A stretch of 64,000 bases of DNA from Streptomyces cucumeris (GTDB lineage Bacteria > Actinomycetota > Actinomycetes > Streptomycetales > Streptomycetaceae), in assembly GCF_024295805.1 (NCBI RefSeq), contig NZ_JANCLX010000001.1, positions 186,001-250,000 of the forward strand. The letters are read 5' to 3'. A program made the position numbers and the translations under genes. Shown in pieces: positions 1 through 64,000 of the stretch (positions within the stretch are counted from its first letter, which is position 1; each line of letters begins with the position of its first letter). Below the pieces are notes generated by a model, which did not search any database, was not told the origin of the DNA, and saw only the letters and a program-made list of their open reading frames with translations.

Positions 1-1492
1 AGTGCTCGCCTTCTCCCTGGTGGGCGTGTTGTTCCTGTACCTGCTGCAGCGCGTCCAGGGCAGCCTGCCGCTTTCGCTCGGGTTCACCGCGATCAGTCCC
101 GACCAGGCGTTCAACACCGCCGCGTCCTTCGTGGCCAACACCAACTGGCAGTCCTATTCGGGCGAGCAGTCCATGGGGCACGTCGTCCAGACGGCCGGGC
201 TCGCGGTGCAGAACTTCGTCTCCGCCGCCGTCGGCATGGCCGTGGCCGTCGCGCTCGTACGGGGCTTCGCCCGCTCCCGCACCGGTGAACTCGGCAACTT
301 CTGGGCCGACCTGGTGCGCGGTGTCGTCCGGGTCCTGCTCCCGCTCTCCGTGATCGGCGCGCTGGTGCTGGTCGCCTGCGGCGCCATCCAGAACTTCGCG
401 GGCATCCACGAGGTCGGACAGCTCACCGGCGGCAGCCGGCAGATGAACGGCGGCGCCGTGGCCTCACAGGAGGTCATCAAGGAGCTGGGCACCAACGGCG
501 GCGGCTACTTCAACGCCAACTCCGCCCACCCGTTCGAGAACCCGAGCGGTTTCACCAACCTCTTCGAGATCTTCCTGATCCTGGTCATCCCGTTCGCGCT
601 GACCCGCACCTTCGGCAGGCTGGTGGGCAACCTCCGGCAGGGCTACGCGATCCTCGCCGCCATGGGCGTCATCTGGCTCGGCTTCACGGCGCTGATGATG
701 TGGACCGAGTTCCACCACGGCGGCGCGGCGCTCCAGGAGGCGGGCGGCGCGATGGAGGGCAAGGAGCAGCGGTTCGGCGTCGGCGCCTCCGCAATCTTCG
801 CCACCAGCACCACCCTGACCTCGACCGGCGCCGTGGACTCCTTCCACTCCTCCTTCACCGGCTTCGGCGGTGGACTCGCCCTGCTGGGCATGATGCTCGG
901 TGAGATCGCCCCCGGCGGTGTGGGATCGGGCCTCTACGGCATGCTGATCATGGCGATCATCGCGGTGTTCATCGCGGGCCTCATGGTCGGCCGCACCCCC
1001 GAATACCTGGGCAAGAAGATCGGCTCCCGGGAGATCAAGCTCGCGGCCTGCTACATCCTGATCACCCCGACGCTGGTGCTCGGCTTCACCGCCGTGTCGA
1101 TGGTGCTGGCCACCCCGCCGGACTCGATCCTGAACACCGCCGGGGACTCGGTGAACGGCAGCGGCGCCCACGGCTTCTCCGAGGTGCTCTACGCCTTCAC
1201 CTCCGGCGCCAACAACAACGGCTCCGCCTTCGCCGGACTCAACGCGAACACCCAGTGGTACAACACCACGATCGGTCTGGCCATGCTGCTCGGCCGCTTC
1301 CTGCCCATGGTGTTCGTCCTGGCGCTGGCCGGTTCCCTGGCCGAGCAGAAGCCCGTCCCCGAGACCGCGGGGACCCTGCGCACCGAGAAGCCCCTCTTCG
1401 CGGGGCTGCTGGTCGGCGCGATCCTCATCATCACCGGTCTGACCTACTTCCCGGCCCTGGCCCTTGGCCCGATGGCGGAGGGACTCTCATGA
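1..1492 (+). CDS. kdpA: KdpA, potassium-translocating subunit (5' end missing)
   Basis: The reading frame is already open at base 2, and the first visible residues ([16 protein letters not shown]) match the interior of KdpA, so roughly the first 60 residues and any kdpF lie outside the window. KdpA is the channel-like subunit of the high-affinity K+ pump KdpFABC in the plasma membrane. The selectivity-filter loops are visible: [31 protein letters not shown] and [11 protein letters not shown]. Many hydrophobic segments alternate with these loops. The stop overlaps the kdpB start by four bases (ATGA), so translation is probably coupled. Identification is secure. Confidence 0.97.
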
Positions 1493-3600
1493 GCACAGCC
1501 ACCACTCCCGTACACACCGCACCCGATGGCGGCCGCCCGCACGGCCCCGAGGGCTCCGGCGGGCGGGTCTCGGGCGGCCTGTTCGACCCCCGTCAGCTCG
1601 TCACGTCGCTGCCGGACGCCTTCCGTAAGCTGGACCCGCGGATCATGGCGAAGTCCCCGGTCATGTTCGTGGTCGAGATCGGGTCGGTGCTCACCACCGG
1701 GCTCGCCCTCCTCGACCCCGGCGACTGGTTCGGCTGGGCCATCACCGCCTGGCTGTGGCTGACCGTGGTCTTCGCCAATCTGGCCGAGGCCGTGGCCGAG
1801 GGCCGTGGCAAGGCGCAGGCCGACACCCTGCGCAAGGCCAAGACCGACACCGTGGCGCGCCGGCTGACCGGCTCCACCGAGGAGCGGGTGCCCGGCACCG
1901 AGCTGCGCATCGGCGATCTGGCGGTCTGCGAGGCGGGCGACATCATCCCGGGCGACGGCGATGTCGTCGAGGGCGTGGCGTCGGTGGACGAGTCCGCCAT
2001 CACCGGTGAATCGGCCCCGGTCATCCGGGAGTCCGGCGGTGACCGGTCCGCGGTCACCGGCGGCACCAAGGTGCTGTCCGACCGTATCGTCATCAAGATC
2101 ACCACCAGACCGGGCGAGACCTTCATCGACCGGATGATCAACCTCGTCGAGGGTGCCGCCCGGCAGAAGACCCCGAACGAGATCGCGCTGAACATCCTGC
2201 TCGCCTCGCTCACCATCGTCTTCCTGCTGGCAGTGGTGACCCTCCAGCCGTTCGCGATCCACGCGGGCGCCGAGCAGACGATGATCGTGCTCACCGCGCT
2301 GCTGGTCTGCCTCATCCCGACCACCATCGGGGCGCTGCTCTCGGCCATCGGTATCGCGGGTATGGACCGGCTGGTCCAGCGCAATGTGCTGGCCATGTCC
2401 GGCCGCGCGGTCGAGGCGGCGGGCGATGTGTCCACCCTGCTGCTGGACAAGACCGGCACCATCACCCTCGGCAACCGGCAGGCGGCGGAGTTCGTCCCGG
2501 TGACGGGTGTGTCCGAGGCGGAGCTCGCCGACGCAGCCCAGCTCTCGTCGCTGGCCGACGAGACCCCGGAGGGCCGCTCGATCGTCGTCCTGGCCAAGGA
2601 GCGCTACGGGCTCCGGGCGCGGGACGAGGGCGAGCTGAGCCACGCCGAGTTCGTACCCTTCACCGCCCAGACCCGGATGTCCGGCGTCGATGTGGACGGC
2701 ACCACGGTGCGCAAGGGCGCCGCGGGCGCCATCGTCGCCTGGGTCGGCCGGCGCGGCGGGGAGGTCTCCTCCGACGCCCAGGAGAAGGTCGACGCGATAT
2801 CGGCGGCCGGTGGCACCCCGCTGCTGGTCGCGATCGAGGACACCGACGGACCGCGGGTGCTCGGCGTGATCCACCTCAAGGACGTGGTCAAGGAGGGCAT
2901 GCGGGAGCGGTTCGACGAACTGCGCCGGATGGGCATCAAGACCGTGATGATCACCGGCGACAACCCGCTGACCGCCAAGGCCATCGCCGACGAGGCGGGG
3001 GTGGACGACTTCCTGGCGGAGGCCACACCCGAGGACAAGATGGCGCTCATCAAGCGGGAGCAGGCGGGCGGCAAGCTGGTCGCGATGACCGGCGACGGCA
3101 CCAATGACGCCCCCGCGCTGGCCCAGGCCGATGTCGGCGTCGCCATGAACACCGGTACCTCGGCCGCCAAGGAGGCCGGGAACATGGTGGACCTGGACTC
3201 CAACCCGACCAAGCTGATCGAGATCGTGGAGATCGGCAAGCAGCTGCTCATCACCCGCGGCGCGCTGACCACCTTCTCGATCGCCAACGACGTCGCCAAG
3301 TACTTCGCGATCATCCCCGCGATGTTCGGCGCGGTCGCGGGCTACGAGGGTCTGGACACGCTCAACATCATGCGGCTGGCCTCGGCCGAGTCGGCCATCC
3401 TCGCGGCGGTGATCTTCAACGCGCTGATCATCGTGGCGCTGGTGCCGCTCGCTCTCAAGGGCGTGCGCTACCGCCCCATGAGCGCCGACCGGATGCTCCG
3501 CCGCAACCTGGGCCTCTACGGCCTCGGCGGCCTGATCGCCCCGTTCATCGGGATCAAACTCATCGACCTGCTCATCTCCCTCATCCCCGGGATCGGGTGA
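1489..3600 (+). CDS. kdpB: KdpB, P-type ATPase subunit of the K+ pump
   Basis: KdpB hydrolyses ATP to drive K+ uptake through KdpA. The 703-residue product starts at the ATG that overlaps the kdpA stop; the frame is open further upstream inside kdpA, but that part is antisense-like sequence in another kdpA frame. Visible P-type motifs are TGES in the actuator domain, DKTGT with the phosphorylated Asp320, TGDN and the hinge [12 protein letters not shown]. Membrane helices lie near residues 55-95, 240-290 and in the last 120 residues. It lies between kdpA and kdpC in one operon. Confidence 0.97.
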
Positions 3601-3609
3601 CCCACCACC

Positions 3610-4266
3610 ATGACCTCCATGAACAGCTCGGTCCGCGGTACGGCGCGGCTGATCGGCGCGGGGCTGCGCGCCCTGCTGGCCCTCACCGTCGTCTGCGGTG
3701 TGCTCTACCCCCTCGCGGTCACCGGGATCGCCCAGGCCGCCTTCCATGACCAGGCCAACGGCTCCGAGGTGCGGTCCGGCGGCCGGGTCGTCGGCTCCGA
3801 GATCATCGGCCAGCGCTTCGACCTCGATGCCAAGGACGAGGACGGCAATCCGCTGCCGGACCCGCGCTATTTCCAGCCCCGGCCGTCCGCGGCGGGCACC
3901 AACGCCGTCAACACCCAGTACTCGATCGTCGTCTCCGGCGCGTCCAACCTCGCCGCGGACAGCAAGGTGCTGAAGCAGACCGTCATCGACCGGCGGAAGC
4001 AGGTGGCCGACTTCAACCAGGTCTCCCCGTCCCGGGTGCCGGTGGACGCGCTCACCGCCTCCGGCTCCGGTCTCGACCCGGACATCTCCCCGGCCTACGC
4101 CGAGCTCCAGGTGAACCGGGTGGCCAAGGCCAACGCGCTGCCGCGCGAGAAGGTCGCCCGGCTGGTGGCGGACCACACCCAGGGCCGTCAGCTCGGCTTC
4201 ATCGGCGAGCCCCGGGTCAACGTGCTGAAGCTCAACATCGCGCTCACCCGGCTGAGCCGGCACTGA
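3610..4266 (+). CDS. kdpC: KdpC, K+ pump accessory subunit
   Basis: KdpC stabilises the KdpFABC complex and supports ATP binding by KdpB. The 218-residue protein has a single N-terminal membrane helix (about residues 16-38) followed by a soluble domain with the family features GSEIIGQ, YFQPRPSAAG and the C-terminal GRQLGFIGEPRVNVLKLN. It starts nine bases after the kdpB stop and ends 29 bases before kdpD, so pump and sensor genes form one cluster. Confidence 0.96.
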   Translation: MTSMNSSVRGTARLIGAGLRALLALTVVCGVLYPLAVTGIAQAAFHDQANGSEVRSGGRVVGSEIIGQRFDLDAKDEDGNPLPDPRYFQPRPSAAGTNAVNTQYSIVVSGASNLAADSKVLKQTVIDRRKQVADFNQVSPSRVPVDALTASGSGLDPDISPAYAELQVNRVAKANALPREKVARLVADHTQGRQLGFIGEPRVNVLKLNIALTRLSRH

Positions 4267-4295
4267 GAACTCGGACCAGCGGGGAAAATGGGGTC

Positions 4296-6872
4296 ATGGG
4301 ACGCGGCAAGCTACGGATCTACCTCGGTGCGGCCCCGGGAGTCGGCAAGACCTACGCCATGCTCTCCGAGGGGCACCGCCGGGTCGAGCGGGGCACCGAC
4401 CTCGTGGTCGGCTTCGTCGAGCACCACGGCCGCCGCCGCACCGAGGTGATGCTGCACGGGCTGGAGGCGGTGCCCCGCCGGGAGCTGGAGTACCGGGGCG
4501 CCGTCTTCACCGAGATGGACGTGGACGCGGTACTGGCCCGCCGCCCCGCCGTCGCCCTCGTCGACGAGCTCGCCCACACCAACGTCCCCGGCTCCCGGAA
4601 CGCCAAGCGCTGGCAGGACGTCGAGGAGCTGCTGCGGGCGGGCATCGACGTCGTCTCCACCGTCAACATCCAGCACCTGGAGTCGCTGGGCGACGTGGTG
4701 GAGTCGATAACGGGCGTCCGGCAGCGGGAGACCGTGCCCGACGAGGTGGTGCGCCGCGCCGATCAGATCGAACTGGTCGATATGTCGCCCCAGGCCCTGC
4801 GCCGCCGGATGGCGCACGGCAACATCTACGCCTCCGACAAGGTCGACGCGGCGCTGTCCAACTACTTCCGGCCCGGGAACCTGACCGCGCTGCGCGAACT
4901 GGCCCTGCTGTGGACCGCCGACCGGGTCGACGAGTACCTCCAGCAGTACCGCTCCGAGCACAGCATCCGCACCACCTGGCAGGCGCGTGAGCGCATCGTC
5001 GTCGGCCTCACCGGCGGCCCCGAGGGCCGCACGCTGATCCGCCGGGCCGCCCGGATGGCGGCCAAGGGCTCCGGCAGCGAGATCCTCGCCGTCTACATCG
5101 CCCGCAGCGACGGGCTGACCTCCGCCTCCCCCAAGGAGCTGGCGGTCCAGCGCACCCTGGTCGAGGATCTGGGCGGCACCTTCCACCACGTCATCGGGGA
5201 GGACATCCCCGGAGCGCTGCTGGAGTTCGCCCGCGGGGTCAACGCCACCCAGATCGTGCTCGGCTCCAGCCGCCGCAAGGCGTGGCAGTACGTCTTCGGA
5301 CCCGGGGTGGGCGCCACCGTCGCCCGCGACTCCGGCCCGGACCTCGACGTCCACATCGTCACCCACGGCGAGGTCGCCAAGGGCCGCGGACTGCCGGTGG
5401 CCCGCGGCGCCCGGCTCGGCCGCTCCCGGCTGATCGCGGGCTGGGGGGTGGGTGTGGGCGGACCGGTGCTGCTCACGCTGCTGCTCACCGTCGGCGGAGC
5501 CAGCCTCGCCTCGGACGCCGGACCCGGCTTCGCCAACGAGGTGCTGCTCTTCCTCTTCCTGAACGTGCTGGCGGCGCTGCTGGGCGGGATGCTGCCCGCC
5601 CTCGCCTCGGCGGCCGTGGGATCCCTGCTGCTCAACTACTACTTCACCCCGCCCACCCACACTCTCACCGTCGACGACCCCGAGAACATCGTCGCCATAG
5701 CGATCTTCGTGGCGGTGGCCGTCAGCGTCGCCTCGGTCGTCGACCTGGCCGCGCGCCGCACCCATCAGGCCGCCCGGCTGCGCGCCGAGTCCGAGGTGCT
5801 GTCCTTCCTCGCGGGCAGTGTGCTGCGCGGTGAGACCAGCCTGGAAGCGCTGCTGGAGCGGGTCCGCGAGACCTTCGGCATGGACACCGTGGCGCTGCTG
5901 GAGCGGGAGAGCGATGTCGCCCCCTGGACCTGCGCGGGCAGTGTGGGCGGCACCGGCGGGGGAGCCGCACCGCCCGGGCGGCCCGAGGACGCGGATGTGG
6001 ACATGCCGGTCGGTGACCACATGGCGCTCGCGCTCTCCGGCCGGGTGCTGCCCGCCGAGGACCGCCGGGTGCTCGCCGCCTTCGCCGCCCAGGCCGCGGT
6101 GGTCCTTGACCGGCAGCGGCTGACCCTGGAGGCCGAACGGGCCACCGAGCTGGCCGAGGGCAACCGCATACGGACCGCGCTGCTGGCCGCCGTCAGCCAC
6201 GATCTGCGCACCCCGCTCGCGGCCATCAAGGCCGCCGTGAGCTCCCTGCGCTCCGATGACGTCGCCTGGTCCGAGGAGGACGAGGCCGAGCTGCTGGAGG
6301 GCATCGAGGACGGCGCCGACCGGCTGGACCACCTGGTGGGGAACCTGCTGGACATGTCCCGGCTGCAGACCGGCACCGTGACCCCGCTCATCCGCGAGAT
6401 CGACCTCGACGAGGTGGTGCCGATGGCGCTCGGCGGCGTCCCGGAGGCCAGTGTCACCCTCGACATCCCCGAGGAGCTGCCCATGGTCGCCGTCGACCCC
6501 GGACTGCTGGAGCGCGCCGTCGCCAACATCGTGGAGAACGCCGTGAAGTACAGCCCGCCGGACTCCTCCGTGCTGGTCGCGGCCAGCGCGCTCGGCGAAC
6601 GGGTCGAGCTGCGGGTCGCCGACCGCGGCCCCGGAGTGCCCGACACCGCCAAGGACCGGATCTTCGAGCCGTTCCAGCGGTACGGTGACGCCCCGCGCGG
6701 CGCCGGGGTCGGCCTCGGGCTGGCCGTGGCCCGCGGCTTCGCCGAGGCGATGGGCGGCCGGCTGGCCGCCGAGGACACCCCGGGCGGCGGCATGACCATG
6801 GTGCTCACCCTGCGGGCCGCCCCCGGCCGCCCGCCGGTCCGCCCCGACCTCCCGGCCCGGGCCGTGTCCTGA
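4296..6872 (+). CDS. kdpD: KdpD, sensor histidine kinase for K+ limitation
   Basis: KdpD senses low K+ or osmotic stress and phosphorylates KdpE. In this 858-residue protein the order is: N-terminal KdpD domain with Walker A GAAPGVGKT (about residues 12-20), a UspA-like domain (about 225-365), four membrane helices of the DUF4118 region (about 385-490), a GAF-like region, the dimerisation box SHDLRTPLAAIK with phospho-acceptor His635, and a C-terminal ATPase domain with N box VENAVKYS and G box DRGPGVPD. The family is normally about 850-900 residues, so it looks full-length. Both c-di-AMP and direct K+ sensing have been reported for the family; nothing here decides between them. Confidence 0.96.
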   Translation: MGRGKLRIYLGAAPGVGKTYAMLSEGHRRVERGTDLVVGFVEHHGRRRTEVMLHGLEAVPRRELEYRGAVFTEMDVDAVLARRPAVALVDELAHTNVPGSRNAKRWQDVEELLRAGIDVVSTVNIQHLESLGDVVESITGVRQRETVPDEVVRRADQIELVDMSPQALRRRMAHGNIYASDKVDAALSNYFRPGNLTALRELALLWTADRVDEYLQQYRSEHSIRTTWQARERIVVGLTGGPEGRTLIRRAARMAAKGSGSEILAVYIARSDGLTSASPKELAVQRTLVEDLGGTFHHVIGEDIPGALLEFARGVNATQIVLGSSRRKAWQYVFGPGVGATVARDSGPDLDVHIVTHGEVAKGRGLPVARGARLGRSRLIAGWGVGVGGPVLLTLLLTVGGASLASDAGPGFANEVLLFLFLNVLAALLGGMLPALASAAVGSLLLNYYFTPPTHTLTVDDPENIVAIAIFVAVAVSVASVVDLAARRTHQAARLRAESEVLSFLAGSVLRGETSLEALLERVRETFGMDTVALLERESDVAPWTCAGSVGGTGGGAAPPGRPEDADVDMPVGDHMALALSGRVLPAEDRRVLAAFAAQAAVVLDRQRLTLEAERATELAEGNRIRTALLAAVSHDLRTPLAAIKAAVSSLRSDDVAWSEEDEAELLEGIEDGADRLDHLVGNLLDMSRLQTGTVTPLIREIDLDEVVPMALGGVPEASVTLDIPEELPMVAVDPGLLERAVANIVENAVKYSPPDSSVLVAASALGERVELRVADRGPGVPDTAKDRIFEPFQRYGDAPRGAGVGLGLAVARGFAEAMGGRLAAEDTPGGGMTMVLTLRAAPGRPPVRPDLPARAVS

Positions 6873-6943
6873 CCGGCCCCGGAGCCGTGGCGGGGGCGGC
6901 CCGGGCGGAGGGGACGACAACACAGCGATGGAAGGCAGACCAG

Positions 6944-7627
6944 ATGAACCGGGTGCTCGTGGTGGACGACGAGCCGCAGATCGTACGCGCCCTCGTGATC
7001 AACCTGAAGGCGCGCAAGTACGAGGTGGACGCCGCGTCGGACGGCGCGACCGCCCTGCGGCTGGCCGCCACCCGCCACCCCGACGTGGTCGTGCTCGACC
7101 TCGGACTGCCCGATATGGACGGGGTGGAGGTGATCAGGGGGCTGCGCGGCTGGACCCGGGTGCCGATCCTGGTGCTCTCCGCGCGCCAGACCTCCGACGA
7201 GAAGGTCGAGGCCCTGGACGCGGGCGCCGACGACTACGTCACCAAGCCCTTCGGCATGGACGAGCTGCTCGCCCGGCTGCGCGCCGCCGTCCGCCGGGCC
7301 GAGCCCACCGTGCAGTCGGAGGATCCGGTGACCGTCGAGACCGAGACGTTCTCGGTCGACCTGGCGGCCAAGAAGGCCCACCGCGACGGCCGTGACGTCC
7401 GGCTGACGCCCACCGAATGGCACCTGCTGGAGGTGCTGGTGCGCAATCCCGGCCGGCTGGTCAGCCAGAAGCAGTTGCTCCAGGAGGTCTGGGGCCCCTC
7501 CTACGGCACCGAGACCAACTACCTGCGCGTCTACATGGCCCAGCTCCGCCGCAAGCTGGAGGTGGACCCCTCGCATCCGCGGCACTTCATCACCGAGCCG
7601 GGCATGGGCTACCGGTTCGAGCGGTGA
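6944..7627 (+). CDS. kdpE: KdpE, OmpR-type response regulator
   Basis: KdpE is the DNA-binding partner of KdpD and activates kdp transcription. The 227-residue product begins VLVVDDEP after the initiator Met-Asn-Arg; the frame is open 19 codons further upstream, but this ATG has GGAAGG eight bases before it and gives the usual receiver start. Asp52 in VLDLGLPDMDG is the phosphorylation site, the conserved Lys is in DYVTKPFG, and a winged helix domain follows (TPTEWHLLEVLVRNPGRLVS). The last 12 codons plus the stop are repeated exactly 95 bases downstream, outside the gene. Confidence 0.95.
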   Translation: MNRVLVVDDEPQIVRALVINLKARKYEVDAASDGATALRLAATRHPDVVVLDLGLPDMDGVEVIRGLRGWTRVPILVLSARQTSDEKVEALDAGADDYVTKPFGMDELLARLRAAVRRAEPTVQSEDPVTVETETFSVDLAAKKAHRDGRDVRLTPTEWHLLEVLVRNPGRLVSQKQLLQEVWGPSYGTETNYLRVYMAQLRRKLEVDPSHPRHFITEPGMGYRFER

Positions 7628-7722
7628 TCAGCGGACCGGGGTGTGCGGCCGGGGGTCCGGGGGTTGCCCCCGGGGGATGGAGCATCACCGAGCCGGGCAT
7701 GGGCTACCGGTTCGAGCGGTGA
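7588..7722 (+). repeat. Exact 40-bp direct repeat of the kdpE 3' end
   Basis: Bases 7588-7627, which encode the last 12 residues of KdpE (ITEPGMGYRFER) and the stop, occur again without a mismatch at 7683-7722. The 55 bases between contain a G/C-rich hairpin. The second copy is not in a gene and lies just upstream of the promoter of the next gene. This could be insertion of a small palindromic element with duplicated target, a slippage duplication, or an assembly error at the hairpin. Confidence 0.95.
7657..7673. terminator. G/C hairpin after kdpE (terminator or REP-like element)
   Basis: Arms CCGGGGG and CCCCCGG pair perfectly around a three-base loop, 30 bases after the kdpE stop. G/C-rich hairpins without a U tract commonly end transcripts in Streptomyces. 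The surrounding GGGGGTCC...CCCCCGGGGGAT sequence also resembles the small palindromic repeats scattered between streptomycete genes. Confidence 0.6.
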
Positions 7723-7747
7723 CGGCGTCGCGGTGGGGCCTCACCGG

Positions 7748-7753
7748 TACGCT
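7748..7753 (+). promoter_or_regulatory. -10 box TACGCT of a leaderless promoter
   Basis: TACGCT fits the streptomycete -10 pattern TANNNT and lies six bases before the ATG at 7760. No ribosome binding site is present, so transcription most likely starts at or beside the start codon. No clear -35 is visible. Confidence 0.55.
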
Positions 7754-7759
7754 GGCCGT

Positions 7760-8170
7760 ATGAGTTCCGCACGCCAGCCCTCCGAGAAGGGTGACAAGCC
7801 GGCCGGCCGCTTCCGGCGGATGCTCGACCGGCTGTCGACTTCCCAGGAGGAGCTTCTGTCCGCCGAGCTCCAGCAGGACGCGGAGGACGCGGGCTGTACC
7901 AAGATCGGTGACTGCGGTGACCGGCAGATCGTGAAGGTGACGGGTACGCTGCGCACGGTCACACTGCGGCCGAGGGCCGGAGTACCCGCGCTGGAGGCGG
8001 AGCTCTTCGACGGCACCGCCGCGTTGGACGTGGTGTGGCTGGGCCGTCGCTCCATCATCGGTATAGAACCGGGCCGCAGGCTGATCGCCTCCGGCCGGAT
8101 CTCCATGAGTCACGGGCGCCGGGTGCTGTTCAATCCGAAGTACGAACTCCGACCGCTCGGACAGGAGTAG
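7760..8170 (+). CDS. OB-fold nucleic-acid-binding protein
   Basis: A 136-residue soluble protein whose central region (about residues 45-130) has the OB-fold pattern IVKVTGTLRTVTL...ELFDGTAALDVVWLGRR...RRLIASGRIS. The frame is open upstream to 7643, but that region contains the duplicated kdpE tail; the ATG at 7760 is preceded by a -10 box and begins the conserved part. Such proteins are widespread in actinobacteria beside a DUF3159 gene and trkA genes (Rv2694c in M. tuberculosis, as I recall). Nucleic-acid binding is inferred from the fold only; the actual role is unknown. Confidence 0.85.
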   Translation: MSSARQPSEKGDKPAGRFRRMLDRLSTSQEELLSAELQQDAEDAGCTKIGDCGDRQIVKVTGTLRTVTLRPRAGVPALEAELFDGTAALDVVWLGRRSIIGIEPGRRLIASGRISMSHGRRVLFNPKYELRPLGQE

Positions 8171-8173
8171 CCG

Positions 8174-8932
8174 GTGACGTCAGACGACAAGCCGACCCCC
8201 ACCGAAGACCACGAGACCGCCGCGCGGAGCAGGGCGGCGGCCGACACCGCGCTCCTGGAGGCGTTCGGCGGCGTACGGGGCATGGTGGACACCACCGTCC
8301 CCGGCCTGGTCTTCGTCCTGCTCTACACGATCAAGCGGGACATCCACCTCGCCGCCATCGCCGCGCTCGGGCTGACGGTGCTGCTGGCGCTGGCCCGGCT
8401 GGCGCGCAAGGAGACCCTGAAGCACGCCTTCAGCGGCGTCTTCGGGGTCGCGTTCGGCGCGATCTTCGCCATGATGTCCGGTGACGCCAAGAACTTCTAT
8501 CTGCCGGGCATGCTCTACACCCTCGGCCTGGCGGTCGCCTACGTCCTGTCGGCGATCTTCCGCTATCCGCTGATCGGTGTGCTGCTCGGGCCGATGCTCA
8601 AGGAGAACCTCTCCTGGCGTACCCGCAATCCGGGCCGGTTCCGCGCCTACACCAAGGCCACCTGGGCATGGGGGCTGATCCTGCTGGCCAAGTCGGCGAT
8701 CCTGTTCCCGCTCTACTGGTGGGGCGACGCCACCCAGCTCGGCTGGGTCAAGGTCGCGCTGGGCATTCCGCCGTTCCTGCTCTGCGTCTATCTGACCTGG
8801 ATCTTCCTGGCCAAGGCCCCGCCGCCGATCGACGTCATCGCGGAGATGGAGGCCGAGGAGAAGGCCGAGCGGGAGCGTGAGCGCGCCAGGGCCGAGCACG
8901 GCCCGGTCGCCGAGCCGCCCCGCTTCCCCTGA
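8174..8932 (+). CDS. DUF3159 membrane protein
   Basis: This 252-residue protein starts with GTG three bases after the preceding stop, so the two genes are co-transcribed. It has five or six hydrophobic helices between residues about 35 and 215 and a charged C-terminal tail rich in Glu and Arg (EMEAEEKAERERERARAE). The family signature LLEAFGGVRGMVDTTVPGLVF is present near the N-terminus. DUF3159 proteins sit next to trkA pairs across actinobacteria; a role in K+ or pH homeostasis is suggested by context only. Confidence 0.88.
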   Translation: MTSDDKPTPTEDHETAARSRAAADTALLEAFGGVRGMVDTTVPGLVFVLLYTIKRDIHLAAIAALGLTVLLALARLARKETLKHAFSGVFGVAFGAIFAMMSGDAKNFYLPGMLYTLGLAVAYVLSAIFRYPLIGVLLGPMLKENLSWRTRNPGRFRAYTKATWAWGLILLAKSAILFPLYWWGDATQLGWVKVALGIPPFLLCVYLTWIFLAKAPPPIDVIAEMEAEEKAERERERARAEHGPVAEPPRFP

Positions 8933-8990
8933 CGCGGTCCGCCCGCGCCGACGGCCGTGAGCGACGACTGACGGCGCACCCACGACCGAC

Positions 8991-9027
8991 GAGGGCCCCG
9001 GGAACCGTAACGGTTCCCGGGGCCCTC
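8991..9027. terminator. Bidirectional terminator between DUF3159 and trkA
   Basis: A perfect 17-bp stem (8991-9007 GAGGGCCCCGGGAACCG paired with 9011-9027) closes on a TAA loop. It lies between two converging genes and can end transcription from both sides. It is the strongest hairpin in the window. Confidence 0.9.
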
Positions 9028-9049
9028 GCCCGTGTCATGACCTGCGGGA

Positions 9050-9730
9050 TCAGCTCCCGGCGGACGGCTCCCGGCGGACCGACAGCAGGTCCTCCAGCTG
9101 CTCCTCGCGCGCCTGCGCCGCGACGAACAGCAGCTCGTCGCCCGCCTCCAGGACATCGTCCTTGTTCGGGGTCAGCACCCGGGTGCCGCGGATGATGGTG
9201 ACCAGGCTGGTGTCCTCCGGCCACTCCACATCGCCGACCCGGGTCCCGGCCAGGGCCGCCTCCGGCGGCAGCGTCAGCTCGACCAGGTTGGCGTCGCCGT
9301 GGCTGAAGCGCAGCAGCCGGACCAGGTCGCCGACGCTCACCGCCTCCTCGACCAGCGCCGACATCAGCCGCGGAGTGGAGACGGCGACATCCACGCCCCA
9401 CGCCTCGTTGAACAGCCACTCGTTCTTGGGGTTGTTGACCCGGGCCACCACCCGGGGCACCCCGTACTCGGTCTTGGCGAGCAGCGAGACGACCAGGTTG
9501 ACCTTGTCGTCACCGGTGGCCGCGATGACCACGTTGCAGCGCTGCAACGCGGCCTCGTCCAGCGAGGTGATCTCACAGGCGTCCGCGAGCAGCCACTCGG
9601 CCTGCGGCACCCGCTCCACCGAGATGGCGGTGGGCGCCTTGTCGATGAGGAGCACCTCGTGGCCGTTCTCCAGCAGTTCGCCCGCGATGGAACGCCCCAC
9701 GGCGCCCGCTCCGGCAATGGCGACCCTCAT
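9050..9730 (-). CDS. trkA: TrkA-family RCK potassium-uptake regulator (second gene)
   Basis: TrkA proteins bind NAD(H) or nucleotides and gate K+ transporters from the cytoplasmic face. This 226-residue protein has one RCK_N domain with GAGAVGRSIAGELLENGH and the acidic residue of IDK, followed by an RCK_C domain (about residues 140-220). The start overlaps the stop of the upstream trkA by four bases (ATGA); the frame continues upstream only inside that gene. The pair corresponds to CeoC/CeoB of mycobacteria by order and size. Confidence 0.93.
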   Translation of the reverse strand: MRVAIAGAGAVGRSIAGELLENGHEVLLIDKAPTAISVERVPQAEWLLADACEITSLDEAALQRCNVVIAATGDDKVNLVVSLLAKTEYGVPRVVARVNNPKNEWLFNEAWGVDVAVSTPRLMSALVEEAVSVGDLVRLLRFSHGDANLVELTLPPEAALAGTRVGDVEWPEDTSLVTIIRGTRVLTPNKDDVLEAGDELLFVAAQAREEQLEDLLSVRREPSAGS

Positions 9731-10398
9731 CGGTTGTTCCCCTCCTCGGGCCCCTCGTCGAAGGCCGCCTCGACCTTCTCGACCTCGTCGGTGCGCATCA
9801 TCACATGGACGAGGTCGCCCTCCTGCAACACCGTCTGGGAGGTGGGCAGGATGGCCTCGCCGAGCCGGGTCAGGAACGCGACCCGCACCCCGGTCTCCTC
9901 CTGGAGTTTGCTGACCTTGTGCCCGACCCATGCGGGGGAGGTGTGCACCTCGGCGAGCTGCACCCCGCCGCTGGGGTCGCGCCACAGCGGCTCGGCGCCG
10001 GACGGCAGCAGCCGCCGCAGCATCTGGTCGGCGGTCCACCGGACGGTGGCCACGGTGGGGATGCCCAGGCGCTGGTAGACCTCGGCGCGCCGGGGGTCGT
10101 AGATCCGGGCCGCCACGTTCTCCACGCCGAACATCTCGCGCGCCACCCGGGCCGCGATGATGTTGGAGTTGTCGCCGCTGCTGACCGCGGCGAAGGCTCC
10201 GGCCTCCTCGATCCCCGCCTCACGCAGGGTGTCCTGGTCGAAGCCGACACCGGTCACCCGGCGCCCGCCGAAGCCCGCGCCGAGCCGGCGGAAGGCGGTG
10301 GGGTCCTGGTCGACGACCGCGACCGTGTGGCCCTGCTGCTCCAGGGTCTGGGCGAGCGCGGAGCCCACCCGGCCACAGCCCATGATCACGATATGCAT
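9727..10398 (-). CDS. trkA: TrkA-family RCK potassium-uptake regulator (first gene)
   Basis: A 223-residue RCK protein with the Rossmann motif GCGRVGSALAQTLEQQGH and VVDQD, then an RCK_C domain with the pattern TSQTVLQEGDLVHVMM. Two single-RCK proteins encoded together probably form a hetero-oligomeric ring. No TrkH/KtrB membrane partner is encoded nearby; the KimA-like permease upstream and the Kdp pump downstream are the only K+ transporters in the window. In other actinobacteria this gene is directly divergent from that permease, but here a conservon intervenes. Confidence 0.93.
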   Translation of the reverse strand: MHIVIMGCGRVGSALAQTLEQQGHTVAVVDQDPTAFRRLGAGFGGRRVTGVGFDQDTLREAGIEEAGAFAAVSSGDNSNIIAARVAREMFGVENVAARIYDPRRAEVYQRLGIPTVATVRWTADQMLRRLLPSGAEPLWRDPSGGVQLAEVHTSPAWVGHKVSKLQEETGVRVAFLTRLGEAILPTSQTVLQEGDLVHVMMRTDEVEKVEAAFDEGPEEGNNR

Positions 10399-10920
10399 GC
10401 GTCTTACCCCGCACTCCTGATGACCGTGCTGACCTGCACAAACACCCTGCTCACATCTTCCTTCCAGGACCTACGGGGCAACGGCGGGGACACGGCCCCC
10501 GCCGCTGGTGCTCCAGCGGGGACGGACTGGTGTCGCCGCGGCGCTAGTCCCCACCGTATCCGTACCGATGGGAAAGTTCCCCGGGGCGGTGGAGAGGGCG
10601 TCGGGCCCGGGTGGAATACTGATCATTTCCGATAGGGGCGATCTCGTGGAAATGGGCGAACGATCACTTCGGTCCCCGTACCGAGAAGCCGCCCGGGGTT
10701 TTTCCCGAGCCGCATTCGCCTCATCTTCGCCCCGCATCCAGGACCTTCACTGAACCGTCACGGCAATTGGCAATAGAGTCCGCTGCGTTCGAACTGTGTT
10801 CCGTGCGTCGGACACTCGGTCATCCCGTGACTAAGATGATCGCCGTATTCCGTTTCCGGACGGGACATCAGGGCTCTGAATCGTTCCTTCCGCGCCCGCG
10901 TTCCCAGCACGAGGTTCCTG
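10399..10920. promoter_or_regulatory. Divergent intergenic region trkA / cvnA
   Basis: About 520 bases without a convincing gene. It contains a hairpin or operator CCGCTGG-tgct-CCAGCGG at 10502-10519, candidate -10 boxes TAGAGT (10774-10779) and TAAGAT (10832-10837) that could serve the conservon, and a GAGG ribosome binding site just before the cvnA ATG. An 81-codon frame at 10508-10753 has no recognisable features. Which promoter serves which gene cannot be settled from sequence. Confidence 0.45.
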
Positions 10921-12402
10921 ATGACTGATCACATATCGGAGGCGGTGAGCTGGTGCCTGGCCGTCGTCGCCCTCGTCGTTCTGGTGCTCCTGACGCGCCA
11001 GCGGCGGATCACCGCGGGCGTGCGCAGGCGCAACGCCGCACTGGAGGAGAGCCTGCGGGCGCGGGACGAGGAGGTGCGCCATCTCTGCGACATCCGGCTC
11101 CCGGCCGTCGCGGACGGGGTCAACCTGCCCACCCCGCTGCCGGGGCTGAAGGACGAGAAGCTGGCGGGCACCACCTTCGCGCAGAGCCTGCACGCCGTCA
11201 TGGAGCAGTTCACCCGGGCGGTGGACAAGGCGCAGTCACGGGCCGACGCCTCGGCCAAGTCCGCGCTCAAGGCGTCGATGCGCGCCCTTCAGGGGCTCGC
11301 CCATGAGCAGCAGGTCTCCATCTCGCAGATGCAGGACCGGCACGACAACCCCGATGTGCTGCGGGACCTGCTGGAGATCGACCACGCCAACTCCCAGTTC
11401 GGCCGCCGCGCCCAGGCCATCGCCGTGCTCTGCGGCTCCTGGCCCGGACGCCAGCGGCTGGCCTCCTCGCTGACCGATGTCGTCCGCGGCTCCAAGTCGC
11501 GCATCCGCGACTACCAGCGGGTGCAGGTGCACAGCCTGATCGACGTCGCCGTGGTGAGCCGGGCGGTGGAGCCGGTGGTGCTCGCGGTCGCCGAACTGCT
11601 GGACAACGCCGCCCGCCACTCCCAGCCCAACACCAGCGTCGAGGTCAGCCTGCAGCCGGTGCACAACGGCGCCTGCATCGTGGTCGACGACGCGGGTGTC
11701 GGCATGGACGGTCTGGAGGTGCAGCGGGCCGCCACCCTGCTGTCCGGACAGCGCGCCGTGGACGTCTCCCGGCTCGGCGACCCGCCGCAGTTCGGCTTCG
11801 CCGTCGTCGGGCTGCTCGCCGCCCGCTACGGCTTCAGCGTCTCGGTGGACACCCGCTCGCCCTACGGCGGTGTGCGCGCCGTGCTGTTCCTCCCCTCGGC
11901 GCTGCTCACCCATGTGGACGCAGGAGCCCCGAGCGCCGCCGCGGCGCCGGAGGAGCGGAGCGCCCCGCCGCGCACGCTCCCCTCGCGCCGCCGCGCCGAA
12001 CCCCAGGCTCCCGGAGCGGCCACCGCAGGGATCCCGGCGCAGGCCCGGCCCGTCGAGCCCGCCGCCCCTGCCCCCAGCCCCACCCCCCGACCCGCGCCCG
12101 CGGCGGCCCCACCCGCCGTGGACGACGAGGCCGCGCGCAGCTTCGGCGTGACGGCCGGCGGACTGCCCAAGCGCCGCCGCCGTGAGGCCACCGCCGCGCC
12201 CGGACCCCGGCCGGTCACCCAGACGGAGCCGGACACCGGCTCGCACCGGGTCCGCTCGGCCGAGGAAACCGCCCAGCGGATGGGCGCCTTCGCCCGGGGC
12301 ACCCGCTCCGGCCGGGCGGCCCATCCGGAAACCCCACAGGAAAGCGCACCCCGCCCCCAGGACGCCGCCCCCCACAGTGAAGAAGGGAATCGCCAGGCAT
12401 GA
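10921..12402 (+). CDS. cvnA: CvnA, conservon sensor-kinase-like ATPase
   Basis: First gene of a four-gene conservon. The 493-residue protein has an N-terminal membrane helix (about residues 8-25), a helical linker without an evident phospho-acceptor His box, and an HATPase_c domain with N box E225-LLDN229 and DDAGVGM. The C-terminal 150 residues are Pro/Ala/Arg-rich and probably disordered. Conservon CvnA proteins recruit CvnB, C and D to the membrane in a complex compared with G-protein-coupled receptors. The stop overlaps cvnB by four bases. Confidence 0.92.
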   Translation: MTDHISEAVSWCLAVVALVVLVLLTRQRRITAGVRRRNAALEESLRARDEEVRHLCDIRLPAVADGVNLPTPLPGLKDEKLAGTTFAQSLHAVMEQFTRAVDKAQSRADASAKSALKASMRALQGLAHEQQVSISQMQDRHDNPDVLRDLLEIDHANSQFGRRAQAIAVLCGSWPGRQRLASSLTDVVRGSKSRIRDYQRVQVHSLIDVAVVSRAVEPVVLAVAELLDNAARHSQPNTSVEVSLQPVHNGACIVVDDAGVGMDGLEVQRAATLLSGQRAVDVSRLGDPPQFGFAVVGLLAARYGFSVSVDTRSPYGGVRAVLFLPSALLTHVDAGAPSAAAAPEERSAPPRTLPSRRRAEPQAPGAATAGIPAQARPVEPAAPAPSPTPRPAPAAAPPAVDDEAARSFGVTAGGLPKRRRREATAAPGPRPVTQTEPDTGSHRVRSAEETAQRMGAFARGTRSGRAAHPETPQESAPRPQDAAPHSEEGNRQA

Positions 12403-12827
12403 ACGACCACTTGAACAACGAGCTGGGCTGGATGCTCGACGAGGTCGTCAAGATGCCGGAGGCGCGGCACGCCATCCTGCTGTCGGCGGACGGGATGCTG
12501 CGGGCGCACTCCGCGGGCATCCCCCGCGACGAGGCGGAGCGTCAGGCAGCCGCGCTCTCCGGACTGCAGTCCATCAGCCGCAGCACCTCCGAGTTCTGCG
12601 ATCCGCACGAGAGCCCGTGGCAGCAGACCCTGGTGGAGTTCGTCGGGGGCTATGTCTTCCTGACCGCCGCCGGGCCGGGCGCCTATCTCGCGGTCTCCGC
12701 CACCGAGGCGGTGGACATGGAGGCGGTCAGCTACCGGATGCAGAAGCTGGTCGACCGGCTGGGCAAGGAACTCACCAGTCCGCCGCGGCAGGACCTCGGG
12801 CGACAGGGCTTCGGCAGCCCGGCATGA
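12399..12827 (+). CDS. cvnB: CvnB, roadblock/LC7 protein
   Basis: A 142-residue protein with a roadblock/LC7 fold through residues about 5-115 (LNNELGWMLDEVV, HAILLSADGML, VFLTAAGPGAYLAVSA). Roadblock proteins act as partners or GTPase-activating factors of small Ras-like GTPases such as CvnD. Its start (ATG) overlaps the cvnA stop and its own stop overlaps the cvnC start, so the whole conservon is translationally coupled. Confidence 0.93.
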   Translation: MNDHLNNELGWMLDEVVKMPEARHAILLSADGMLRAHSAGIPRDEAERQAAALSGLQSISRSTSEFCDPHESPWQQTLVEFVGGYVFLTAAGPGAYLAVSATEAVDMEAVSYRMQKLVDRLGKELTSPPRQDLGRQGFGSPA

Positions 12828-13180
12828 GCCCCGGCCGGCGCGAACGAGGACTGGTACGCCCGTATGTCGTGACCGACGGCCGTGCCTACCCGACCCGCAA
12901 CACCTTCGACCTGGTGACCCTGGTCATGGCCCACCCCGACCGTCCGCTCGCCGGGCTCAGCCCGGAGAAGCGGGGGGTGATGGAGCTCTGTCTCGGCGGC
13001 GCGCTGTCCGTCGCCGAGGTCGCCGGCTATCTGGAACTGCCGGTGAGCGTCACCAAGGTCCTGCTCGGTGATCTCGTGGACAGCGGCCACATCACCACCC
13101 GGTCCCCGATTCCCCCCGCCGAACTCCCCGAGACGCAGCTGCTGCAGGAGGTGCTCGATGGACTCCGCGCTCGCCTCTGA
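12824..13180 (+). CDS. cvnC: CvnC, DUF742 protein
   Basis: A 118-residue DUF742 protein. The N-terminal VRPYVVTDGRAYP and the winged-helix-like segment GGALSVAEVAGYLELPVSVTKVLL are typical; the family may bind DNA or another conservon protein. The longer frame upstream lies within cvnB and is not used, because the ATG at 12824 forms the usual ATGA overlap. Its last 23 bases overlap cvnD. Confidence 0.92.
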   Translation: MSPGRRERGLVRPYVVTDGRAYPTRNTFDLVTLVMAHPDRPLAGLSPEKRGVMELCLGGALSVAEVAGYLELPVSVTKVLLGDLVDSGHITTRSPIPPAELPETQLLQEVLDGLRARL

Positions 13181-13769
13181 GCGGGCGGTCTATCTGCCCG
13201 GTACCGTGCGGACGGCCGTCAAGCTGCTGGTGGTGGGTCATTTCGCGGTCGGCAAGACCACGTTCGTGGGCTCGCTGTCGGAAATCCGCCCGCTGCGCAC
13301 CGAGGAGACGATGACGCAGGCCGGGGCGCTGGTCGACGATCTCGCCGGCTCCGAGCGGAAGACCACCACCACGGTCGCCATGGACTTCGGCCGGCTCACC
13401 CTCAGCGACTCCCTGGTGCTGTACCTGTTCGGCACCCCCGGTCAGCTCCGGTTCACCCGGCTGTGGAAGGACATGACCCAGGGCGCGATGGGCGCGCTCG
13501 TCCTCGCGGACACCCGGCGGCTGGAGCAGTCCTTCCCGGTGATGTCCGTCCTGGAGGAGCAGGGCCTGCCGTACGCGGTGGCCGTCAACCGCTTCGAGGG
13601 CGCCCCGGTCTTCGCCGAGGAGGAGATCAGGGAGGCCCTCGACCTGCTCCCGGAAACCCCCCTGGTGGTCTGTGACGCGCGCAACCGGATCTCCTCGACC
13701 CGCGCCCTGATCTCCCTCGTCCAGTACCTCCAGTCCCTCCACACCCGTACCCCGCAGGAGAACGTGTGA
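13158..13769 (+). CDS. cvnD: CvnD, Ras-like small GTPase
   Basis: A 203-residue GTPase with P-loop G27-HFAVGKT, switch region TEETMTQAG, the G3 region LYLFGTPGQLRF and a G4-like NRFEG. The ATG at 13158 overlaps the end of cvnC by 23 bases and gives the usual N-terminus; the open frame further upstream is inside cvnC. It is the output switch of the conservon. The stop overlaps the P450 start by four bases (GTGA), which ties the P450 to the conservon. Confidence 0.93.
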   Translation: MDSALASERAVYLPGTVRTAVKLLVVGHFAVGKTTFVGSLSEIRPLRTEETMTQAGALVDDLAGSERKTTTTVAMDFGRLTLSDSLVLYLFGTPGQLRFTRLWKDMTQGAMGALVLADTRRLEQSFPVMSVLEEQGLPYAVAVNRFEGAPVFAEEEIREALDLLPETPLVVCDARNRISSTRALISLVQYLQSLHTRTPQENV

Positions 13770-15244
13770 CCTACCGCAAGGACGCCGGGGCCGACCCGGG
13801 AGCCGTACCGCCGCCGGGGTGCCCCGCGCACACCGGCGGACCGGCCCACGGAGGTCCCGTCGGGGGCCGCGGCGCGGCCGTGCCGCTGTACGGAGCCGAC
13901 TTCGCCGCCGATCCGCACGCCTTCTACGCGCGGCTGCGGGCCATGGGCCCGATCGCCCCGGTCGAGCTCTCCCCGGGCGTCGGGGCGTATCTGGTCACCA
14001 GCTACACGCTGGCCCTGGAGGTCCAGCGCGACACCGAGCGGTTCGCCAAGGACCCGCGCAACTGGCGGGCCCTGAACGAGGGCGAGGTGCCCCAGGACTG
14101 CCCGGTGCTCCCGATGCTGATGTACCGGCCCAACGCCCTGTTCACCGACGGCGAGGAGCACGCCCGGTTCCGGGGCGCGATCAACGACAGCCTCGGCCGG
14201 GTGGACGTGCACGCGCTCAGCGAGTTCGTGGAGCGCAGCGCGGACATGCTCATCGACGCCTTCGCCGGGAGGGGCGAGGCCGATCTGCTGAGCGAGTACG
14301 CCGCGATCATCCCGCTGCTGGTCTTCAACCAGCTCTTCGGTTCCCCGCCGGAGAAGGGGCGGGAGCTGGTCCGGACGGTCACCGCGCTGTTCGACGTCGG
14401 CCCCGAGTCGGCGCGGGCCAACGACCAGATGCTCGGCTACATGGCCGATCTCGTGGCCGTCAAGCGGCGTGAGCCGGGTCCGGACGTCACCTCGTGGATG
14501 ATCGCCCATCCCTCCCGGCTGACCGACGAGGAGCTCATCGAACAGATGGGGCTGCTGCTGGCGGCCGGTACCGAACCCCAGCTGAACCTGATCGCCAACG
14601 CGCTGCGGCTGCTGCTCTCGGACGACCGGTTCGCCGGGGAGCTCTCCGGTGGCAGCCTCCCGGTCCAGGACGCCCTGGACGAGGTGCTGTGGTCCGACCC
14701 GCCGATGGCGAACTTCGGCACCCGGTTCGTCCGCTACGACGTGGAGGTGGGCGGGGTGCGGCTGCGCAGGGGCGACGCCGTCCTGACCAGCTACGCCGCG
14801 GCCAACACCGACCCCCAGCTGACCTCAGGCGGCCGGCTGGGCAACCGTGCCCACCTGGCCTGGAGCGTGGGCTCCCACCGGTGCCCCGCCGAGAGCCCGT
14901 CCCGGGTGATCGCCTCGGTGGCGATCGAGAAGCTCCTGGACCGGCTGCCGGACCTGGAGCTGGCCGTTCCGGCCGAGCGGCTGGCCTGGCGCACCGGGCC
15001 CTTCCACCGGGCCCTGGTGGCGCTGCCGGTGCGGTTCCCGGTGATGGCGGGCGCGGGGCCGATGCCCGCGCCGATGCCGACCGGCGTACCGGCGCCGGCG
15101 CCCGCGCCCGCCGCGCAGCCGTCCGCCCCGTCCGGCCCGCCCGCCCCGTTCGACGGGACCGGGCGCCCGGAGCAGCCCGAGTCCGGCGCCAGTGGCCCGC
15201 GGCGCCTGTGGGGCGCCCTGGGCCAGTGGTGGCGCGGCCAGTAG
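13766..15244 (+). CDS. Conservon-linked cytochrome P450, CYP157-like, lacking EXXR
   Basis: A 492-residue P450. The haem ligand is Cys373 in the loop WSVGSHRCPAE. Two normally conserved sites deviate: the K-helix EXXR reads E306-V-L-W309, and the I-helix acid/alcohol pair reads AAGTEPQ, with Pro for Thr. Loss of the EXXR Arg is the known hallmark of the CYP157 family, whose members are encoded in conservons, usually beside a second P450. Here only one P450 is present. The last 60 residues are a Pro/Ala-rich extension ending RRLWGALGQWW. Substrate and even catalytic activity are unknown. Confidence 0.88.
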   Translation: MTYRKDAGADPGAVPPPGCPAHTGGPAHGGPVGGRGAAVPLYGADFAADPHAFYARLRAMGPIAPVELSPGVGAYLVTSYTLALEVQRDTERFAKDPRNWRALNEGEVPQDCPVLPMLMYRPNALFTDGEEHARFRGAINDSLGRVDVHALSEFVERSADMLIDAFAGRGEADLLSEYAAIIPLLVFNQLFGSPPEKGRELVRTVTALFDVGPESARANDQMLGYMADLVAVKRREPGPDVTSWMIAHPSRLTDEELIEQMGLLLAAGTEPQLNLIANALRLLLSDDRFAGELSGGSLPVQDALDEVLWSDPPMANFGTRFVRYDVEVGGVRLRRGDAVLTSYAAANTDPQLTSGGRLGNRAHLAWSVGSHRCPAESPSRVIASVAIEKLLDRLPDLELAVPAERLAWRTGPFHRALVALPVRFPVMAGAGPMPAPMPTGVPAPAPAPAAQPSAPSGPPAPFDGTGRPEQPESGASGPRRLWGALGQWWRGQ

Positions 15245-15286
15245 GGGACCGGCGGCGGTCGGCAGGCAGCCGGTGATCCGGCGGCG

Positions 15287-15319
15287 GTCCGCGGGACGGG
15301 CGTGAGCTGTCCCACGGAC
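15287..15319 (+). terminator. Hairpin after the conservon/P450 operon
   Basis: GTCCGCGGGAC (15287-15297) and GTCCCACGGAC (15309-15319) form an 11-bp stem with one mismatch and an 11-base loop, 42 bases after the P450 stop. It is the best candidate for the end of the conservon transcript. Confidence 0.45.
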
Positions 15320-15494
15320 CGGGACGCGAGCTGTCCGAGGGGCGGCACGTGAGGTGTGCGACATCCCGTGATCGGCGCCCGCACCGCGTCCGGTGTGCGG
15401 GGTGTGCGTCGGAGCGCCTCCGCGCGCGCCCGAAAGCGGTCGGAACCGTCCCATTCCGGCCGTCACCGCGGGCTTGCTGCGCCGTTGTCCCCGA

Positions 15495-15574
15495 CGGGCG
15501 TACGCCCGCCGCGCGCCCCCGGGAACGGAGCGGGGGCAGGCGGCTGGGCGGGGGCCGTACCTACCGCATACGAT
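15495..15574 (+). promoter_or_regulatory. Palindrome and leaderless promoter of the KimA-like permease
   Basis: The 14-bp perfect palindrome CGGGCGTACGCCCG (15495-15508) lies 60 bases before a -10 box TACGAT (15569-15574), which in turn is seven bases before the GTG start at 15582. No ribosome binding site is visible, so the transcript is probably leaderless and the palindrome may be an operator. The rest of 15320-15581 shows no gene and no c-di-AMP riboswitch that I can recognise. Confidence 0.5.
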
Positions 15575-15581
15575 CCTCTGC

Positions 15582-17651
15582 GTGTCCAAACTGACCGACC
15601 TCCCGAAACGGATCCTGATCGGGCGGGCGCTGCGCAGCGACAAGCTGGGGGAAACCCTTCTCCCGAAGCGCATCGCGCTCCCCGTCTTCGCCTCCGACCC
15701 GCTGTCCTCCGTCGCGTACGCGCCGGGACAGGTGATGATCGTGCTGTCCGTGGCGGGGGCGTCGGCCTACAGCTACAGCCCGTGGATCACGATCGCGATC
15801 ATCGTGCTGATGTTCACCGTGGTCGCCTCGTACCGCCAGAACGTGCACGCGTATCCCAGCGGAGGCGGTGACTACGAGGTCGCCACCACCAACCTCGGCC
15901 CCAAGGCGGGTCTCACCGTCGCCAGCGCCCTGCTGGTCGACTACGTGCTGACGGTGGCGGTGTCGATCTCCTCGGGAGTGGAGAACCTCGGCTCGGCCGT
16001 GCCCTTCTTCGTCGAGCACAAGACGCTGTGCGCGGTCGCGATCATCCTGCTGCTGACGCTGATGAACCTGCGCGGGGTGCGGGAGTCGGGCAAGCTCTTC
16101 GCGATCCCCACCTACGTATTCGTGGGCGGCGTCTTCGCGATGATCATCTGGGGTGCCTACCGGGGGCTGGTCCTCGGCGACGACATGAAGGCGCCCACCG
16201 CCGGTTACGAGGTCCACGCCGAACACACCGGGCTGGCCGGGTTCGCGCTGGTCTTCCTGCTGCTGCGGGCCTTCTCCGACGGCTGTGCCGCGCTGACCGG
16301 CGTCGAGGCGATCAGCAACGGCGTCCCGGCCTTCCGCAAGCCCAAGAGCCGGAACGCGGCCTCGACGCTGGCGCTGATGGGCGGCCTGGCCGTCACCATG
16401 TTCGTCGGCATCATCACGCTGGCCATCGTCACCGACGTCAAGATGGCCGAGAACCCGGCCCGGGACCTGCTGGACAAGGGCGTGGCGCTCGGGTCCGACT
16501 ACACCCAGAACCCGGTGATCTCCCAGGTCGCCGCGGCCGTCTTCGGGGACGGCTCGATCCTCTTCGTGGTGCTGGCCGCGGCCACCGCGCTGGTGCTGTT
16601 CCTGGCCGCCAACACCGCGTACAACGGCTTCCCGCTGCTGGGCTCGATCCTGGCCCAGGACCGCTATCTGCCCCGTCAGCTCCACACCCGCGGCGACCGG
16701 CTCGCCTTCTCCAACGGCATCGTGCTGCTCGCCGGGGCCGCCGCGGTCCTCGTCTACATCTACGGCGCGGACTCGACCCGGCTGATCCAGCTCTACATCG
16801 TCGGTGTCTTCGTCTCCTTCACCCTCAGCCAGACCGGCATGGTGCGGCACTGGAACCGGCACCTGGCCACCGAGCGCGACCCGGCGGCCCGCCGCCGGAT
16901 GGTCCGCGCCCGTGCGATCAACACCTTCGGTGCCTTCTTCACCGGTCTGGTCCTGGTCGTGGTGCTGCTGACCAAGTTCACCCACGGCGCCTGGGTCGCG
17001 CTGCTGGGCATGGTCATCTTCTACGTCACCATGACGGCGATCCGCCGCCACTACGACGGCGTCTCCGAGGAGCTCGCCGCCGCCACCGAGCAGCTCGACG
17101 AGGAGGAGGTGCGCCCCTCCCGGGTGCACTCCATCGTCCTGGTCTCCAAGGTCCACAAGCCGACGCTGCGCGCCCTGGCCTACGCCAAGCTGATGCGCTC
17201 GCACCGGCTGGAGGCCGTGAGCATCAGCGTCGACCCCGCCGAGACCAAGGCCCTCCAGGCGGTGTGGCACGAACGCGGTATCGACGTCCCGCTGAAGATC
17301 CTCGACTCCCCGTACCGCGAGATCACCCGGCCGGTCATCGACTACGTCAAGGGGCTGCGCCGGGAGAGCCCGCGCGATGTGGTCTCCGTCTACATCCCCG
17401 AGTACGTGGTCGGCCACTGGTACGAGCACCTGCTGCACAACCAGAGCGCGCTGCGGCTCAAGGGGCGGCTGCTGTTCACCCCGGGCGTCATGGTCACCTC
17501 CGTGCCCTGGCAGCTGGACTCCTCCGAGCTCGCCCGCAAGCGGGCGCGCAAGCGGGCCGAGTGGAACGCCCCCGGCGCGGTGCGGCGCGGTCCGGTGACC
17601 CCGCCCAAGAGCGAACGGACCGGCGCCAAGTCGCAGACCCCGGGGCGCTAG
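15582..17651 (+). CDS. APC-superfamily permease of the KimA potassium transporter type
   Basis: A 689-residue membrane protein with about 12 helices up to residue 490 and a soluble C-terminal domain. Segments such as ALPVFASDPLSSVAYAP, YPSGGGDYEVATTNLG, FSDGCAALTGVEAISNGVP and the C-terminal WYEHLLHNQSALRLKGRLLF resemble Bacillus KimA (YdaO), a high-affinity K+/H+ symporter, more than amino-acid permeases. Proximity to two trkA genes and kdp supports K+ transport. The GTG start fits a leaderless promoter; the frame is open 63 codons upstream without conserved residues. It may be annotated elsewhere as an amino-acid permease. Confidence 0.85.
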   Translation: MSKLTDLPKRILIGRALRSDKLGETLLPKRIALPVFASDPLSSVAYAPGQVMIVLSVAGASAYSYSPWITIAIIVLMFTVVASYRQNVHAYPSGGGDYEVATTNLGPKAGLTVASALLVDYVLTVAVSISSGVENLGSAVPFFVEHKTLCAVAIILLLTLMNLRGVRESGKLFAIPTYVFVGGVFAMIIWGAYRGLVLGDDMKAPTAGYEVHAEHTGLAGFALVFLLLRAFSDGCAALTGVEAISNGVPAFRKPKSRNAASTLALMGGLAVTMFVGIITLAIVTDVKMAENPARDLLDKGVALGSDYTQNPVISQVAAAVFGDGSILFVVLAAATALVLFLAANTAYNGFPLLGSILAQDRYLPRQLHTRGDRLAFSNGIVLLAGAAAVLVYIYGADSTRLIQLYIVGVFVSFTLSQTGMVRHWNRHLATERDPAARRRMVRARAINTFGAFFTGLVLVVVLLTKFTHGAWVALLGMVIFYVTMTAIRRHYDGVSEELAAATEQLDEEEVRPSRVHSIVLVSKVHKPTLRALAYAKLMRSHRLEAVSISVDPAETKALQAVWHERGIDVPLKILDSPYREITRPVIDYVKGLRRESPRDVVSVYIPEYVVGHWYEHLLHNQSALRLKGRLLFTPGVMVTSVPWQLDSSELARKRARKRAEWNAPGAVRRGPVTPPKSERTGAKSQTPGR

Positions 17652-17656
17652 CCACG

Positions 17657-17681
17657 GTCCGGCCCGGGGCCCGGGCCGGAC
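17657..17681 (+). terminator. Terminator of the KimA-like permease gene
   Basis: Perfect 12-bp arms GTCCGGCCCGGG and CCCGGGCCGGAC with a single unpaired base between, five bases after the stop codon. So compact a fold must open two or three pairs for a loop, but it remains a very stable hairpin. Confidence 0.75.
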
Positions 17682-17706
17682 GGAACGAGGGAGGGGTGGC
17701 GGCGCG

Positions 17707-17712
17707 TAGACT
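17707..17712 (+). promoter_or_regulatory. -10 box TAGACT before the RNA methyltransferase
   Basis: TAGACT matches TANNNT and lies about 85 bases before the start codon, downstream of the permease terminator. No good -35 is visible, and AGGAG precedes the ATG, so this would be a leadered transcript. Confidence 0.4.
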
Positions 17713-17797
17713 GGTGGGCTGTTGTCCCACCGCCGGACCGCGTCCGCGGCCGGGCGCCGTCCCACCACCCCCTCACCCCACAGGAGCCGAGCCCGCC

Positions 17798-19141
17798 ATG
17801 CACCGTGAACCCGAGGCGTCGCTGGTCGGCGAGGAGTACGAGGTCGAGGTCGGCCCGGTGGCCCACGGCGGTCACTGCATCGCCCGCACCGAGGAGGGCC
17901 AGGTCCTCTTCGTCCGGCACGCCCTGCCCGGTGAGCGGGTCGTGGTCCGGGTCACCGAGGGTGAGACCGGCGCCCGCTTCCTGCGCGCCGACGCGGTGCG
18001 GGTGCTGGACGCCTCCAAGGACCGCGTCGAGGCTCCCTGCCCGTTCTCCGGACCGGGGCGCTGCGGCGGCTGCGACTGGCAGCACGCGGCCCCCGGCGCC
18101 CAGCGCAGGCTGAAGGCCGAAGTGATCACCGAGCAGCTGCACCGCCTGGCCGGACTCACCCCCGAGCAGGCCGGCTGGGACGGCACCGTCGAGCCCGCGC
18201 CGGGCGACAAGGTGGGCCGCGGCGAGGTGCCCGCCTGGCGCACCCGGGTGCAGTACGCCGTGGACGAGCAGGGCCGGCCCGGTCTGCGCCGCCACCGCTC
18301 GCACGAGGTGGAGCCGGTGGACCACTGTCTGATCGCGGCCCCCGGCGTCACCGAACTCGGTATCGAGAAGCGCGAATGGCCGCAGATCGAAACGGTGGAG
18401 GCGATCGCCGCCACCGGTTCCTCCGACCGTCAGGTCGTCCTCACCCCGCGGCCCGGCGGCAGGCTGCCGATCGTCGAACTCGACCGTCCCGTCTCCGTGC
18501 TCCGCGCCGCCGAGTCGCGCGGCCGGGACCGGGTCCGCCTGGTGCACCGCGTCCACGGCCGGCCCTTCGTCCGCGAGCGCGCCGCGGGCCGCACCTGGCG
18601 GGTCGGCGAGGGCGGCTTCTGGCAGGTCCACCCCAAGGCGGCGGATCTGCTGGTCGAGGCCGTGATGCAGGGTCTGATGCCGCGCAAGGGACACACCGCG
18701 CTCGACCTGTACTGCGGTGTCGGACTGTTCGCGGGCGCGCTGGCCGAACGGGTCGGTGAGACCGGCGCGGTGCTCGGCATCGAGTCCTCCAAGCGCGCGG
18801 TCGAGGACGCCCGTCACAACCTTCAGGACTTCGACCGGGTCCGCATCGAGCACGGCAAGGTCGAGCAGGTACTGCCCCGCACCGGTATCACCGAGGCCGA
18901 TCTGATCGTCCTGGACCCGCCCCGCGCGGGCGCCGGCAAGGAGACCGCGACCCGCCTCGCGGGCATGGGCCCGCGCCGCATCGCCTACGTCGCCTGCGAC
19001 CCGGCTGCCCTCGCCCGCGACCTGACGTACTTCGCCGCGGCGGGCTATGTCCCGCGCCGGATGCGGGCGTTCGACCTCTTCCCGGTGACGCATCATGTGG
19101 AGTGCGTGATGATCCTGGAGCCGCGCCGCGAGGACGGCTGA
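17798..19141 (+). CDS. TRAM-domain 5-methyluridine RNA methyltransferase (TrmA/RlmCD family)
   Basis: A 447-residue SAM-dependent enzyme that methylates uridine C5 in rRNA or tRNA. The N-terminal 60 residues form a TRAM domain; a cysteine cluster CPFSGPGRCGGC plus DHC suggests the iron-sulphur cluster of the family; then FWQVHPKAADLL, the SAM site LDLYCGVGLFAG, LDPPRAG and the nucleophile in YVACDPAAL. AGGAG precedes the ATG by eight bases. The long open frame upstream lies antisense-like in the permease and is ignored. The equivalent gene in mycobacteria (Rv2689c) has the same neighbours. Confidence 0.92.
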   Translation: MHREPEASLVGEEYEVEVGPVAHGGHCIARTEEGQVLFVRHALPGERVVVRVTEGETGARFLRADAVRVLDASKDRVEAPCPFSGPGRCGGCDWQHAAPGAQRRLKAEVITEQLHRLAGLTPEQAGWDGTVEPAPGDKVGRGEVPAWRTRVQYAVDEQGRPGLRRHRSHEVEPVDHCLIAAPGVTELGIEKREWPQIETVEAIAATGSSDRQVVLTPRPGGRLPIVELDRPVSVLRAAESRGRDRVRLVHRVHGRPFVRERAAGRTWRVGEGGFWQVHPKAADLLVEAVMQGLMPRKGHTALDLYCGVGLFAGALAERVGETGAVLGIESSKRAVEDARHNLQDFDRVRIEHGKVEQVLPRTGITEADLIVLDPPRAGAGKETATRLAGMGPRRIAYVACDPAALARDLTYFAAAGYVPRRMRAFDLFPVTHHVECVMILEPRREDG

Positions 19142-19289
19142 TCCGGGCACCCCGTCCGGTGGGCCGAAGGATGTAGTCCGCTTTCCCCCTCCAGCAGGAG
19201 CCCGGGCCCCGTACCGCCGGTGAGGATGAGAACGGGGCGGGCGCCGGCGTCGGGCGCGCCGTCCCGTTCGGATACGGGGGAGTGGGCAG

Positions 19290-20240
19290 ATGGCGGGATC
19301 TCATGTCGGCGGGAGCGGGGCCTCGGGTGCCGGGGCGCTGGGCCGGGCCCTGGTCGGTGGGCTCGTCATGGCGACGGCGCTGGGGGTGGGGACCGGGCTG
19401 GGTCCGGCCCTCGCTGATGTGGTGGGGGCGTCGGGGCTGGTGGCGCGACTGGTGCCGGCGGCCCTCGTCACGGCTCTCGCCCTTTCGCTGGTGGTCGTGG
19501 CGCACCGGGGGCGACCGTTCCGGCGGCTCGGGTTCGGCGGGCCCGGGGCGAGCGCGGTCGCCTTTCTGACCGGCGCGACGGTGACAGCCGTGGCGGCGGC
19601 GCTCGTGCTGGGTGCGGCGACGGCGGGGGGTCTGCTGCGCTGGTCGGATCCCGATCCCGGTGCGCTGGCCGGGTTCCTCGCCTCCAACGCGGTGGTCGCC
19701 CTGCTGCTGGAAGCCCTGCCGGAGGAGACCACACTGCGCGGCTACACCTGGATGTCGCTGCGCTCCCGGTTCGGAGGCAAGGGCGCCGCGCTGGCCACCA
19801 CGGCGGTGTTCCTGCTGGTCCCCGGGGTGTCAACGGTCGTGGCGGCCGGGGCCGCACGGCTGGTCGGACGGGACGCGGGGCCGATCGGTGTCGCGCCGGG
19901 CGGACAGGACCCGGTCGACTATCTCGTCCTGATCGTGGTCTTCGGGCTGACCCTGGTCGCGGCCCGGACGGCCCTGGCGCGGGCTCCGCTGTGGACCTCC
20001 ATCGGCGTCCATCTGGCCTTTCTGACCGTCAACCGGATCGCCCTGGAGGGCGACGGGCGTCACGCGGGCTGGTACGTCGAGCACGGCGCGGGGACCGCGG
20101 GTCTGCTGGTGCCGGTATATCTGCTGCTGGTCGCGGGCGTGTTCGCGCTGTGGGGACGGCGTACGCGACGGCGTCGCCGGGAGGGCGCGGCGCACGCGGC
20201 GGACATGCCCCGCCCGGGGGCGGTCTACGCGGTGCGCTGA
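19290..20240 (+). CDS. CPBP-family intramembrane metalloprotease-like protein
   Basis: A 316-residue protein with about eight hydrophobic helices. The CPBP motif EExxxR is present as E145-ETTLR150, and a later helix carries the expected His in WTSIGVHLAF. These glutamates and histidines are the presumed metal-binding and catalytic residues of the Rce1/CPBP superfamily. Substrates in streptomycetes are unknown. The gene is single, with a gap of about 150 bases before it and a convergent GntR gene 12 bases after it. Confidence 0.85.
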   Translation: MAGSHVGGSGASGAGALGRALVGGLVMATALGVGTGLGPALADVVGASGLVARLVPAALVTALALSLVVVAHRGRPFRRLGFGGPGASAVAFLTGATVTAVAAALVLGAATAGGLLRWSDPDPGALAGFLASNAVVALLLEALPEETTLRGYTWMSLRSRFGGKGAALATTAVFLLVPGVSTVVAAGAARLVGRDAGPIGVAPGGQDPVDYLVLIVVFGLTLVAARTALARAPLWTSIGVHLAFLTVNRIALEGDGRHAGWYVEHGAGTAGLLVPVYLLLVAGVFALWGRRTRRRRREGAAHAADMPRPGAVYAVR

Positions 20241-20252
20241 CGGGGCTTGGCG

Positions 20253-20927
20253 TCAGGCGGAGTCCGGCGCGTCGGGGCGTGCCCACTCGGCGCGGATATG
20301 GTGCAGATGTGCGCGCAGCAGGCTCTCCAGGCGGGCCGTGTCCCGCTCGGCGACGGCGGCCAGGATGGCGCGGTGCTCACCGGCCGCGGCGCCGAGCGAG
20401 CCGCGCGCGGCGAGCGCGTCCATGCCGTAGAGCCGGGTCCGGTCGCGCAAGGCGGCCACGGTATCGACAAGTCGACCGTTGCCGCCGAGTGCCAGCAGTT
20501 CGAGGTGGAACCGCCGGTCGGCGTCGAGAAGACGGGGCACGTCGCGGGCCTCGGCGGCGGCCTCGATCTCCTCCGCGATCGACTCAAGGCGGCGCAGGTC
20601 CTCCGGTCCGGTGTGGGCGGCGGCCTTGAGGGTGCCGGGGATCTCCAGGAAGAGCCGCATCTCGTGGATCTCGTCGAGGTCGTGCTCGCTCATCGGGACG
20701 ACGCGATAGCCACGGTTGCGAACGGGCTCCAGCAGCCCCTGGCTGACCAGCGTCAGCAGGGCCTCGCGCACCGGACTGCTGGAGACGCCGAGCCGGGTCG
20801 CCAGCGCCGCCGCCGAGTAGATGTCGCCGGGACGGATCTCACCGGAGACCAGGGCCTGCCGGACCATCGCGAGGATCTGGTCGCGCAGGCTGGTGCGGTG
20901 CAGCGGTGCGGATTCCGGTTCGGTCAC
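20253..20927 (-). CDS. GntR-family (FadR-type) regulator
   Basis: A 224-residue regulator with an N-terminal winged helix (LRDQILAMVRQALVSGEIRPGD, then ALATRLGVSSSPVREAL) and an all-helical FCD ligand domain whose metal-binding residues include Asp in RRFHLELL and His residues near the C-terminus. I chose the GTG at 20927, which has GGAG eight bases upstream; the frame stays open 50 codons further back across the likely operator, so a longer form is unlikely. It is divergent from the ornithine-cyclodeaminase-like gene and probably controls it and itself. Confidence 0.86.
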   Translation of the reverse strand: MTEPESAPLHRTSLRDQILAMVRQALVSGEIRPGDIYSAAALATRLGVSSSPVREALLTLVSQGLLEPVRNRGYRVVPMSEHDLDEIHEMRLFLEIPGTLKAAAHTGPEDLRRLESIAEEIEAAAEARDVPRLLDADRRFHLELLALGGNGRLVDTVAALRDRTRLYGMDALAARGSLGAAAGEHRAILAAVAERDTARLESLLRAHLHHIRAEWARPDAPDSA

Positions 20928-21026
20928 CTGGTGCCGCTCCTCTGCTGCGCCGCTGATCTGCCGGTATTCCACGGACCCTTGACGCCGGGGCGAGGGCGGT
21001 TGCATCGTACCCGGCACTGGTGGCCG

Positions 21027-21038
21027 GTAACCGGTTAC
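21027..21038. promoter_or_regulatory. GntR operator candidate GTAACCGGTTAC
   Basis: A perfect 12-bp palindrome in the divergent region, flanked on both sides by ACTGGT (21016-21021 and 21037-21042). It lies about 100 bases from the regulator start and 54 bases before the chosen start of the metabolic gene. Its placement suggests the binding site of the neighbouring GntR protein. Confidence 0.55.
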
Positions 21039-21091
21039 TGGTAGGCAACATGCTGTCCGAACCGTCAGCCGCCTCACGCCCCAGGGACGCC

Positions 21092-22042
21092 ATGCTGCAC
21101 TTCACCGCCGAGGACACCGTCCGTGCGCTGCCGTTCGACGCGCTGGTCCCCGCGCTGCGACAGGGCTTCGCCCGCGGTGCCCACACCCCGCCGCGCCACC
21201 ACCACACCCTGGACGAACGGAGTGACGCCACCCTGCTCCTGATGCCGTCGTGGACCCCGGGGACCTGGGCCGAGGGCGACTTCGTGGGCGTCAAGCTGGT
21301 CAACGTCTTCCCCCGGAACGCCGACCAGGGGCGTCCGGCGCTGTCCTCGGCCTACCTCCTCGCCAGCGCAGCCACCGGTGAGCACCTGGCGCTGATCGAC
21401 GGCAACGAGCTGACCCGGCGCCGCACGGTGGCCACCTCCGCGCTCGCCGCGTCCTACCTCGCCCGCCCGGACAGCGCGACCCTTCTGGTCATCGGCGCGG
21501 GCCACATCGCCCGTCTCGCGGCCGCCGCGTACCGCAGTGTGCTCGACATCCGGACCGTGCTCGTCCATGACCGCACCTCCGCACATGCCGAGCGGCTGGC
21601 AGGGCAGTTGCGCGCGGAGGGGATGGACGCGCGGGTGGCGCCGGACCGGGCCGAGGCGGTGGCCTCGGCCGATGTGATCAGCTGCGCGACGCTGGCCACC
21701 GAACCCCTGGTGCGCGGCGAATGGCTGCGCCCGGGCGCCCATCTCGATCTGATCGGCAGCTTCCGGCCCACCATGAGGGAGGCGGACGACACCTGCGTAC
21801 GGCGCGGTTCCGTCTACGTCGACACCCCCGTCGCGCTGGAGGAGTCCGGCGACCTGACCCAGCCGATCGCCTCCGGCGCGCTCGACCGGGACGGGGTGGT
21901 GGGCACCCTGCCGCAGCTGTGCCGGGAGGAGGTGTCAGGCCGCCGCGGCGGCGAGGAGATCACCGTGTTCAAGACCGTCGGCAGCGGACTCGCCGACCTG
22001 GCTGCGGCTGCCCTGGTCTACCGCGGGGCGACGGCCGGCTGA
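21092..22042 (+). CDS. Ornithine cyclodeaminase / mu-crystallin family protein
   Basis: A 316-residue NAD(P)-dependent enzyme. The family includes ornithine cyclodeaminase, ketimine (pyrroline-2-carboxylate) reductases and siderophore/ectoine enzymes; the substrate cannot be told here. Visible features are MLHFTAEDTVRALPFDALV at the N-terminus, the substrate-binding RRRTVATSALAASYLAR, the Rossmann motif VIGAGHIARLAAAAY and DLIGSFRPTMREAD. I chose the ATG at 21092 (AGGGA just upstream, family-like N-terminus); ATGs at 21050 and 21020 would add residues and the latter would cover the operator palindrome. Confidence 0.86.
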   Translation: MLHFTAEDTVRALPFDALVPALRQGFARGAHTPPRHHHTLDERSDATLLLMPSWTPGTWAEGDFVGVKLVNVFPRNADQGRPALSSAYLLASAATGEHLALIDGNELTRRRTVATSALAASYLARPDSATLLVIGAGHIARLAAAAYRSVLDIRTVLVHDRTSAHAERLAGQLRAEGMDARVAPDRAEAVASADVISCATLATEPLVRGEWLRPGAHLDLIGSFRPTMREADDTCVRRGSVYVDTPVALEESGDLTQPIASGALDRDGVVGTLPQLCREEVSGRRGGEEITVFKTVGSGLADLAAAALVYRGATAG

Positions 22043-22046
22043 GGCG

Positions 22047-22574
22047 TCACTGTGCCTCGTGCAGGGCGGTCCGCGCCGCGTCCACGAACACGGTCAGGGC
22101 CTCCCAGAACGGCCGGTAGGCGCTGTCGAAGCGGCCCGCCGCCTCCGTGTCCCCGGCGCGCATCGCGCCCAGCGCGCGGTGGAAGCGACCGGTCGACTTC
22201 TGCAGCGCGTTCGCCGCTGCGGCAGCGGCGGCCGGGCCCTCCAGCTCCACCACGCGGACGCAGCGGCGCAGCTTGCCGTACTCGTCGCGTTCGCGTTCTG
22301 CCAGTTCGTCCAGGACCGCGGGGCGGCGCCGGACCTCACCGGTCCGGTCGGCCGCGGACACCTCCCAGTACAACTCGCCCATACCGTGGGCCTGTTCGAT
22401 GAGGTCCAGATAGGCGGTGCGCCGGCTGTCGCGCAGCCGCTCCGCCCGCTGGGCGAGCGCCGCGGTGTCCGCCTGTATACGGGCCGCGCGGGTGTTGCCG
22501 CGGCTGGTGACCCAACTGGCCACGACGGCCGTGCCACCGGTGAGGGCGGCGATCCAGAAGGTGTTGTCAGCCAC
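22047..22574 (-). CDS. Hypothetical protein with one N-terminal membrane helix
   Basis: I do not recognise this 175-residue protein. It has a membrane segment at residues about 5-22 (TFWIAALTGGTAVVASWVTS) and is otherwise Arg/Ala-rich and helical, with a long coiled-coil-like stretch. It overlaps the end of the DUF402 gene by eight bases, so the two are co-translated. The GTG start is used because the upstream frame lies inside that gene. Only four bases separate its stop from the convergent gene. Confidence 0.65.
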   Translation of the reverse strand: MADNTFWIAALTGGTAVVASWVTSRGNTRAARIQADTAALAQRAERLRDSRRTAYLDLIEQAHGMGELYWEVSAADRTGEVRRRPAVLDELAERERDEYGKLRRCVRVVELEGPAAAAAAANALQKSTGRFHRALGAMRAGDTEAAGRFDSAYRPFWEALTVFVDAARTALHEAQ

Positions 22575-23118
22575 GGCCGTCCCGGGCCGCTGCCGTGCTC
22601 CCGGCGAGCAGGGCGTCGAACCCGCCCTCTCGCACCAGCCGTTCCAATTCGTCGAGCGCCTCACGGGCCCGTCCGGCGGCGGTCGGGTCGCGCTCGGTGA
22701 GTCCGCTCTCCAGGAACTCGTCCTCGTCCAGCCGTAGTACGGATGTCCGGTCGGCCGAGACCCACAGGTCCAGATCGAGGTCGGTGACGACCAGGGTGTC
22801 CGGCTCGACCTCGGTGGGCCGTGTGATGTCGCAGTACCAGCCCTTGAGCGCACCGGAGGCCGACCGGACTTCCTTGATCGCGTACCAGCGGTTGCGCCAG
22901 TAGTGCTCGGTGAAGACGTCACCGCTCTCGAAGCGGACGAAGCCGAAGTCGCGCACCGCCGCTCCGGCCCAGGGGGCGCGCACGGTCACCCGTACGCCGT
23001 CGTCGGCCACCACGGTGGCGGGGTAACGGACGTCGGGGCGAGGGTGTTTGACGAGTCTGACCGTGATCCCGCCGCCCGGTATCAGGGTGCCGGGCGTCGT
23101 GGTGTCCGTGCCGCTCAT
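22567..23118 (-). CDS. DUF402 (FomD-like/nucleoside diphosphatase fold) protein
   Basis: A 183-residue DUF402 protein with the family core FVRFESGDVFTEHYWRNRWYAI, WYCDITRP and the acidic VVTDLDLDLWV, whose Asp residues bind metal in characterised relatives such as FomD and Ntdp. Those relatives hydrolyse nucleotidyl or nucleoside-diphosphate substrates, so a phosphohydrolase role is likely. The ATG at 23118 has GGGGAG upstream; the frame remains open 40 codons further without conserved sequence. Confidence 0.85.
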   Translation of the reverse strand: MSGTDTTTPGTLIPGGGITVRLVKHPRPDVRYPATVVADDGVRVTVRAPWAGAAVRDFGFVRFESGDVFTEHYWRNRWYAIKEVRSASGALKGWYCDITRPTEVEPDTLVVTDLDLDLWVSADRTSVLRLDEDEFLESGLTERDPTAAGRAREALDELERLVREGGFDALLAGSTAAARDGRG

Positions 23119-23365
23119 GGTGGTTTCGCTCTCCCCGTGTCGGTCGTCGTGCTCTTGCTCGTACGTGTCGCGCGGCGCCCGGTGGGCCATGAGCTGTGGC
23201 CGTTCGGCGCCGGTGCCGCCGTCGAGCCTTTCGTACACGTGGTCACAGCGGCCACTCCATTTCCCTGGTCATCCGGCGGCTCAGAGTCATCTTCGGTAAC
23301 CGCCCTTATCCCCCGATGGTAGGAAGATACGGAAGGCGTAACGGTTCGCCGGTATATTCCAGGGA

Positions 23366-23371
23366 TATGTT
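23366..23371 (+). promoter_or_regulatory. -10 box TATGTT of a leaderless promoter
   Basis: TATGTT fits TANNNT and ends six bases before the ATG at 23378, in an unusually AT-rich patch (GGTATATTCCAGGGATATG). No ribosome binding site is present. The rest of the 260-base divergent gap to the DUF402 gene shows no other clear signal. Confidence 0.5.
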
Positions 23372-23377
23372 CCGGGC

Positions 23378-24550
23378 ATGAGCGCATCGGGGCTGCTGCC
23401 CAGGACCGAACTGCGGCCCATCGTCTCCGAGTTGAGGCTGTCGGCCTTCAAGAGGCACCGCCGTGCCTCCTTCTCGCTGGGTCCGCTGACCTTGATCTCC
23501 GGCCCCAGTGGCAGCGGCAAGTCCGGTGTGCTGGAGGCGTACGCGGCCCTCGGACGGCTCGCGGGCGGCGCCCGGCTCCCGGAGGTGTTCCGCGATCCGG
23601 CGGCGTACATCCCGCGCTGGGCGCGGCCGGACCGGCAGGGGCGGCGCGGCTTCCGGATCGGCTGCACGGTGGACGGCCCCGTCGGGCCGGTGCGGCTGGA
23701 CGTCGCCGTACAGGCCGAGCCCGAGTTGCGGATCGTGGGCGAGCGGCTGACCGGCGCGGGGGAGATCCTGCTGGAGACCGCGCTGCGCGACCCGGGGCGG
23801 CGCTGTGTCCAGGCGGCCTGGCACACCGCCGGGGCGGTCGCGGTCACCCGCGCGCCGCTGCCCGACGACCGGCTGGCCACCTCGCTGCTGCCGCTGCGGG
23901 TGGCGGGCACCACGGAGGGGCAGCGGCTGGCGCTGTCCGCCGCCGAGCAGGTGGTCATCGCGCTGCGTTCGGTCTTCCCCTGCGATCCGCGGCCGGAGCG
24001 GATGCGGGCACCGGCGCCGCCGCGCGACGGCCGGTTACGCGGCGGCTGCGAGAACCTGGCGGCGGTACTGCGGCGGACCAGCCGGGAGTGCGGCAGCCGC
24101 CACGCGGCGCTGGTCGCGGCGGTCCGGGCGGGCTGTGCGGGGCCGGTCGAGGGTCTGGTGACGGAGGGGTGCGCGGACGGGGTCGTGCGGGCCCTGCTGG
24201 AACAGGGCCCGCTGGGCTCCATGCCGGTGGAGCGGCTGGGGGACGGCGAGTTGCGGTACATCGCGCTCGCGCTGGTGCTGCTCACCGGGCCGGGGGTGCT
24301 GGCGGTGGACCCGGCGGCCGATGTGCTGCCCGCCCGCCAGGCGCTGACGGTGCTCGCGGACGGGTTCGACCGGTGCCTGGACCGGCGGCAGGCCCGGGAG
24401 CTGGTGGGGGTGGCGGCCCGGATGTGCGCACGGGGGCACATCCGGCTCGTCGGCACGGTCGGTGCGGTGGGGGCGGTGGGGGACCTGACGGGGGCGTTGG
24501 GGGGCGCCCCCGTCACGGTGGTAGACCTGGGGCGTGAGCGAGTCTCCTGA
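23378..24550 (+). CDS. AAA/SMC-like ATPase of unknown role
   Basis: A 390-residue protein with an N-terminal SMC/RecF-like start (ELRLSAFKRHRRASFSLGPLTLISG) and Walker A GPSGSGKS with Lys48. A signature-like GDGELRYIALALVLL and a Walker B-like LLTGPGVLAVDPA follow near residues 285-310, as in AAA_21/OLD-type ATPases. No nuclease or other domain is attached. Its last 17 bases overlap the MazG-like gene. It resembles single-domain ATPases common in streptomycetes; function is not known. Confidence 0.78.
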   Translation: MSASGLLPRTELRPIVSELRLSAFKRHRRASFSLGPLTLISGPSGSGKSGVLEAYAALGRLAGGARLPEVFRDPAAYIPRWARPDRQGRRGFRIGCTVDGPVGPVRLDVAVQAEPELRIVGERLTGAGEILLETALRDPGRRCVQAAWHTAGAVAVTRAPLPDDRLATSLLPLRVAGTTEGQRLALSAAEQVVIALRSVFPCDPRPERMRAPAPPRDGRLRGGCENLAAVLRRTSRECGSRHAALVAAVRAGCAGPVEGLVTEGCADGVVRALLEQGPLGSMPVERLGDGELRYIALALVLLTGPGVLAVDPAADVLPARQALTVLADGFDRCLDRRQARELVGVAARMCARGHIRLVGTVGAVGAVGDLTGALGGAPVTVVDLGRERVS

Positions 24551-25103
24551 GAGCCAGTCCCTGAACAGTCAGTCCCTGAAGAATCAGTCGCCGGATGGTC
24601 AGTCGCCCGGGAGCCAGCCGGTCGGCGGTCAGCCGGTCGGGAGTGGATCCCCGATGGGTGGGTCCCAGGCCGGCGGGTCCTCGACGAGCGGGTCCTCGAC
24701 GAGCGGGTCCGCCGTGGGCGCGGAGCCCACGGGCGGATCCGCGGGCGATGGGACCCGTCCGTCCGGGGGCCGCACCGACGGCCTCGACGTGGCGGGACTC
24801 CAGGGCAGACTGGCCGCGTTCGCGGCGGCACGCGACTGGCAGCAGTACCACACCCCCAAGAACCTGGCAGCGGCGCTGAGCGTCGAGGCGTCGGAGCTGG
24901 TGGAGATCTTCCAGTGGCTCACGCCGGAGCAGTCGGCGCGAGTGATGGAGGACGCGGAGCAGGCCGCCCGCGTCGAGGACGAGGTCGCCGATGTGCTGGC
25001 CTATCTGCTCCAGTTCTGCGAGGTGTTGGGGGTCGACGCACTCGCCGCGCTCTCCGCGAAGGTCGACCGCAATGAGGCACGATTCCCGGCGAAGGCCCCC
25101 TGA
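24534..25103 (+). CDS. MazG-like nucleotide pyrophosphohydrolase with a low-complexity N-terminal extension
   Basis: The catalytic core is residues 84-185, with metal-binding glutamates in SVEASELVEIFQW and ExxD in VEDEVADVLAY (E150, D153). This resembles the iMazG/DCTPP1 group that hydrolyses non-canonical or surplus (d)NTPs to NMPs. The first 83 residues are Ser/Gly/Gln-rich repeats, probably disordered; the DNA there has 15-bp tandem units at 24675-24704. The GTG start at 24534 is the only start giving an overlap with the upstream gene; a later start at Met41 would still leave a partial tail. Confidence 0.85.
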   Translation: MSESPESQSLNSQSLKNQSPDGQSPGSQPVGGQPVGSGSPMGGSQAGGSSTSGSSTSGSAVGAEPTGGSAGDGTRPSGGRTDGLDVAGLQGRLAAFAAARDWQQYHTPKNLAAALSVEASELVEIFQWLTPEQSARVMEDAEQAARVEDEVADVLAYLLQFCEVLGVDALAALSAKVDRNEARFPAKAP

Positions 25104-25113
25104 ACCCCGTCCG

Positions 25114-25215
25114 TCACTCTCGGTAGTGGCGAGGTTATCCACAACGCAACTGTTGTCAACAGATTCCTGAATTCCCCTAGCTTTTCGGCCTGTTAGTCAT
25201 CACTCTGGGTAGTGG
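25114..25215. repeat. Repeated 16-mer flanking a DnaA-box-like site and a palindrome
   Basis: TCACTCTCGGTAGTGG (25114-25129) recurs with one change at 25200-25215. Between them are TTATCCACA (25135-25143), identical to the E. coli DnaA box, the palindrome CTGTTG-T-CAACAG (25150-25162), and a possible promoter TTGTCA with TAGCTT (25178-25183, 19-base spacer). The arrangement lies upstream of the DUF6099 gene and is probably its control region. Confidence 0.5.
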
Positions 25216-25258
25216 AGGAGTGACGGGTGCGAGAAATCCGTTGAGAGGGGAGCGGGGC

Positions 25259-25744
25259 ATGGACGCGATGCGGCTGATCGGTGTCACGCGGCACGCCCTG
25301 GCCAAGGCCGGGAGTGTGCACGACATCGTGGCCGAAGCCTGGCAGGTCCAGGCACTGGCAGAGGCGGTCGGCGGATATTTCGTGGTCAGCGGCCCGGCGG
25401 CGGCGCGGGCCGAGGCGCGAGGGCTGTGCGAGGCGGGTGGCAGGGCGCGGGGCGCCCTCTTCCACCCCGCGTTGCACCACCCGGCGCTGCACAGCGGCGG
25501 CTTACGGGCGGCGCAGCTGTCGGAGGTGCGGGACCCCAAAGCGGTGCTGCTCGCGCTGGGGGACCTGCTGGCGGAGGCGGGGTTCGCCCTGGTGGGAGTG
25601 GCGTCCAACACCGAGGAGGAGGCGCTGTACTGGCAGTGCGTGGAGGCGATCGACGCGGCGGACGAGGCCAGGGACCGGGTGCACGGCATGCTCAGGCACC
25701 TCACGGTGCGGGAATGGAGCGGGGAGTGGGGCGGCGCGGCATGA
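25259..25744 (+). CDS. DUF6099 family protein
   Basis: A 161-residue soluble protein beginning MDAMRLIGVTRHALAKAG, which I recognise as the streptomycete DUF6099 family. The middle contains EARGLCEAGGRARG and several His residues (LFHPALHHPALHSGG). GGGGAGCG precedes the ATG at 25259; 13 further codons are open upstream but lack a good ribosome binding site. No function is known. Confidence 0.8.
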   Translation: MDAMRLIGVTRHALAKAGSVHDIVAEAWQVQALAEAVGGYFVVSGPAAARAEARGLCEAGGRARGALFHPALHHPALHSGGLRAAQLSEVRDPKAVLLALGDLLAEAGFALVGVASNTEEEALYWQCVEAIDAADEARDRVHGMLRHLTVREWSGEWGGAA

Positions 25745-25762
25745 CGAGGCAGGATGGAGTGC

Positions 25763-26686
25763 ATGGATCTTCGCATCTTCACCGAGCCCCAGCAGGGGGC
25801 GAGCTACGACACCCTGCTGACCGTTGCCAAGGCCACCGAGGCCCTCGGCTTCGACGCCTTCTTCCGCTCGGACCATTACCTCCACATGGGCGATGTCGAC
25901 GGACTGCCTGGCCCGACCGACGCGTGGATCACCCTGGCCGGGCTGGCCCGCGAGACCCGGCGGATCCGGCTCGGCACCCTGATGACCGCCGCCACGTTCC
26001 GGCTGCCGGGCGTGCTCGCGATCCAGGTGGCGCAGGTCGACCAGATGTCCGGCGGCCGGGTCGAGCTGGGGCTGGGCGCGGGCTGGTTCGAGGAGGAGCA
26101 CCGGGCCTACGGGATCCCGTTCCCGAAGGAGAAGTTCGCCCGGCTGGAAGAGCAGTTGGAGATCGTCACCGGTCTGTGGGAGACATCGGCCGGGGAGACC
26201 TTCGGCTACGACGGGGCGCACTACCAGCTCGCCGATTCGCCCGCGCTGCCCAAGCCCGCGGGGAACAGGGTGCCGGTGCTGATCGGCGGTCACGGGGCGA
26301 CCCGCACTCCGCGGCTGGCGGCGCGGTTCGCGGATGAGTTCAATATGCCCTTCGCTTCGGTCGCCGACAGCGTGCGGCAGTTCGGCCGGGTGCGGGAGGC
26401 AGCCGAGGCCGCCGGTCGTAAGGGGGACGACCTGGTGTATTCCAACGCGCTGGTGGCGTGCGTCGGCAAGGATGACGCCGAGGTCGCACGGCGGGCCGCG
26501 GCGATCGGCCGGGAGGTCGAGGAGCTGAGGGAGAACGGATTGGCGGGGTCCCCGGCCGAGGTCGTCGACAAGATCGGCCGCTATGCGGAGGCCGGAGCGT
26601 CCCGGATCTACCTCCAGATCCTGGACCTGGACGACCTCGACCACCTGGAGCTGATCTCCTCCCAGGTCCAGGCACAGCTGAGCTGA
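25763..26686 (+). CDS. LLM-class F420- or flavin-dependent oxidoreductase
   Basis: A 307-residue luciferase-like TIM-barrel protein: LRIFTEPQQGASYDTLLTVAKATEALGFDAFF at the start, GTLMTAATFRLPGVLAIQVA, LGLGAGWFEEEHRAYGIPF, and VPVLIGGHG. These segments are typical of the F420-dependent subgroup in actinobacteria. The ATG at 25763 gives the family N-terminus; an ATG three codons earlier is equally possible. Substrate unknown. It follows DUF6099 by 18 bases and may be in the same transcript. Confidence 0.87.
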   Translation: MDLRIFTEPQQGASYDTLLTVAKATEALGFDAFFRSDHYLHMGDVDGLPGPTDAWITLAGLARETRRIRLGTLMTAATFRLPGVLAIQVAQVDQMSGGRVELGLGAGWFEEEHRAYGIPFPKEKFARLEEQLEIVTGLWETSAGETFGYDGAHYQLADSPALPKPAGNRVPVLIGGHGATRTPRLAARFADEFNMPFASVADSVRQFGRVREAAEAAGRKGDDLVYSNALVACVGKDDAEVARRAAAIGREVEELRENGLAGSPAEVVDKIGRYAEAGASRIYLQILDLDDLDHLELISSQVQAQLS

Positions 26687-26753
26687 TACGCCGCACGCCG
26701 CGCCGCCCGGACCAGTCCCAGCCCCGCCAGCCCGCCGACCAGGAGCACCCACG

Positions 26754-27764
26754 ATGTCCGCCCGATCGATGTCCTTCACCGCCGCGCTGGAAGGCCCACC
26801 ACTCGTCCTCGACGGCGGATTGTCCAACCAGTTGGAGGCGCAGGGCTGCGATCTGTCCGACGACCTCTGGTCGGCGCGGCTGCTGGCCGACGAACCCGGG
26901 CAGATCGAGGCCGCGCACCGGGCCTATGCGCGGGCGGGCGCACAGGTGCTGATCACCAGCAGCTATCAGGCGACCTATGAGGGGTTCGCCCGCCGGGGGG
27001 TGGGCCATGAGGCGGCGGCGGAGCTGCTGCGACGCAGCGTGCGGCTGGCCCGGAGCGCCGCGGAAGAGGTGGCTGCGGCGGCCGGGGCGGGCGGTCCGGC
27101 CGGGATGGCTGGCCGGGAGGCGGCTGGCGGCGAGCCGGGACCGGTCGGGGCTACGGAGAAGGCTACGGAGAGGGCCGGTCGGGTGTGGGTGGCCGCCTCC
27201 GTCGGCCCGTACGGCGCGATGCTCGCGGACGGCAGTGAGTACCGCGGGCGGTACGGGCTGAGCGTGGCGGAGCTGGAGCGGTTCCACCGGCCGCGGATCG
27301 AGGCACTGGCCGGGGCCGCACCGGATGTGCTGGCGCTGGAGACCGTGCCGGACAGCGAGGAGGCGGAGGCGCTGCTGCGGGCGGTCGAGGGGTGCGGGGT
27401 GCCCGTCTGGCTCTCGTTCAGCATCGCGGGGGAGACCACCCGGGCCGGGCAGCCCCTGGCCGAGGCGTTCGCCCTGGCCGCCGGGAACGATCAGGTGGTC
27501 GCCGTCGGCGTCAACTGCTGTGCGCCACAGGACGCCGACCGGGCCGTGCGGATCGCGGCCGACACCACCGGAAAGCCGGTGGTGGTCTATCCGAACAGCG
27601 GAGAGGAGTGGGATGCGGTGGCACGCGGCTGGCGCGGGCGGCCGACGTTCGGGGCGGACCGGGTGCGGGCCTGGCGGGACGCCGGGGCACGGCTCATCGG
27701 TGGCTGCTGCCGGGTGGGACCGGACCGGATCGCCGAGTTGGGCGACGTGCTGAGAAAGCATTAG
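26754..27764 (+). CDS. mmuM: Homocysteine S-methyltransferase
   Basis: MmuM transfers a methyl group from S-methylmethionine (or SAM) to homocysteine, making methionine. The 336-residue protein shows VLDGGLSNQLEAQGCD at the N-terminus, SSYQATYEGF, ALETVPDSEEAEALL and the zinc-binding cysteines in GVNCCAP and LIGGCCR. AGGAG lies eight bases before the ATG. An insertion of about 35 Gly/Ala/Glu-rich residues (near residues 105-140) is unusual and probably a surface loop. Confidence 0.9.
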   Translation: MSARSMSFTAALEGPPLVLDGGLSNQLEAQGCDLSDDLWSARLLADEPGQIEAAHRAYARAGAQVLITSSYQATYEGFARRGVGHEAAAELLRRSVRLARSAAEEVAAAAGAGGPAGMAGREAAGGEPGPVGATEKATERAGRVWVAASVGPYGAMLADGSEYRGRYGLSVAELERFHRPRIEALAGAAPDVLALETVPDSEEAEALLRAVEGCGVPVWLSFSIAGETTRAGQPLAEAFALAAGNDQVVAVGVNCCAPQDADRAVRIAADTTGKPVVVYPNSGEEWDAVARGWRGRPTFGADRVRAWRDAGARLIGGCCRVGPDRIAELGDVLRKH

Positions 27765-27797
27765 GAACGAGGCCGCCGGACGGCGATACTCGGACGG

Positions 27798-29432
27798 GTG
27801 TTCCTGACGATTACCACCACCGGCACCGATGAGCGCCCCGCGACCGACCTCGGGTTTCTGCTGCACAAGCACCCCGACAAGGCGCAGCGGTTCTCCACCT
27901 CCCACGGCACCGCGCATGTCCTCTACCCCGAGGCGACCCCTCAGCGCTGCACCGCGGCGCTGATGCTCGAGGTGGACCCCGTGGCGCTGGTGCGGCGCGG
28001 GCGCGGCAAGGGCCGGGGCGGCGCGCCCGACTCCGCGCTGGCGCAGTACGTCAACGACCGTCCGTACGCGGCCTCCTCACTGCTGGCCGTGGCGCTGAGC
28101 AATGTCTTCTCCAGCGCTCTGCGGGGCCAGTGCAAGGCCCGGCCCGAGCTGCCGGTGCGGCCGCTGCCGCTGCGGATCGAGGTGCCCGCGCTGCCCGCCC
28201 GCGGCGGTGCCGAGCTGGTCGAGCGGCTCTTCGCACCGCTGGGGTGGACGGTGACGGCCGAACCGGTCGTATTGGACGAGGAGTTCCCCGAATGGGGTGA
28301 CTCCCGGTACGTCCGGCTGGTGCTCGAGGGAGAGCTGCGGCTGGCCGACGCATTGCGCCATCTGTATGTGCTGCTGCCGGTGCTGGACGACGCCAAGCAC
28401 TACTGGGTCGCCCCGGACGAGGTGGACAAGCTGCTGCGGTCCGGGGAGGGCTGGCTGGAGGACCACCCCGAACAGCGGCTGATCACCAGCCGCTATCTGG
28501 CCCGCCGCTGGTCGCTGACGCGCAACGCGCTGGAGCGGCTGGAGCTGGCCCGGCTCGCCGAGGCGGATGACACCGAGGTGGAGGAGATCGACAACGCGGT
28601 CGCCGAGACCACGGAAGAGTCCGGCGCCGAGGGGGACGGCGACGGGACACCGGCGACCGGGGGAGGAGTGGGTGACGGGGAGACGGCGGATGCCGGGAAG
28701 CCGGTGCCGCTGGCCGTCCAGCGGCGCGAGGCGATCCTCGAGGCGCTGCGCGGCACCGAGTCCGCCCGGGTGCTCGACCTCGGCTGCGGACAGGGCCAGC
28801 TGCTGGCGGCGCTGCTGAAGGACGTGCGGTTCACCGAGATCGTCGGTGTCGATGTGTCGATGCGCGCGCTCAACGAGACGGCGCGGCGGCTGCGGCTGGA
28901 CCGGATGTCCGAGCGGCAGTCGGCCCGGCTGAAGCTGATGCAGGGGTCGCTCGCGTACACCGACAGCAGGCTGCGCGGCTATGACGCGGCGGTGCTCTGC
29001 GAGGTGATCGAGCATGTGGATCCCCCGCGGCTGCCCGCCCTGGAGTACGCCGTGTTCGGCGCCGCGCGGCCCCGTGCCGTCGTGCTGACCACGCCCAACG
29101 TCGAGTACAACGTGCGCTGGGAGACGTTGCCCGCCGGGAAGGCGCGCCACCCCGACCACCGCTTCGAATGGACCCGGGAGGAGTTCCGCGGCTGGGCCCG
29201 GCAGGTCGCCGAACGGCACGGCTACACCGTGGAGTTCCGCCCCGTCGGACCGGACGACCCCGAGGTGGGGCCGCCCACTCAGCTCGCGCTGTTCCGCCTC
29301 GGTGAAGGCGACCCAGGCACCGACGGCGGCACAAGCGCCGACCACAGCACGAGCACCAGCAACAGCACAAGCACCAGCAACAGCGGCACCGAGACCATCA
29401 GCACCACGACCGCGAAGGAGGCGGCCGCGTGA
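27798..29432 (+). CDS. hen1: Hen1, 3'-terminal RNA ribose 2'-O-methyltransferase
   Basis: Bacterial Hen1 methylates the 2'-OH at the 3' end of cleaved tRNA before Pnkp seals it, so the repaired site resists the same ribotoxin. The 544-residue protein has the Hen1-specific N-terminal domain (MFLTITTTGTDERPATDLGF, about residues 1-250), an acidic linker, and a methyltransferase domain with VLDLGCGQGQLL and metal-binding CEVIEHVD. The last 40 residues are Ser/Thr/Asn repeats encoded by two 18-bp units (29346-29381). The GTG start is seven bases after GATACT, suggesting a leaderless mRNA. The stop overlaps pnkp by four bases. Confidence 0.93.
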   Translation: MFLTITTTGTDERPATDLGFLLHKHPDKAQRFSTSHGTAHVLYPEATPQRCTAALMLEVDPVALVRRGRGKGRGGAPDSALAQYVNDRPYAASSLLAVALSNVFSSALRGQCKARPELPVRPLPLRIEVPALPARGGAELVERLFAPLGWTVTAEPVVLDEEFPEWGDSRYVRLVLEGELRLADALRHLYVLLPVLDDAKHYWVAPDEVDKLLRSGEGWLEDHPEQRLITSRYLARRWSLTRNALERLELARLAEADDTEVEEIDNAVAETTEESGAEGDGDGTPATGGGVGDGETADAGKPVPLAVQRREAILEALRGTESARVLDLGCGQGQLLAALLKDVRFTEIVGVDVSMRALNETARRLRLDRMSERQSARLKLMQGSLAYTDSRLRGYDAAVLCEVIEHVDPPRLPALEYAVFGAARPRAVVLTTPNVEYNVRWETLPAGKARHPDHRFEWTREEFRGWARQVAERHGYTVEFRPVGPDDPEVGPPTQLALFRLGEGDPGTDGGTSADHSTSTSNSTSTSNSGTETISTTTAKEAAA

Positions 29433-32047
29433 CCGACACCGACCTCACCACCGCCAGGCGCAGCCTCGCCGTACCCGACCTGTCCCTGGTGGTCCTCATC
29501 GGCACCACCGGTTCCGGCAAGTCCACCTTCGCCCGGCGCCACTTCCTGCCCACCCAGGTCGTCTCCTCCGACGTCTGCCGCGGGCTGGTCGCCGATGACG
29601 AGAACGACCAGAGCGCCACCCCCGACGCCTTCGACGTCCTGCACTACATCGCGGGCAAGCGGCTGGCGGCCGGCCGGCTGACCGTCGTGGACGCCACCAA
29701 CGTCCAGCCCGAGGCCCGGCGCTCTCTGATCAGGCTGGCGCGCGAGCACGACGTCCTCCCCGTCGCCATCGTCCTCGATGTCCCCGAGGCCGAGTGCGTC
29801 CGGCGCAACGCGGCGCGGCCGGACCGCGCCGGGATGCCCACCCATGTCATCCCGCGCCAGCGCCGCGAACTGCGCCGCTCCCTGAAGTCCCTGGAGCGCG
29901 AGGGCTTCCGCAAGGTGCACGTCCTGCGCGGCCCGGAGGAGGTCGAGGCCGCGGAGATCACCACCGAGCGCCGCTACAACGACCTGCGCCACCTCACCGG
30001 TCCGTTCGACATCGTCGGTGACATCCACGGCTGCCGCTCCGAGCTGGAGACCCTGCTCGGTCGGCTGGGCTACGTCCTGCGCCGTGACGAGCGCGGCCGC
30101 CCGGTCGACGCCAGCCACCCCGAGGGCCGTACCGCGGTCTTCGTCGGCGACCTCGTCGACCGCGGCCCCGACAGCCCGGGGGTGCTGCGCCTGGTGATGG
30201 GGATGGTGGCCTCGGGCGCGGCGCTGTGCGTGCCCGGCAACCACGAGAACAAGCTCGGCCGCTACCTCAAGGGCCGCAAGGTCCAGGTCACCCACGGCCT
30301 CGCCGAGACCGTGGAGCAGCTGGAGCGGGAGCACACCGAGGACCCGGAGTTCGGCGACCGGGTCCGGGTCTTCATCGAGTCGCTGATCAGCCACTATGTG
30401 CTGGACGGCGGGGCACTGGTGGTGTGTCACGCCGGGCTGCCCGAGAAGTACCACGGCCGCACCTCGGGCCGCGTCCGCTCGCACGCGCTGTACGGGGACA
30501 CCACCGGTGAGACCGATGAGTTCGGGCTGCCCGTGCGCTATCCGTGGGCCCAGGACTACCGGGGCCGCGCCGCCGTGGTCTACGGCCACACCCCGACCCC
30601 CGTGGCCTCCTGGCTCAACAACACCATCTGTCTGGACACCGGCTGTGTCTTCGGCGGCCGGATGACCGCACTGCGCTGGCCGGAGCGGGAGCTGGTGGAC
30701 GTCCCGGCCGAGCGGATCTGGTACGAGCCGGTGAAGCCGCTGACCAACGAGGCCCCGGGCGGGTCCGAGGGCCGTCCGCTGGACCTCGGCGACGTCCGGG
30801 GCCGCCGGGTGGTGGAGACCCGGCACATGGGCCGGATCGCGGTCAAGGAGGAGAACGCGGCGGCGGCGCTGGAGGTGATGAGCCGGTTCGCGGTCGACCC
30901 GCGGCTCCTCGGCTACCTCCCGCCCACCATGGCGCCCTGCGCCACCTCCACGGAGGAGGGCTATCTGGAGCACCCGGCCGAGGCGTTCGCCGCCTACCGC
31001 GCCGACGGGGTACGCGAGGTGATCTGCGAGGAGAAGCACATGGGCTCCCGCGCGGTGGCCCTGGTCTGCCGTGACGAGGAGGTCGCGCGGAAGCGCTTCG
31101 ACGCACCCGACGGGGTGTCCGGCATGGTGTACACCCGCACCGGCCGGCCGTTCTTCGACGACCCGGCGCTGACGGAGACCGTGCTGCGCCGGGTGGGCCG
31201 GGCCGTCGAGGGCGCCGGGCTCTGGCAGGAGCTGGACACCGACTGGCTGTTGCTGGACGCGGAGCTGATGCCCTGGTCGCTGAAGGCCGCGGGGCTGCTG
31301 CGCAGCCAGTACGCGGCGGTCGGCGCAGCCTCGCGCGCCGTCCTGCCCGGTGTGCTCACGGCGCTGGAGGGCGCGGCGGCGCGCGGGGTGGAGGTGTCGG
31401 GGCTGCTCGACAAGCACCGGGGCCGCGCCGCGGACGCGGCGGCGTTCACCGACGCCTACCGGCGCTACTGCTGGCCCGTCGACGGGCTGGAGGGTGTCCG
31501 GATGGCGCCGTTCCAGATCCTTGCCGCACAGGGCCGCAGCCTGGCCGCGCTGCCGCACGACCAGCAGCTCGCGCTGATCGACCGGATGGTCGAGGCCGAC
31601 GCGCCGGGCGACGGCACTCCTGAGCGGGAGCAGCCACTGCTCGTCCCCACCCGCCGTCTGATCGTCGACACCGAGGACGACGCCTCCCGCGCCGCCGGAA
31701 CGCAGTGGTGGCTGGACCTGACGGCGGCCGGGGGCGAGGGCATGGTCGTCAAACCGCTCCAGGGCTTTGTGCGCAAGGGCGACGGCCGTCTGGTCCAGCC
31801 GGGTGTGAAATGCCGCGGCCGTGAGTACCTGCGCATCATCTACGGCCCGGAGTACACCCGTCCGGACAATCTGGACCGGCTGCGGGTGCGCCACCTCGGC
31901 CACAAGCGCTCCCTCGCGCTGCGGGAGTACGCGCTCGGGCTCGAGGCGCTGGACCGGCTGGCCGACGGTGAGCCGCTGTGGCGGGTGCACGAGGCGGTCT
32001 TCGCGGTGCTCGCGCTGGAGTCCGAGCCGGTGGACCCCCGGCTGTAG
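29429..32047 (+). CDS. pnkp: Pnkp, polynucleotide kinase-phosphatase-ligase
   Basis: This 872-residue RNA-repair enzyme has three modules. The kinase (about 1-170) carries G25-TTGSGKS32; the metallophosphatase (about 190-440) carries DIHG (D198, H200), GDLVDRGPDS and GNHENK; the C-terminal adenylyltransferase/ligase domain (about 480-872) carries EEKHMGSR with the nucleotidyl-accepting Lys536, and GEGMVVKP. It heals and adenylylates broken RNA ends, and needs Hen1 to activate ligation. The GTG start overlaps the hen1 stop, so the two proteins are made together. Confidence 0.95.
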   Translation: MTDTDLTTARRSLAVPDLSLVVLIGTTGSGKSTFARRHFLPTQVVSSDVCRGLVADDENDQSATPDAFDVLHYIAGKRLAAGRLTVVDATNVQPEARRSLIRLAREHDVLPVAIVLDVPEAECVRRNAARPDRAGMPTHVIPRQRRELRRSLKSLEREGFRKVHVLRGPEEVEAAEITTERRYNDLRHLTGPFDIVGDIHGCRSELETLLGRLGYVLRRDERGRPVDASHPEGRTAVFVGDLVDRGPDSPGVLRLVMGMVASGAALCVPGNHENKLGRYLKGRKVQVTHGLAETVEQLEREHTEDPEFGDRVRVFIESLISHYVLDGGALVVCHAGLPEKYHGRTSGRVRSHALYGDTTGETDEFGLPVRYPWAQDYRGRAAVVYGHTPTPVASWLNNTICLDTGCVFGGRMTALRWPERELVDVPAERIWYEPVKPLTNEAPGGSEGRPLDLGDVRGRRVVETRHMGRIAVKEENAAAALEVMSRFAVDPRLLGYLPPTMAPCATSTEEGYLEHPAEAFAAYRADGVREVICEEKHMGSRAVALVCRDEEVARKRFDAPDGVSGMVYTRTGRPFFDDPALTETVLRRVGRAVEGAGLWQELDTDWLLLDAELMPWSLKAAGLLRSQYAAVGAASRAVLPGVLTALEGAAARGVEVSGLLDKHRGRAADAAAFTDAYRRYCWPVDGLEGVRMAPFQILAAQGRSLAALPHDQQLALIDRMVEADAPGDGTPEREQPLLVPTRRLIVDTEDDASRAAGTQWWLDLTAAGGEGMVVKPLQGFVRKGDGRLVQPGVKCRGREYLRIIYGPEYTRPDNLDRLRVRHLGHKRSLALREYALGLEALDRLADGEPLWRVHEAVFAVLALESEPVDPRL

Positions 32048-32054
32048 CCCAGCC

Positions 32055-32160
32055 CGCCGGAGCCGTCCGCCGGAGCCGTCCGCCGGAGTCGCACGTCGGA
32101 GCCGCACGTCGGAGTCGCACGCCGGAGTCTGCCGGAGTCCGCCCGAGTGGCGGGCTCCGG
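32055..32160 (+). repeat. 13-bp tandem repeats followed by a terminator hairpin
   Basis: Starting eight bases after the pnkp stop, about six units of 13 bases with the core CGGAG (for example CGCCGGAGCCGTC and CACGTCGGAGCCG) run from 32055 to 32130. They pass into a hairpin at 32132-32160: CCGGAGTCCGCC pairs with GGCGGGCTCCGG (one G-T pair) around a five-base loop, a likely terminator. A related two-copy repeat with the same 13-base period lies at 37813-37838. Confidence 0.75.
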
Positions 32161-32204
32161 CGTGCGGCGCCGGGGCACGGCGGGGCGCGACCGGCGCGAG
32201 ACCA

Positions 32205-32233
32205 TTGACGTGACCGTGCCAGCTGCCTAGCGT
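32205..32233 (+). promoter_or_regulatory. Vegetative promoter of the Crp/Fnr gene
   Basis: TTGACG (32205-32210) and TAGCGT (32228-32233) are separated by 17 bases, close to the HrdB-type consensus TTGACA-17/18-TANNNT. The predicted start near 32240 gives a leader of about 100 bases before the ATG at 32341. This is the cleanest promoter in the window by eye. Confidence 0.7.
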
Positions 32234-32340
32234 GCTGCTCGATCCCATCGTCGCCTTCCGATCGTCTCCACCAGCAGACCGACTCCAGCCCTTCGGTTCT
32301 CCGCGAGCGTGACGACCAACGAGCAGAGCGGGGAGGGCGG

Positions 32341-33060
32341 ATGAGTCTCTTCGAGGACGGGCGGCCGTTCCTCCACGCGCTTCCCGCCGACGACCGGCGC
32401 GCGCTGCTCGCCCTCGGCAGGCCCAGGGCCTACGCCCCCTCCGAGGTCGTCCTGCGTGAACACGACCGCACGACCTTCGTCGTCGCCATCACCTCCGGCT
32501 GGGCCACCGTCTCGGTGGAGACCGAGCGCGGTGTCCGGCTGATCCTCGCGCTGCGCGGCGCGGGCGAAGTCGTCGGCGACCAGGCCGCGGTGGACCACGG
32601 TTCGCGCAGCGCCACCGTCACCGCGCTCGGGCGGATGGAGGCGGTGGTGGTCTCCGGCGACCGGTTCCGCGCCTATCTGGCGGCCCGTCCGGTCGCCACC
32701 GTGCTGATCATGCGCCAGTTCAGCTCCCGGCTGCGCAGTTCCGACGGCGAACGGCGCTCCCTCGCCTCCGAGAAGGTGCTTCAGCGGCTCGCCGCGCGGC
32801 TGGTCGAACTCGCCGAGCGCACCGGCCATTCCGGCCCCGGTGGCGCCATCACCGTCGATCTCCCGCTGCCGCAGCATGACATCGCCGCCGCCGTGGGTTC
32901 GACCAGGGAAGCGGTCGCCAAGGCGCTGCGGCTGCTGCGCGACCAGGGCGTCGTACGGACCGCCGCCCGCCGCTTCGAGGTGACGGACTTCGGCCTGCTG
33001 CGGCTGCTGGCCGAGGGGCGTGCGACGGGCGAACAGATCCCGGCGCGTCCCCGCGACTGA
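32341..33060 (+). CDS. Crp/Fnr-family transcription regulator
   Basis: A 239-residue regulator with an N-terminal cyclic-nucleotide-binding fold (about 10-125) and a C-terminal winged helix with LPQHDIAAAVGSTREAVAKALRLL. The cAMP-contacting pattern of E. coli Crp (GExxxR-S) is not obvious: the equivalent region reads GAGEVVGDQAAVDHGSRSA. No Fnr cysteine cluster is seen. The effector is therefore uncertain. GGGGAGGG precedes the ATG. It lies downstream of the RNA-repair operon but has its own promoter and a terminator between. Confidence 0.87.
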   Translation: MSLFEDGRPFLHALPADDRRALLALGRPRAYAPSEVVLREHDRTTFVVAITSGWATVSVETERGVRLILALRGAGEVVGDQAAVDHGSRSATVTALGRMEAVVVSGDRFRAYLAARPVATVLIMRQFSSRLRSSDGERRSLASEKVLQRLAARLVELAERTGHSGPGGAITVDLPLPQHDIAAAVGSTREAVAKALRLLRDQGVVRTAARRFEVTDFGLLRLLAEGRATGEQIPARPRD

Positions 33061-33458
33061 GCGCCGGCGCGTACGCCCCGCCCGTTTCCGCGACTGTGTA
33101 AACGGCTACAGCCCCCGGACTGCTCCCTGGGCACGCTGGACGGGCACGGGAGCGGGACCGTGTGCGACGGGGGTGCACACGGCCCGGCGCCCGGTACGGG
33201 AGAGGGGCGGCGGGACGGGCAGGGGGAGAGACGTCCCGCCGCCCGCTCCGGACCCCGCCACCGGCGGGCCGACAGCCGGGCACCCGGTCGGCAAGGCACA
33301 GGCGGCACGAAACCGGGCGGCGCGGCACCGGGCGGCGCGGGCACAGGCGGTACGGCACAGCGCCCCGGGCCCCGGGCCTCCCGCACCCCACACACCCCCA
33401 CGCGAAGACGACGAGCCCCCGGCCAGCCGGGGGCGGGCGGCGCGAAGGACGGCGGGCC
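33061..33458. other. Highly structured intergenic region, no convincing gene
   Basis: Three strong inverted repeats lie here: CCGTGTGC/GCACACGG (33158-33165 and 33175-33182), a 13-bp stem GGGCGGCGGGACG at 33205-33217 paired with 33232-33244, and GCCCCCGGC-ca-GCCGGGGGC at 33415-33434, about 25 bases before the next start codon. A 15-base unit ACCGGGCGGCGCGGC is repeated in tandem at 33312-33341. The 33162 frame that runs in phase into the next gene encodes only Arg/Gly/Pro-rich low-complexity sequence, so I do not call it. Confidence 0.6.
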
Positions 33459-35564
33459 ATGAACGGAACCGAGAACACCGACCTCACCGCGGACACCGGC
33501 ATCCGGCGGCTGGACATCCCCCAGGGCGGCCCCCTGGACGGTGCGGGCGAGCCGGGCGGCGCCCGCACCGCGCGCGAGGCCCGCGCCCATCTGCACATCG
33601 CCGACGGTCCGGCACCGCTGCCCGCCGGGCCCGGCGACGAGGCGTGGTCCGACCTCCCCGAAGGGCCCGTACCCGACGGCGAGTTGGCGCGGCTGCACCG
33701 GCTCCACCGGCCCGCCCCCGGCCACAGCGCTCTGCGGGAGCGGCTGCGGCGCACCCATCTGCTCGCGCTGTGCGGCGAACCCGGCACCGGCCGGGCCTGG
33801 ACCGGTCTCGCACTCCTGGCCGCCTGTGCCGCACGCACCGGAGGCGGGGTCGAACGTCTCGGCCCCGGCCTCCTCCTCGGCACCCCCGCGGAGCGGCAGC
33901 GGTTCCACCGCGGTCATGGCTATCTCATCGAACTCCCCGCCGGAACCACCGATTCCATCGACTCCACCGGAGCCATGACCACGCCGGAGCCGTCACCGAC
34001 GGACAGCCGCCTCGACCGGCTGCGCATCCGGCTCGTCGAACACGGGGCGTTCGCCGTGGTCCTCGTCCCCGGCAGCCCGGTGGCCGAACGGCTGCTGGGC
34101 TCCGGCCGTCACGCGCTGCCGTACGAGCCGCCCGCCGCCGACGGCGTCCTCGACGGCCATCTCGCCGACCTGCTCGCGGAGGGCCCCGCCGAACTGCTGG
34201 AGCTGGCCCGGTCCACCGCCGCCCGGCCCGAAGTGGCCGAAGCCCTCGGTCTGGACGAGCTGCGCCCCGGTGAGGCGGCGCTCCTCGCCGACCACCTCAC
34301 CGATCACGCACGGGGGCGGATCTCCGACGCCCGGCTGCTGGCGCACTGCCGGTCGTTCGCCCCGCGCCAGGCGCGTACGTGGTTCACCGCCCCCGGCCGC
34401 CCCGACAGCCTGCCCGCGGCCCTGCCCGAACTGCGGGCCGCCGCGCTGCGGATCGCGCTCGCCGTCTTCAACGGCTCCGCGCACAGCCTCACCTCCGAGG
34501 CCGCCGAACTGCTGACCTGGGAGCTGGCCGTCACCCTCGACCCCCAGTACGCCCCGGGCCGCCCGCTGTTCACCGCCCGCCCCGGGGCCGCCCCCGCCAC
34601 CGCCCGCGCGGTGTGCGGCGACGGTGTGGAGGACCTCGGCGAGGCGTCCGTGCCGGTCCGCGCCGTGTGGTTCCAGGGGCGGCGGCTGGCGCCCGCGGTG
34701 CTCTGCGAGGTGTGGGACGGGCACCACAACCTCCGCGGTCCGGTGGCCCGCTGGCTGCGGACGCTGTGCGACGACCCGCGTCCGCAGGTCTGGGTGCGGG
34801 CCGCGGTCGCCGCGGGGGTGCTGTGCGCCCGCGACTATCTCTACGGACTGGTCGAACTGCTGCTGCCGCTGGTGCGCAGTGACAGCCCGGTGCAGCGGAT
34901 GGCAGCCGCCACCGCGCTCGCCGAGGCGTCCCGCGCCCCCGAGGTACGCCCCGCCGTGGACGGTCTGCTGCGCGCCTGGGCGCGTGGTGAGGACGAACGC
35001 GAGCGCGAGACCGCGGCGCTCGCCCACGGCTACGGCCTGGCGGCGGGTTCGGTCCCGGCGTCCCTGGCGGAGCTGGGCCGGATCGCCTGCGCCGACGGCG
35101 GCGTCACCACCTCCTACGGGGCGGTGCGGCTGCTGGCCGGGACCGAGCCGGAAGCGGTGCTGGACGGGCTCACCCACTGGCTGCGCGATCCGCGCAGACC
35201 CCGCCGTGACCTGGCGCTGCTGACGGCGCTGCGCGCGGTCACCACCCGCACCTCGTATCTGTGGGGTCTCGCGGAGGTGCCGGAGCTGGAGCCCTACGCC
35301 GCCTGGCCGTTGGCCACGGCGCTGCTGGCCGCCCGCCCCGGCTGCGCGCCCCAGCTCTCCGAACTGCTGCGGGCCGCGCTGACCTGGGCCCGTTCGGCCG
35401 GTGCCGCCGAGGACGCGCTCGTCGGCTGGATCCGGCGGGCGGCCCGCGACGAACGGCAACTGGCGGTGTTGTGCGGCTTCCTGCCCCGGCTGGCACAGGA
35501 CGGAGACGAACCGCTCGACGTCCGGGCGGCCACACGGATACGGGAGGTGCTGGAAGCGCTGTGA
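33459..35564 (+). CDS. Unrecognised 701-residue protein with degenerate P-loop and HEAT-like region
   Basis: I do not recognise this protein. Around residues 100-115 it reads THLLALCGEPGTGRAWTGLALLAA, which looks like a Walker A motif with Arg in place of the Lys. A region like an AAA/STAND large helical domain follows. The C-terminal half (about 430-700) is a run of amphipathic helices resembling HEAT repeats (PQVWVRAAVAAGVL, SPVQRMAAATALAEAS). No membrane segments. The ATG has AAGGAC upstream. Fourteen bases separate it from the next gene, so the two likely form an operon and perhaps a complex at the membrane. Confidence 0.7.
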   Translation: MNGTENTDLTADTGIRRLDIPQGGPLDGAGEPGGARTAREARAHLHIADGPAPLPAGPGDEAWSDLPEGPVPDGELARLHRLHRPAPGHSALRERLRRTHLLALCGEPGTGRAWTGLALLAACAARTGGGVERLGPGLLLGTPAERQRFHRGHGYLIELPAGTTDSIDSTGAMTTPEPSPTDSRLDRLRIRLVEHGAFAVVLVPGSPVAERLLGSGRHALPYEPPAADGVLDGHLADLLAEGPAELLELARSTAARPEVAEALGLDELRPGEAALLADHLTDHARGRISDARLLAHCRSFAPRQARTWFTAPGRPDSLPAALPELRAAALRIALAVFNGSAHSLTSEAAELLTWELAVTLDPQYAPGRPLFTARPGAAPATARAVCGDGVEDLGEASVPVRAVWFQGRRLAPAVLCEVWDGHHNLRGPVARWLRTLCDDPRPQVWVRAAVAAGVLCARDYLYGLVELLLPLVRSDSPVQRMAAATALAEASRAPEVRPAVDGLLRAWARGEDERERETAALAHGYGLAAGSVPASLAELGRIACADGGVTTSYGAVRLLAGTEPEAVLDGLTHWLRDPRRPRRDLALLTALRAVTTRTSYLWGLAEVPELEPYAAWPLATALLAARPGCAPQLSELLRAALTWARSAGAAEDALVGWIRRAARDERQLAVLCGFLPRLAQDGDEPLDVRAATRIREVLEAL

Positions 35565-35578
35565 GGAGAGGAACGGGG

Positions 35579-36391
35579 ATGGTGAAGGAGACGGAGACGG
35601 ACCGCACGACATGTGCGGAGGAGGAGAGCGGGCCCGGCGGCGTGCGGGAGGCCGCGCCCCGCGACACCCCTGCCCGCCGGTTCTCGGTGACCGGTGCGCG
35701 GCGGCTGCGCGAGGCGCTGCGCACCGGCGGGGACGACCTCGCCGCCGCGCTGCGCGAGGCCGACGACGGGGTACTGCTGAGCGCGCTCGACGAGGGGCCG
35801 CCCGCAGGGCGGGCCACCCGGATCGTCGTCGAGCTGGTGCGCCGGGCGCCGGAGCGGGGCCCTGGGCTGGCGGACGCGGTCTGCGAGAAGGTGCTGGTCG
35901 CCCATCTCTACCTCGATGCCCCGGCCGGTCGCGGGACCCCCGGCGGGGCGGGCCCGGACTCGGACTCGGACCCGGACGCCCGGCTGCGGGTGCGCAACGC
36001 GCTGATGCTCTACGAGGGTCTGGTGCGCCCGTACGCGGAGCGCGGGGCGGTGCCCGAGCTGATGGCATGTGTCCTGCCCGGGCTGTGGAGCGCGGGTGAC
36101 GGCACCGGCGGTGAGGTGGTGCGCCGGATCCTCGGCACCCGGCAGCCCACCGGATTCGGTGAGCGGGGCTGGAAGGCGCTGTTCGGCGCGGTCGCCGAGG
36201 AGTGCCGGGAGCGCGAGGAGGAGGTGCGCCGGACCGCCCGGCCGAAGACACGGCGGCGGCGCTTCCGGCCGCGGCGCGCGGCGGACGACGGCGGTCGGAT
36301 CGATCTGCAACCGGGCCAGCTCTGGGTTTCGGCCCTGCTGGGCTTCATCGCCGTGGCGCTGGTGCTGATCGTGGTGCTCGCGGCGGGATGA
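35579..36391 (+). CDS. Unrecognised 270-residue protein with C-terminal membrane anchor
   Basis: I do not recognise this protein. It is mostly charged and helical, with a basic stretch (RPKTRRRRFRPRRA, about residues 223-236) directly before a single C-terminal membrane helix LWVSALLGFIAVALVLIVVLA. This topology would leave the body in the cytoplasm. GAGGAGAGG precedes the ATG, and a GTG one codon later is also possible. It follows the degenerate P-loop protein closely, suggesting partnership. 36392-36568 after it is C-rich repeat (CCCCCGGCCCCCGCCC) with no gene. Confidence 0.7.
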   Translation: MVKETETDRTTCAEEESGPGGVREAAPRDTPARRFSVTGARRLREALRTGGDDLAAALREADDGVLLSALDEGPPAGRATRIVVELVRRAPERGPGLADAVCEKVLVAHLYLDAPAGRGTPGGAGPDSDSDPDARLRVRNALMLYEGLVRPYAERGAVPELMACVLPGLWSAGDGTGGEVVRRILGTRQPTGFGERGWKALFGAVAEECREREEEVRRTARPKTRRRRFRPRRAADDGGRIDLQPGQLWVSALLGFIAVALVLIVVLAAG

Positions 36392-36568
36392 GCGGGCCGT
36401 CACCCGCTGTGCCCCCGGCCCCCGCCCCGGCCCCCGCCCCGACCGCGGTCCGCGGCGGCGCTCCCGGCCCTCCGCGACCGGGCCGGGGGAAGGCAGGTAC
36501 CGGACATCCTCGCGGATACGTGTGTCGCGAGACGTTCACCGTGGGCCCACAGCGGCGAAGATGGGTGC

Positions 36569-37798
36569 ATGGGATTCCACGTGGACTCCGAGGCCGGGCG
36601 GCTGCGCCGTGTCATCCTGCACCGCCCCGACCTGGAGCTGAAGCGGCTCACACCGTCCAACAAGGACGCACTGCTCTTCGACGACGTCCTGTGGGTGCGA
36701 CGGGCCCGCCAGGAGCACGACGGTTTCGCCGATGTGCTGCGCGACCGCGGTGTCGAGGTCCACCTCTTCGGCGATCTGCTCGCCGAGAGCCTCGCCCTGC
36801 CACCGGCGCGGTCGCTGGTCCTGGACCGGGTCTTCGACGAGAAGGAGTACGGCCCGCTCGTCACCGACCACCTGCGCGCCGCCTTCGACGAGCTCACCGC
36901 CCCCGAGCTGACCGAGGCGCTGATCGGCGGAATGACCAAGCGGGAGTATCTGGCGCGGTACCCGGAGCCGGTCTCCGTCCGGTTCCACGCCATGGACGCC
37001 GATGACTTCCTCGTCAATCCGCTGCCCAATCACCTCTTCACCCGGGACGCCTCCGCATGGGTCTACGACGGGGTCTCCATCAACGCGATGCGCTGGCCCG
37101 CCCGCTGGCACGAGACCGTCCACTACGAGGCCGTCTACCGGCACCACCCGCTCTTCGCCGACGAGGACTTCCACGTCTGGTCGGAGGGCCAGGCGGCCTA
37201 CCCCTCGACGATCGAGGGCGGCGATGTGCTGGTGATCGGCAAGGGCGCGGTGCTGATCGGCATGAGCGAGCGGACCACCCCGCAGGCCGTGGAGATGATG
37301 GCCCACCGGCTCTTCGCGGCCGGTTCTGCCCGCACCATCGTGGCCCTGGACATGCCCAAGGGGCGGGCCTTCATGCACCTGGACACCGTGATGACGATGG
37401 TCGACGGGGACACCTTCACCCAGTACGCGGGGCTCGGGATGCTCCCCTCGTACACCATCGAACCGGGCGCGGGCAGCCATGAGCTCAAGGTCACCGACCA
37501 TCCGCCCGAGCATATGCACCGCGCGATAGCCGCCGCCCTCGGACTGGACTCCATCCGGGTGCTCACCGCCACCCAGGACGTCCACGCCGCCGAGCGCGAG
37601 CAGTGGGACGACGGCTGCAACGTGCTCGCGGTCGAGCCGGGCGTGGTGGTCGCCTACGAGCGGAACGCGACGACCAACACCTTCCTGCGCAAGCGGGGCA
37701 TCGAGGTCATCGACATCCCGGGCAGCGAGCTGGGGCGGGGCCGGGGCGGACCGCGGTGTATGAGCTGCCCGGTCGAGCGGGATCCCGTGGAAGGGTAG
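36569..37798 (+). CDS. arcA: Arginine deiminase
   Basis: ArcA converts arginine to citrulline and ammonia, the first step of the ADI pathway. All catalytic regions are visible in this 409-residue protein: [31 protein letters not shown] and the C-terminal nucleophile Cys397 in RCMSCP. Length is normal. No strong ribosome binding site precedes the ATG, so it may be leaderless. The catabolic ornithine carbamoyltransferase follows after 160 bases. Confidence 0.95.
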
Positions 37799-37812
37799 GC
37801 GGCGGACCGGCC

Positions 37813-37900
37813 CCGGAGCCGTACGCCGGAGCCGTACGAAGGAAGCCGCATGAAGGACCCCCTCCATATATATGCAGTCCTTCGTATATGCTTCCATGGT
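37813..37900 (+). promoter_or_regulatory. Repeat and AT-rich ArgR-type operator/promoter region before arcB
   Basis: CCGGAGCCGTACG is repeated in tandem (37813-37838). It is followed by inverted repeat GAAGGAC...GTCCTTC (37852-37858, 37877-37883) and by two AT-rich elements, CCATATATATGCA (37864-37876) and CGTATATGCTTCCATGG (37883-37899). In a genome this G/C-rich such TATATGCA-type sequences resemble streptomycete ARG boxes, which fits the arginine genes on both sides. ArgR binding is an inference from composition and context. Confidence 0.5.
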
Positions 37901-37958
37901 TCCTGGCCGCGGCACCGCCGCCGCAGCCGTGTTCCACCGTGACCGAGGAGCCCACCCC

Positions 37959-38963
37959 ATGGCGATTGACCTCACCGGCCGCCATTTTCTCAAGGAGCTG
38001 GACTTCACCGCCGACGAGTTCCGCCGGCTCGTCGGCCTGGCGGCCGAGCTGAAGGCGGCCAAGCGCGCGGGCGCGGAGGTGCGGCGGCTCCAGGGCAAGA
38101 ACATCGCCCTGGTCTTCGAGAAGACCTCGACCCGCACCCGCTGCGCCTTCGAGGTCGCCGCCGCCGACCAGGGCGCCTCGACGACGTATCTGGACCCGGT
38201 CGGCTCGCAGATCGGGCACAAGGAGTCGGTCAAGGACACGGCGCGGGTGCTGGGCCGGATGTTCGACGCCATCGAGTACCGGGGGCACGGCCAGGGCGTC
38301 GTCGAGGAGCTGGCCGCGCACGCCGGGGTGCCGGTCTACAACGGGCTCACCGACGAGTGGCACCCCACCCAGATGCTCGCCGACGTGCTCACCATGACCG
38401 AGCACAGCGAGAAGCCGCTGGACCGGATCGCCTTCGCCTACCTCGGTGACGCCCGCTACAACATGGGCAACTCCTACCTGGTCACGGGCGCCCTGCTGGG
38501 CATGGACGTCCGGATCGTGGCGCCCCGGCTGCTCTGGCCGGACAACACCATCGTGGAGCTGGCCCGGCAGCTTGCCGCCGTCTCCGGCGCCCGGGTCTCG
38601 CTGACCGAGGACGTCGAGGAGGGGGTGCGCGGGGCGGACTTCGTCGCCACCGACGTCTGGGTGTCGATGGGGGAGCCCAAGGAGGTGTGGGACGAGCGCA
38701 TAGCGCTGCTGGGCCCGTACGCGGTGACGATGGACGTGCTGCGCGCGACCGGCAATGCCGCGGTGAAGTTCCTGCACTGCCTCCCGGCCTTCCATGACCT
38801 GGGCACCGACGTGGGCCGGGAGATCTACGACCGGCACGGGCTGACCTCGCTGGAGGTCTCCGAGGAGGTCTTCGAGTCCGCGCACTCCGTCGTCTTCGAC
38901 GAGGCGGAGAACCGGATGCACACCATCAAGGCGGTGCTGGTCGCCACGCTCAGCACGCCCTGA
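37959..38963 (+). CDS. arcB: Ornithine carbamoyltransferase, catabolic type
   Basis: The 334-residue enzyme interconverts citrulline plus phosphate and ornithine plus carbamoyl phosphate. Visible are the carbamoyl phosphate motif STRTR in [23 protein letters not shown] and HCLPAF. The position beside arcA and the long N-terminus favour the catabolic ArcB role over biosynthetic ArgF, although sequence alone cannot exclude the latter. GAGGAG lies eight bases before the ATG. No carbamate kinase gene (arcC) follows within the window. Confidence 0.93.
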
Positions 38964-38999
38964 CGCCGCCGGCGCGGACGGCCGCCGGGATCCGGGCGG

Positions 39000-39590
39000 T
39001 CAGCGGCCCCGGGGCTGGAGGGTGAACCAGACGGCCTTGCCGAAGGCGGTGGGCCGGTAGCCCGCGTCCGCGCTCAGGGTGCGGATCAGCAGCAGTCCGC
39101 GGCCGCGCTCGGCCAGGCTCGGTGAGCCGTCGGGGTGGTCGCCGCCGGGTCTCTTGGGGCCCTCGGGGCGGCCGGGACCGTCGAACCCGCCGGGCGGGGT
39201 CGGGTCCTGGTCGTGCACCTCCACCTGCCAGCCGCCGGTCGGCACCAGCTCGACCACCAGCTCTATCGGCTCGTCGCCGTCGGTGTGCTGCACCGCGTTG
39301 GCGACCAGTTCGGCCGTCAGCAGCTCCGCGGTGTCCCCATCCACCGGAGCCCCGATGTCCGCCAGGGTGTTACGGATCAGCGCACGGGCCAGCGGTACGG
39401 CGGCCGTCGTGTGCGGCAGTGCGAACCGCCAGGTGGCGGCACGGAGGGGTTCGGGCAACGTCCTGATCCAGTCGTCAGCGGAGCCTTTCGGCCGGGTGTA
39501 CGGCAGTCCCCCCGGGTGAGTCCGGGGGGAGATACCGCAGCCCTTGACGGTATGAAGCGGACGATAGTGCCGGAAGGGACCGTGGACCAC
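39000..39590 (-). CDS. RsbW-like ATP-binding (anti-sigma-type) protein
   Basis: A 196-residue protein with a single HATPase domain: N box LLTAELVANAVQHT, a G1-like VHDQDPTPP, and ERGRGLLLIRTLSADAG. Streptomycetes carry dozens of such proteins that act as anti-sigma factors or ATP-dependent switches. The first 45 residues are not conserved-looking; the GTG at 39590 is uncertain and a later start is possible. It converges on arcB and is divergent from the aromatic degradation operon, but nothing links it to either. Confidence 0.8.
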   Translation of the reverse strand: MVHGPFRHYRPLHTVKGCGISPRTHPGGLPYTRPKGSADDWIRTLPEPLRAATWRFALPHTTAAVPLARALIRNTLADIGAPVDGDTAELLTAELVANAVQHTDGDEPIELVVELVPTGGWQVEVHDQDPTPPGGFDGPGRPEGPKRPGGDHPDGSPSLAERGRGLLLIRTLSADAGYRPTAFGKAVWFTLQPRGR

Positions 39591-39662
39591 TCTTGCCGGG
39601 ACTTATGACCTGACGGGCGGCCCGGTGGAACGCGCCCGCCCGAGCCGTCTTATCGCGTACTC

Positions 39663-39689
39663 GTGACGACAGTCATGATGCGGTGATAA
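39663..39689 (+). promoter_or_regulatory. Shared 27-bp operator/promoter motif, copy 1
   Basis: Begins GTGACGACAGTCA, followed by two variable bases, ATGC, and ends GATAA; 23 of 27 bases equal the copy at 45448-45474. TGAC-gaca-GTCA inside it is an inverted repeat. It lies 48 bases before the enoyl-CoA hydratase start. The PaaX-type regulator encoded between the two copies is the obvious candidate to bind it. Confidence 0.7.
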
Positions 39690-39736
39690 CTTCAACTGGC
39701 AGGCAGTAGCCGTCAGGCCGAAGGAGGCCAGGGCCC

Positions 39737-40564
39737 ATGAGTCCGTTCACCGGCTCCGCGTCCCGCACCGAGAAGTGGCGCCATCTGAGCCTCACGCTCG
39801 ACGACGGCGTGGCGAACGTCACGCTCGCCCGCCCCGAGAAACTGAACGCGCTCACCTTCGGCGCCTACGCCGATCTCCGCGACCTCCTCGCCGAGCTGGC
39901 CCGCGAGGGATCGGTGCGGGCCCTGGTGCTGGGCGGCGAGGGCCGCGGCTTCTGCTCCGGCGGCGATGTGGACGACATCATCGGCGCGACCCTCGCCATG
40001 GACACCCGGCAGCTCCTGGACTTCAACCGGATGACCGGCCAGGTGGTGCGCGCCCTGCGGGAGTGCCCCTTCCCGGTGGTGGCCGCGGTGCACGGGGCCG
40101 CGGCCGGGGCCGGGGCCGTCCTCGCGCTCGCCGCCGACTTCCGGGTCGCCGACCCCACCGCGCGCTTCTCCTTCCTCTTCACCAAGGTCGGGCTCTCCGG
40201 CGGCGACATGGGCGCCGCCTATCTGCTGCCGCGCGTGGTCGGACTCGGTCACGCCACCCGGCTGCTGATGCTGGGCGAACCGGTACGCGCCGCCGAGGCC
40301 GAGCGCATCGGGCTGATCAGCGTGATGGCGGACGAGGGCGAGGCACAGCGGCGGGCCGAGGCACTGGCCCGGCGGCTCGCCGACGGACCCTCCCTCGCCC
40401 TCGCCCAGACCAAGGCGCTGCTCACCTCCGAGCTCGACATGCCGCTGTCGGCGTCGATCGAGATGGACGCGGCGACCCAGGCGCTGCTGATGAACGGCGC
40501 GGACTACGCCGAGTTCCACGCCGCGTTCACCGCCCGCCGTGAGCCCCGGTGGCAGGGCCGGTGA
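39737..40564 (+). CDS. Enoyl-CoA hydratase/isomerase family protein
   Basis: A 275-residue crotonase-fold enzyme: LARPEKLNALTF at the N-terminus, the oxyanion-hole segments GEGRGFCSGGDVDD and AVHGAAAGAGAVLALAADF, and FTKVGLSGGDMGAAYLLPR. In the 2-aminobenzoyl-CoA pathway a hydratase of this type acts in beta-oxidation of the dearomatised ring. GAAGGAGG is a strong ribosome binding site. The stop overlaps the monooxygenase/reductase start by four bases (GTGA). Confidence 0.9.
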   Translation: MSPFTGSASRTEKWRHLSLTLDDGVANVTLARPEKLNALTFGAYADLRDLLAELAREGSVRALVLGGEGRGFCSGGDVDDIIGATLAMDTRQLLDFNRMTGQVVRALRECPFPVVAAVHGAAAGAGAVLALAADFRVADPTARFSFLFTKVGLSGGDMGAAYLLPRVVGLGHATRLLMLGEPVRAAEAERIGLISVMADEGEAQRRAEALARRLADGPSLALAQTKALLTSELDMPLSASIEMDAATQALLMNGADYAEFHAAFTARREPRWQGR

Positions 40565-42894
40565 CGGCCGGACGGCCGGCTCGGATCGCCGTCGTCGGCG
40601 GCGGGCCCGCCGGTCTGTACGCGGCGGTGCTGCTGGCCCGGCTGGACCCCCGGCGCGAGATCACCGTCTGGGAGCGCAACGCGTCCGACCGGACCTTCGG
40701 CTTCGGAGTGGTCCTCTCCGACGAGACCCTCGGCGGGATCGAGCATGCCGACCCGGCCGTGCACACCGCGCTGTCCCGGGAGTTCGTCCGCTGGGACGAC
40801 ATCGACGTCGTGCACCGCGGCCGGACGCTCACCTCCGGCGGCCACGGCTTCGCCGCCCTCGGCCGGCGCAGACTGCTGGAGATCCTCCACCAGCGCTGCC
40901 GCGACCTCGGCGTGCGGCTCCACTTCGAGGCCCCCGCGCCCTCCGCCGCGTCCCTCGCCCGCAGCCATGACCTGGTGATCGCCGCCGACGGGGTGCACAG
41001 CGCCACCCGGCAGGCCCACGCCGACGCCTTCCGCCCGCGGCTCACCACCCATCGCTGCCGCTACATCTGGCTCGCCGCCGACTTCGCCCTGGAGGCGTTC
41101 CGCTTCGAGACCGCCGAGACCGCACACGGTGTGCTCCAGCTCCATGGCTACCCCTACGCCCGCCCGGCGCCCGGATCGCCGGGTGCCAGCACCGTCATCG
41201 TCGAGGCGCGCGAGGAGGTGTGGCGGCGGGCCGGGCTCGACGGCCTCGGCGAGCAGGAGTCCGCGGACGCCTGCGCCAAGCTCTTCGCCGATGCCCTCGG
41301 CGGACGGCCGCTGCGCGGCAACGGCTCGCAGTGGACGGCGTTCCGCACCGTGGTCAACGAGCGCTGGTCGCACGGCAATACGGTGCTGCTCGGCGACGCC
41401 GCCCACACCGCGCACTTCTCCATCGGCTCGGGCACCAAACTGGCCGTCGAGGACGCCCTCGCGCTCGCCGCCGCTCTCCAGGAGCATCCGGAGCTGCCCG
41501 AGGCGCTGGCCGCGTACGAGGCCGAGCGCCGTCCCGTCGTCGAGTCCACCCAGCGGGCCGCCCGCGCCAGTCTGGAGTGGTTCGAGAATCTGTCGCTCTA
41601 CCTCGACCAGCCGCCGCGGCAGTTCGCGTTCAACCTGCTGACCCGCAGCCGCCGGGTCACCCATGACAACCTGCGGCTGCGCGACACCGGCTTCGTCTCG
41701 GCGGTCGAACGGGAGGCGGAGGTGCCCGACGGCACACCGCCCATGTTCACCCCCTTCCGGCTGCGCGGACTCACCCTGCGCAACCGGGTGGTGGTGTCCC
41801 CGATGGACATGTACTCCGCACAGGACGGCATCCCCGGCGACTTCCACCTGGTCCACCTCGGCGGGCGCGCCCTGGGCGGCGCGGGCCTGGTGATGACCGA
41901 GATGGTCTGCGTGAGCCCGCGGGGGCGGATCACGCCCGGCTGCGCGGGGCTCTACACGGACCCCCACGAGGCGGCCTGGCGCCGGATCGTGGACTTCGCC
42001 CATGCGCAGTCCCCGGGCGTGGCCGTCGGCGTCCAGCTCGGCCACAGCGGCCGCAAGGGGTCCACCCGGCTGATGTGGGAGGGGATCGACGACCCGCTGC
42101 CGGAGGGCAACTGGCCGCTGGTGGCCCCCTCGCCGCTGCCCTACCGCCCCGGGGTCAGCCAGATACCGGAGGCGCTGGACACCGACGGACTCACCGCCGT
42201 CCGCGACCAGTTCGTGGCCGCCGCCGAGCGGGCCGCCCGCGCCGGGTTCGACCTCCTGGAACTCCACTGCGCCCACGGCTATCTGCTCTCCGGTTTCCTC
42301 TCCCCGCTCACCAACCGGCGCACCGATGCCTACGGCGGTTCGCTCCGGGCGCGGCTGCGCTATCCGCTGGAGGTCTTCGACGCCGTCCGCGCCGTGTGGC
42401 CCCGCGAATCCCCCATGACGGTGCGCATCTCCGCCACCGACTGGGCCGAGGGCGGCACCACCGCCGAGGACGCGGTGACCATCGCGGCAGCCTTCGCCGA
42501 CCACGGCGCCGACGCGGTCGACGTCTCCACCGGCCAGGTCGTCGCCCATGAACGGCCCGAGTACGGCCGCTCCTACCAGGCCCCGTTCGCCGACCGCATC
42601 CGCAACGAGCTCGGGGTCCCCGTCATCGCCGTGGGCGCCATCTCCTCCTGGGACGACGTCAACTCCCTGATCCTGGCGGGCCGCGCCGACCTCTGTGCCC
42701 TGGCCCGCCCCCATCTCTACGACCCCCAGTGGACCCTGCACGCGGCGGCCGAGCAGGAGTACTCCGGCCCCGGAGCGCCCTGGCCGCTGCCGTACCGGGC
42801 GGGCAGCCGCAAGCCGCCGACCGGGCGGACGGACGGGCCCAGACCGCGGCTGGCGCTGGACGGGCCGGTGGCGGACCGGGCCGTGACCGGCTAG
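40561..42894 (+). CDS. Fused FAD monooxygenase/old-yellow-enzyme reductase, 2-aminobenzoyl-CoA type
   Basis: A 777-residue two-domain flavoenzyme. Residues 1-395 are a salicylate-hydroxylase-like FAD monooxygenase (VVGGGPAGLYAAVLLARLDP, GDAAHTAHFSIGSGTKLAVEDA). Residues about 400-765 are an OYE-type FMN reductase (MFTPFRLRGLTLRNRVVVSPM, QLGHSGRKGS, HCAHGYLLSGFLSP). This fusion is known from 2-aminobenzoyl-CoA monooxygenase/reductase of Azoarcus, which hydroxylates and reduces the ring in one enzyme; related proteins are annotated salicylyl-CoA 5-hydroxylase. The neighbours (CoA ligase, dehydrogenase, hydratase, RidA) favour the aminobenzoate route. It ends in a CTAG shared with the convergent regulator stop. 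Confidence 0.9.
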   Translation: MTAGRPARIAVVGGGPAGLYAAVLLARLDPRREITVWERNASDRTFGFGVVLSDETLGGIEHADPAVHTALSREFVRWDDIDVVHRGRTLTSGGHGFAALGRRRLLEILHQRCRDLGVRLHFEAPAPSAASLARSHDLVIAADGVHSATRQAHADAFRPRLTTHRCRYIWLAADFALEAFRFETAETAHGVLQLHGYPYARPAPGSPGASTVIVEAREEVWRRAGLDGLGEQESADACAKLFADALGGRPLRGNGSQWTAFRTVVNERWSHGNTVLLGDAAHTAHFSIGSGTKLAVEDALALAAALQEHPELPEALAAYEAERRPVVESTQRAARASLEWFENLSLYLDQPPRQFAFNLLTRSRRVTHDNLRLRDTGFVSAVEREAEVPDGTPPMFTPFRLRGLTLRNRVVVSPMDMYSAQDGIPGDFHLVHLGGRALGGAGLVMTEMVCVSPRGRITPGCAGLYTDPHEAAWRRIVDFAHAQSPGVAVGVQLGHSGRKGSTRLMWEGIDDPLPEGNWPLVAPSPLPYRPGVSQIPEALDTDGLTAVRDQFVAAAERAARAGFDLLELHCAHGYLLSGFLSPLTNRRTDAYGGSLRARLRYPLEVFDAVRAVWPRESPMTVRISATDWAEGGTTAEDAVTIAAAFADHGADAVDVSTGQVVAHERPEYGRSYQAPFADRIRNELGVPVIAVGAISSWDDVNSLILAGRADLCALARPHLYDPQWTLHAAAEQEYSGPGAPWPLPYRAGSRKPPTGRTDGPRPRLALDGPVADRAVTG

Positions 42895-43733
42895 GCGACA
42901 CCCACCAGCGCCGCCTCGGCGTACCCGGCCCCGGTCTCCCGCAGCAGTCCGTCCAGGCGCGCGAAGACCTCGGCGGCGCGCACCCCGGGCCAGTCCTCCG
43001 GCAGCAGCGCGGCGGGCAGTCCGGGGTCGGCGTAGGGGAGCAGCCGCCAGGAGTCCAGGGCCAGCAGGTGGTCGCGATAGGCGTCCTCGGCGTCCTCGGG
43101 GGACGGACCGCGCTCGCTCCACCGGTGCAGCACCGGTTCGTGGTCGGCGAGGAACGCTCGGTGCCGGGCGGCCAGTTCGTCCAGGTCCCACCAGCGGCGC
43201 ACGGCCTCCGCGGTGGGCGTGAACCCGGCGTGGGCGCCGCGGAAGAGGTCCACGTACGGCGCGAGGCCGAGGCGCTGGAGGGTGTGCCGGGTCTCGTCGT
43301 AGAGCTGGTCCGGGGCGATCCAGACGCCCGGCGCGGCGGTGCCGAAGCCCAGCCGGGACAGCCGGGAGCGCAGCAGATGCCGTTTGTGGCGCTCCTGTTC
43401 GGGGACCGAGAAGACGGCGAGCAGCCAGCCCCGCCCGGTGTCCGCATCGGGGCCCGCGTAGATGCGCCGGTCGCCGTCGTCCAGGAGCTGCCGGGCATCG
43501 GCGGACAGCGAGTATCCGGCCGACCCGTCGGCCGTGCGGTCGGCGACCAGCAGTCCGCGCCGCTTGAGCCGGGAGACCGCCGAGCGCACCGACGGCGGAT
43601 CCACGCCCACCGCGCCCATCAGCCGGATCAGCGCCGCGATGGGCACCGGTCCGGCGGGACGGTCGGCGCTGCCGCGCCCGTAGGCGCCGTAGTAGCTGAC
43701 GATCAGGGAGCGCGGGGTGTGCTGGCCGGTCAC
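42891..43733 (-). CDS. PaaX-family transcription regulator
   Basis: A 280-residue PaaX-type repressor: N-terminal winged helix (LIRLMGAVGVDPPSVRSAVSRLKRRG), the middle domain GRGWLLAVFSVPEQERHKRHLLRSRLSRLGFG, and the C-terminal PaaX domain. E. coli PaaX responds to phenylacetyl-CoA, so an aryl-CoA effector is likely here. The GTG start is four bases after the CoA-ligase stop, forming a ligase-regulator operon. Its TAG stop and the TAG of the opposing gene overlap within one CTAG. Confidence 0.9.
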   Translation of the reverse strand: MTGQHTPRSLIVSYYGAYGRGSADRPAGPVPIAALIRLMGAVGVDPPSVRSAVSRLKRRGLLVADRTADGSAGYSLSADARQLLDDGDRRIYAGPDADTGRGWLLAVFSVPEQERHKRHLLRSRLSRLGFGTAAPGVWIAPDQLYDETRHTLQRLGLAPYVDLFRGAHAGFTPTAEAVRRWWDLDELAARHRAFLADHEPVLHRWSERGPSPEDAEDAYRDHLLALDSWRLLPYADPGLPAALLPEDWPGVRAAEVFARLDGLLRETGAGYAEAALVGVA

Positions 43734-43737
43734 GCGC

Positions 43738-45372
43738 TTACTGTAGAGCGCCCTCGCGCAGCCGGTAGCGCTGGAGCTTGCCGGTGGCCGTGCGGGGGAG
43801 GGCGTCCAGGAAGACGAAGACGCGCGGGCATTTGTACGGGGTGAGTTCGGCGGTGGTGAACTCCTTGAGCGCGGTGACGGTCTCCTCGGTGCCCGGCACA
43901 CCCGGCCGCAGCACCACATGGGCGACCACGACCATGCCCCGGGTGGGGTCCGGCCGTCCGGTGACCGCGGCTTCCACCACATCGGGGTGGCGCAGCAGGG
44001 CGTCCTCGACCTCCGGGCCCGCGATGTTGTACCCGGCGGAGATGATCATGTCGTCGGCGCGGGCCACATAGCGGAAGTAGCCATCCGGTTCGCGGACATA
44101 GGTGTCCCCGGTGAGGTTCCAGCCGTCGCGGACGTACTCCCGCTGCCGGTCGTCCGCCAGATAGCGGCAGCCGGTCGGTCCGCGCACCGCGAGCAGCCCC
44201 GGTTCGCCGTCCGGTACCGGGCGCAGCGCGGCGTCCACCACACGTGCCTCGAAACCGGGCACCGGAAGGCCGGTGGTGCCGGGGCGGATCGCCTCGTCCG
44301 CGGCGGCGATGAAGATATGCAGCAGCTCGGTGGCGCCGATGCCGTTGATGATCCGCAGACCGGTGGTCCGGTGCCAGTCGTGCCAGGTGGCGGCGGGCAG
44401 GTTCTCCCCGGCGGAGACACAGCGGCGCAGCGAGGAGATGTCGAACGCCTCCGGGGCGCCCTCGATCCTGCCCAGCATCGCGCGGTAGGCGGTGGGCGCG
44501 GTGAACAGCACCGAGATCCGGTGGCGCGCTATGTCGGCCAGCAGCCGTTCGGGTCCGCCCCAGTCGGCCAGCAGCGCCGACGCCCCGGCACGTAGCGGGA
44601 AGACCACCAGACCGCCGAGGCCGAAGGTGAAGCCCAGCGGCGGGCTGCCCGCGAAGACATCGTCCGGGGTGGGCCGCAGCACTTGGGCCGAGAAGGTGTC
44701 GGCGATGGCCAGCACATCGCGGTGGAAGTGCATACAGCCCTTAGGGCGTCCGGTCGTTCCGGAGGTGAAGGCGATCAGCGCGACATCGTCGGCGGAGGTC
44801 GCCACCGCCTCGTAGGCCGCGGGCGCGTCGGCGGCGAGCCGGATCAGGTCGTCGGGGCCGTCCCCGCCGAAGCGGGTGGTCCGAAGCTGAGGTATCCCGG
44901 CCTTCTCCAGCTCCTCGGCGCACCGGACGTCGCACAGGGCGTGCCGTATCCGGGCCATCTCGCAGACGGTGGCCAGTTCGCGGGAGCGCTGGGCGGCCAG
45001 CACGGTCACCGCGACCGCGCCCGCCTTCATCACCGCGAGCCAGCAGGCGGCCAGCCAGGGGGTGGTGGGGCCGCGCAGCAGCACCCGGTTGCCGGGGACC
45101 ACTCCGAGGGTGGTGGTGAGGGTGTGCGCGATCCGGTCGACGTGACCGCGCAGTTCGCCGTAGGTCCACACCTCGCCGCGGGCGCCGCGCAGGGCGGGCC
45201 GGTCGGCGCCGTACCGCTCCAGCGTGCGGTCCAGCAGCTCCGTCCCGCAGTTGAGACGGTCGGGGGCGCGCTGTCCGGGGAGGCCGAGCAGCAGCTCGGG
45301 CCACTGGTCCGGGGGCGGGAGATGGTCACGGGCGAAGGTGTCGGTGTGGCCCGACGGTCTGAGCTCCCTCAC
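43738..45372 (-). CDS. Aryl-CoA ligase, 2-aminobenzoate/benzoate type
   Basis: A 544-residue ANL-superfamily ligase that activates an aromatic acid with ATP and CoA. The P-loop FTSGTTGRPKGCMHFH, INGIGATELLHIF, GWNLTGDTYVREPDGYFRYVARADD and the C-terminal Lys in RTATGKLQRYRL are present, and the N-terminus HTDTFARDHLPPPDQWPELL matches benzoate/2-aminobenzoate-CoA ligases. I chose the GTG at 45372, which has GAGGGG eight bases upstream, over the ATG at 45411. Pathway context suggests anthranilate, but benzoate or salicylate is possible. Confidence 0.88.
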   Translation of the reverse strand: MRELRPSGHTDTFARDHLPPPDQWPELLLGLPGQRAPDRLNCGTELLDRTLERYGADRPALRGARGEVWTYGELRGHVDRIAHTLTTTLGVVPGNRVLLRGPTTPWLAACWLAVMKAGAVAVTVLAAQRSRELATVCEMARIRHALCDVRCAEELEKAGIPQLRTTRFGGDGPDDLIRLAADAPAAYEAVATSADDVALIAFTSGTTGRPKGCMHFHRDVLAIADTFSAQVLRPTPDDVFAGSPPLGFTFGLGGLVVFPLRAGASALLADWGGPERLLADIARHRISVLFTAPTAYRAMLGRIEGAPEAFDISSLRRCVSAGENLPAATWHDWHRTTGLRIINGIGATELLHIFIAAADEAIRPGTTGLPVPGFEARVVDAALRPVPDGEPGLLAVRGPTGCRYLADDRQREYVRDGWNLTGDTYVREPDGYFRYVARADDMIISAGYNIAGPEVEDALLRHPDVVEAAVTGRPDPTRGMVVVAHVVLRPGVPGTEETVTALKEFTTAELTPYKCPRVFVFLDALPRTATGKLQRYRLREGALQ

Positions 45373-45447
45373 GGACGCGCCCCCTCTGCCTGCCCGGATT
45401 GTCTGCCGCATGGCTGCCTGAAGTCGCTGAGTCAGCGTAACGTGATG

Positions 45448-45474
45448 GTGACGACAGTCAATATGCCGCGATAA
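45448..45474 (+). promoter_or_regulatory. Shared 27-bp operator/promoter motif, copy 2
   Basis: Same GTGACGACAGTCA start, ATGC core and GATAA end as at 39663-39689, with four differences. It lies in the divergent region between the CoA ligase and the acyl-CoA dehydrogenase, 26 bases before the GTG of the latter, and could control both directions. Confidence 0.7.
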
Positions 45475-45499
45475 AGGTTGTGCTGAGGGAGGGTGCCCC

Positions 45500-46624
45500 G
45501 TGTCGTCTTTCGCACTGGATCCGGAGCGGCGTCACTGGTGCGCGCGGCTGCGCGCACTGGCCCGCGATCGGTTGCGTCCCCTCGCGGAGGGCGGTGTGCC
45601 CGGCCGTCTCAACCGCCCGCTGACCGCCGCCCTCGGTGAATACGGCCTGCTGCGGCGGCTGTTCCCGGCCGGAGCGCCGGTCCGCGCACTCGATCTGTGT
45701 CTGCTGCGCGAATCGCTCGCCATGGAGTGCACGGAGGCGGAGACCGCGCTCGCCCTCCAGGGGCTCGGCGCCTATCCGATCGTGCTGTCCGGCACCGAGA
45801 AGCAGTACGCGCGCTGGATGCCCAGGGTGCGGGAGGGCCATGTGGTGGCCGCCTTCGCGCTGAGCGAGCCGCAGGCCGGTTCCGACGCCGCGGCCCTGAG
45901 CCTGCGGGCCGAGCGGGACGGCCCCTCCGGATGGCGGCTGACCGGTGAGAAGTGCTGGATCTCCAACGCTCCCGAGGCCGACTTCACCGTGGTGTTCGCC
46001 CGGACCACCGAGGACGCGGGGTCCCGCGGGGTCACCGCCTTCCTGGTGCCCGCCGACCGCCCCGGACTCGGCGGTGAGCCACTGGAGATGCTCAGCCCGC
46101 ACCCCATCGGCCGGCTGGTCTTCGACGGGGTGCCGGTCACGGGGGAGGACGTGCTGGGCGAGCCCGACGCGGGCTTCGGCGTCGCCATGCGCACCCTCAA
46201 CCTCATGCGGCCGAGCGTGGGCGCGTTCGCGGTCGGCATGGCGCAGGCCGCGCTGGACGCGGCGCTGGCGCACGCCGAGCGGCGCACCGCCTTCGGCGGA
46301 CCGCTGAAGGACCTCCAGTCCGTCGCCCACCAGCTCGCCGAGATGGCCACTCGTACCGAGGCCGCCCGGCTGCTGGTCTACGCGGCGGCGAGCGCCTACG
46401 ACGACGACGCGCCCGACATCGCCCGCCGCTCCGCCATGGCCAAGCTGCTGGCGACCGAGACCGCGCAGTTCGTCGTGGACACCGCCGTGCAGATCCACGG
46501 CGCCCGCGCCCTGCAGCGGGGGCATCTGCTCGAGCACCTCTACCGGGAGGTCCGCGCCCCGCGCATCTACGAGGGCGCGACCGAGGTCCAGCGCACCATC
46601 ATCGCGAAGGAGTTGTACCGGTGA
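45500..46624 (+). CDS. Acyl-CoA dehydrogenase
   Basis: A 374-residue FAD enzyme with FALSEPQAGSDAAAL, KCWISNA, and the C-terminal catalytic Glu region IYEGATEVQRTIIAKELY. In the proposed pathway it oxidises the alicyclic CoA ester made by the monooxygenase/reductase. GAGGGAGG precedes the GTG start, and the stop overlaps ridA by four bases. Confidence 0.91.
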   Translation: MSSFALDPERRHWCARLRALARDRLRPLAEGGVPGRLNRPLTAALGEYGLLRRLFPAGAPVRALDLCLLRESLAMECTEAETALALQGLGAYPIVLSGTEKQYARWMPRVREGHVVAAFALSEPQAGSDAAALSLRAERDGPSGWRLTGEKCWISNAPEADFTVVFARTTEDAGSRGVTAFLVPADRPGLGGEPLEMLSPHPIGRLVFDGVPVTGEDVLGEPDAGFGVAMRTLNLMRPSVGAFAVGMAQAALDAALAHAERRTAFGGPLKDLQSVAHQLAEMATRTEAARLLVYAAASAYDDDAPDIARRSAMAKLLATETAQFVVDTAVQIHGARALQRGHLLEHLYREVRAPRIYEGATEVQRTIIAKELYR

Positions 46625-47034
46625 CGGAACTGACAGGTGCCGTAGCGCGCATCAACCCCGCCGAACTGTCCCCGCCCACCGGCTTCAGCCACGCCGTCAC
46701 GGCACTGGGCGGACGGCTGGTGTTCCTGGCCGGGCAGACCGCCCTGGACGGCGCCGGGAAGATCGTCGGCGACACCCTGCCCGCCCAGTTCCGGCAGGCG
46801 CTGGCCAATCTGCTCACCGCGCTGGCGGCGGCGGGCGGTGCCCCGGCCGACCTCGCCCGGCTGACCGTGTACGCCCGCGATGTCGCCGACTATCGCGCGC
46901 ATGCGTCCGAACTCGGCCGTATCTGGCAGGAGATGGCGGGCCGCGACTACCCGGCGATGGCGGTCATCGGCATCGTCCGGCTCTGGGACGAGGAGGCGAT
47001 GGTGGAACTGGAAGGGATCGCCGTACTGCCCTAG
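46621..47034 (+). CDS. ridA: RidA/YjgF-family enamine/imine deaminase
   Basis: A 137-residue RidA-like protein with GFSHAVTALGGRLVFLAGQTALD, the arginine-equivalent region DLARLTVYARDVADYRAH, and YPAMAVIGIVRLWDEEAMVELEGIAVLP. RidA hydrolyses reactive enamines/imines; in the aminobenzoate pathway the ring amino group must leave as ammonia, so this gene fits the cluster well. The final segment lacks some residues of canonical RidA, so a dedicated substrate is likely. Translationally coupled to the dehydrogenase. Confidence 0.88.
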   Translation: MTELTGAVARINPAELSPPTGFSHAVTALGGRLVFLAGQTALDGAGKIVGDTLPAQFRQALANLLTALAAAGGAPADLARLTVYARDVADYRAHASELGRIWQEMAGRDYPAMAVIGIVRLWDEEAMVELEGIAVLP

Positions 47035-47053
47035 GCGGACGCCCCGACCCCGC

Positions 47054-47083
47054 TTGCTTCGTTATTCCGTAATAACGTAATCT
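47054..47083 (+). promoter_or_regulatory. Promoter with a palindromic operator filling the spacer
   Basis: TTGCTT (47054-47059) and TAATCT (47078-47083) are 18 bases apart, and the 18 bases between are the inverted repeat CGTTATT-ccgt-AATAACG. The ATG of the ArsR-type gene follows seven bases after the -10, so the mRNA is probably leaderless. Binding of a dimer here would block RNA polymerase directly, consistent with autorepression. Confidence 0.75.
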
Positions 47084-47090
47084 CTGGGTC

Positions 47091-47624
47091 ATGGCTTCCG
47101 ACTCGTTGCAGCGGCGCATCGACGCGCTGGAAGAGCGGGTGGCGCGGCTGGAAACCGCGCGGGACGCCTCCCGGGACGCGGAGTCCGCGCCCCGGGAGGA
47201 CACGTTCTGGGCGCTCGAAGGGCTGCGTCACCGGCTCGCCGGGCGCGGCCAGGTGCTGTTCACCGGTGCGCTCGACCTGCCCACCGGTGAGCACTACGAG
47301 TGGCAGCAGGGCGCGTACGCGGACGGGGTGCTCGCCGCCGACTGGGCCGAGTACGCCGCGTCGTACGCCGCGCTGGGCCATCCGGTGCGGCTCACGCTGC
47401 TGCGCGCGGTGCTGCGCGGCACGCGCTCGGCGACCGAGCTCCAGGACGTGGCCGGGCTGAACACGACCGGTCAGCTTTACCACCACCTGAAGCAGCTCAC
47501 TGCCACGGGCTGGCTCCAGGCCGAGGGCCGCGGCCACTACCACGTGCCCGCGGGCCGGGTGGTGCCGCTGCTGGTGCTGGTGTCGGCCGTGGTGCCGCCC
47601 GGAAGCCACCAGGAAACGGAATGA
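47091..47624 (+). CDS. ArsR-type winged-helix regulator
   Basis: A 177-residue protein with an N-terminal coiled coil (LQRRIDALEERVARLE) and a C-terminal ArsR-like winged helix (YAALGHPVRLTLLRAVLRGTRSATELQDVAGLNTTGQLYHHLKQLTATGWL). No metal-binding cysteine box (ELCVCDL) is present, so it senses something other than metal. The stop is 14 bases before the hydrolase ATG; an overlapping ATGA at 47621 would also couple translation. It likely controls itself and the downstream hydrolase gene. Confidence 0.85.
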   Translation: MASDSLQRRIDALEERVARLETARDASRDAESAPREDTFWALEGLRHRLAGRGQVLFTGALDLPTGEHYEWQQGAYADGVLAADWAEYAASYAALGHPVRLTLLRAVLRGTRSATELQDVAGLNTTGQLYHHLKQLTATGWLQAEGRGHYHVPAGRVVPLLVLVSAVVPPGSHQETE

Positions 47625-47638
47625 CGGGGGAGTCACCC

Positions 47639-48760
47639 ATGAACCGAAGGACCTTTCTGATGACCGCGACCGCCGCCGCCACCGGCGCGTCGGTCGCGGG
47701 CGCGGCGCTGCTGCCCGGCAGCGCGGCGGCGGCGGGCGGACCGTCCGCCCGCATGCGGCGGGCCCTGGAGAAGGCGCTGGCCTCCGGCGCCCCGGGCGCG
47801 GTCTGCGGAGTCATCCGCGGCGGACGCACGCATGTCGAGGGCGCGGGCCGGCTCCGGGCCCGCGGCGGACGCGCGGTGGTGCCGGACGGCGGGACGGTGT
47901 TCCAGCTCGGCTCGATCGGCAAGACGCTCACCGCCACCGCGCTCGCCCGCGCCGTCCACGCGGGCACCACCCGCCTCGACGCCCCGCTGACACTGCCCGC
48001 CCGGTTCCCCGTCCCGCACAAGGGCGGCCGCCGGATCACCCTGCGCGATCTGGCCACCCACAGCTCCGGGCTGCCCTCACTGCCGCCGAACCTCTTCACC
48101 GAGGCCGATCCGTACAACCCCTACGCCCACTACACCCTGGACGACCTCGCCGAAGGGCTGGCCGCGACGGAACTGGCGACGGTGCCGGGGAAGACCTACG
48201 CCTACTCCAACCTCGGCTTCGGACTGCTCGGCCAGGCCCTGGCCTTCGACGGTGTGGACGCGATGCTCCGGCGCCGGGTCACCGGACCGCTGGGCCTGCG
48301 GGACACCAGGACGACGCTGACGCGGGACATGGCGGCCCGCAAGGCCGTCGGCCACCTCGAGGGCAAGGCCGTACCGGACTGGCGCGACCCGGTGCTCAGC
48401 GCCGCGGGCACCTCGATGTACAGCACCGCCGACGACATGCTGCGCTACCTCGGCGCCCAGCTCCGGCCGGAGCGCTCACCGTTCCGTGAGGCCGTCGAGC
48501 TGACCCAGCGCCCGCACTTCACCGCGGACGAGGGGCTGCGCCTCGGCCTCGGCTGGCACCTCTCCCCGCTGCCGAGCGGTCACACCATGGCCTGGCACAA
48601 CGGCGGCACCGGCGGCTTCAGCAGTTGCGCGGCGTTCAGCCGGGGCAGCGGTACGGCGGTGGTGATGATGGTGAACACCGCCAGTGAGGAGACCGAGGAC
48701 CAGGCCCGCCCGGTCGACGCCCTCACCATCGGACTGCTGCGCGAACTCGACGCGGCCTGA
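47639..48760 (+). CDS. Exported serine hydrolase, class C beta-lactamase/DD-peptidase family
   Basis: A 373-residue protein beginning with a Tat-type signal (NRRTFLMTATAAATG...LLPGSAAAAG; twin Arg followed by TFL). Catalytic motifs are SxxK in QLGSIGKTL, YxN in AYSNLGFG, and HNGGTGG near the C-terminus in place of KTG. These serine hydrolases include esterases, D-aminopeptidases and beta-lactamases; resistance should not be assumed. GGGGGAG lies six bases before the ATG. Confidence 0.88.
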   Translation: MNRRTFLMTATAAATGASVAGAALLPGSAAAAGGPSARMRRALEKALASGAPGAVCGVIRGGRTHVEGAGRLRARGGRAVVPDGGTVFQLGSIGKTLTATALARAVHAGTTRLDAPLTLPARFPVPHKGGRRITLRDLATHSSGLPSLPPNLFTEADPYNPYAHYTLDDLAEGLAATELATVPGKTYAYSNLGFGLLGQALAFDGVDAMLRRRVTGPLGLRDTRTTLTRDMAARKAVGHLEGKAVPDWRDPVLSAAGTSMYSTADDMLRYLGAQLRPERSPFREAVELTQRPHFTADEGLRLGLGWHLSPLPSGHTMAWHNGGTGGFSSCAAFSRGSGTAVVMMVNTASEETEDQARPVDALTIGLLRELDAA

Positions 48761-48789
48761 TCCGGACCACCCGGGGGAAACACCGTCGC

Positions 48790-50277
48790 TTACTGCAGGT
48801 GCCCTGGGGTCGCCCTCTCGATCGCCGGCGGCTTCCAGCCGGTGCCGTCGAGCAGTCCGGGCAGGGCGTCGGGGGAGGGGCCGTAGAGGCGCCACATGAG
48901 ACTGAAACCGTCCTCGGGCGCCGGAAGCCAGTTCTTCCGCTCGGCCTTGTCGGTCGGCTCATCGTGCTGGACGTAGAGATCGATGGAGCCGTCGCTGTTG
49001 CGGTGCAGATCCGAGCGGTCGTTGAGCACGTACCGGTCGATCGGGTTCGGCACGAAGAACCCGTTCTTGTCGTACATGGTCAGGGACCAGAAGCCCTTCA
49101 CCGGTGGCATCTGCCCGGCCGGGATGTGCAGCACGTACCTGTTGGCACCCGAGAGCGGCCGGGACTGCCTGTCGGTCCGTGCGAAGGGGTACACGGAGAT
49201 GTGCGACAGCGGCGCTCCGAGGCCGATCTGGTCCACGACGGCCCGCCGTCGGTAGTCGGTGCCGTAGGCGCCGGTGTTCATCACGAGGTACCCGTTGTGA
49301 GCCGGTGCGCTGGCGGCGTACATCCGCTTCACCACATCGTCGGTGTGCGCCCGGCCCTGGGCGACCGCGTCCCGCATCCCGCGCAGGGTGGCGGCACTGA
49401 GCCGGTGGCTGCGGGCGGGGTCCATACCCGGTCCGACACCGATCCGCTTGAGCCGCTTGAGCAGCCTCCGGTCCCCGGGCATCGGCTTGAAGGTCCGCAG
49501 TTCCCTGCCGAGCGCGGTGTAGAACGTCAGCGGGTCGTCACCGGGCTGGGTGCCGGGAACCGTGGCGATGTTCAGTGTGGTGTCCGGGGGAGACGGCTTC
49601 GGCGGGGTGTGCGGCCGGCCGTAGCGGGACAGCGGGGTGACCGTGTACCGCTTCTGGATCGCGTTGACGGCCGGGGTGTCCGACGCGCCGCGGATCAGCG
49701 TGCGGCCGAGGATCCACACGCGCTTGTAGGGCGATTCGATGCGGTGCACCCCGGCGGGCAGGTCGCCGGTGTATCCGGGGGGTACGACGGCGAAGTCGCC
49801 GCCACGGGTCAGCCGGTGGGTCCCCTTGTCGCGTGGCCCGTCATGCGAGGTGATGTTGTAGAAGTTCTCCGTCCAGGGCGTCAGCATCTCCATGACGTAG
49901 AACCGGTTCTTGATCGCCGGCACATGGATCACCTGCGGCTCGTCGGACAGGTCGAGCCATGCGAGCGAGTACAGCGTGTCGGCGTTGGGTGCGACGACGG
50001 ATCGCTGATCCGGCCTGGGAACCACCAGCTTCGGCAGGTGGTTGAACTGGTTGACCGGCCCGTTGCCCGAGCCGTCGGAGACATTGACGCTCGTCGAGGT
50101 CTGGAACAGGCGCTCGGTGTCCAGGAGCGGCAGGCCGTAGTCGTACGCCCGCTGTCCGAGGGCGTAGCCGGTGCGGTAGTCGCCGCCCTTGCCCTCCTTG
50201 GAATCCGCGCTGGCGGCGGCCGGCACGAGCAGCACACCCGCGACCACAGCCGCTGCGACCTTGGTGAGGTACTTCAA
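48790..50277 (-). CDS. Exported DUF1254/DUF1214 protein with TTG start
   Basis: A 495-residue protein with a signal peptide (KYLTKVAAAVVAGVLLVPAAASA) and the two linked domains DUF1254 (about 40-160, VNQFNHLPKLVVPRPDQRSVVAPNADTLYS) and DUF1214 (about 370-480, GANRYVLHIPAGQMPPVKGFWSLTMYD). The start must be TTG at 50277, because no ATG or GTG precedes the signal in a sensible place and AAGGGG lies eight bases upstream. The longer upstream frame has no signal. Function is unknown; such proteins are often near lipid or xenobiotic genes. It lies next to the PucR gene and shares its strand. Confidence 0.85.
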   Translation of the reverse strand: MKYLTKVAAAVVAGVLLVPAAASADSKEGKGGDYRTGYALGQRAYDYGLPLLDTERLFQTSTSVNVSDGSGNGPVNQFNHLPKLVVPRPDQRSVVAPNADTLYSLAWLDLSDEPQVIHVPAIKNRFYVMEMLTPWTENFYNITSHDGPRDKGTHRLTRGGDFAVVPPGYTGDLPAGVHRIESPYKRVWILGRTLIRGASDTPAVNAIQKRYTVTPLSRYGRPHTPPKPSPPDTTLNIATVPGTQPGDDPLTFYTALGRELRTFKPMPGDRRLLKRLKRIGVGPGMDPARSHRLSAATLRGMRDAVAQGRAHTDDVVKRMYAASAPAHNGYLVMNTGAYGTDYRRRAVVDQIGLGAPLSHISVYPFARTDRQSRPLSGANRYVLHIPAGQMPPVKGFWSLTMYDKNGFFVPNPIDRYVLNDRSDLHRNSDGSIDLYVQHDEPTDKAERKNWLPAPEDGFSLMWRLYGPSPDALPGLLDGTGWKPPAIERATPGHLQ

Positions 50278-50360
50278 TTCCGGTGCCCCTTCCGGTTGTC
50301 GTGTACGAGGTCCGGCGGGCGAAGTTATGCGAGCGCGACGGACGGCGTCTCGGCGTGAAG

Positions 50361-50387
50361 CGACAAAATGGCGGGGGTGGTTTGTCG
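50361..50387. promoter_or_regulatory. Inverted repeat CGACAAA / TTTGTCG before the DUF1254 gene
   Basis: Seven-base arms separated by 13 bases, 84 bases upstream of the TTG start. The half-site CGACAA also occurs in the palindrome at 51782-51800, so one regulator, probably the PucR protein encoded between them, may bind both. Confidence 0.5.
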
Positions 50388-50440
50388 TCGAGCGCCAAGG
50401 ACCACGGCCCCGGCCGCGCCGCGGTCGGCTCGGCGGCACC

Positions 50441-51715
50441 TCAGAAGGCGGACTCGCCGTCGACGACGGGCAGCAGCGCAAGGGCGACGCGCAGATCGAG
50501 GGTGTCCTCCTCGATACCGCGGCCGAGGAGCCGTTCCGCCTGGAGGACGCGGTACCGCACGGTGTTCCCGTGCACACCGAGCCGCTGACCGGTCCGGGAC
50601 CGGCTCGCGTTCTCATCGAGATACACCGCCAGGGTCTTCGCCAGGCGCCGCGTCGCTTCGTCGCGGTCGGCCAGCCTCCCCAGGACACGGTGGACGAACG
50701 TCGTGGCCAGGTCCATGTCGACACTCGCCATGGCGGCGACCACCACATCCGCGTACCAGGTGACCCGTTCGGCACCGGTCCCGATCAGCGAGGCCACGCG
50801 GCGGGCATGGACCGCCTCGTTGTACGTCCGGCGGAACCCGGTCAGCCCGGAACCCGGCTCACCGATCGCCAGCCGCACTCCGTCCGGTGCGGGCCCACCG
50901 GATCCCGGGAGCGGGGGGCGTCCGGCGGAGAAGCCGCAGGCACCACTCACCCACATCACCGCGGCACGCAGACCGGTCGGCTGGATGAGTGTGGCGTCGC
51001 CGCCGAGACCGGCCGCGACCTTCGCCAGCGCCGGCTCCAGAATGTCCAGCGCGTCCTCGTCGGCGGCGGTGTCCATCCACGCGATGACGGCCACATGACG
51101 GCGCTCCAGGCCGTAGCGCAGCCGCCGTTCGGCGCGCCGCGCGTCCTTCTCCCGGCCGGCCATGATGTCGGCGATCACCTCGGTGCGCGCCGCGGACGTG
51201 CTCCGCAACCACAACCGCTGCTCGGCCTCATAGACCCGCTCGGCCTCGGCGACCGAGGCGTCGACGTAGGTGAAGAGCCATGCGGACCCGAGCTCGACCG
51301 CCTTGAGCAGTTCTCGCTGACTGTCGGCACGCCGGGCGATGCGCGCCAGGAGCCACTCCCAGACCACCTCGTGTCCCAGGCGGTAGAAACGCGTCAACGA
51401 CGTGAAGGCCACCTGCCGCTGCACCTCGGTGCGGGCGAATGCGAGGGTGGCCGGGGGAAGCTCGACCCGCCGGGGGTCCGCGCCGCGCTCCATCAGCCGG
51501 GCGAACAGCCGGATGTTGGCCTCCGTGCTGCCGAGGTTCTCCCCCCGGCTGTCCGCGTTGTCGAACAGCTCGGGAAACTCGGCGCGGATGGTCTCCGCCG
51601 CGTGCGCGGCCAGCGCTGTGGAACCCTCGAGCAGCTCAGCGGCTACGGGGCGCAGAACACGGGACCAGGCCCGGTGCGCGGCCGGTTCCCGCGCGGGCGC
51701 CCACTCGACCTCCAC
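50441..51715 (-). CDS. PucR/CdaR-type transcription regulator
   Basis: A 424-residue regulator with an N-terminal helical domain, a CdaR GGDEF-like middle domain and the C-terminal PucR helix-turn-helix (LAVYLDENASRSRTGQRLGVHGNTVRYRVLQAERLLGR). Many PucR proteins activate catabolic genes in response to a substrate. I chose the GTG at 51715: it follows the -10 box TACATT (51727 to 51722 on this strand) by six bases, a leaderless arrangement, whereas the open frame further upstream crosses the palindromes. It is divergent from an acyl-CoA ligase gene. Confidence 0.85.
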   Translation of the reverse strand: MEVEWAPAREPAAHRAWSRVLRPVAAELLEGSTALAAHAAETIRAEFPELFDNADSRGENLGSTEANIRLFARLMERGADPRRVELPPATLAFARTEVQRQVAFTSLTRFYRLGHEVVWEWLLARIARRADSQRELLKAVELGSAWLFTYVDASVAEAERVYEAEQRLWLRSTSAARTEVIADIMAGREKDARRAERRLRYGLERRHVAVIAWMDTAADEDALDILEPALAKVAAGLGGDATLIQPTGLRAAVMWVSGACGFSAGRPPLPGSGGPAPDGVRLAIGEPGSGLTGFRRTYNEAVHARRVASLIGTGAERVTWYADVVVAAMASVDMDLATTFVHRVLGRLADRDEATRRLAKTLAVYLDENASRSRTGQRLGVHGNTVRYRVLQAERLLGRGIEEDTLDLRVALALLPVVDGESAF

Positions 51716-51781
51716 GGAGCGAATGTAGCCGGTGAACGGACGGCGCGGCCAGAGCTGTGCCGGGGTGGTCGCGGGGAGTGA

Positions 51782-51837
51782 GTTGTCGCCCGGCGACAAC
51801 GGGCGGGGCGGTTCTCGTCGCCGGGTGACGAGAACCG
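51782..51837. promoter_or_regulatory. Two strong palindromes between pucR and the CoA ligase gene
   Basis: GTTGTCGCC-C-GGCGACAAC (51782-51800) is perfect, and CGGTTCTCGTC (51809-51819) pairs perfectly with GACGAGAACCG (51827-51837). They sit in the 178-base divergent region, upstream of the pucR -10 box, and look like operators of two different dimers or a long binding platform for one. Confidence 0.65.
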
Positions 51838-51893
51838 GCCGGACGGTTCTTCGTACGGTGCGCCCCACGCAGAGACGCAGCAAGGAGAACTCG

Positions 51894-53504
51894 TTGATCA
51901 ACGGACTCACCATGGACGACTGCCCGCTCACCCTGACCGCGGTCGTCGAGCGCGCCGAAACGTTTCACCACGGTCGCTCCGTCGTCTCCCGGCGCCCGGA
52001 CGGTGACATCGTCCGCACCACGCTGGGCGCCTGCGCGCACCGGGCCCGGCGTCTCGCGACCGCGCTCGCGTCCCTGGGAGTGGAAGCGGGGGACCGGGTC
52101 GCGACGCTGCTGTGGAACCAGGCCGAACATCTGGAACTGTATTTCGCGGTGCCCACGATGGGCGCCGTGATCCATACGCTCAACCCCCGGTTGCACCCCG
52201 ATGACCTGGGTGCCATCGCCGCCGACGCGGACGACAAGGTCCTCGTCGTCGACGACTCACTGCTCGGGGTGCTGGCGGGGTTCCATGACGCGCATGCCTT
52301 CCGGCACATCATCGTCGTCGGCGGCACCGGCGACACACCGGCAGGGGCACGGGACTACGAAGAGCTGATCGCCTCCGCCGAGCCGATGCGGTGGCCGGTG
52401 CTCGATGAACGGCGCGCGGCCGCGATGTGCTACACGTCGGGCACGACCGGCCGCCCCAAAGGGGTGGTGTACTCGCACCGGGCCCTGGTGCTGCACTCCC
52501 TGGTGGCGGCACTGCCCGACCAGTTGGAGGTCTCGGCGCGCGACACGGTGCTGCCGGTCGTGCCGATGTTCCACGCGAACGCGTGGGGTCTGCCGTACGC
52601 CGCCGCCCTCACCGGCGCCGCTCTCGTGCTGCCCGGCCCCCGGCTCGATCCGGTGAGTGTGCTGGACCTCCTGGCCGGGGAGCGCGTCACCATGACCGCC
52701 GGTGTCCCCACCGTGTGGATGGGGATGCTCGCCGCCCTCGACGCCGAACCCTGGCGGTGGGACCTCGACGGGCTGGAGCGGCTCATCGTGGGCGGCGCCG
52801 CCGTGCCCCGCAGCATGCTCGAAGGCTTCGACCGGCACGGACTGCAGGTCATCCAGGCCTGGGGCATGACGGAGACCGCTCCCATCGGCAGTGTCTGCCG
52901 TCTGCCCGAAGAGCTCGACGAGGCCACGCCCGACGAGAGGTACGAGTTCCGCGGGCGGCAGGGCATCGCCGCCCCGTTCGTCGACATCCGGGCCAGAGGC
53001 GACGACGGCCGGCTGATCGCCTGGGATGACCGGGCCATGGGCGAGCTGGAGGTCCGCGGTCCCTGGGTCGCGGCGTCGTATCACCGCCGTGGCTCGGATG
53101 AGGCGAGCTTCACCGCCGACGGCTGGTTCCGTACCGGCGACATCGTCCGTATCGACCCCCGCGGCTGCATCCGCATCTGCGACCGCGCCAAGGATCTCGT
53201 CAAGTCCGGCGGTGAATGGATTTCCTCGGTGGACCTGGAGAACCACCTCATGGCCCACCCCGCCGTGGCCCAGGCCGCGGTCATCGCCGTCCCCGACGAC
53301 CGCTGGGGCGAGCGCCCGCTCGCTGCCATCGCGCTCCACGAGGGCACGACCGCATCACCCGACGAGCTGCGCGAACACCTGACCCAGGAGTTCGCGAAAT
53401 GGCAGCTGCCCGACCGGTTCGAGTTCATGGCCACGATCCCGACGACCGCGACCGGCAAGTTCCAGAAGACCGCGCTGCGCGAGCGATTCACGCGCGGTGT
53501 CTGA
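51894..53504 (+). CDS. Acyl-CoA/AMP-forming ligase with TTG start
   Basis: A 536-residue ANL-superfamily ligase: CYTSGTTGRPKGVVYSHR, MFHANAWGLPYA, QAWGMTETAPIGSV, GWFRTGDIVRIDPRG and the C-terminal Lys in TATGKFQKTALR. It resembles medium/long-chain fatty acyl- or alicyclic acyl-CoA ligases. The TTG at 51894 has AAGGAG six bases upstream, while the ATG at 51912 is too far from it. Divergent from pucR and followed by an NTF2-like gene after 27 bases. Confidence 0.87.
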   Translation: MINGLTMDDCPLTLTAVVERAETFHHGRSVVSRRPDGDIVRTTLGACAHRARRLATALASLGVEAGDRVATLLWNQAEHLELYFAVPTMGAVIHTLNPRLHPDDLGAIAADADDKVLVVDDSLLGVLAGFHDAHAFRHIIVVGGTGDTPAGARDYEELIASAEPMRWPVLDERRAAAMCYTSGTTGRPKGVVYSHRALVLHSLVAALPDQLEVSARDTVLPVVPMFHANAWGLPYAAALTGAALVLPGPRLDPVSVLDLLAGERVTMTAGVPTVWMGMLAALDAEPWRWDLDGLERLIVGGAAVPRSMLEGFDRHGLQVIQAWGMTETAPIGSVCRLPEELDEATPDERYEFRGRQGIAAPFVDIRARGDDGRLIAWDDRAMGELEVRGPWVAASYHRRGSDEASFTADGWFRTGDIVRIDPRGCIRICDRAKDLVKSGGEWISSVDLENHLMAHPAVAQAAVIAVPDDRWGERPLAAIALHEGTTASPDELREHLTQEFAKWQLPDRFEFMATIPTTATGKFQKTALRERFTRGV

Positions 53505-53531
53505 TCCGTCATACCCAGGAAGGAATGCACC

Positions 53532-54134
53532 ATGGCCAGGTTCGACATCACCATGACCAATGCCGCCGTCGAGCGGCTGATAGAGACCACCGACAACCCC
53601 CGCCATCTCTACCTCCTGCACGCCTACAACCGGCACCGCTACCTGGAGATGGCGGGGCGCTGGGAGGAGATCTTCGCGCCCGAGATGACCGTGGAACACC
53701 CCGTCTACCACTTCAACGTCTTCGGTATCAGCACAACCCTCGAGGGCGCCGACGCGGTGAAGAACGTCTACAGCGAGTGGGCGCGGACCGGGCAGTCGAT
53801 CTTCTACGCTGAGAACGAGAAGCTGGCCGTCGGTGACAACGTCATCTGCTCCACCGCGGTGCTCTACCAGCAGACACCCGGGGCCGTGCTCGCAGCCGGC
53901 GGTGCGCCGGTCGACCCCGATGCCACCTACCTGGTCAAGAACCTCGAGCACATGATCTGGCCGTACGACGACGAAGGGCGGCTGCTCGGTGAGGATGTGT
54001 GGGAGGTCGACGAATCCACGCGCGAGATCATCCCGCTGGATCCCTCCGAGGTGCTGACGTCCAGTCAGTCGGCCGCGCTTCTGGCACCGCTGATCAAGCC
54101 CCTCCCCGCCCGGCGGACGGCTCTCACATCCTGA
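53532..54134 (+). CDS. NTF2/SnoaL-like protein
   Basis: A 200-residue protein whose residues about 25-150 have the NTF2-like pattern (YLLHAYNRHRYLEMAGRWEEIFAPEMTVEHPVYHFN). Such folds serve as hydratases, isomerases or binding proteins; polyketide cyclases and steroid isomerases belong here. I cannot name the substrate. GGAAGGA precedes the ATG. Together with the ligase and the exported DUF1254 protein it probably forms a PucR-controlled catabolic set. Confidence 0.75.
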   Translation: MARFDITMTNAAVERLIETTDNPRHLYLLHAYNRHRYLEMAGRWEEIFAPEMTVEHPVYHFNVFGISTTLEGADAVKNVYSEWARTGQSIFYAENEKLAVGDNVICSTAVLYQQTPGAVLAAGGAPVDPDATYLVKNLEHMIWPYDDEGRLLGEDVWEVDESTREIIPLDPSEVLTSSQSAALLAPLIKPLPARRTALTS

Positions 54135-54186
54135 CCGAGTTCGAGACAGGTGGAGAGGTCATGCGGGGTGTGGCGGCATCCGCCGG

Positions 54187-55716
54187 TCAGATGTCGCGGA
54201 AGGTCTCGATCTGGGAGCCGATCGAGTTCAGCCGCTCCGCCAGATCCTCGTAACCGCGGTTGATGACATAGACGTTGCGCAGCACCGAGGTGCCGGGCGC
54301 CGCCATCATCGCCAGCAGCACCACCACCGCGGGCCGCAGCGCGGGCGGGCACATCATCTCGGCGGCGCGCCAGCGGGTCGGGCCCTCGACCAGGACCCGG
54401 TGCGGGTCGAGCAGTTTGACGTGCGCGCCCAGCCGGTTGAGCTCGGTCAGATAGATGGCGCGGTTGTCGTAGACCCAGTCATGGATGAGCGTCGAGCCCT
54501 GGGCGGCGGCCGCGATGGCGGCGAAGAAGGGCACGTTGTCGATGTTGACGCCGGGGAACGGCATCGGGTGGATCTTGTCGATCGGGGCCTGGAGCTTGGA
54601 CGGGCGGACCGTCAGATCGACCAGCCGGGTGCGGCCGTTGTCCGCCGGGTACTCCCGGGAGCGCTCATGGTCGAGCCCCATCTCCTCCAGGATGGCCAGC
54701 TCGATCTCCAGGAACTCCACCGGAACCCGCCGGATCGTCAGCTCCGACTCCGTCACCACGGCGGCGGCCAGCAGGCTCATCGCCTCCACCGGATCCTCGG
54801 AGGGCGCGTAGTCCACATCCCGGTCGATGTCGGTGACCCCGTGCACGGTGAGGGTGGTGGTGCCCACGCCCTCGACCTTCACCCCCAACTCCTCCAGGAA
54901 GAAGCACAGGTCCTGGACCATGTAGTTGGAGGAGGCGTTGCGGATCACCGTGACCCCGTCGTGCCGGGCGGCGGCCAGCAGCGCGTTCTCGGTCACGGTG
55001 TCACCGCGTTCGGTCAGCACGATGGCGCGGCCGGGGGTGACCGAGCGGTCCACCTGGGCGTGGTACATCCCGTCGGTGGCGGTCACTTCGAGGCCGAAGG
55101 GGCGCAGTGCGGTCATATGGGGCTGCACGGTGCGGGTGCCGAGGTCGCAGCCGCCCGCGTAGGGGATCCGGAACCGGTCCAGCCGGTGCAGCAGCGGACC
55201 GAGGAACATGATGACGCTGCGTGTCCGGCGGGCGGCCTCGGTGTCCATGGTGGCGAGGTCGAGTTCGGCGGGCGGCACGATCTCCAGATCGGCCCCGTCG
55301 TTGATCCAGCGGGTGCGGACGCCGATGCTGCCGAGCACTTCGAGGATGCGGTAGACCTCCTCGATCCGGGCGACTCTGCGCAGCGTCGTACGGCCGGAGT
55401 TGAGGAGCGAGGCGCACAACAGCGCCACACAGGCGTTCTTGCTCGTCTTCACGTCGATGGCGCCGGAGAGTTGGCGGCCGCCCACCACCCGCAGATGCAT
55501 CGGACCGGCGTAGCCCAGGGAGACGATCTCGCTGTCCAGGGCCTCCCCGATCCTGGCGATCATCTCAAGACTGATGTTCTGATTCCCCCGCTCGATGCGG
55601 TTGACCGCGCTCTGGCTGGTGCCGAGCGCTTCGGCGAGCTGTGACTGGGTCCAGCCGCGGTGCTGTCGGGCGTCACGGATGAGCTTGCCGATACGTGAGA
55701 GGTAGTCGTCAGTCAT
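54187..55716 (-). CDS. XRE-MurA fusion: HTH domain plus enolpyruvyltransferase
   Basis: A 509-residue protein. Residues 1-70 are an XRE helix-turn-helix (LIRDARQHRGWTQSQLAEALGTSQSAVNRIERGNQ). Residues about 73-509 are a MurA-like UDP-GlcNAc enolpyruvyltransferase with SKNACVALL (Lys-Asn pair) and the catalytic Cys in PYAGGCDLGTRTV. The usual FPTD segment with the catalytic Asp reads PFPGVNIDN, so activity may differ from housekeeping MurA. The ATG lies seven bases after -10 box TAGCCT. It may be a regulator that kept a ligand-binding MurA fold, or an enzyme with autoregulation. Confidence 0.88.
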   Translation of the reverse strand: MTDDYLSRIGKLIRDARQHRGWTQSQLAEALGTSQSAVNRIERGNQNISLEMIARIGEALDSEIVSLGYAGPMHLRVVGGRQLSGAIDVKTSKNACVALLCASLLNSGRTTLRRVARIEEVYRILEVLGSIGVRTRWINDGADLEIVPPAELDLATMDTEAARRTRSVIMFLGPLLHRLDRFRIPYAGGCDLGTRTVQPHMTALRPFGLEVTATDGMYHAQVDRSVTPGRAIVLTERGDTVTENALLAAARHDGVTVIRNASSNYMVQDLCFFLEELGVKVEGVGTTTLTVHGVTDIDRDVDYAPSEDPVEAMSLLAAAVVTESELTIRRVPVEFLEIELAILEEMGLDHERSREYPADNGRTRLVDLTVRPSKLQAPIDKIHPMPFPGVNIDNVPFFAAIAAAAQGSTLIHDWVYDNRAIYLTELNRLGAHVKLLDPHRVLVEGPTRWRAAEMMCPPALRPAVVVLLAMMAAPGTSVLRNVYVINRGYEDLAERLNSIGSQIETFRDI

Positions 55717-55723
55717 AACTCCG

Positions 55724-55744
55724 AGGCTATCTCAGATATGAGAT
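55724..55744 (-). promoter_or_regulatory. Palindromic operator overlapping the XRE-MurA -10 box
   Basis: ATCTCA-gata-TGAGAT (55729-55744) is a perfect inverted repeat whose edge overlaps the -10 box TAGCCT (55729 to 55724 on the minus strand). The start codon follows after seven bases. The position suggests that the XRE domain represses its own leaderless transcript. Confidence 0.65.
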
Positions 55745-55793
55745 GCGCATGGTGATGGAGGGATGGGCGTGGCGCGGTCTGTCCAGCCGGAAG

Positions 55794-55816
55794 TTGTTCT
55801 ACTACTATGCGAACAA
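55794..55816 (+). promoter_or_regulatory. Promoter/operator of the DUF1648-GntR operon
   Basis: TTGTTC (55794-55799) and GAACAA (55811-55816) form an inverted repeat around -10 box TACTAT (55803-55808). A GntR regulator of the YtrA type is encoded at the end of the operon, so this is its likely operator. A weak -35 CTGTCC lies 18 bases upstream. Confidence 0.6.
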
Positions 55817-55826
55817 GGGGGTTGCC

Positions 55827-56807
55827 ATGAACTGTTCCGTCCGTCGCGCGATCGTCGTCGCCGCGCCGTTCCCGCTGGCCTGGGCCGGTGTGGTGGGAGT
55901 CTTCACCGCACTGGGCGACCGCTTGCCGGACCGGCTCGCCACCCACTTCGGCACCTCCGGCCAGGCCGACGGATTCACCGGTCCGGGTGCCTTCCTCTCG
56001 GTGGTGGCGGCCCTCTTCCTCATCCCCGGAGCGGTCGCCGCGGGGCTCGCCGCCGGGTCGCGCACCCCGCTCGGGGAGCGACGGGCGATGGTCGCTGTCG
56101 GTTACGGAACCCCCGCCCAGCTCGGCTGTGTCCTCGCCCTGCTGCTCCTCGCCAACGCCGAGGCCGGGACGGCGGGTCCGGAGGGGGTGGAGTTCCCGCT
56201 GTGGCGGCTGGCGGCGTCCTGCGCCGTCGCGGTGGCCGTCGGCTGGCTGGGCTGGCTCCTCGCCGGGCTGGACACCGCACGACCGGCCGGAAGCGCCGAT
56301 CCGGAGAGCGGGCCGCGTCTTCCGCTCGCCCAGGGCGAGTTGGCCAGCTGGACCCGCGCCGTGGGATCGCCGGTACTGCTCGGCACGGGCGGGGTCACCG
56401 CCGTGCTCGGCGGGGCGCTGGCCTTCGCCGCGGGCCCGGCGGCCGGGCTGCCGCTGGCCGCCATCGGCTCGGCCGTCGCGCTGTTCTCCGGCTGCCGGGT
56501 GACCGTCGACCGCCGGGGTCTGACCGTCACCGCCCGGTTCGCCCCGCGTCCCCGGCTGCGGGTGCCGCTGGAGCGGATCGAGGGCGCCCTCAGCCGGGAG
56601 GTCCGCGCCGCGGAACTGGGCGGCTGGGGCTACCGGTCGGCGGCGGGGCGCAGCGGTCTGGTGCTCCGCTCGGGCGAGGCGCTGAGCCTGCGGCTGGCCA
56701 CCGGCCGGGAGTTCGTGGTGACCGTGGACGACGCGGCCACGGCGGCCGCCCTGCTCAACACCCTCGCCGAACGCGGCCGTACGACCGCTAGGGGAGGGCG
56801 GGACTGA
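55827..56807 (+). CDS. DUF1648 membrane protein
   Basis: A 326-residue membrane protein with a DUF1648 N-terminal region (PDRLATHFGTSGQADGFTGPGAF) and about six helices, then a cytoplasmic PH-like tail (CRVTVDRRGLTVTARFAPRPRLRVPLERI). DUF1648 proteins include SdpI-like immunity proteins. The ATG at 55827 has AAGGGG six bases upstream; an earlier start at 55743 would include the promoter. A GntR gene begins one base after the stop. Confidence 0.85.
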   Translation: MNCSVRRAIVVAAPFPLAWAGVVGVFTALGDRLPDRLATHFGTSGQADGFTGPGAFLSVVAALFLIPGAVAAGLAAGSRTPLGERRAMVAVGYGTPAQLGCVLALLLLANAEAGTAGPEGVEFPLWRLAASCAVAVAVGWLGWLLAGLDTARPAGSADPESGPRLPLAQGELASWTRAVGSPVLLGTGGVTAVLGGALAFAAGPAAGLPLAAIGSAVALFSGCRVTVDRRGLTVTARFAPRPRLRVPLERIEGALSREVRAAELGGWGYRSAAGRSGLVLRSGEALSLRLATGREFVVTVDDAATAAALLNTLAERGRTTARGGRD

Positions 56808-56808
56808 G

Positions 56809-57168
56809 ATGCTCTTCCGTGTCGACCCCGGCTCTCCCGTCCCGCTGGGCGACCAGATCGCCGCCTCGGTGCGCGGCGCCCTCGCCGACGGCTCGGTGGG
56901 CCCGGGCGAGCGGCTGCCCGCCGCCCGCGCCCTCGCCGACTCCCTCGGCGTCAACGTGCACACGGTGCTCCGGGGCTATCAGCGCCTCCGTGACGAGGGC
57001 CTGATCGAACTGCGCCGCGGCCGCGGGGCGGTGGTCAGCGCGGACCACTCACCCGCCCGCGCCCGCCTCCTGGACGGCGTCCAGGGCCTGGTAGTGGAGG
57101 CCCGTTCGCTGGGCCTCTCCGACGAGGAGGTCCTGTCGCTGGTCAGAGTCCGCCTCGCAAGCGGCTGA
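56809..57168 (+). CDS. GntR-family regulator, YtrA type
   Basis: A 119-residue regulator with one winged helix (LGDQIAASVRGALADGSVGPGERLPAARALADSLGVNVHTVLRGYQRLRDEG) and a short helical dimerisation tail, the layout of YtrA-subfamily proteins that control membrane-protein operons in cell-envelope stress. It follows the DUF1648 gene by one base and probably represses the shared promoter at 55794-55816. Confidence 0.9.
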   Translation: MLFRVDPGSPVPLGDQIAASVRGALADGSVGPGERLPAARALADSLGVNVHTVLRGYQRLRDEGLIELRRGRGAVVSADHSPARARLLDGVQGLVVEARSLGLSDEEVLSLVRVRLASG

Positions 57169-57172
57169 ACGA

Positions 57173-57187
57173 GCGCCCTCGGGGCGC
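57173..57187. terminator. Short hairpin between the GntR and Uma2 genes
   Basis: GCGCCC-tcg-GGGCGC, four bases after the GntR stop and 15 bases before the convergent Uma2 stop. Six pairs only, so a modest terminator candidate. Confidence 0.4.
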
Positions 57188-57202
57188 GACCCTCCAGGGA
57201 GG

Positions 57203-57769
57203 TCAGAACTCCGAGGTGTCCAGCTCCAGATCGAACGGTTCCGGGAGCGCGAGGGGGGTGCCGAAGGGGAGGGGGCCGTCCGTCCTGGTGTAGCCGAGGT
57301 TCCCGGGCGCCGAGTACAGCGTGCAGGCGCGCTGCTGCCGGTCGACCAGGAGATACAGCGGCGCGCCGTACTCGGCGTAGCGGCGGCGCTTGACGATCCG
57401 GTCTATGTCCTCGTTGGAGTCGGAGGAGTTCTCGACGACCAGCAGGGTCTGATCAGGGGTCAGTGCTTCAGCGTCTGCCAGGCCTTCGGGTACGACCGCT
57501 ACGTCAGACACGTACCAGTTGCTTGTGCCTGGCAGGTCCAGATTGCCCGATCCTGTGACGCAGCCCAGCTTGCTCACGATCGAGGCGATCTGGTTTCGGA
57601 TCTTGTCTGCCGCCTTCTCGTGGCCCCAGCTCGGTGACAACGGTGTGATGACCCCCTCGACGATCTGCACCCGGTCGTCCCCCTGGATGTGCTGGATCGC
57701 GTACTTCAGCGCGGTTTCGGGGTCGTCGGCCGCATACGAGGCGGCACCCTCATGAGGTTGTGCACTCAT
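57203..57769 (-). CDS. Uma2-family (DUF820) restriction-endonuclease-like protein
   Basis: A 188-residue PD-(D/E)XK-fold protein with YVSDVAVVPEGL, then VVENSSDSNEDIDRIVKRRRYAEYGAPLYLLVD, which carries the Glu and Lys of the presumed nuclease site. Uma2 proteins are abundant in streptomycetes, often in many copies, with no established role. Its DNA is visibly less G/C-rich than its neighbours (for example around 57470-57620), which suggests separate ancestry. Confidence 0.85.
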   Translation of the reverse strand: MSAQPHEGAASYAADDPETALKYAIQHIQGDDRVQIVEGVITPLSPSWGHEKAADKIRNQIASIVSKLGCVTGSGNLDLPGTSNWYVSDVAVVPEGLADAEALTPDQTLLVVENSSDSNEDIDRIVKRRRYAEYGAPLYLLVDRQQRACTLYSAPGNLGYTRTDGPLPFGTPLALPEPFDLELDTSEF

Positions 57770-57859
57770 CGGTCCTCCATGAGACGTCGGGGCTGCGGCA
57801 TGACGACTCTGCCAGGTCTATCGCAATCCTCCTCGGCGGAGGGCGGTTCGGCCCGTTCC

Positions 57860-58759
57860 TCACCCATACCGGTGAGGGTCCCCCGTCACCAGTGCCGCCA
57901 GCGAGCGGGCCGGGCCGTCGACCGCCGGGCCGTGGAGGAGTTCGGTGCGGTGGGTCAGGCGCGGGGCGATCAGCGGGACCGTGGCCGTGCCGGGTACGCC
58001 CTCGGCGGCGGTGTGCGGCAGCAGGGCCAGGCCGTGGCCCGCAGCGACCAGTGCCAGCAGCCCGCGCACCTCCGTGCCCTGGTAGGTCAGTGCGGCGCGG
58101 AAGCCGCCGGTGCGGGCCAAGGCGCGCAGCCGGACGAGCGGCATCGCGGTGTCCGGGGCGTCCAGCCAGCGGCTGTCGGCGAGGTCGGTCAGGCGCAGAC
58201 CGAGCCGCCGGGCCAGCGGATGGCCGGCCGGCAGCGCCACGACGAGCGGGCCCTCGGCGACCCCGGCCGCGGTGAGCGCTCCGGCGGCGGGTGGCGGCAG
58301 CGGGTCGGCGGGGGCGGCCGGGCCGTCGACCAGGCCCAGGTCCAGCGCCCCGCGCGCCAGCGCGGCCGGGACCTCCTGGCGGCCCAGGATCCGCACCGTG
58401 ATCCGTACGCCGGGGTGGGTCCCGCGCAGCTCCTCCAGCGCCGCCGCGATCCGCGGGGTGAGGGCCAGGGGTGAGGCGCCGAGCGTCAGCCGGGCGGTTC
58501 CGGACCCGGCCAGCCGCTCCACCTCCGCGCGGGCCGCGTCCAGCCGCATCAGCAGCGGACCGGCGTGCTCCAGCAGCCGCGCCCCCGCGGGGGTGAGCGT
58601 CACCGGCTGCCGGGTGAGCAGCGGGGCGCACAGATCAGCCTCCAGCGTCGCGATGTGCCGGGACACCGCCGACGGGGTGGACCCCAGCTCATGGGCGGCC
58701 TCGGCGAAGGAGCCGCAGCGGGCCACGGAGACGAAGGTGCGGAGCAGGTGCGGATCCAT
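57860..58759 (-). CDS. LysR-family regulator
   Basis: A 299-residue LysR protein: HTH LLRTFVSVARCGSFAEAAHELGSTPSAVSRHIATLE, then a periplasmic-binding-protein-like effector domain (about 90-295). I chose the ATG at 58759 giving MDPHLLRTF; GATACT lies seven bases before it on this strand, as at hen1, suggesting a leaderless transcript. The usual divergent target is absent: the upstream neighbour is acnA, 530 bases away. Target unknown. Confidence 0.87.
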   Translation of the reverse strand: MDPHLLRTFVSVARCGSFAEAAHELGSTPSAVSRHIATLEADLCAPLLTRQPVTLTPAGARLLEHAGPLLMRLDAARAEVERLAGSGTARLTLGASPLALTPRIAAALEELRGTHPGVRITVRILGRQEVPAALARGALDLGLVDGPAAPADPLPPPAAGALTAAGVAEGPLVVALPAGHPLARRLGLRLTDLADSRWLDAPDTAMPLVRLRALARTGGFRAALTYQGTEVRGLLALVAAGHGLALLPHTAAEGVPGTATVPLIAPRLTHRTELLHGPAVDGPARSLAALVTGDPHRYG

Positions 58760-62005
<3,246 letters not shown>

Positions 62006-62019
62006 GGCCGATCCGCGCG

Positions 62020-62982
62020 TCAGCACGCCGGTCCCGGCGACGGCCGGACGGGGCGCCCCCCCCCCCGGGGGGGGGGGCCGCGCCGGGACCGGGGGGCGGG
62101 GGGTAGGGGGGGTGCCGGGGGGATGTAGGGCGCCGGGGGCGGCATACCGCGCAGACAGACATAGCCGCCGGTGGACAGGTCGAGCCCGGCCTCCAGACCC
62201 ACGTCCACCGCCCACTGCTGCTCGGCGGTCAGCCCCGGGACCCGGGCGTCGGTGCCCTCCGGCAGGCACAGCAGGGCCGCCGTCAGCAGCCGCTTGGCCA
62301 GCCGGCGCGAGGTGGCGGCCAGCAGCTCGACCTTGCCGTCCTCGCCGACGTAGCAATAGCCGCTGCCCGCCAGGTCGTCCACCACCAGCAACCGCCGCTG
62401 GGCCATCAGCAGTTCGTGGTCGGCCCCGTGGGCACCGCCCCGGGTGCGGCGGTCCACCGAGTCCAGCAGGTCCCGGTGGCGGGCCGCCCCCTCGTGCACC
62501 GCGCCGTCCGGCGGGGACAGCCGCGCCTTGGTCTCCGGGCCGACGGTGCCGCGCAGCCGCATCGCCGGATGCAGCGCGAACCCCGCACGCCGGTAGGTGG
62601 CCACCGCCCGTGGATCCTCGGAGCCGCAGATGATCCCGCGCAGACATCCCCGGCCGTACAGCAGCGTCGCCGCGAGCAGCTCCCGGCCGACGCCCTGCCG
62701 CTGGGCCCGCGGCAGCACCGCGAACATCGACAGCCCCCAGGTGCCCTCGCGGCGCGTGGACAGCGCGGCGCCCAGCGGCATACCGCCGTCGTCCACGGCG
62801 AGCCAGCAGCCGCCCGGATCGCTGCGGGCGAGATGCCGGTTGCGGTCGTGGACCTCGGCGACATACTCCGGTGGCCAGCCGTCCAGGCCCGCGAGCGCGG
62901 CGGTGTCCCCGAACGCGGCAGCGACCACCTCCCACACCGCCTCGGCGTCCTTGTCGGTGTCATGCAACTGGCGCAGGATCAT
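62020..62982 (-). CDS. GNAT-family acetyltransferase, C-terminus doubtful
   Basis: A 320-residue protein with an N-terminal GNAT domain (MFAVLPRAQRQGVGRELLAATLLYGR, the acetyl-CoA loop, and YRRAGFALHPAMRLRG) and a second half resembling a degenerate GNAT or sterol-binding region (DDLAGSGYCYVGEDGKVELLAATSRR). The last 45 residues (PPPAPYIPPAPPLPPAPRSRRGPPPRGGG) come from the homopolymer tract and look artificial; the native protein probably ends soon after RGMPPPAPYIP in another frame. Substrate unknown. Confidence 0.8.
   Translation of the reverse strand: MILRQLHDTDKDAEAVWEVVAAAFGDTAALAGLDGWPPEYVAEVHDRNRHLARSDPGGCWLAVDDGGMPLGAALSTRREGTWGLSMFAVLPRAQRQGVGRELLAATLLYGRGCLRGIICGSEDPRAVATYRRAGFALHPAMRLRGTVGPETKARLSPPDGAVHEGAARHRDLLDSVDRRTRGGAHGADHELLMAQRRLLVVDDLAGSGYCYVGEDGKVELLAATSRRLAKRLLTAALLCLPEGTDARVPGLTAEQQWAVDVGLEAGLDLSTGGYVCLRGMPPPAPYIPPAPPLPPAPRSRRGPPPRGGGRPVRPSPGPAC
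62056..62122. repeat. C11-G11 palindrome and G-quadruplex-like tract
   Basis: Eleven C (62056-62066) are followed directly by eleven G (62067-62077). Five further G runs of three to seven bases follow (62085-62087, 62091-62096, 62098-62103, 62106-62112, 62117-62122) with loops of one to four bases on the plus strand, a classic quadruplex pattern. The tract begins 50 bases after acnA and lies inside the 3' end of the GNAT gene. It could be a terminator, a slippery sequence or an assembly fault. Confidence 0.85.
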
Positions 62983-63140
62983 GTCTCCATCCTGCCCAAT
63001 CGGCGTGCGCGGCGGGCGCGGTGAAACGATGACCGGGCCGCGGGTCGGAGCGCACGGAAGCGCCGGTGTCCGCCGGTGGCGATTCTGCTGACAGCAGGGA
63101 ACCCTGGGCCGGAGCGCGACGAGCGGGCAGAGTCGCCGTC

Positions 63141-64000
63141 ATGAGACTTCTGATGCTGGGCGGGACGGAGTTCGTGGGCCGGGCCGTCACCGAGGAGGCG
63201 CTGGCCCGCGGCTGGGAGGTCACGGTGTTCCACCGCGGCCACCACCCCCCGCCGCCGGGGGTCACCGCACTGCACGGCGACCGCACCGCCCCCGGCGGAC
63301 TCGCCGCCCTGGAGCGCGGGGTGTGGGACGTCGTGGTGGACACCTGGTCGGGCGCACCCTCGGCGGTCCGGGACACCGCGCGGCTGCTCACCGGGCGCGC
63401 CGGGACGTACGCCTACGTCTCCAGCCGCTCGGTGTACACCTATCCGGCCCCGGCCGGTCTGACGGAGGACGGGCCGGTGGTGGAGGCATCCCCGGACGCC
63501 GACGGCGGCGACTACGCCACCGTCAAACGGGGCGGGGAGCTGGCGGCCCGTGACGCCTTCGGCGAACGGGCCCTGCTGGCCCGCGCGGGGCTGGTCATCG
63601 GCCCCTACGAGAACATCGGGCGGCTCCCCTGGTGGCTGAACCGGATCGCCCGCGGCGGTCCGGTGCTCGCCCCCGGTCCGCGCGATCTGCCCCTCCAGTA
63701 CATCGACGGGCGCGACCTGGCCCAGTGGGTGCTGGACGCCGCACAGGGCGGGCTCGGCGGTGCGTACAACGTGGTCAGTCCGCCGGGTCACACCACGATG
63801 GGGGAGCTGCTGGAGAGCTGTGTCCGGGTCACCGGCTCCGATGCGGAGCTGCGCTGGGCCGCTCCGGAGACCGTGCTGGCGGCCGGGATCGAGCCGTGGA
63901 GCGAACTGCCGGTCTGGCTGCCGCCGGGGGAGCTCTACGACACCATGCACCGCGGCGATGTCTCCAAGGTGCTGGCGGCGGGACTGCGCTGCCGCCCGGT
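63141..64000 (+). CDS. NAD-dependent epimerase/reductase-like protein (3' end missing)
   Basis: The open frame runs from ATG 63141 past the window end (286 codons visible). It is an atypical short-chain dehydrogenase: MRLLMLGGTEFVGRAVTEEALARGWEVTVFHRG gives the Rossmann GGTxFVG motif, and YVSSRSVYTYP and DYATVKRGGE carry the Ser-Tyr-Lys-like residues (Y-x3-K as YATVK). SDR enzymes of this type act on sugars or isoflavone-like compounds; the substrate cannot be inferred. No ribosome binding site is evident. Confidence 0.85.
   Translation, partial: MRLLMLGGTEFVGRAVTEEALARGWEVTVFHRGHHPPPPGVTALHGDRTAPGGLAALERGVWDVVVDTWSGAPSAVRDTARLLTGRAGTYAYVSSRSVYTYPAPAGLTEDGPVVEASPDADGGDYATVKRGGELAARDAFGERALLARAGLVIGPYENIGRLPWWLNRIARGGPVLAPGPRDLPLQYIDGRDLAQWVLDAAQGGLGGAYNVVSPPGHTTMGELLESCVRVTGSDAELRWAAPETVLAAGIEPWSELPVWLPPGELYDTMHRGDVSKVLAAGLRCRP

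What the first reader, a model, noticed from the sequence alone, without database searches (positions are those of the whole stretch)
33459..36391. Unrecognised two-gene module: degenerate P-loop/HEAT-like protein with a tail-anchored partner
The 701-residue protein has a Walker-like GEPGTGRA without the Lys and a helical-repeat half; the 270-residue partner has a basic patch and a C-terminal membrane helix. They are 14 bases apart and preceded by a 400-base region of strong hairpins. The layout resembles STAND-like signalling or conflict proteins that lost ATP hydrolysis. This is my best candidate for something undescribed.
Basis: partly seen in the sequence, partly recalled or inferred. Interest (0 to 1): 0.55.

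Follow-up and report, generated by a model that had tools for sequence, protein, structure and literature searches.

The report
Shrunken bacterial conflict operon, two-gene relic
Two unfamiliar neighbouring genes in a Streptomyces genome are what remains, apparently still in use, of a much larger cell-conflict gene cluster whose other parts (a signal-making enzyme, a tubulin-like protein, GTPases) are missing from the same chromosomal spot.

Summary
Both genes are real, but they are the contracted remnant of a larger operon, not an independent module. P1 (701 aa) belongs to an actinobacterial family (116 of 295 same-genus genomes) resembling nSTAND3 NTPases with HEAT-like repeats; the Walker Lys is absent in 52 of 52 aligned members. 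In relatives the same slot, between Hen1/Pnkp and arginine deiminase, holds about ten genes: Crp, class III cyclase, P1, Band-7, PycTM, vWA, tubulin-like, n9, kinase/DO-GTPase and a GAP1-like membrane protein. P2 is that last protein's C-terminal domain and tail anchor. Tubulin, kinase/GTPase and the GAP1-like N-terminus are missing genome-wide in 7 of 7 reduced genomes. Reduced P1 form one clade (support 0.73), selection is purifying, and an operator-like site is kept. In cyclase-bearing loci the cyclase C-terminus and P1 N-terminus share an amyloid-signalling-like motif (top-ranked in 29 of 40, 4.2 expected); window P1 lacks it. The 'strong hairpins' are ordinary (z = -0.42). Function is inferred, not shown.

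The parts
32341..33060 (+). Crp/FNR-type regulator (239 aa), first gene of the operon in full and reduced forms
   Evidence: PF13545 1.2e-15 and PF00027 cNMP_binding 3.7e-14; same position in neighbourhoods; dN/dS 0.06-0.11
33097..33110 (.). Operator-like TGTA-N6-TACA (TGTAAACGGCTACA), kept in reduced and full operons; binding by the Crp protein is inferred
   Evidence: one hit per positive locus in 65 of 126 loci (loci partly overlap in genome); expected 0.01 in the window; lies at or after the crp end and before the next operon gene
33158..33182 (.). Palindrome CCGTGTGC-N9-GCACACGG, possible second regulator site; exact in part of the reduced clade only
33459..35564 (+). P1: nSTAND3-like, HEAT-like repeat protein with Lys-less Walker A
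33594..33644 (+). P1 residues 46-62: place of the motif that in relatives matches the C-terminus of the cyclase; not recognisable here
   Evidence: 6% identity (ungapped) to three cyclase-bearing sister loci against 74% in the 23 residues before it
33774..33797 (+). P1 residues 106-113, GEPGTGRA, Walker A with Arg for Lys
   Evidence: R in 51 of 52, L in 1 of 52
34761..35024 (+). P1 residues 435-522, HEAT-like repeats
   Evidence: HEAT_2 E=0.0056, below cut-off
35579..36391 (+). P2: C-terminal domain plus tail anchor of a GAP1-like protein whose N-terminal ~400 residues are absent
   Evidence: BLASTP 43-49% over P2 residues 43-268 (43-234 in L084) to residues 429-653 of two 657-aa and 517-705 of a 903-aa protein; 30-31% over residues 53-201 in L085 and L097; profile positions 412-666 of 669
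36227..36277 (+). P2 basic stretch, residues 217-233
36320..36382 (+). P2 C-terminal membrane helix, about residues 248-268
   Evidence: predicted helix 245-269; GQLWVSxLLGFIAVALVLIVV in 9 of 9 aligned P2
27798..29432 (+). Flank: Hen1 of the Pnkp/Hen1 RNA repair pair; marks one border of the slot
   Evidence: PF12623 1.2e-117
29429..32047 (+). Flank: Pnkp
   Evidence: PF16542 3.1e-174
36569..37798 (+). Flank: arginine deiminase; marks the other border
   Evidence: PF02274 1.5e-117
37959..38963 (+). Flank: ornithine carbamoyltransferase-type gene (cluster c18; name recalled from sequence, no family search)

Best explanation
The locus is a contracted derivative, retained under selection, of a large membrane-associated conflict operon. 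Supported by comparison: the ancestral layout was Crp - class III cyclase - P1 - Band-7 protein - PycTM - vWA protein - tubulin-like protein - n9 - kinase/DO-GTPase - GAP1-like membrane protein, in the same slot. The branch leading to the window and to a group of S. violaceusniger-like species lost the cyclase, everything between P1 and the last gene, and the N-terminal part of that last gene, leaving Crp - P1 - P2. Inferred mechanism: P1 is a STAND-type sensor or scaffold that no longer uses a standard ATPase cycle; its HEAT-like half would bind a trigger. P2 is the GAP1-like C-terminal adaptor held at the membrane by its tail. The two would form a small membrane-proximal complex expressed from the old Crp-type operator. 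In the full system P1 would contact the cyclase through a shared amyloid-signalling-like motif, the cyclic nucleotide acting on the Crp protein and perhaps on PycTM; that arm is gone here together with the motif.
For: Same-slot comparison. P2 = C-terminal part. Missing parts, genome-wide, in 7 reduced genomes: Tubulin_2 in 0 of 7; GAP1-like profile only from position 340 or later of 669 in 7 of 7; kinase/GTPase profile no better than about 1e-9 in 7 of 7. In 13 comparison genomes, chosen by me and mostly because the long operon had been seen there, 12 have all three (Tubulin_2; GAP1-like match starting at position 7 or earlier; kinase/GTPase below 1e-197). Reduced P1 form one clade, 13 tips, support 0.73; with three full-operon loci it forms a clade of support 1.0. 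Purifying selection: P1 dN/dS 0.29-0.40, P2 0.29-0.55, not above pairs from full operons or core cassettes (P1 family 0.19-0.48, GAP1-like 0.54-0.93). P2 frame intact in 14 of 15 reduced loci. Operator kept. Motif loss.
Against: No function or interaction was tested. Structure models are too poor to use (P1 pLDDT 42, P2 58). P2 is broken in one reduced genome (G180, the S. himastatinicus record), so P2 is dispensable there. NG86 dN/dS in 75% GC DNA is rough, all 11 comparisons share the window's own branch, and P2 was compared with full-length GAP1-like proteins that include long polar linkers. Support for the reduced clade is only 0.73. The window P1 alone does not reach the nSTAND3 profile. 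The GAP1-like proteins match no GAP1-named Pfam model (0 of 13; whether the library holds one was not checked), so 'GAP1' rests on position, partners and layout.
Confidence: 0.66

Rival explanations
1. The locus is a decaying remnant without function: the operon is being lost and P1-P2 are on the way to pseudogenes.
For: Most partners are gone; P2 broken in one of 15 reduced loci; P1 and P2 evolve faster than the Crp, ADI, OTC and Pnkp neighbours; the P1 head motif is erased.
Against: P2 frame intact in 14 of 15 reduced loci; P1 open in all but L105 (and cut by a contig end in L107); in L105 neighbours are broken too, which points to assembly error. dN/dS well below 1 and not above that in full operons. 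Operator conserved.
Confidence: 0.2
2. Crp-P1-P2 is the older compact form, and full operons arose by insertion of cyclase, GTPase and tubulin genes and fusion of an N-terminal domain to P2.
For: The compact form is simpler; five-gene core loci without GTPase/tubulin exist (L043-L045), so the big operon is composite.
Against: Reduced P1 nest inside cyclase-bearing lineages; the cyclase is next to P1 in 34 of 40 fetched loci and in the three loci from other families that I looked at (L120-L122).
Confidence: 0.06
3. P1 and P2 act in trans with another cassette of the same genome (contig 44: Crp - cyclase - P1-like - 258 aa, PycTM next to it) as a decoy or regulator of it.
For: Such a cassette exists in the window's genome.
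Against: The paralogous P1 is very distant (58.6 bits to the family profile), and window P1 lacks the motif that would pair it with that cyclase.
Confidence: 0.08

Closest known systems
GAP1-N2 / DO-GTPase / tubulin conflict systems of actinobacteria (Kaur et al. 2020, PMC7159879; section 29 read whole, other passages by search)
   Same: Full operons carry DO-GTPase2 (PF19993 31.4 bits, over cut-off, in L083; 17.9, below it, in L085), Tubulin_2, a vWA protein, a kinase-like domain, and a downstream GAP1-like protein with a C-terminal membrane helix.
   Different: The window has none of these except the C-terminal piece of the GAP1-like protein; that family matches no GAP1-named Pfam model. Section 29 does not mention a Crp-cyclase-nSTAND-Band-7-PycTM block beside them.
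nSTAND3 STAND NTPases, e.g. Avs5 (PMC12931631, passages read)
   Same: nSTAND3 profile matches 18 of 32 P1-family members; NTPase region followed by helical repeats.
   Different: Avs5 needs its Walker Lys (passage); this family has Arg or Leu there in 52 of 52. No Sir2-type effector found; the window protein itself misses the profile.
Pycsar (PycC cyclase + PycTM; PMC11224242, passages read)
   Same: Full operons hold a class III cyclase family (profile hits 5d0g 5.4e-7) and PF18967 PycTM.
   Different: The window slot has neither. The cyclase profile matches the solved uridylate cyclase 8jsz only at E=0.61; its product is unknown.
Bacterial amyloid-signalling NLR pairs (BASS; PMC7889193, PMC12261475, PMC8086366, passages read)
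   Same: Short matched motif at the N-terminus of the STAND-like protein and the C-terminus of the neighbouring gene's product, in cyclase-bearing loci.
   Different: Partner is a nucleotide cyclase, where the passages name Bell, CHAT and TIR; amyloid formation untested; motif not recognisable in the window.
cNMP cyclases coupled to STAND-type proteins through death-like or EAD adaptors (Kaur et al. 2021, PMC8195603, passages read)
   Same: A cyclase paired with a STAND-type protein by a matched interaction element.
   Different: There the element is a folded adaptor domain in MoxR-vWA systems; here it is a short Gly/Asn-rich stretch, and the setting is a different operon.

Membership tests
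nSTAND3 STAND NTPase | Match to PF20720 | tested here: inconclusive
   18 of 32 relatives at E<=1, best 1.2e-7; window protein none
nSTAND3 STAND NTPase | Walker A GxxxxGK[ST] | tested here: not met
   Lys in 0 of 52
nSTAND3 STAND NTPase | C-terminal superstructure-forming repeats | tested here: inconclusive
   HEAT_2 in 8 of 32 members at E<=1, best 7.5e-9; window 0.0056, below cut-off
nSTAND3 STAND NTPase | P-loop fold | tested here: inconclusive
   model pLDDT 42, not usable
GAP1-N2 DO-GTPase system | DO-GTPase gene in the locus | tested here: not met
   absent from the window slot, and no strong kinase/GTPase match in the genome; present in full operons
GAP1-N2 DO-GTPase system | Complete GAP1 protein (N, M, C domains) | tested here: not met
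   only the C-terminal part remains; no GAP1-named Pfam match even for full-length relatives
GAP1-N2 DO-GTPase system | Tubulin-like gene (actinobacterial theme) | tested here: not met
   0 matches in the whole genome
Pycsar | Pyrimidine cyclase plus cyclic-nucleotide-gated effector | tested here: not met
   no cyclase or PycTM in the slot; a separate cassette on contig 44 has a cyclase and a PycTM match
BASS amyloid-signalling pair | Shared motif, N-terminus of NLR / C-terminus of partner | tested here: not met
   window head scores 47 against any cyclase tail, 10 shuffled heads average 39.6 and reach 49; met by rank in 29 of 40 cyclase-bearing loci
BASS amyloid-signalling pair | Motif forms amyloid and templates the partner | not testable with these tools
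   needs peptides and assays
Known anti-phage defence system | Match to a PADLOC model | tested here: not met
   0 of 2 proteins at E<=10

The most novel reading that the evidence does not exclude
Actinobacteria use a STAND-type receptor whose N-terminus templates, by a type-matched amyloid-like motif, the C-terminus of a class III nucleotide cyclase, so that amyloid signalling switches on a cyclic-nucleotide alarm read by a Crp regulator and a PycTM effector. The window is a natural knock-out of that arm: cyclase and motif vanished together, exposing a second, direct output of the receptor through a membrane-anchored GAP1-like C-terminal adaptor.
Probability: 0.33. Interest if true: 0.82.

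Novelty: new variant of a known kind. Interest (0 to 1): 0.6.

Why it matters
It turns an 'unknown module' into the end product of a traceable operon contraction. Which two of about ten genes were kept beside the regulator suggests that the STAND-like protein and the GAP1-like C-terminal domain work together, a link the big operon hides because the genes lie about 13-18 kb apart (places). The matched motif between cyclase and receptor, and its loss where the cyclase is lost, would join amyloid signalling and cyclic-nucleotide signalling in bacterial conflict systems and gives a direct experiment.

Tried and rejected
Hairpin region as an RNA or regulatory structure: rejected, z = -0.42. A leftover cyclase sequence in the Crp-P1 gap: tblastn of 34 cyclases against 32.3-36.6 kb gave only chance-level matches (best E 0.004, inside P2; best in the gap 0.028, on the opposite strand). 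Direct family assignment of the two window proteins by Pfam, PADLOC and NCBIfam: nothing above cut-off. P1 profile against PDB sequences: nothing better than E=0.077. AlphaFold2 from 9-row alignments: too poor for fold search, which was therefore not run. Pfam on GAP1-like proteins: no GAP1-named model matched.

Motif tests, results against included. Gapped alignment of cyclase tails with P1 heads was blurred by low-complexity sequence, so ungapped scoring with shuffles and a within-locus rank test was used instead. In one search, 25 of 40 loci exceeded all 30 shuffles and 15 did not; the locus's own head beat the heads of all other loci in only 11 of 40 (my count from the printed table), so the match is by motif type shared among related loci and not strictly one-to-one. 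Of the three sister loci of the reduced clade only L035 exceeded its shuffles (tails were cut to 65 residues); all three rank the cyclase first. In one search the cyclase was not first in 11 of 40: L036-L040, L046-L049, L051 and L120; in L120 and L122 the P-loop search failed and a default cut was used. The 12 loci were hand-picked and are illustration only. The 17-residue comparison is ungapped.

Rows left out before counts: alignment A1 uses 32 of 41 P1-family proteins; A2 leaves out L105 and L107 (broken or partial P1); A3 leaves out L102 (broken P2) and L103 (start miscalled; the frame is in fact open with a long repetitive head); dN/dS used 11 reduced loci, with Pnkp missing for L106 and partial for L108 and P2 partial for L102 and L103; the tree left out L098 (partial) and L126 (same record as L102). 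Gene calls come from a home-made codon-usage caller, so starts and some small genes are uncertain. Loci overlap in genome (L001-L030 repeat others), so 65 is not a count of independent genomes. G085 has a weak P2-like match (5.7e-6) at a contig end without a P1 match; unresolved. In G048 the operon lies on two contigs; in G174 the Hen1/Pnkp side was not fetched.
Full report
WHAT IS THERE. Two + strand genes, P1 at 33459-35564 (701 aa) and P2 at 35579-36391 (270 aa), 14 bases apart, follow a Crp-type regulator at 32341-33060. The flanks are Hen1 and Pnkp on one side and arginine deiminase and a carbamoyltransferase-type gene on the other. Alone, P1 gives only weak HEAT_2 (0.0056, below cut-off; also weaker DUF3640 and HEAT lines) and P2 gives nothing in Pfam, NCBIfam or PADLOC. 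The gap of about 400 bases before P1 does not fold better than shuffles (z = -0.42).

P1 IS A LARGE FAMILY. It matches 116 of 295 same-genus genomes, and a profile reaches 45 of 296 genomes of the class at 1e-10, in 17 of 114 genera. nSTAND3 (PF20720) matches 18 of 32 aligned members, HEAT_2 8 of 32 (E<=1). At the Walker Lys position there is Arg in 51 and Leu in 1 of 52 sequences. The missing Lys is therefore an old family trait. At the first position after the expected Walker B strand only 14 of 52 have D or E. Loss of ATP hydrolysis is inference.

THE NEIGHBOURHOOD. I fetched 40 loci and called genes. The recurring order is Crp - c2 - P1 - c3 - c4, followed by vWA and tubulin-like genes, by an M48 peptidase, or by unrelated genes. 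c2 is a class III cyclase family (profile against PDB sequences: Ma1120 cyclase 5.4e-7; uridylate cyclase 8jsz 0.61; only 1 of 17 members reaches Guanylate_cyc, at 0.072). c3 is Band-7-like (4 of 16 members, best 2e-4). c4 is PycTM (PF18967, 5.1e-13, tested on L037). The cyclase is next to P1 in 34 of the 40 loci; the Band-7-like cluster is present in 32 and the PycTM cluster in 25. A distant subgroup sits between what look like the rpoC and rpsL genes (named from size and order, not tested). Downstream regions show n9, kinase/DO-GTPase (PF19993 over cut-off in L083, below it in L085) and a last gene for a 618-980 aa protein with a start like VHQIVFRWD or VDQIVFRWD and a membrane helix at the end in those I read.

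SAME SLOT, TWO FORMS. In G036, G058, G048, G004, G143, G129 and G174 the last genes of the long operon lie directly before arginine deiminase and OTC. Hen1-Pnkp is seen on the other side in six of these seven; in G174 that side was not fetched, and in G048 the operon is split over two contigs. In the window, G069, G096, G165, G055 and G180 and ten named loci (L099-L108; L102 is the G180 record) the operon consists of Crp - P1 - P2, as far as each contig reaches (L107 begins inside P1; P1 is broken in L105). In G096, G165 and most of the named loci one or two unrelated genes (c40, c41) lie between Pnkp and Crp. By recall the named species belong to the S. violaceusniger group. P2 aligns with the C-terminal part of the last protein of the long operon (43-49% identity over P2 residues 43-268, or 43-234 in L084; 30-31% over 53-201 in two others; alignment). 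A profile of that protein (13 sequences, 669 positions) matches reduced genomes only from position 340 onward (7 of 7). Tubulin_2 is absent from 7 of 7 reduced genomes. The kinase/GTPase profile gives no better than about 1e-9 in the 7. Of 13 comparison genomes, which I chose mostly because the long operon had been seen there, 12 have all three (GAP1-like match from position 7 or earlier; Tubulin_2; kinase/GTPase below 1e-197). The exception is G235, a five-gene core locus.

HISTORY AND SELECTION. Reduced P1 sequences form one clade of 13 tips (support 0.73); with three full-operon loci (L034, L035, L088) they form a clade of support 1.0. dN/dS (NG86) against the window is 0.29-0.40 for P1 and 0.29-0.55 for P2; neighbours are Crp 0.06-0.11, deiminase 0.06-0.10, OTC 0.12-0.23, Pnkp 0.13-0.29. 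Among other loci P1 homologues give 0.19-0.48 and GAP1-like proteins 0.54-0.93. The remnant thus looks to be under purifying selection and not looser than in the full operon, within the limits of the method. P2 is intact in 14 of 15 reduced loci and broken in G180, the S. himastatinicus record.

REGULATION. TGTAAACGGCTACA (TGTA-N6-TACA) lies at 33097-33110; chance expectation with one mismatch is 0.01 per window. The pattern occurs once in each of 65 of 126 loci, from overlapping the crp stop to 419 bases after the crp end and upstream of the next operon gene, in both reduced and full forms. It is absent from the 19 loci L052-L070 and from L041, L107 and L123. That it binds the Crp protein is inference. 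A second palindrome at 33158-33182 is exact only in part of the reduced clade.

A MATCHED MOTIF AND ITS LOSS. In many loci the cyclase C-terminus and the P1 N-terminus carry a similar 15-30 residue Gly/Asn-rich stretch, for example L067 and L053. With the head of P1 as query against all other proteins of its own locus, the cyclase ranks first in 29 of 40 loci, 4.2 expected by chance; 25 of 40 exceed all of 30 shuffles. The own pair beats all other loci in only 11 of 40, so related loci share motif types. The layout, N-terminus of a STAND/NLR protein and C-terminus of the product of a neighbouring gene, is that described for bacterial amyloid signalling (passages in PMC12261475 and PMC7889193), where partners named are Bell, CHAT and TIR. 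In 13 reduced loci the 17 residues at the motif position are 6% identical to the three sister loci, while the 23 residues before are 74% identical; among the sisters the motif is 84% identical. As far as these sequences resolve it, cyclase and motif were lost on the same branch. Amyloid behaviour is untested.

HOW IT MOST LIKELY WORKS. Supported by comparison: contraction, identity of P2, conserved operator-like site, purifying selection, motif loss. Inferred: P1 senses or scaffolds through its HEAT-like half without a normal ATPase cycle; P2 gives a membrane-bound adaptor (Kaur et al. propose, for the GAP1-N1 systems, that GAP1-C couples to effectors; passage); the pair is expressed under the Crp-type regulator and acts near the membrane. 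What triggers it and what it does to the cell is unknown; phage defence is a guess from context and no PADLOC model matches.

LITERATURE. Searches found Kaur et al. 2020 for the GTPase/tubulin systems and, in the lists shown, no paper on a Crp-cyclase-nSTAND-Band-7-PycTM cassette or on a cyclase as amyloid-signalling partner. The library holds open-licence papers only; Dyrka et al. 2020 was not read. Kaur et al. 2020 mention cNMP cyclases, Band-7 domains and Crp-like regulators in other conflict systems (passages), and Kaur et al. 2021 mention cNMP cyclases fused to adaptor domains matching those of STAND-type proteins (passage). The ingredients are known; this combination and its contraction were not found described.

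Noticed in passing
L067, L053, L059, L061 and others; c2 C-terminus / P1 N-terminus: Type-matched motif between a class III cyclase and a STAND-like protein, resembling amyloid-signalling pairs.
   Followed up: partly
L052, L054-L059, L062, L064-L067: A divergent Crp-cyclase-P1-Band-7 cassette, usually with PycTM and an M48 peptidase, sits at a fixed place that looks like the rpoC-rpsL interval.
   Followed up: no
L123 (G000 contig 44, 39000-50034), about 5553-9941 -: The window's own genome holds a second, divergent cassette: Crp, cyclase, P1-like (also Arg for Walker Lys), 258-aa protein, with a PycTM match near the contig end; cyclase and P1-like share an FHQYG stretch.
   Followed up: partly
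window 27798-32047: Hen1/Pnkp RNA repair genes border the slot in both forms; whether the link is functional or only positional is open.
   Followed up: no
L102 12175-12943: P2 is interrupted in S. himastatinicus while P1 stays open.
   Followed up: partly
L103 11010-12463: P2 of S. antioxidans is open but carries a long repetitive Gly/Thr-rich head.
   Followed up: partly
L083-L098, gene cluster n9: An 800-1000 aa protein between the tubulin-like and kinase/GTPase genes has no Pfam match (tested on L083 at E<=0.1).
   Followed up: no
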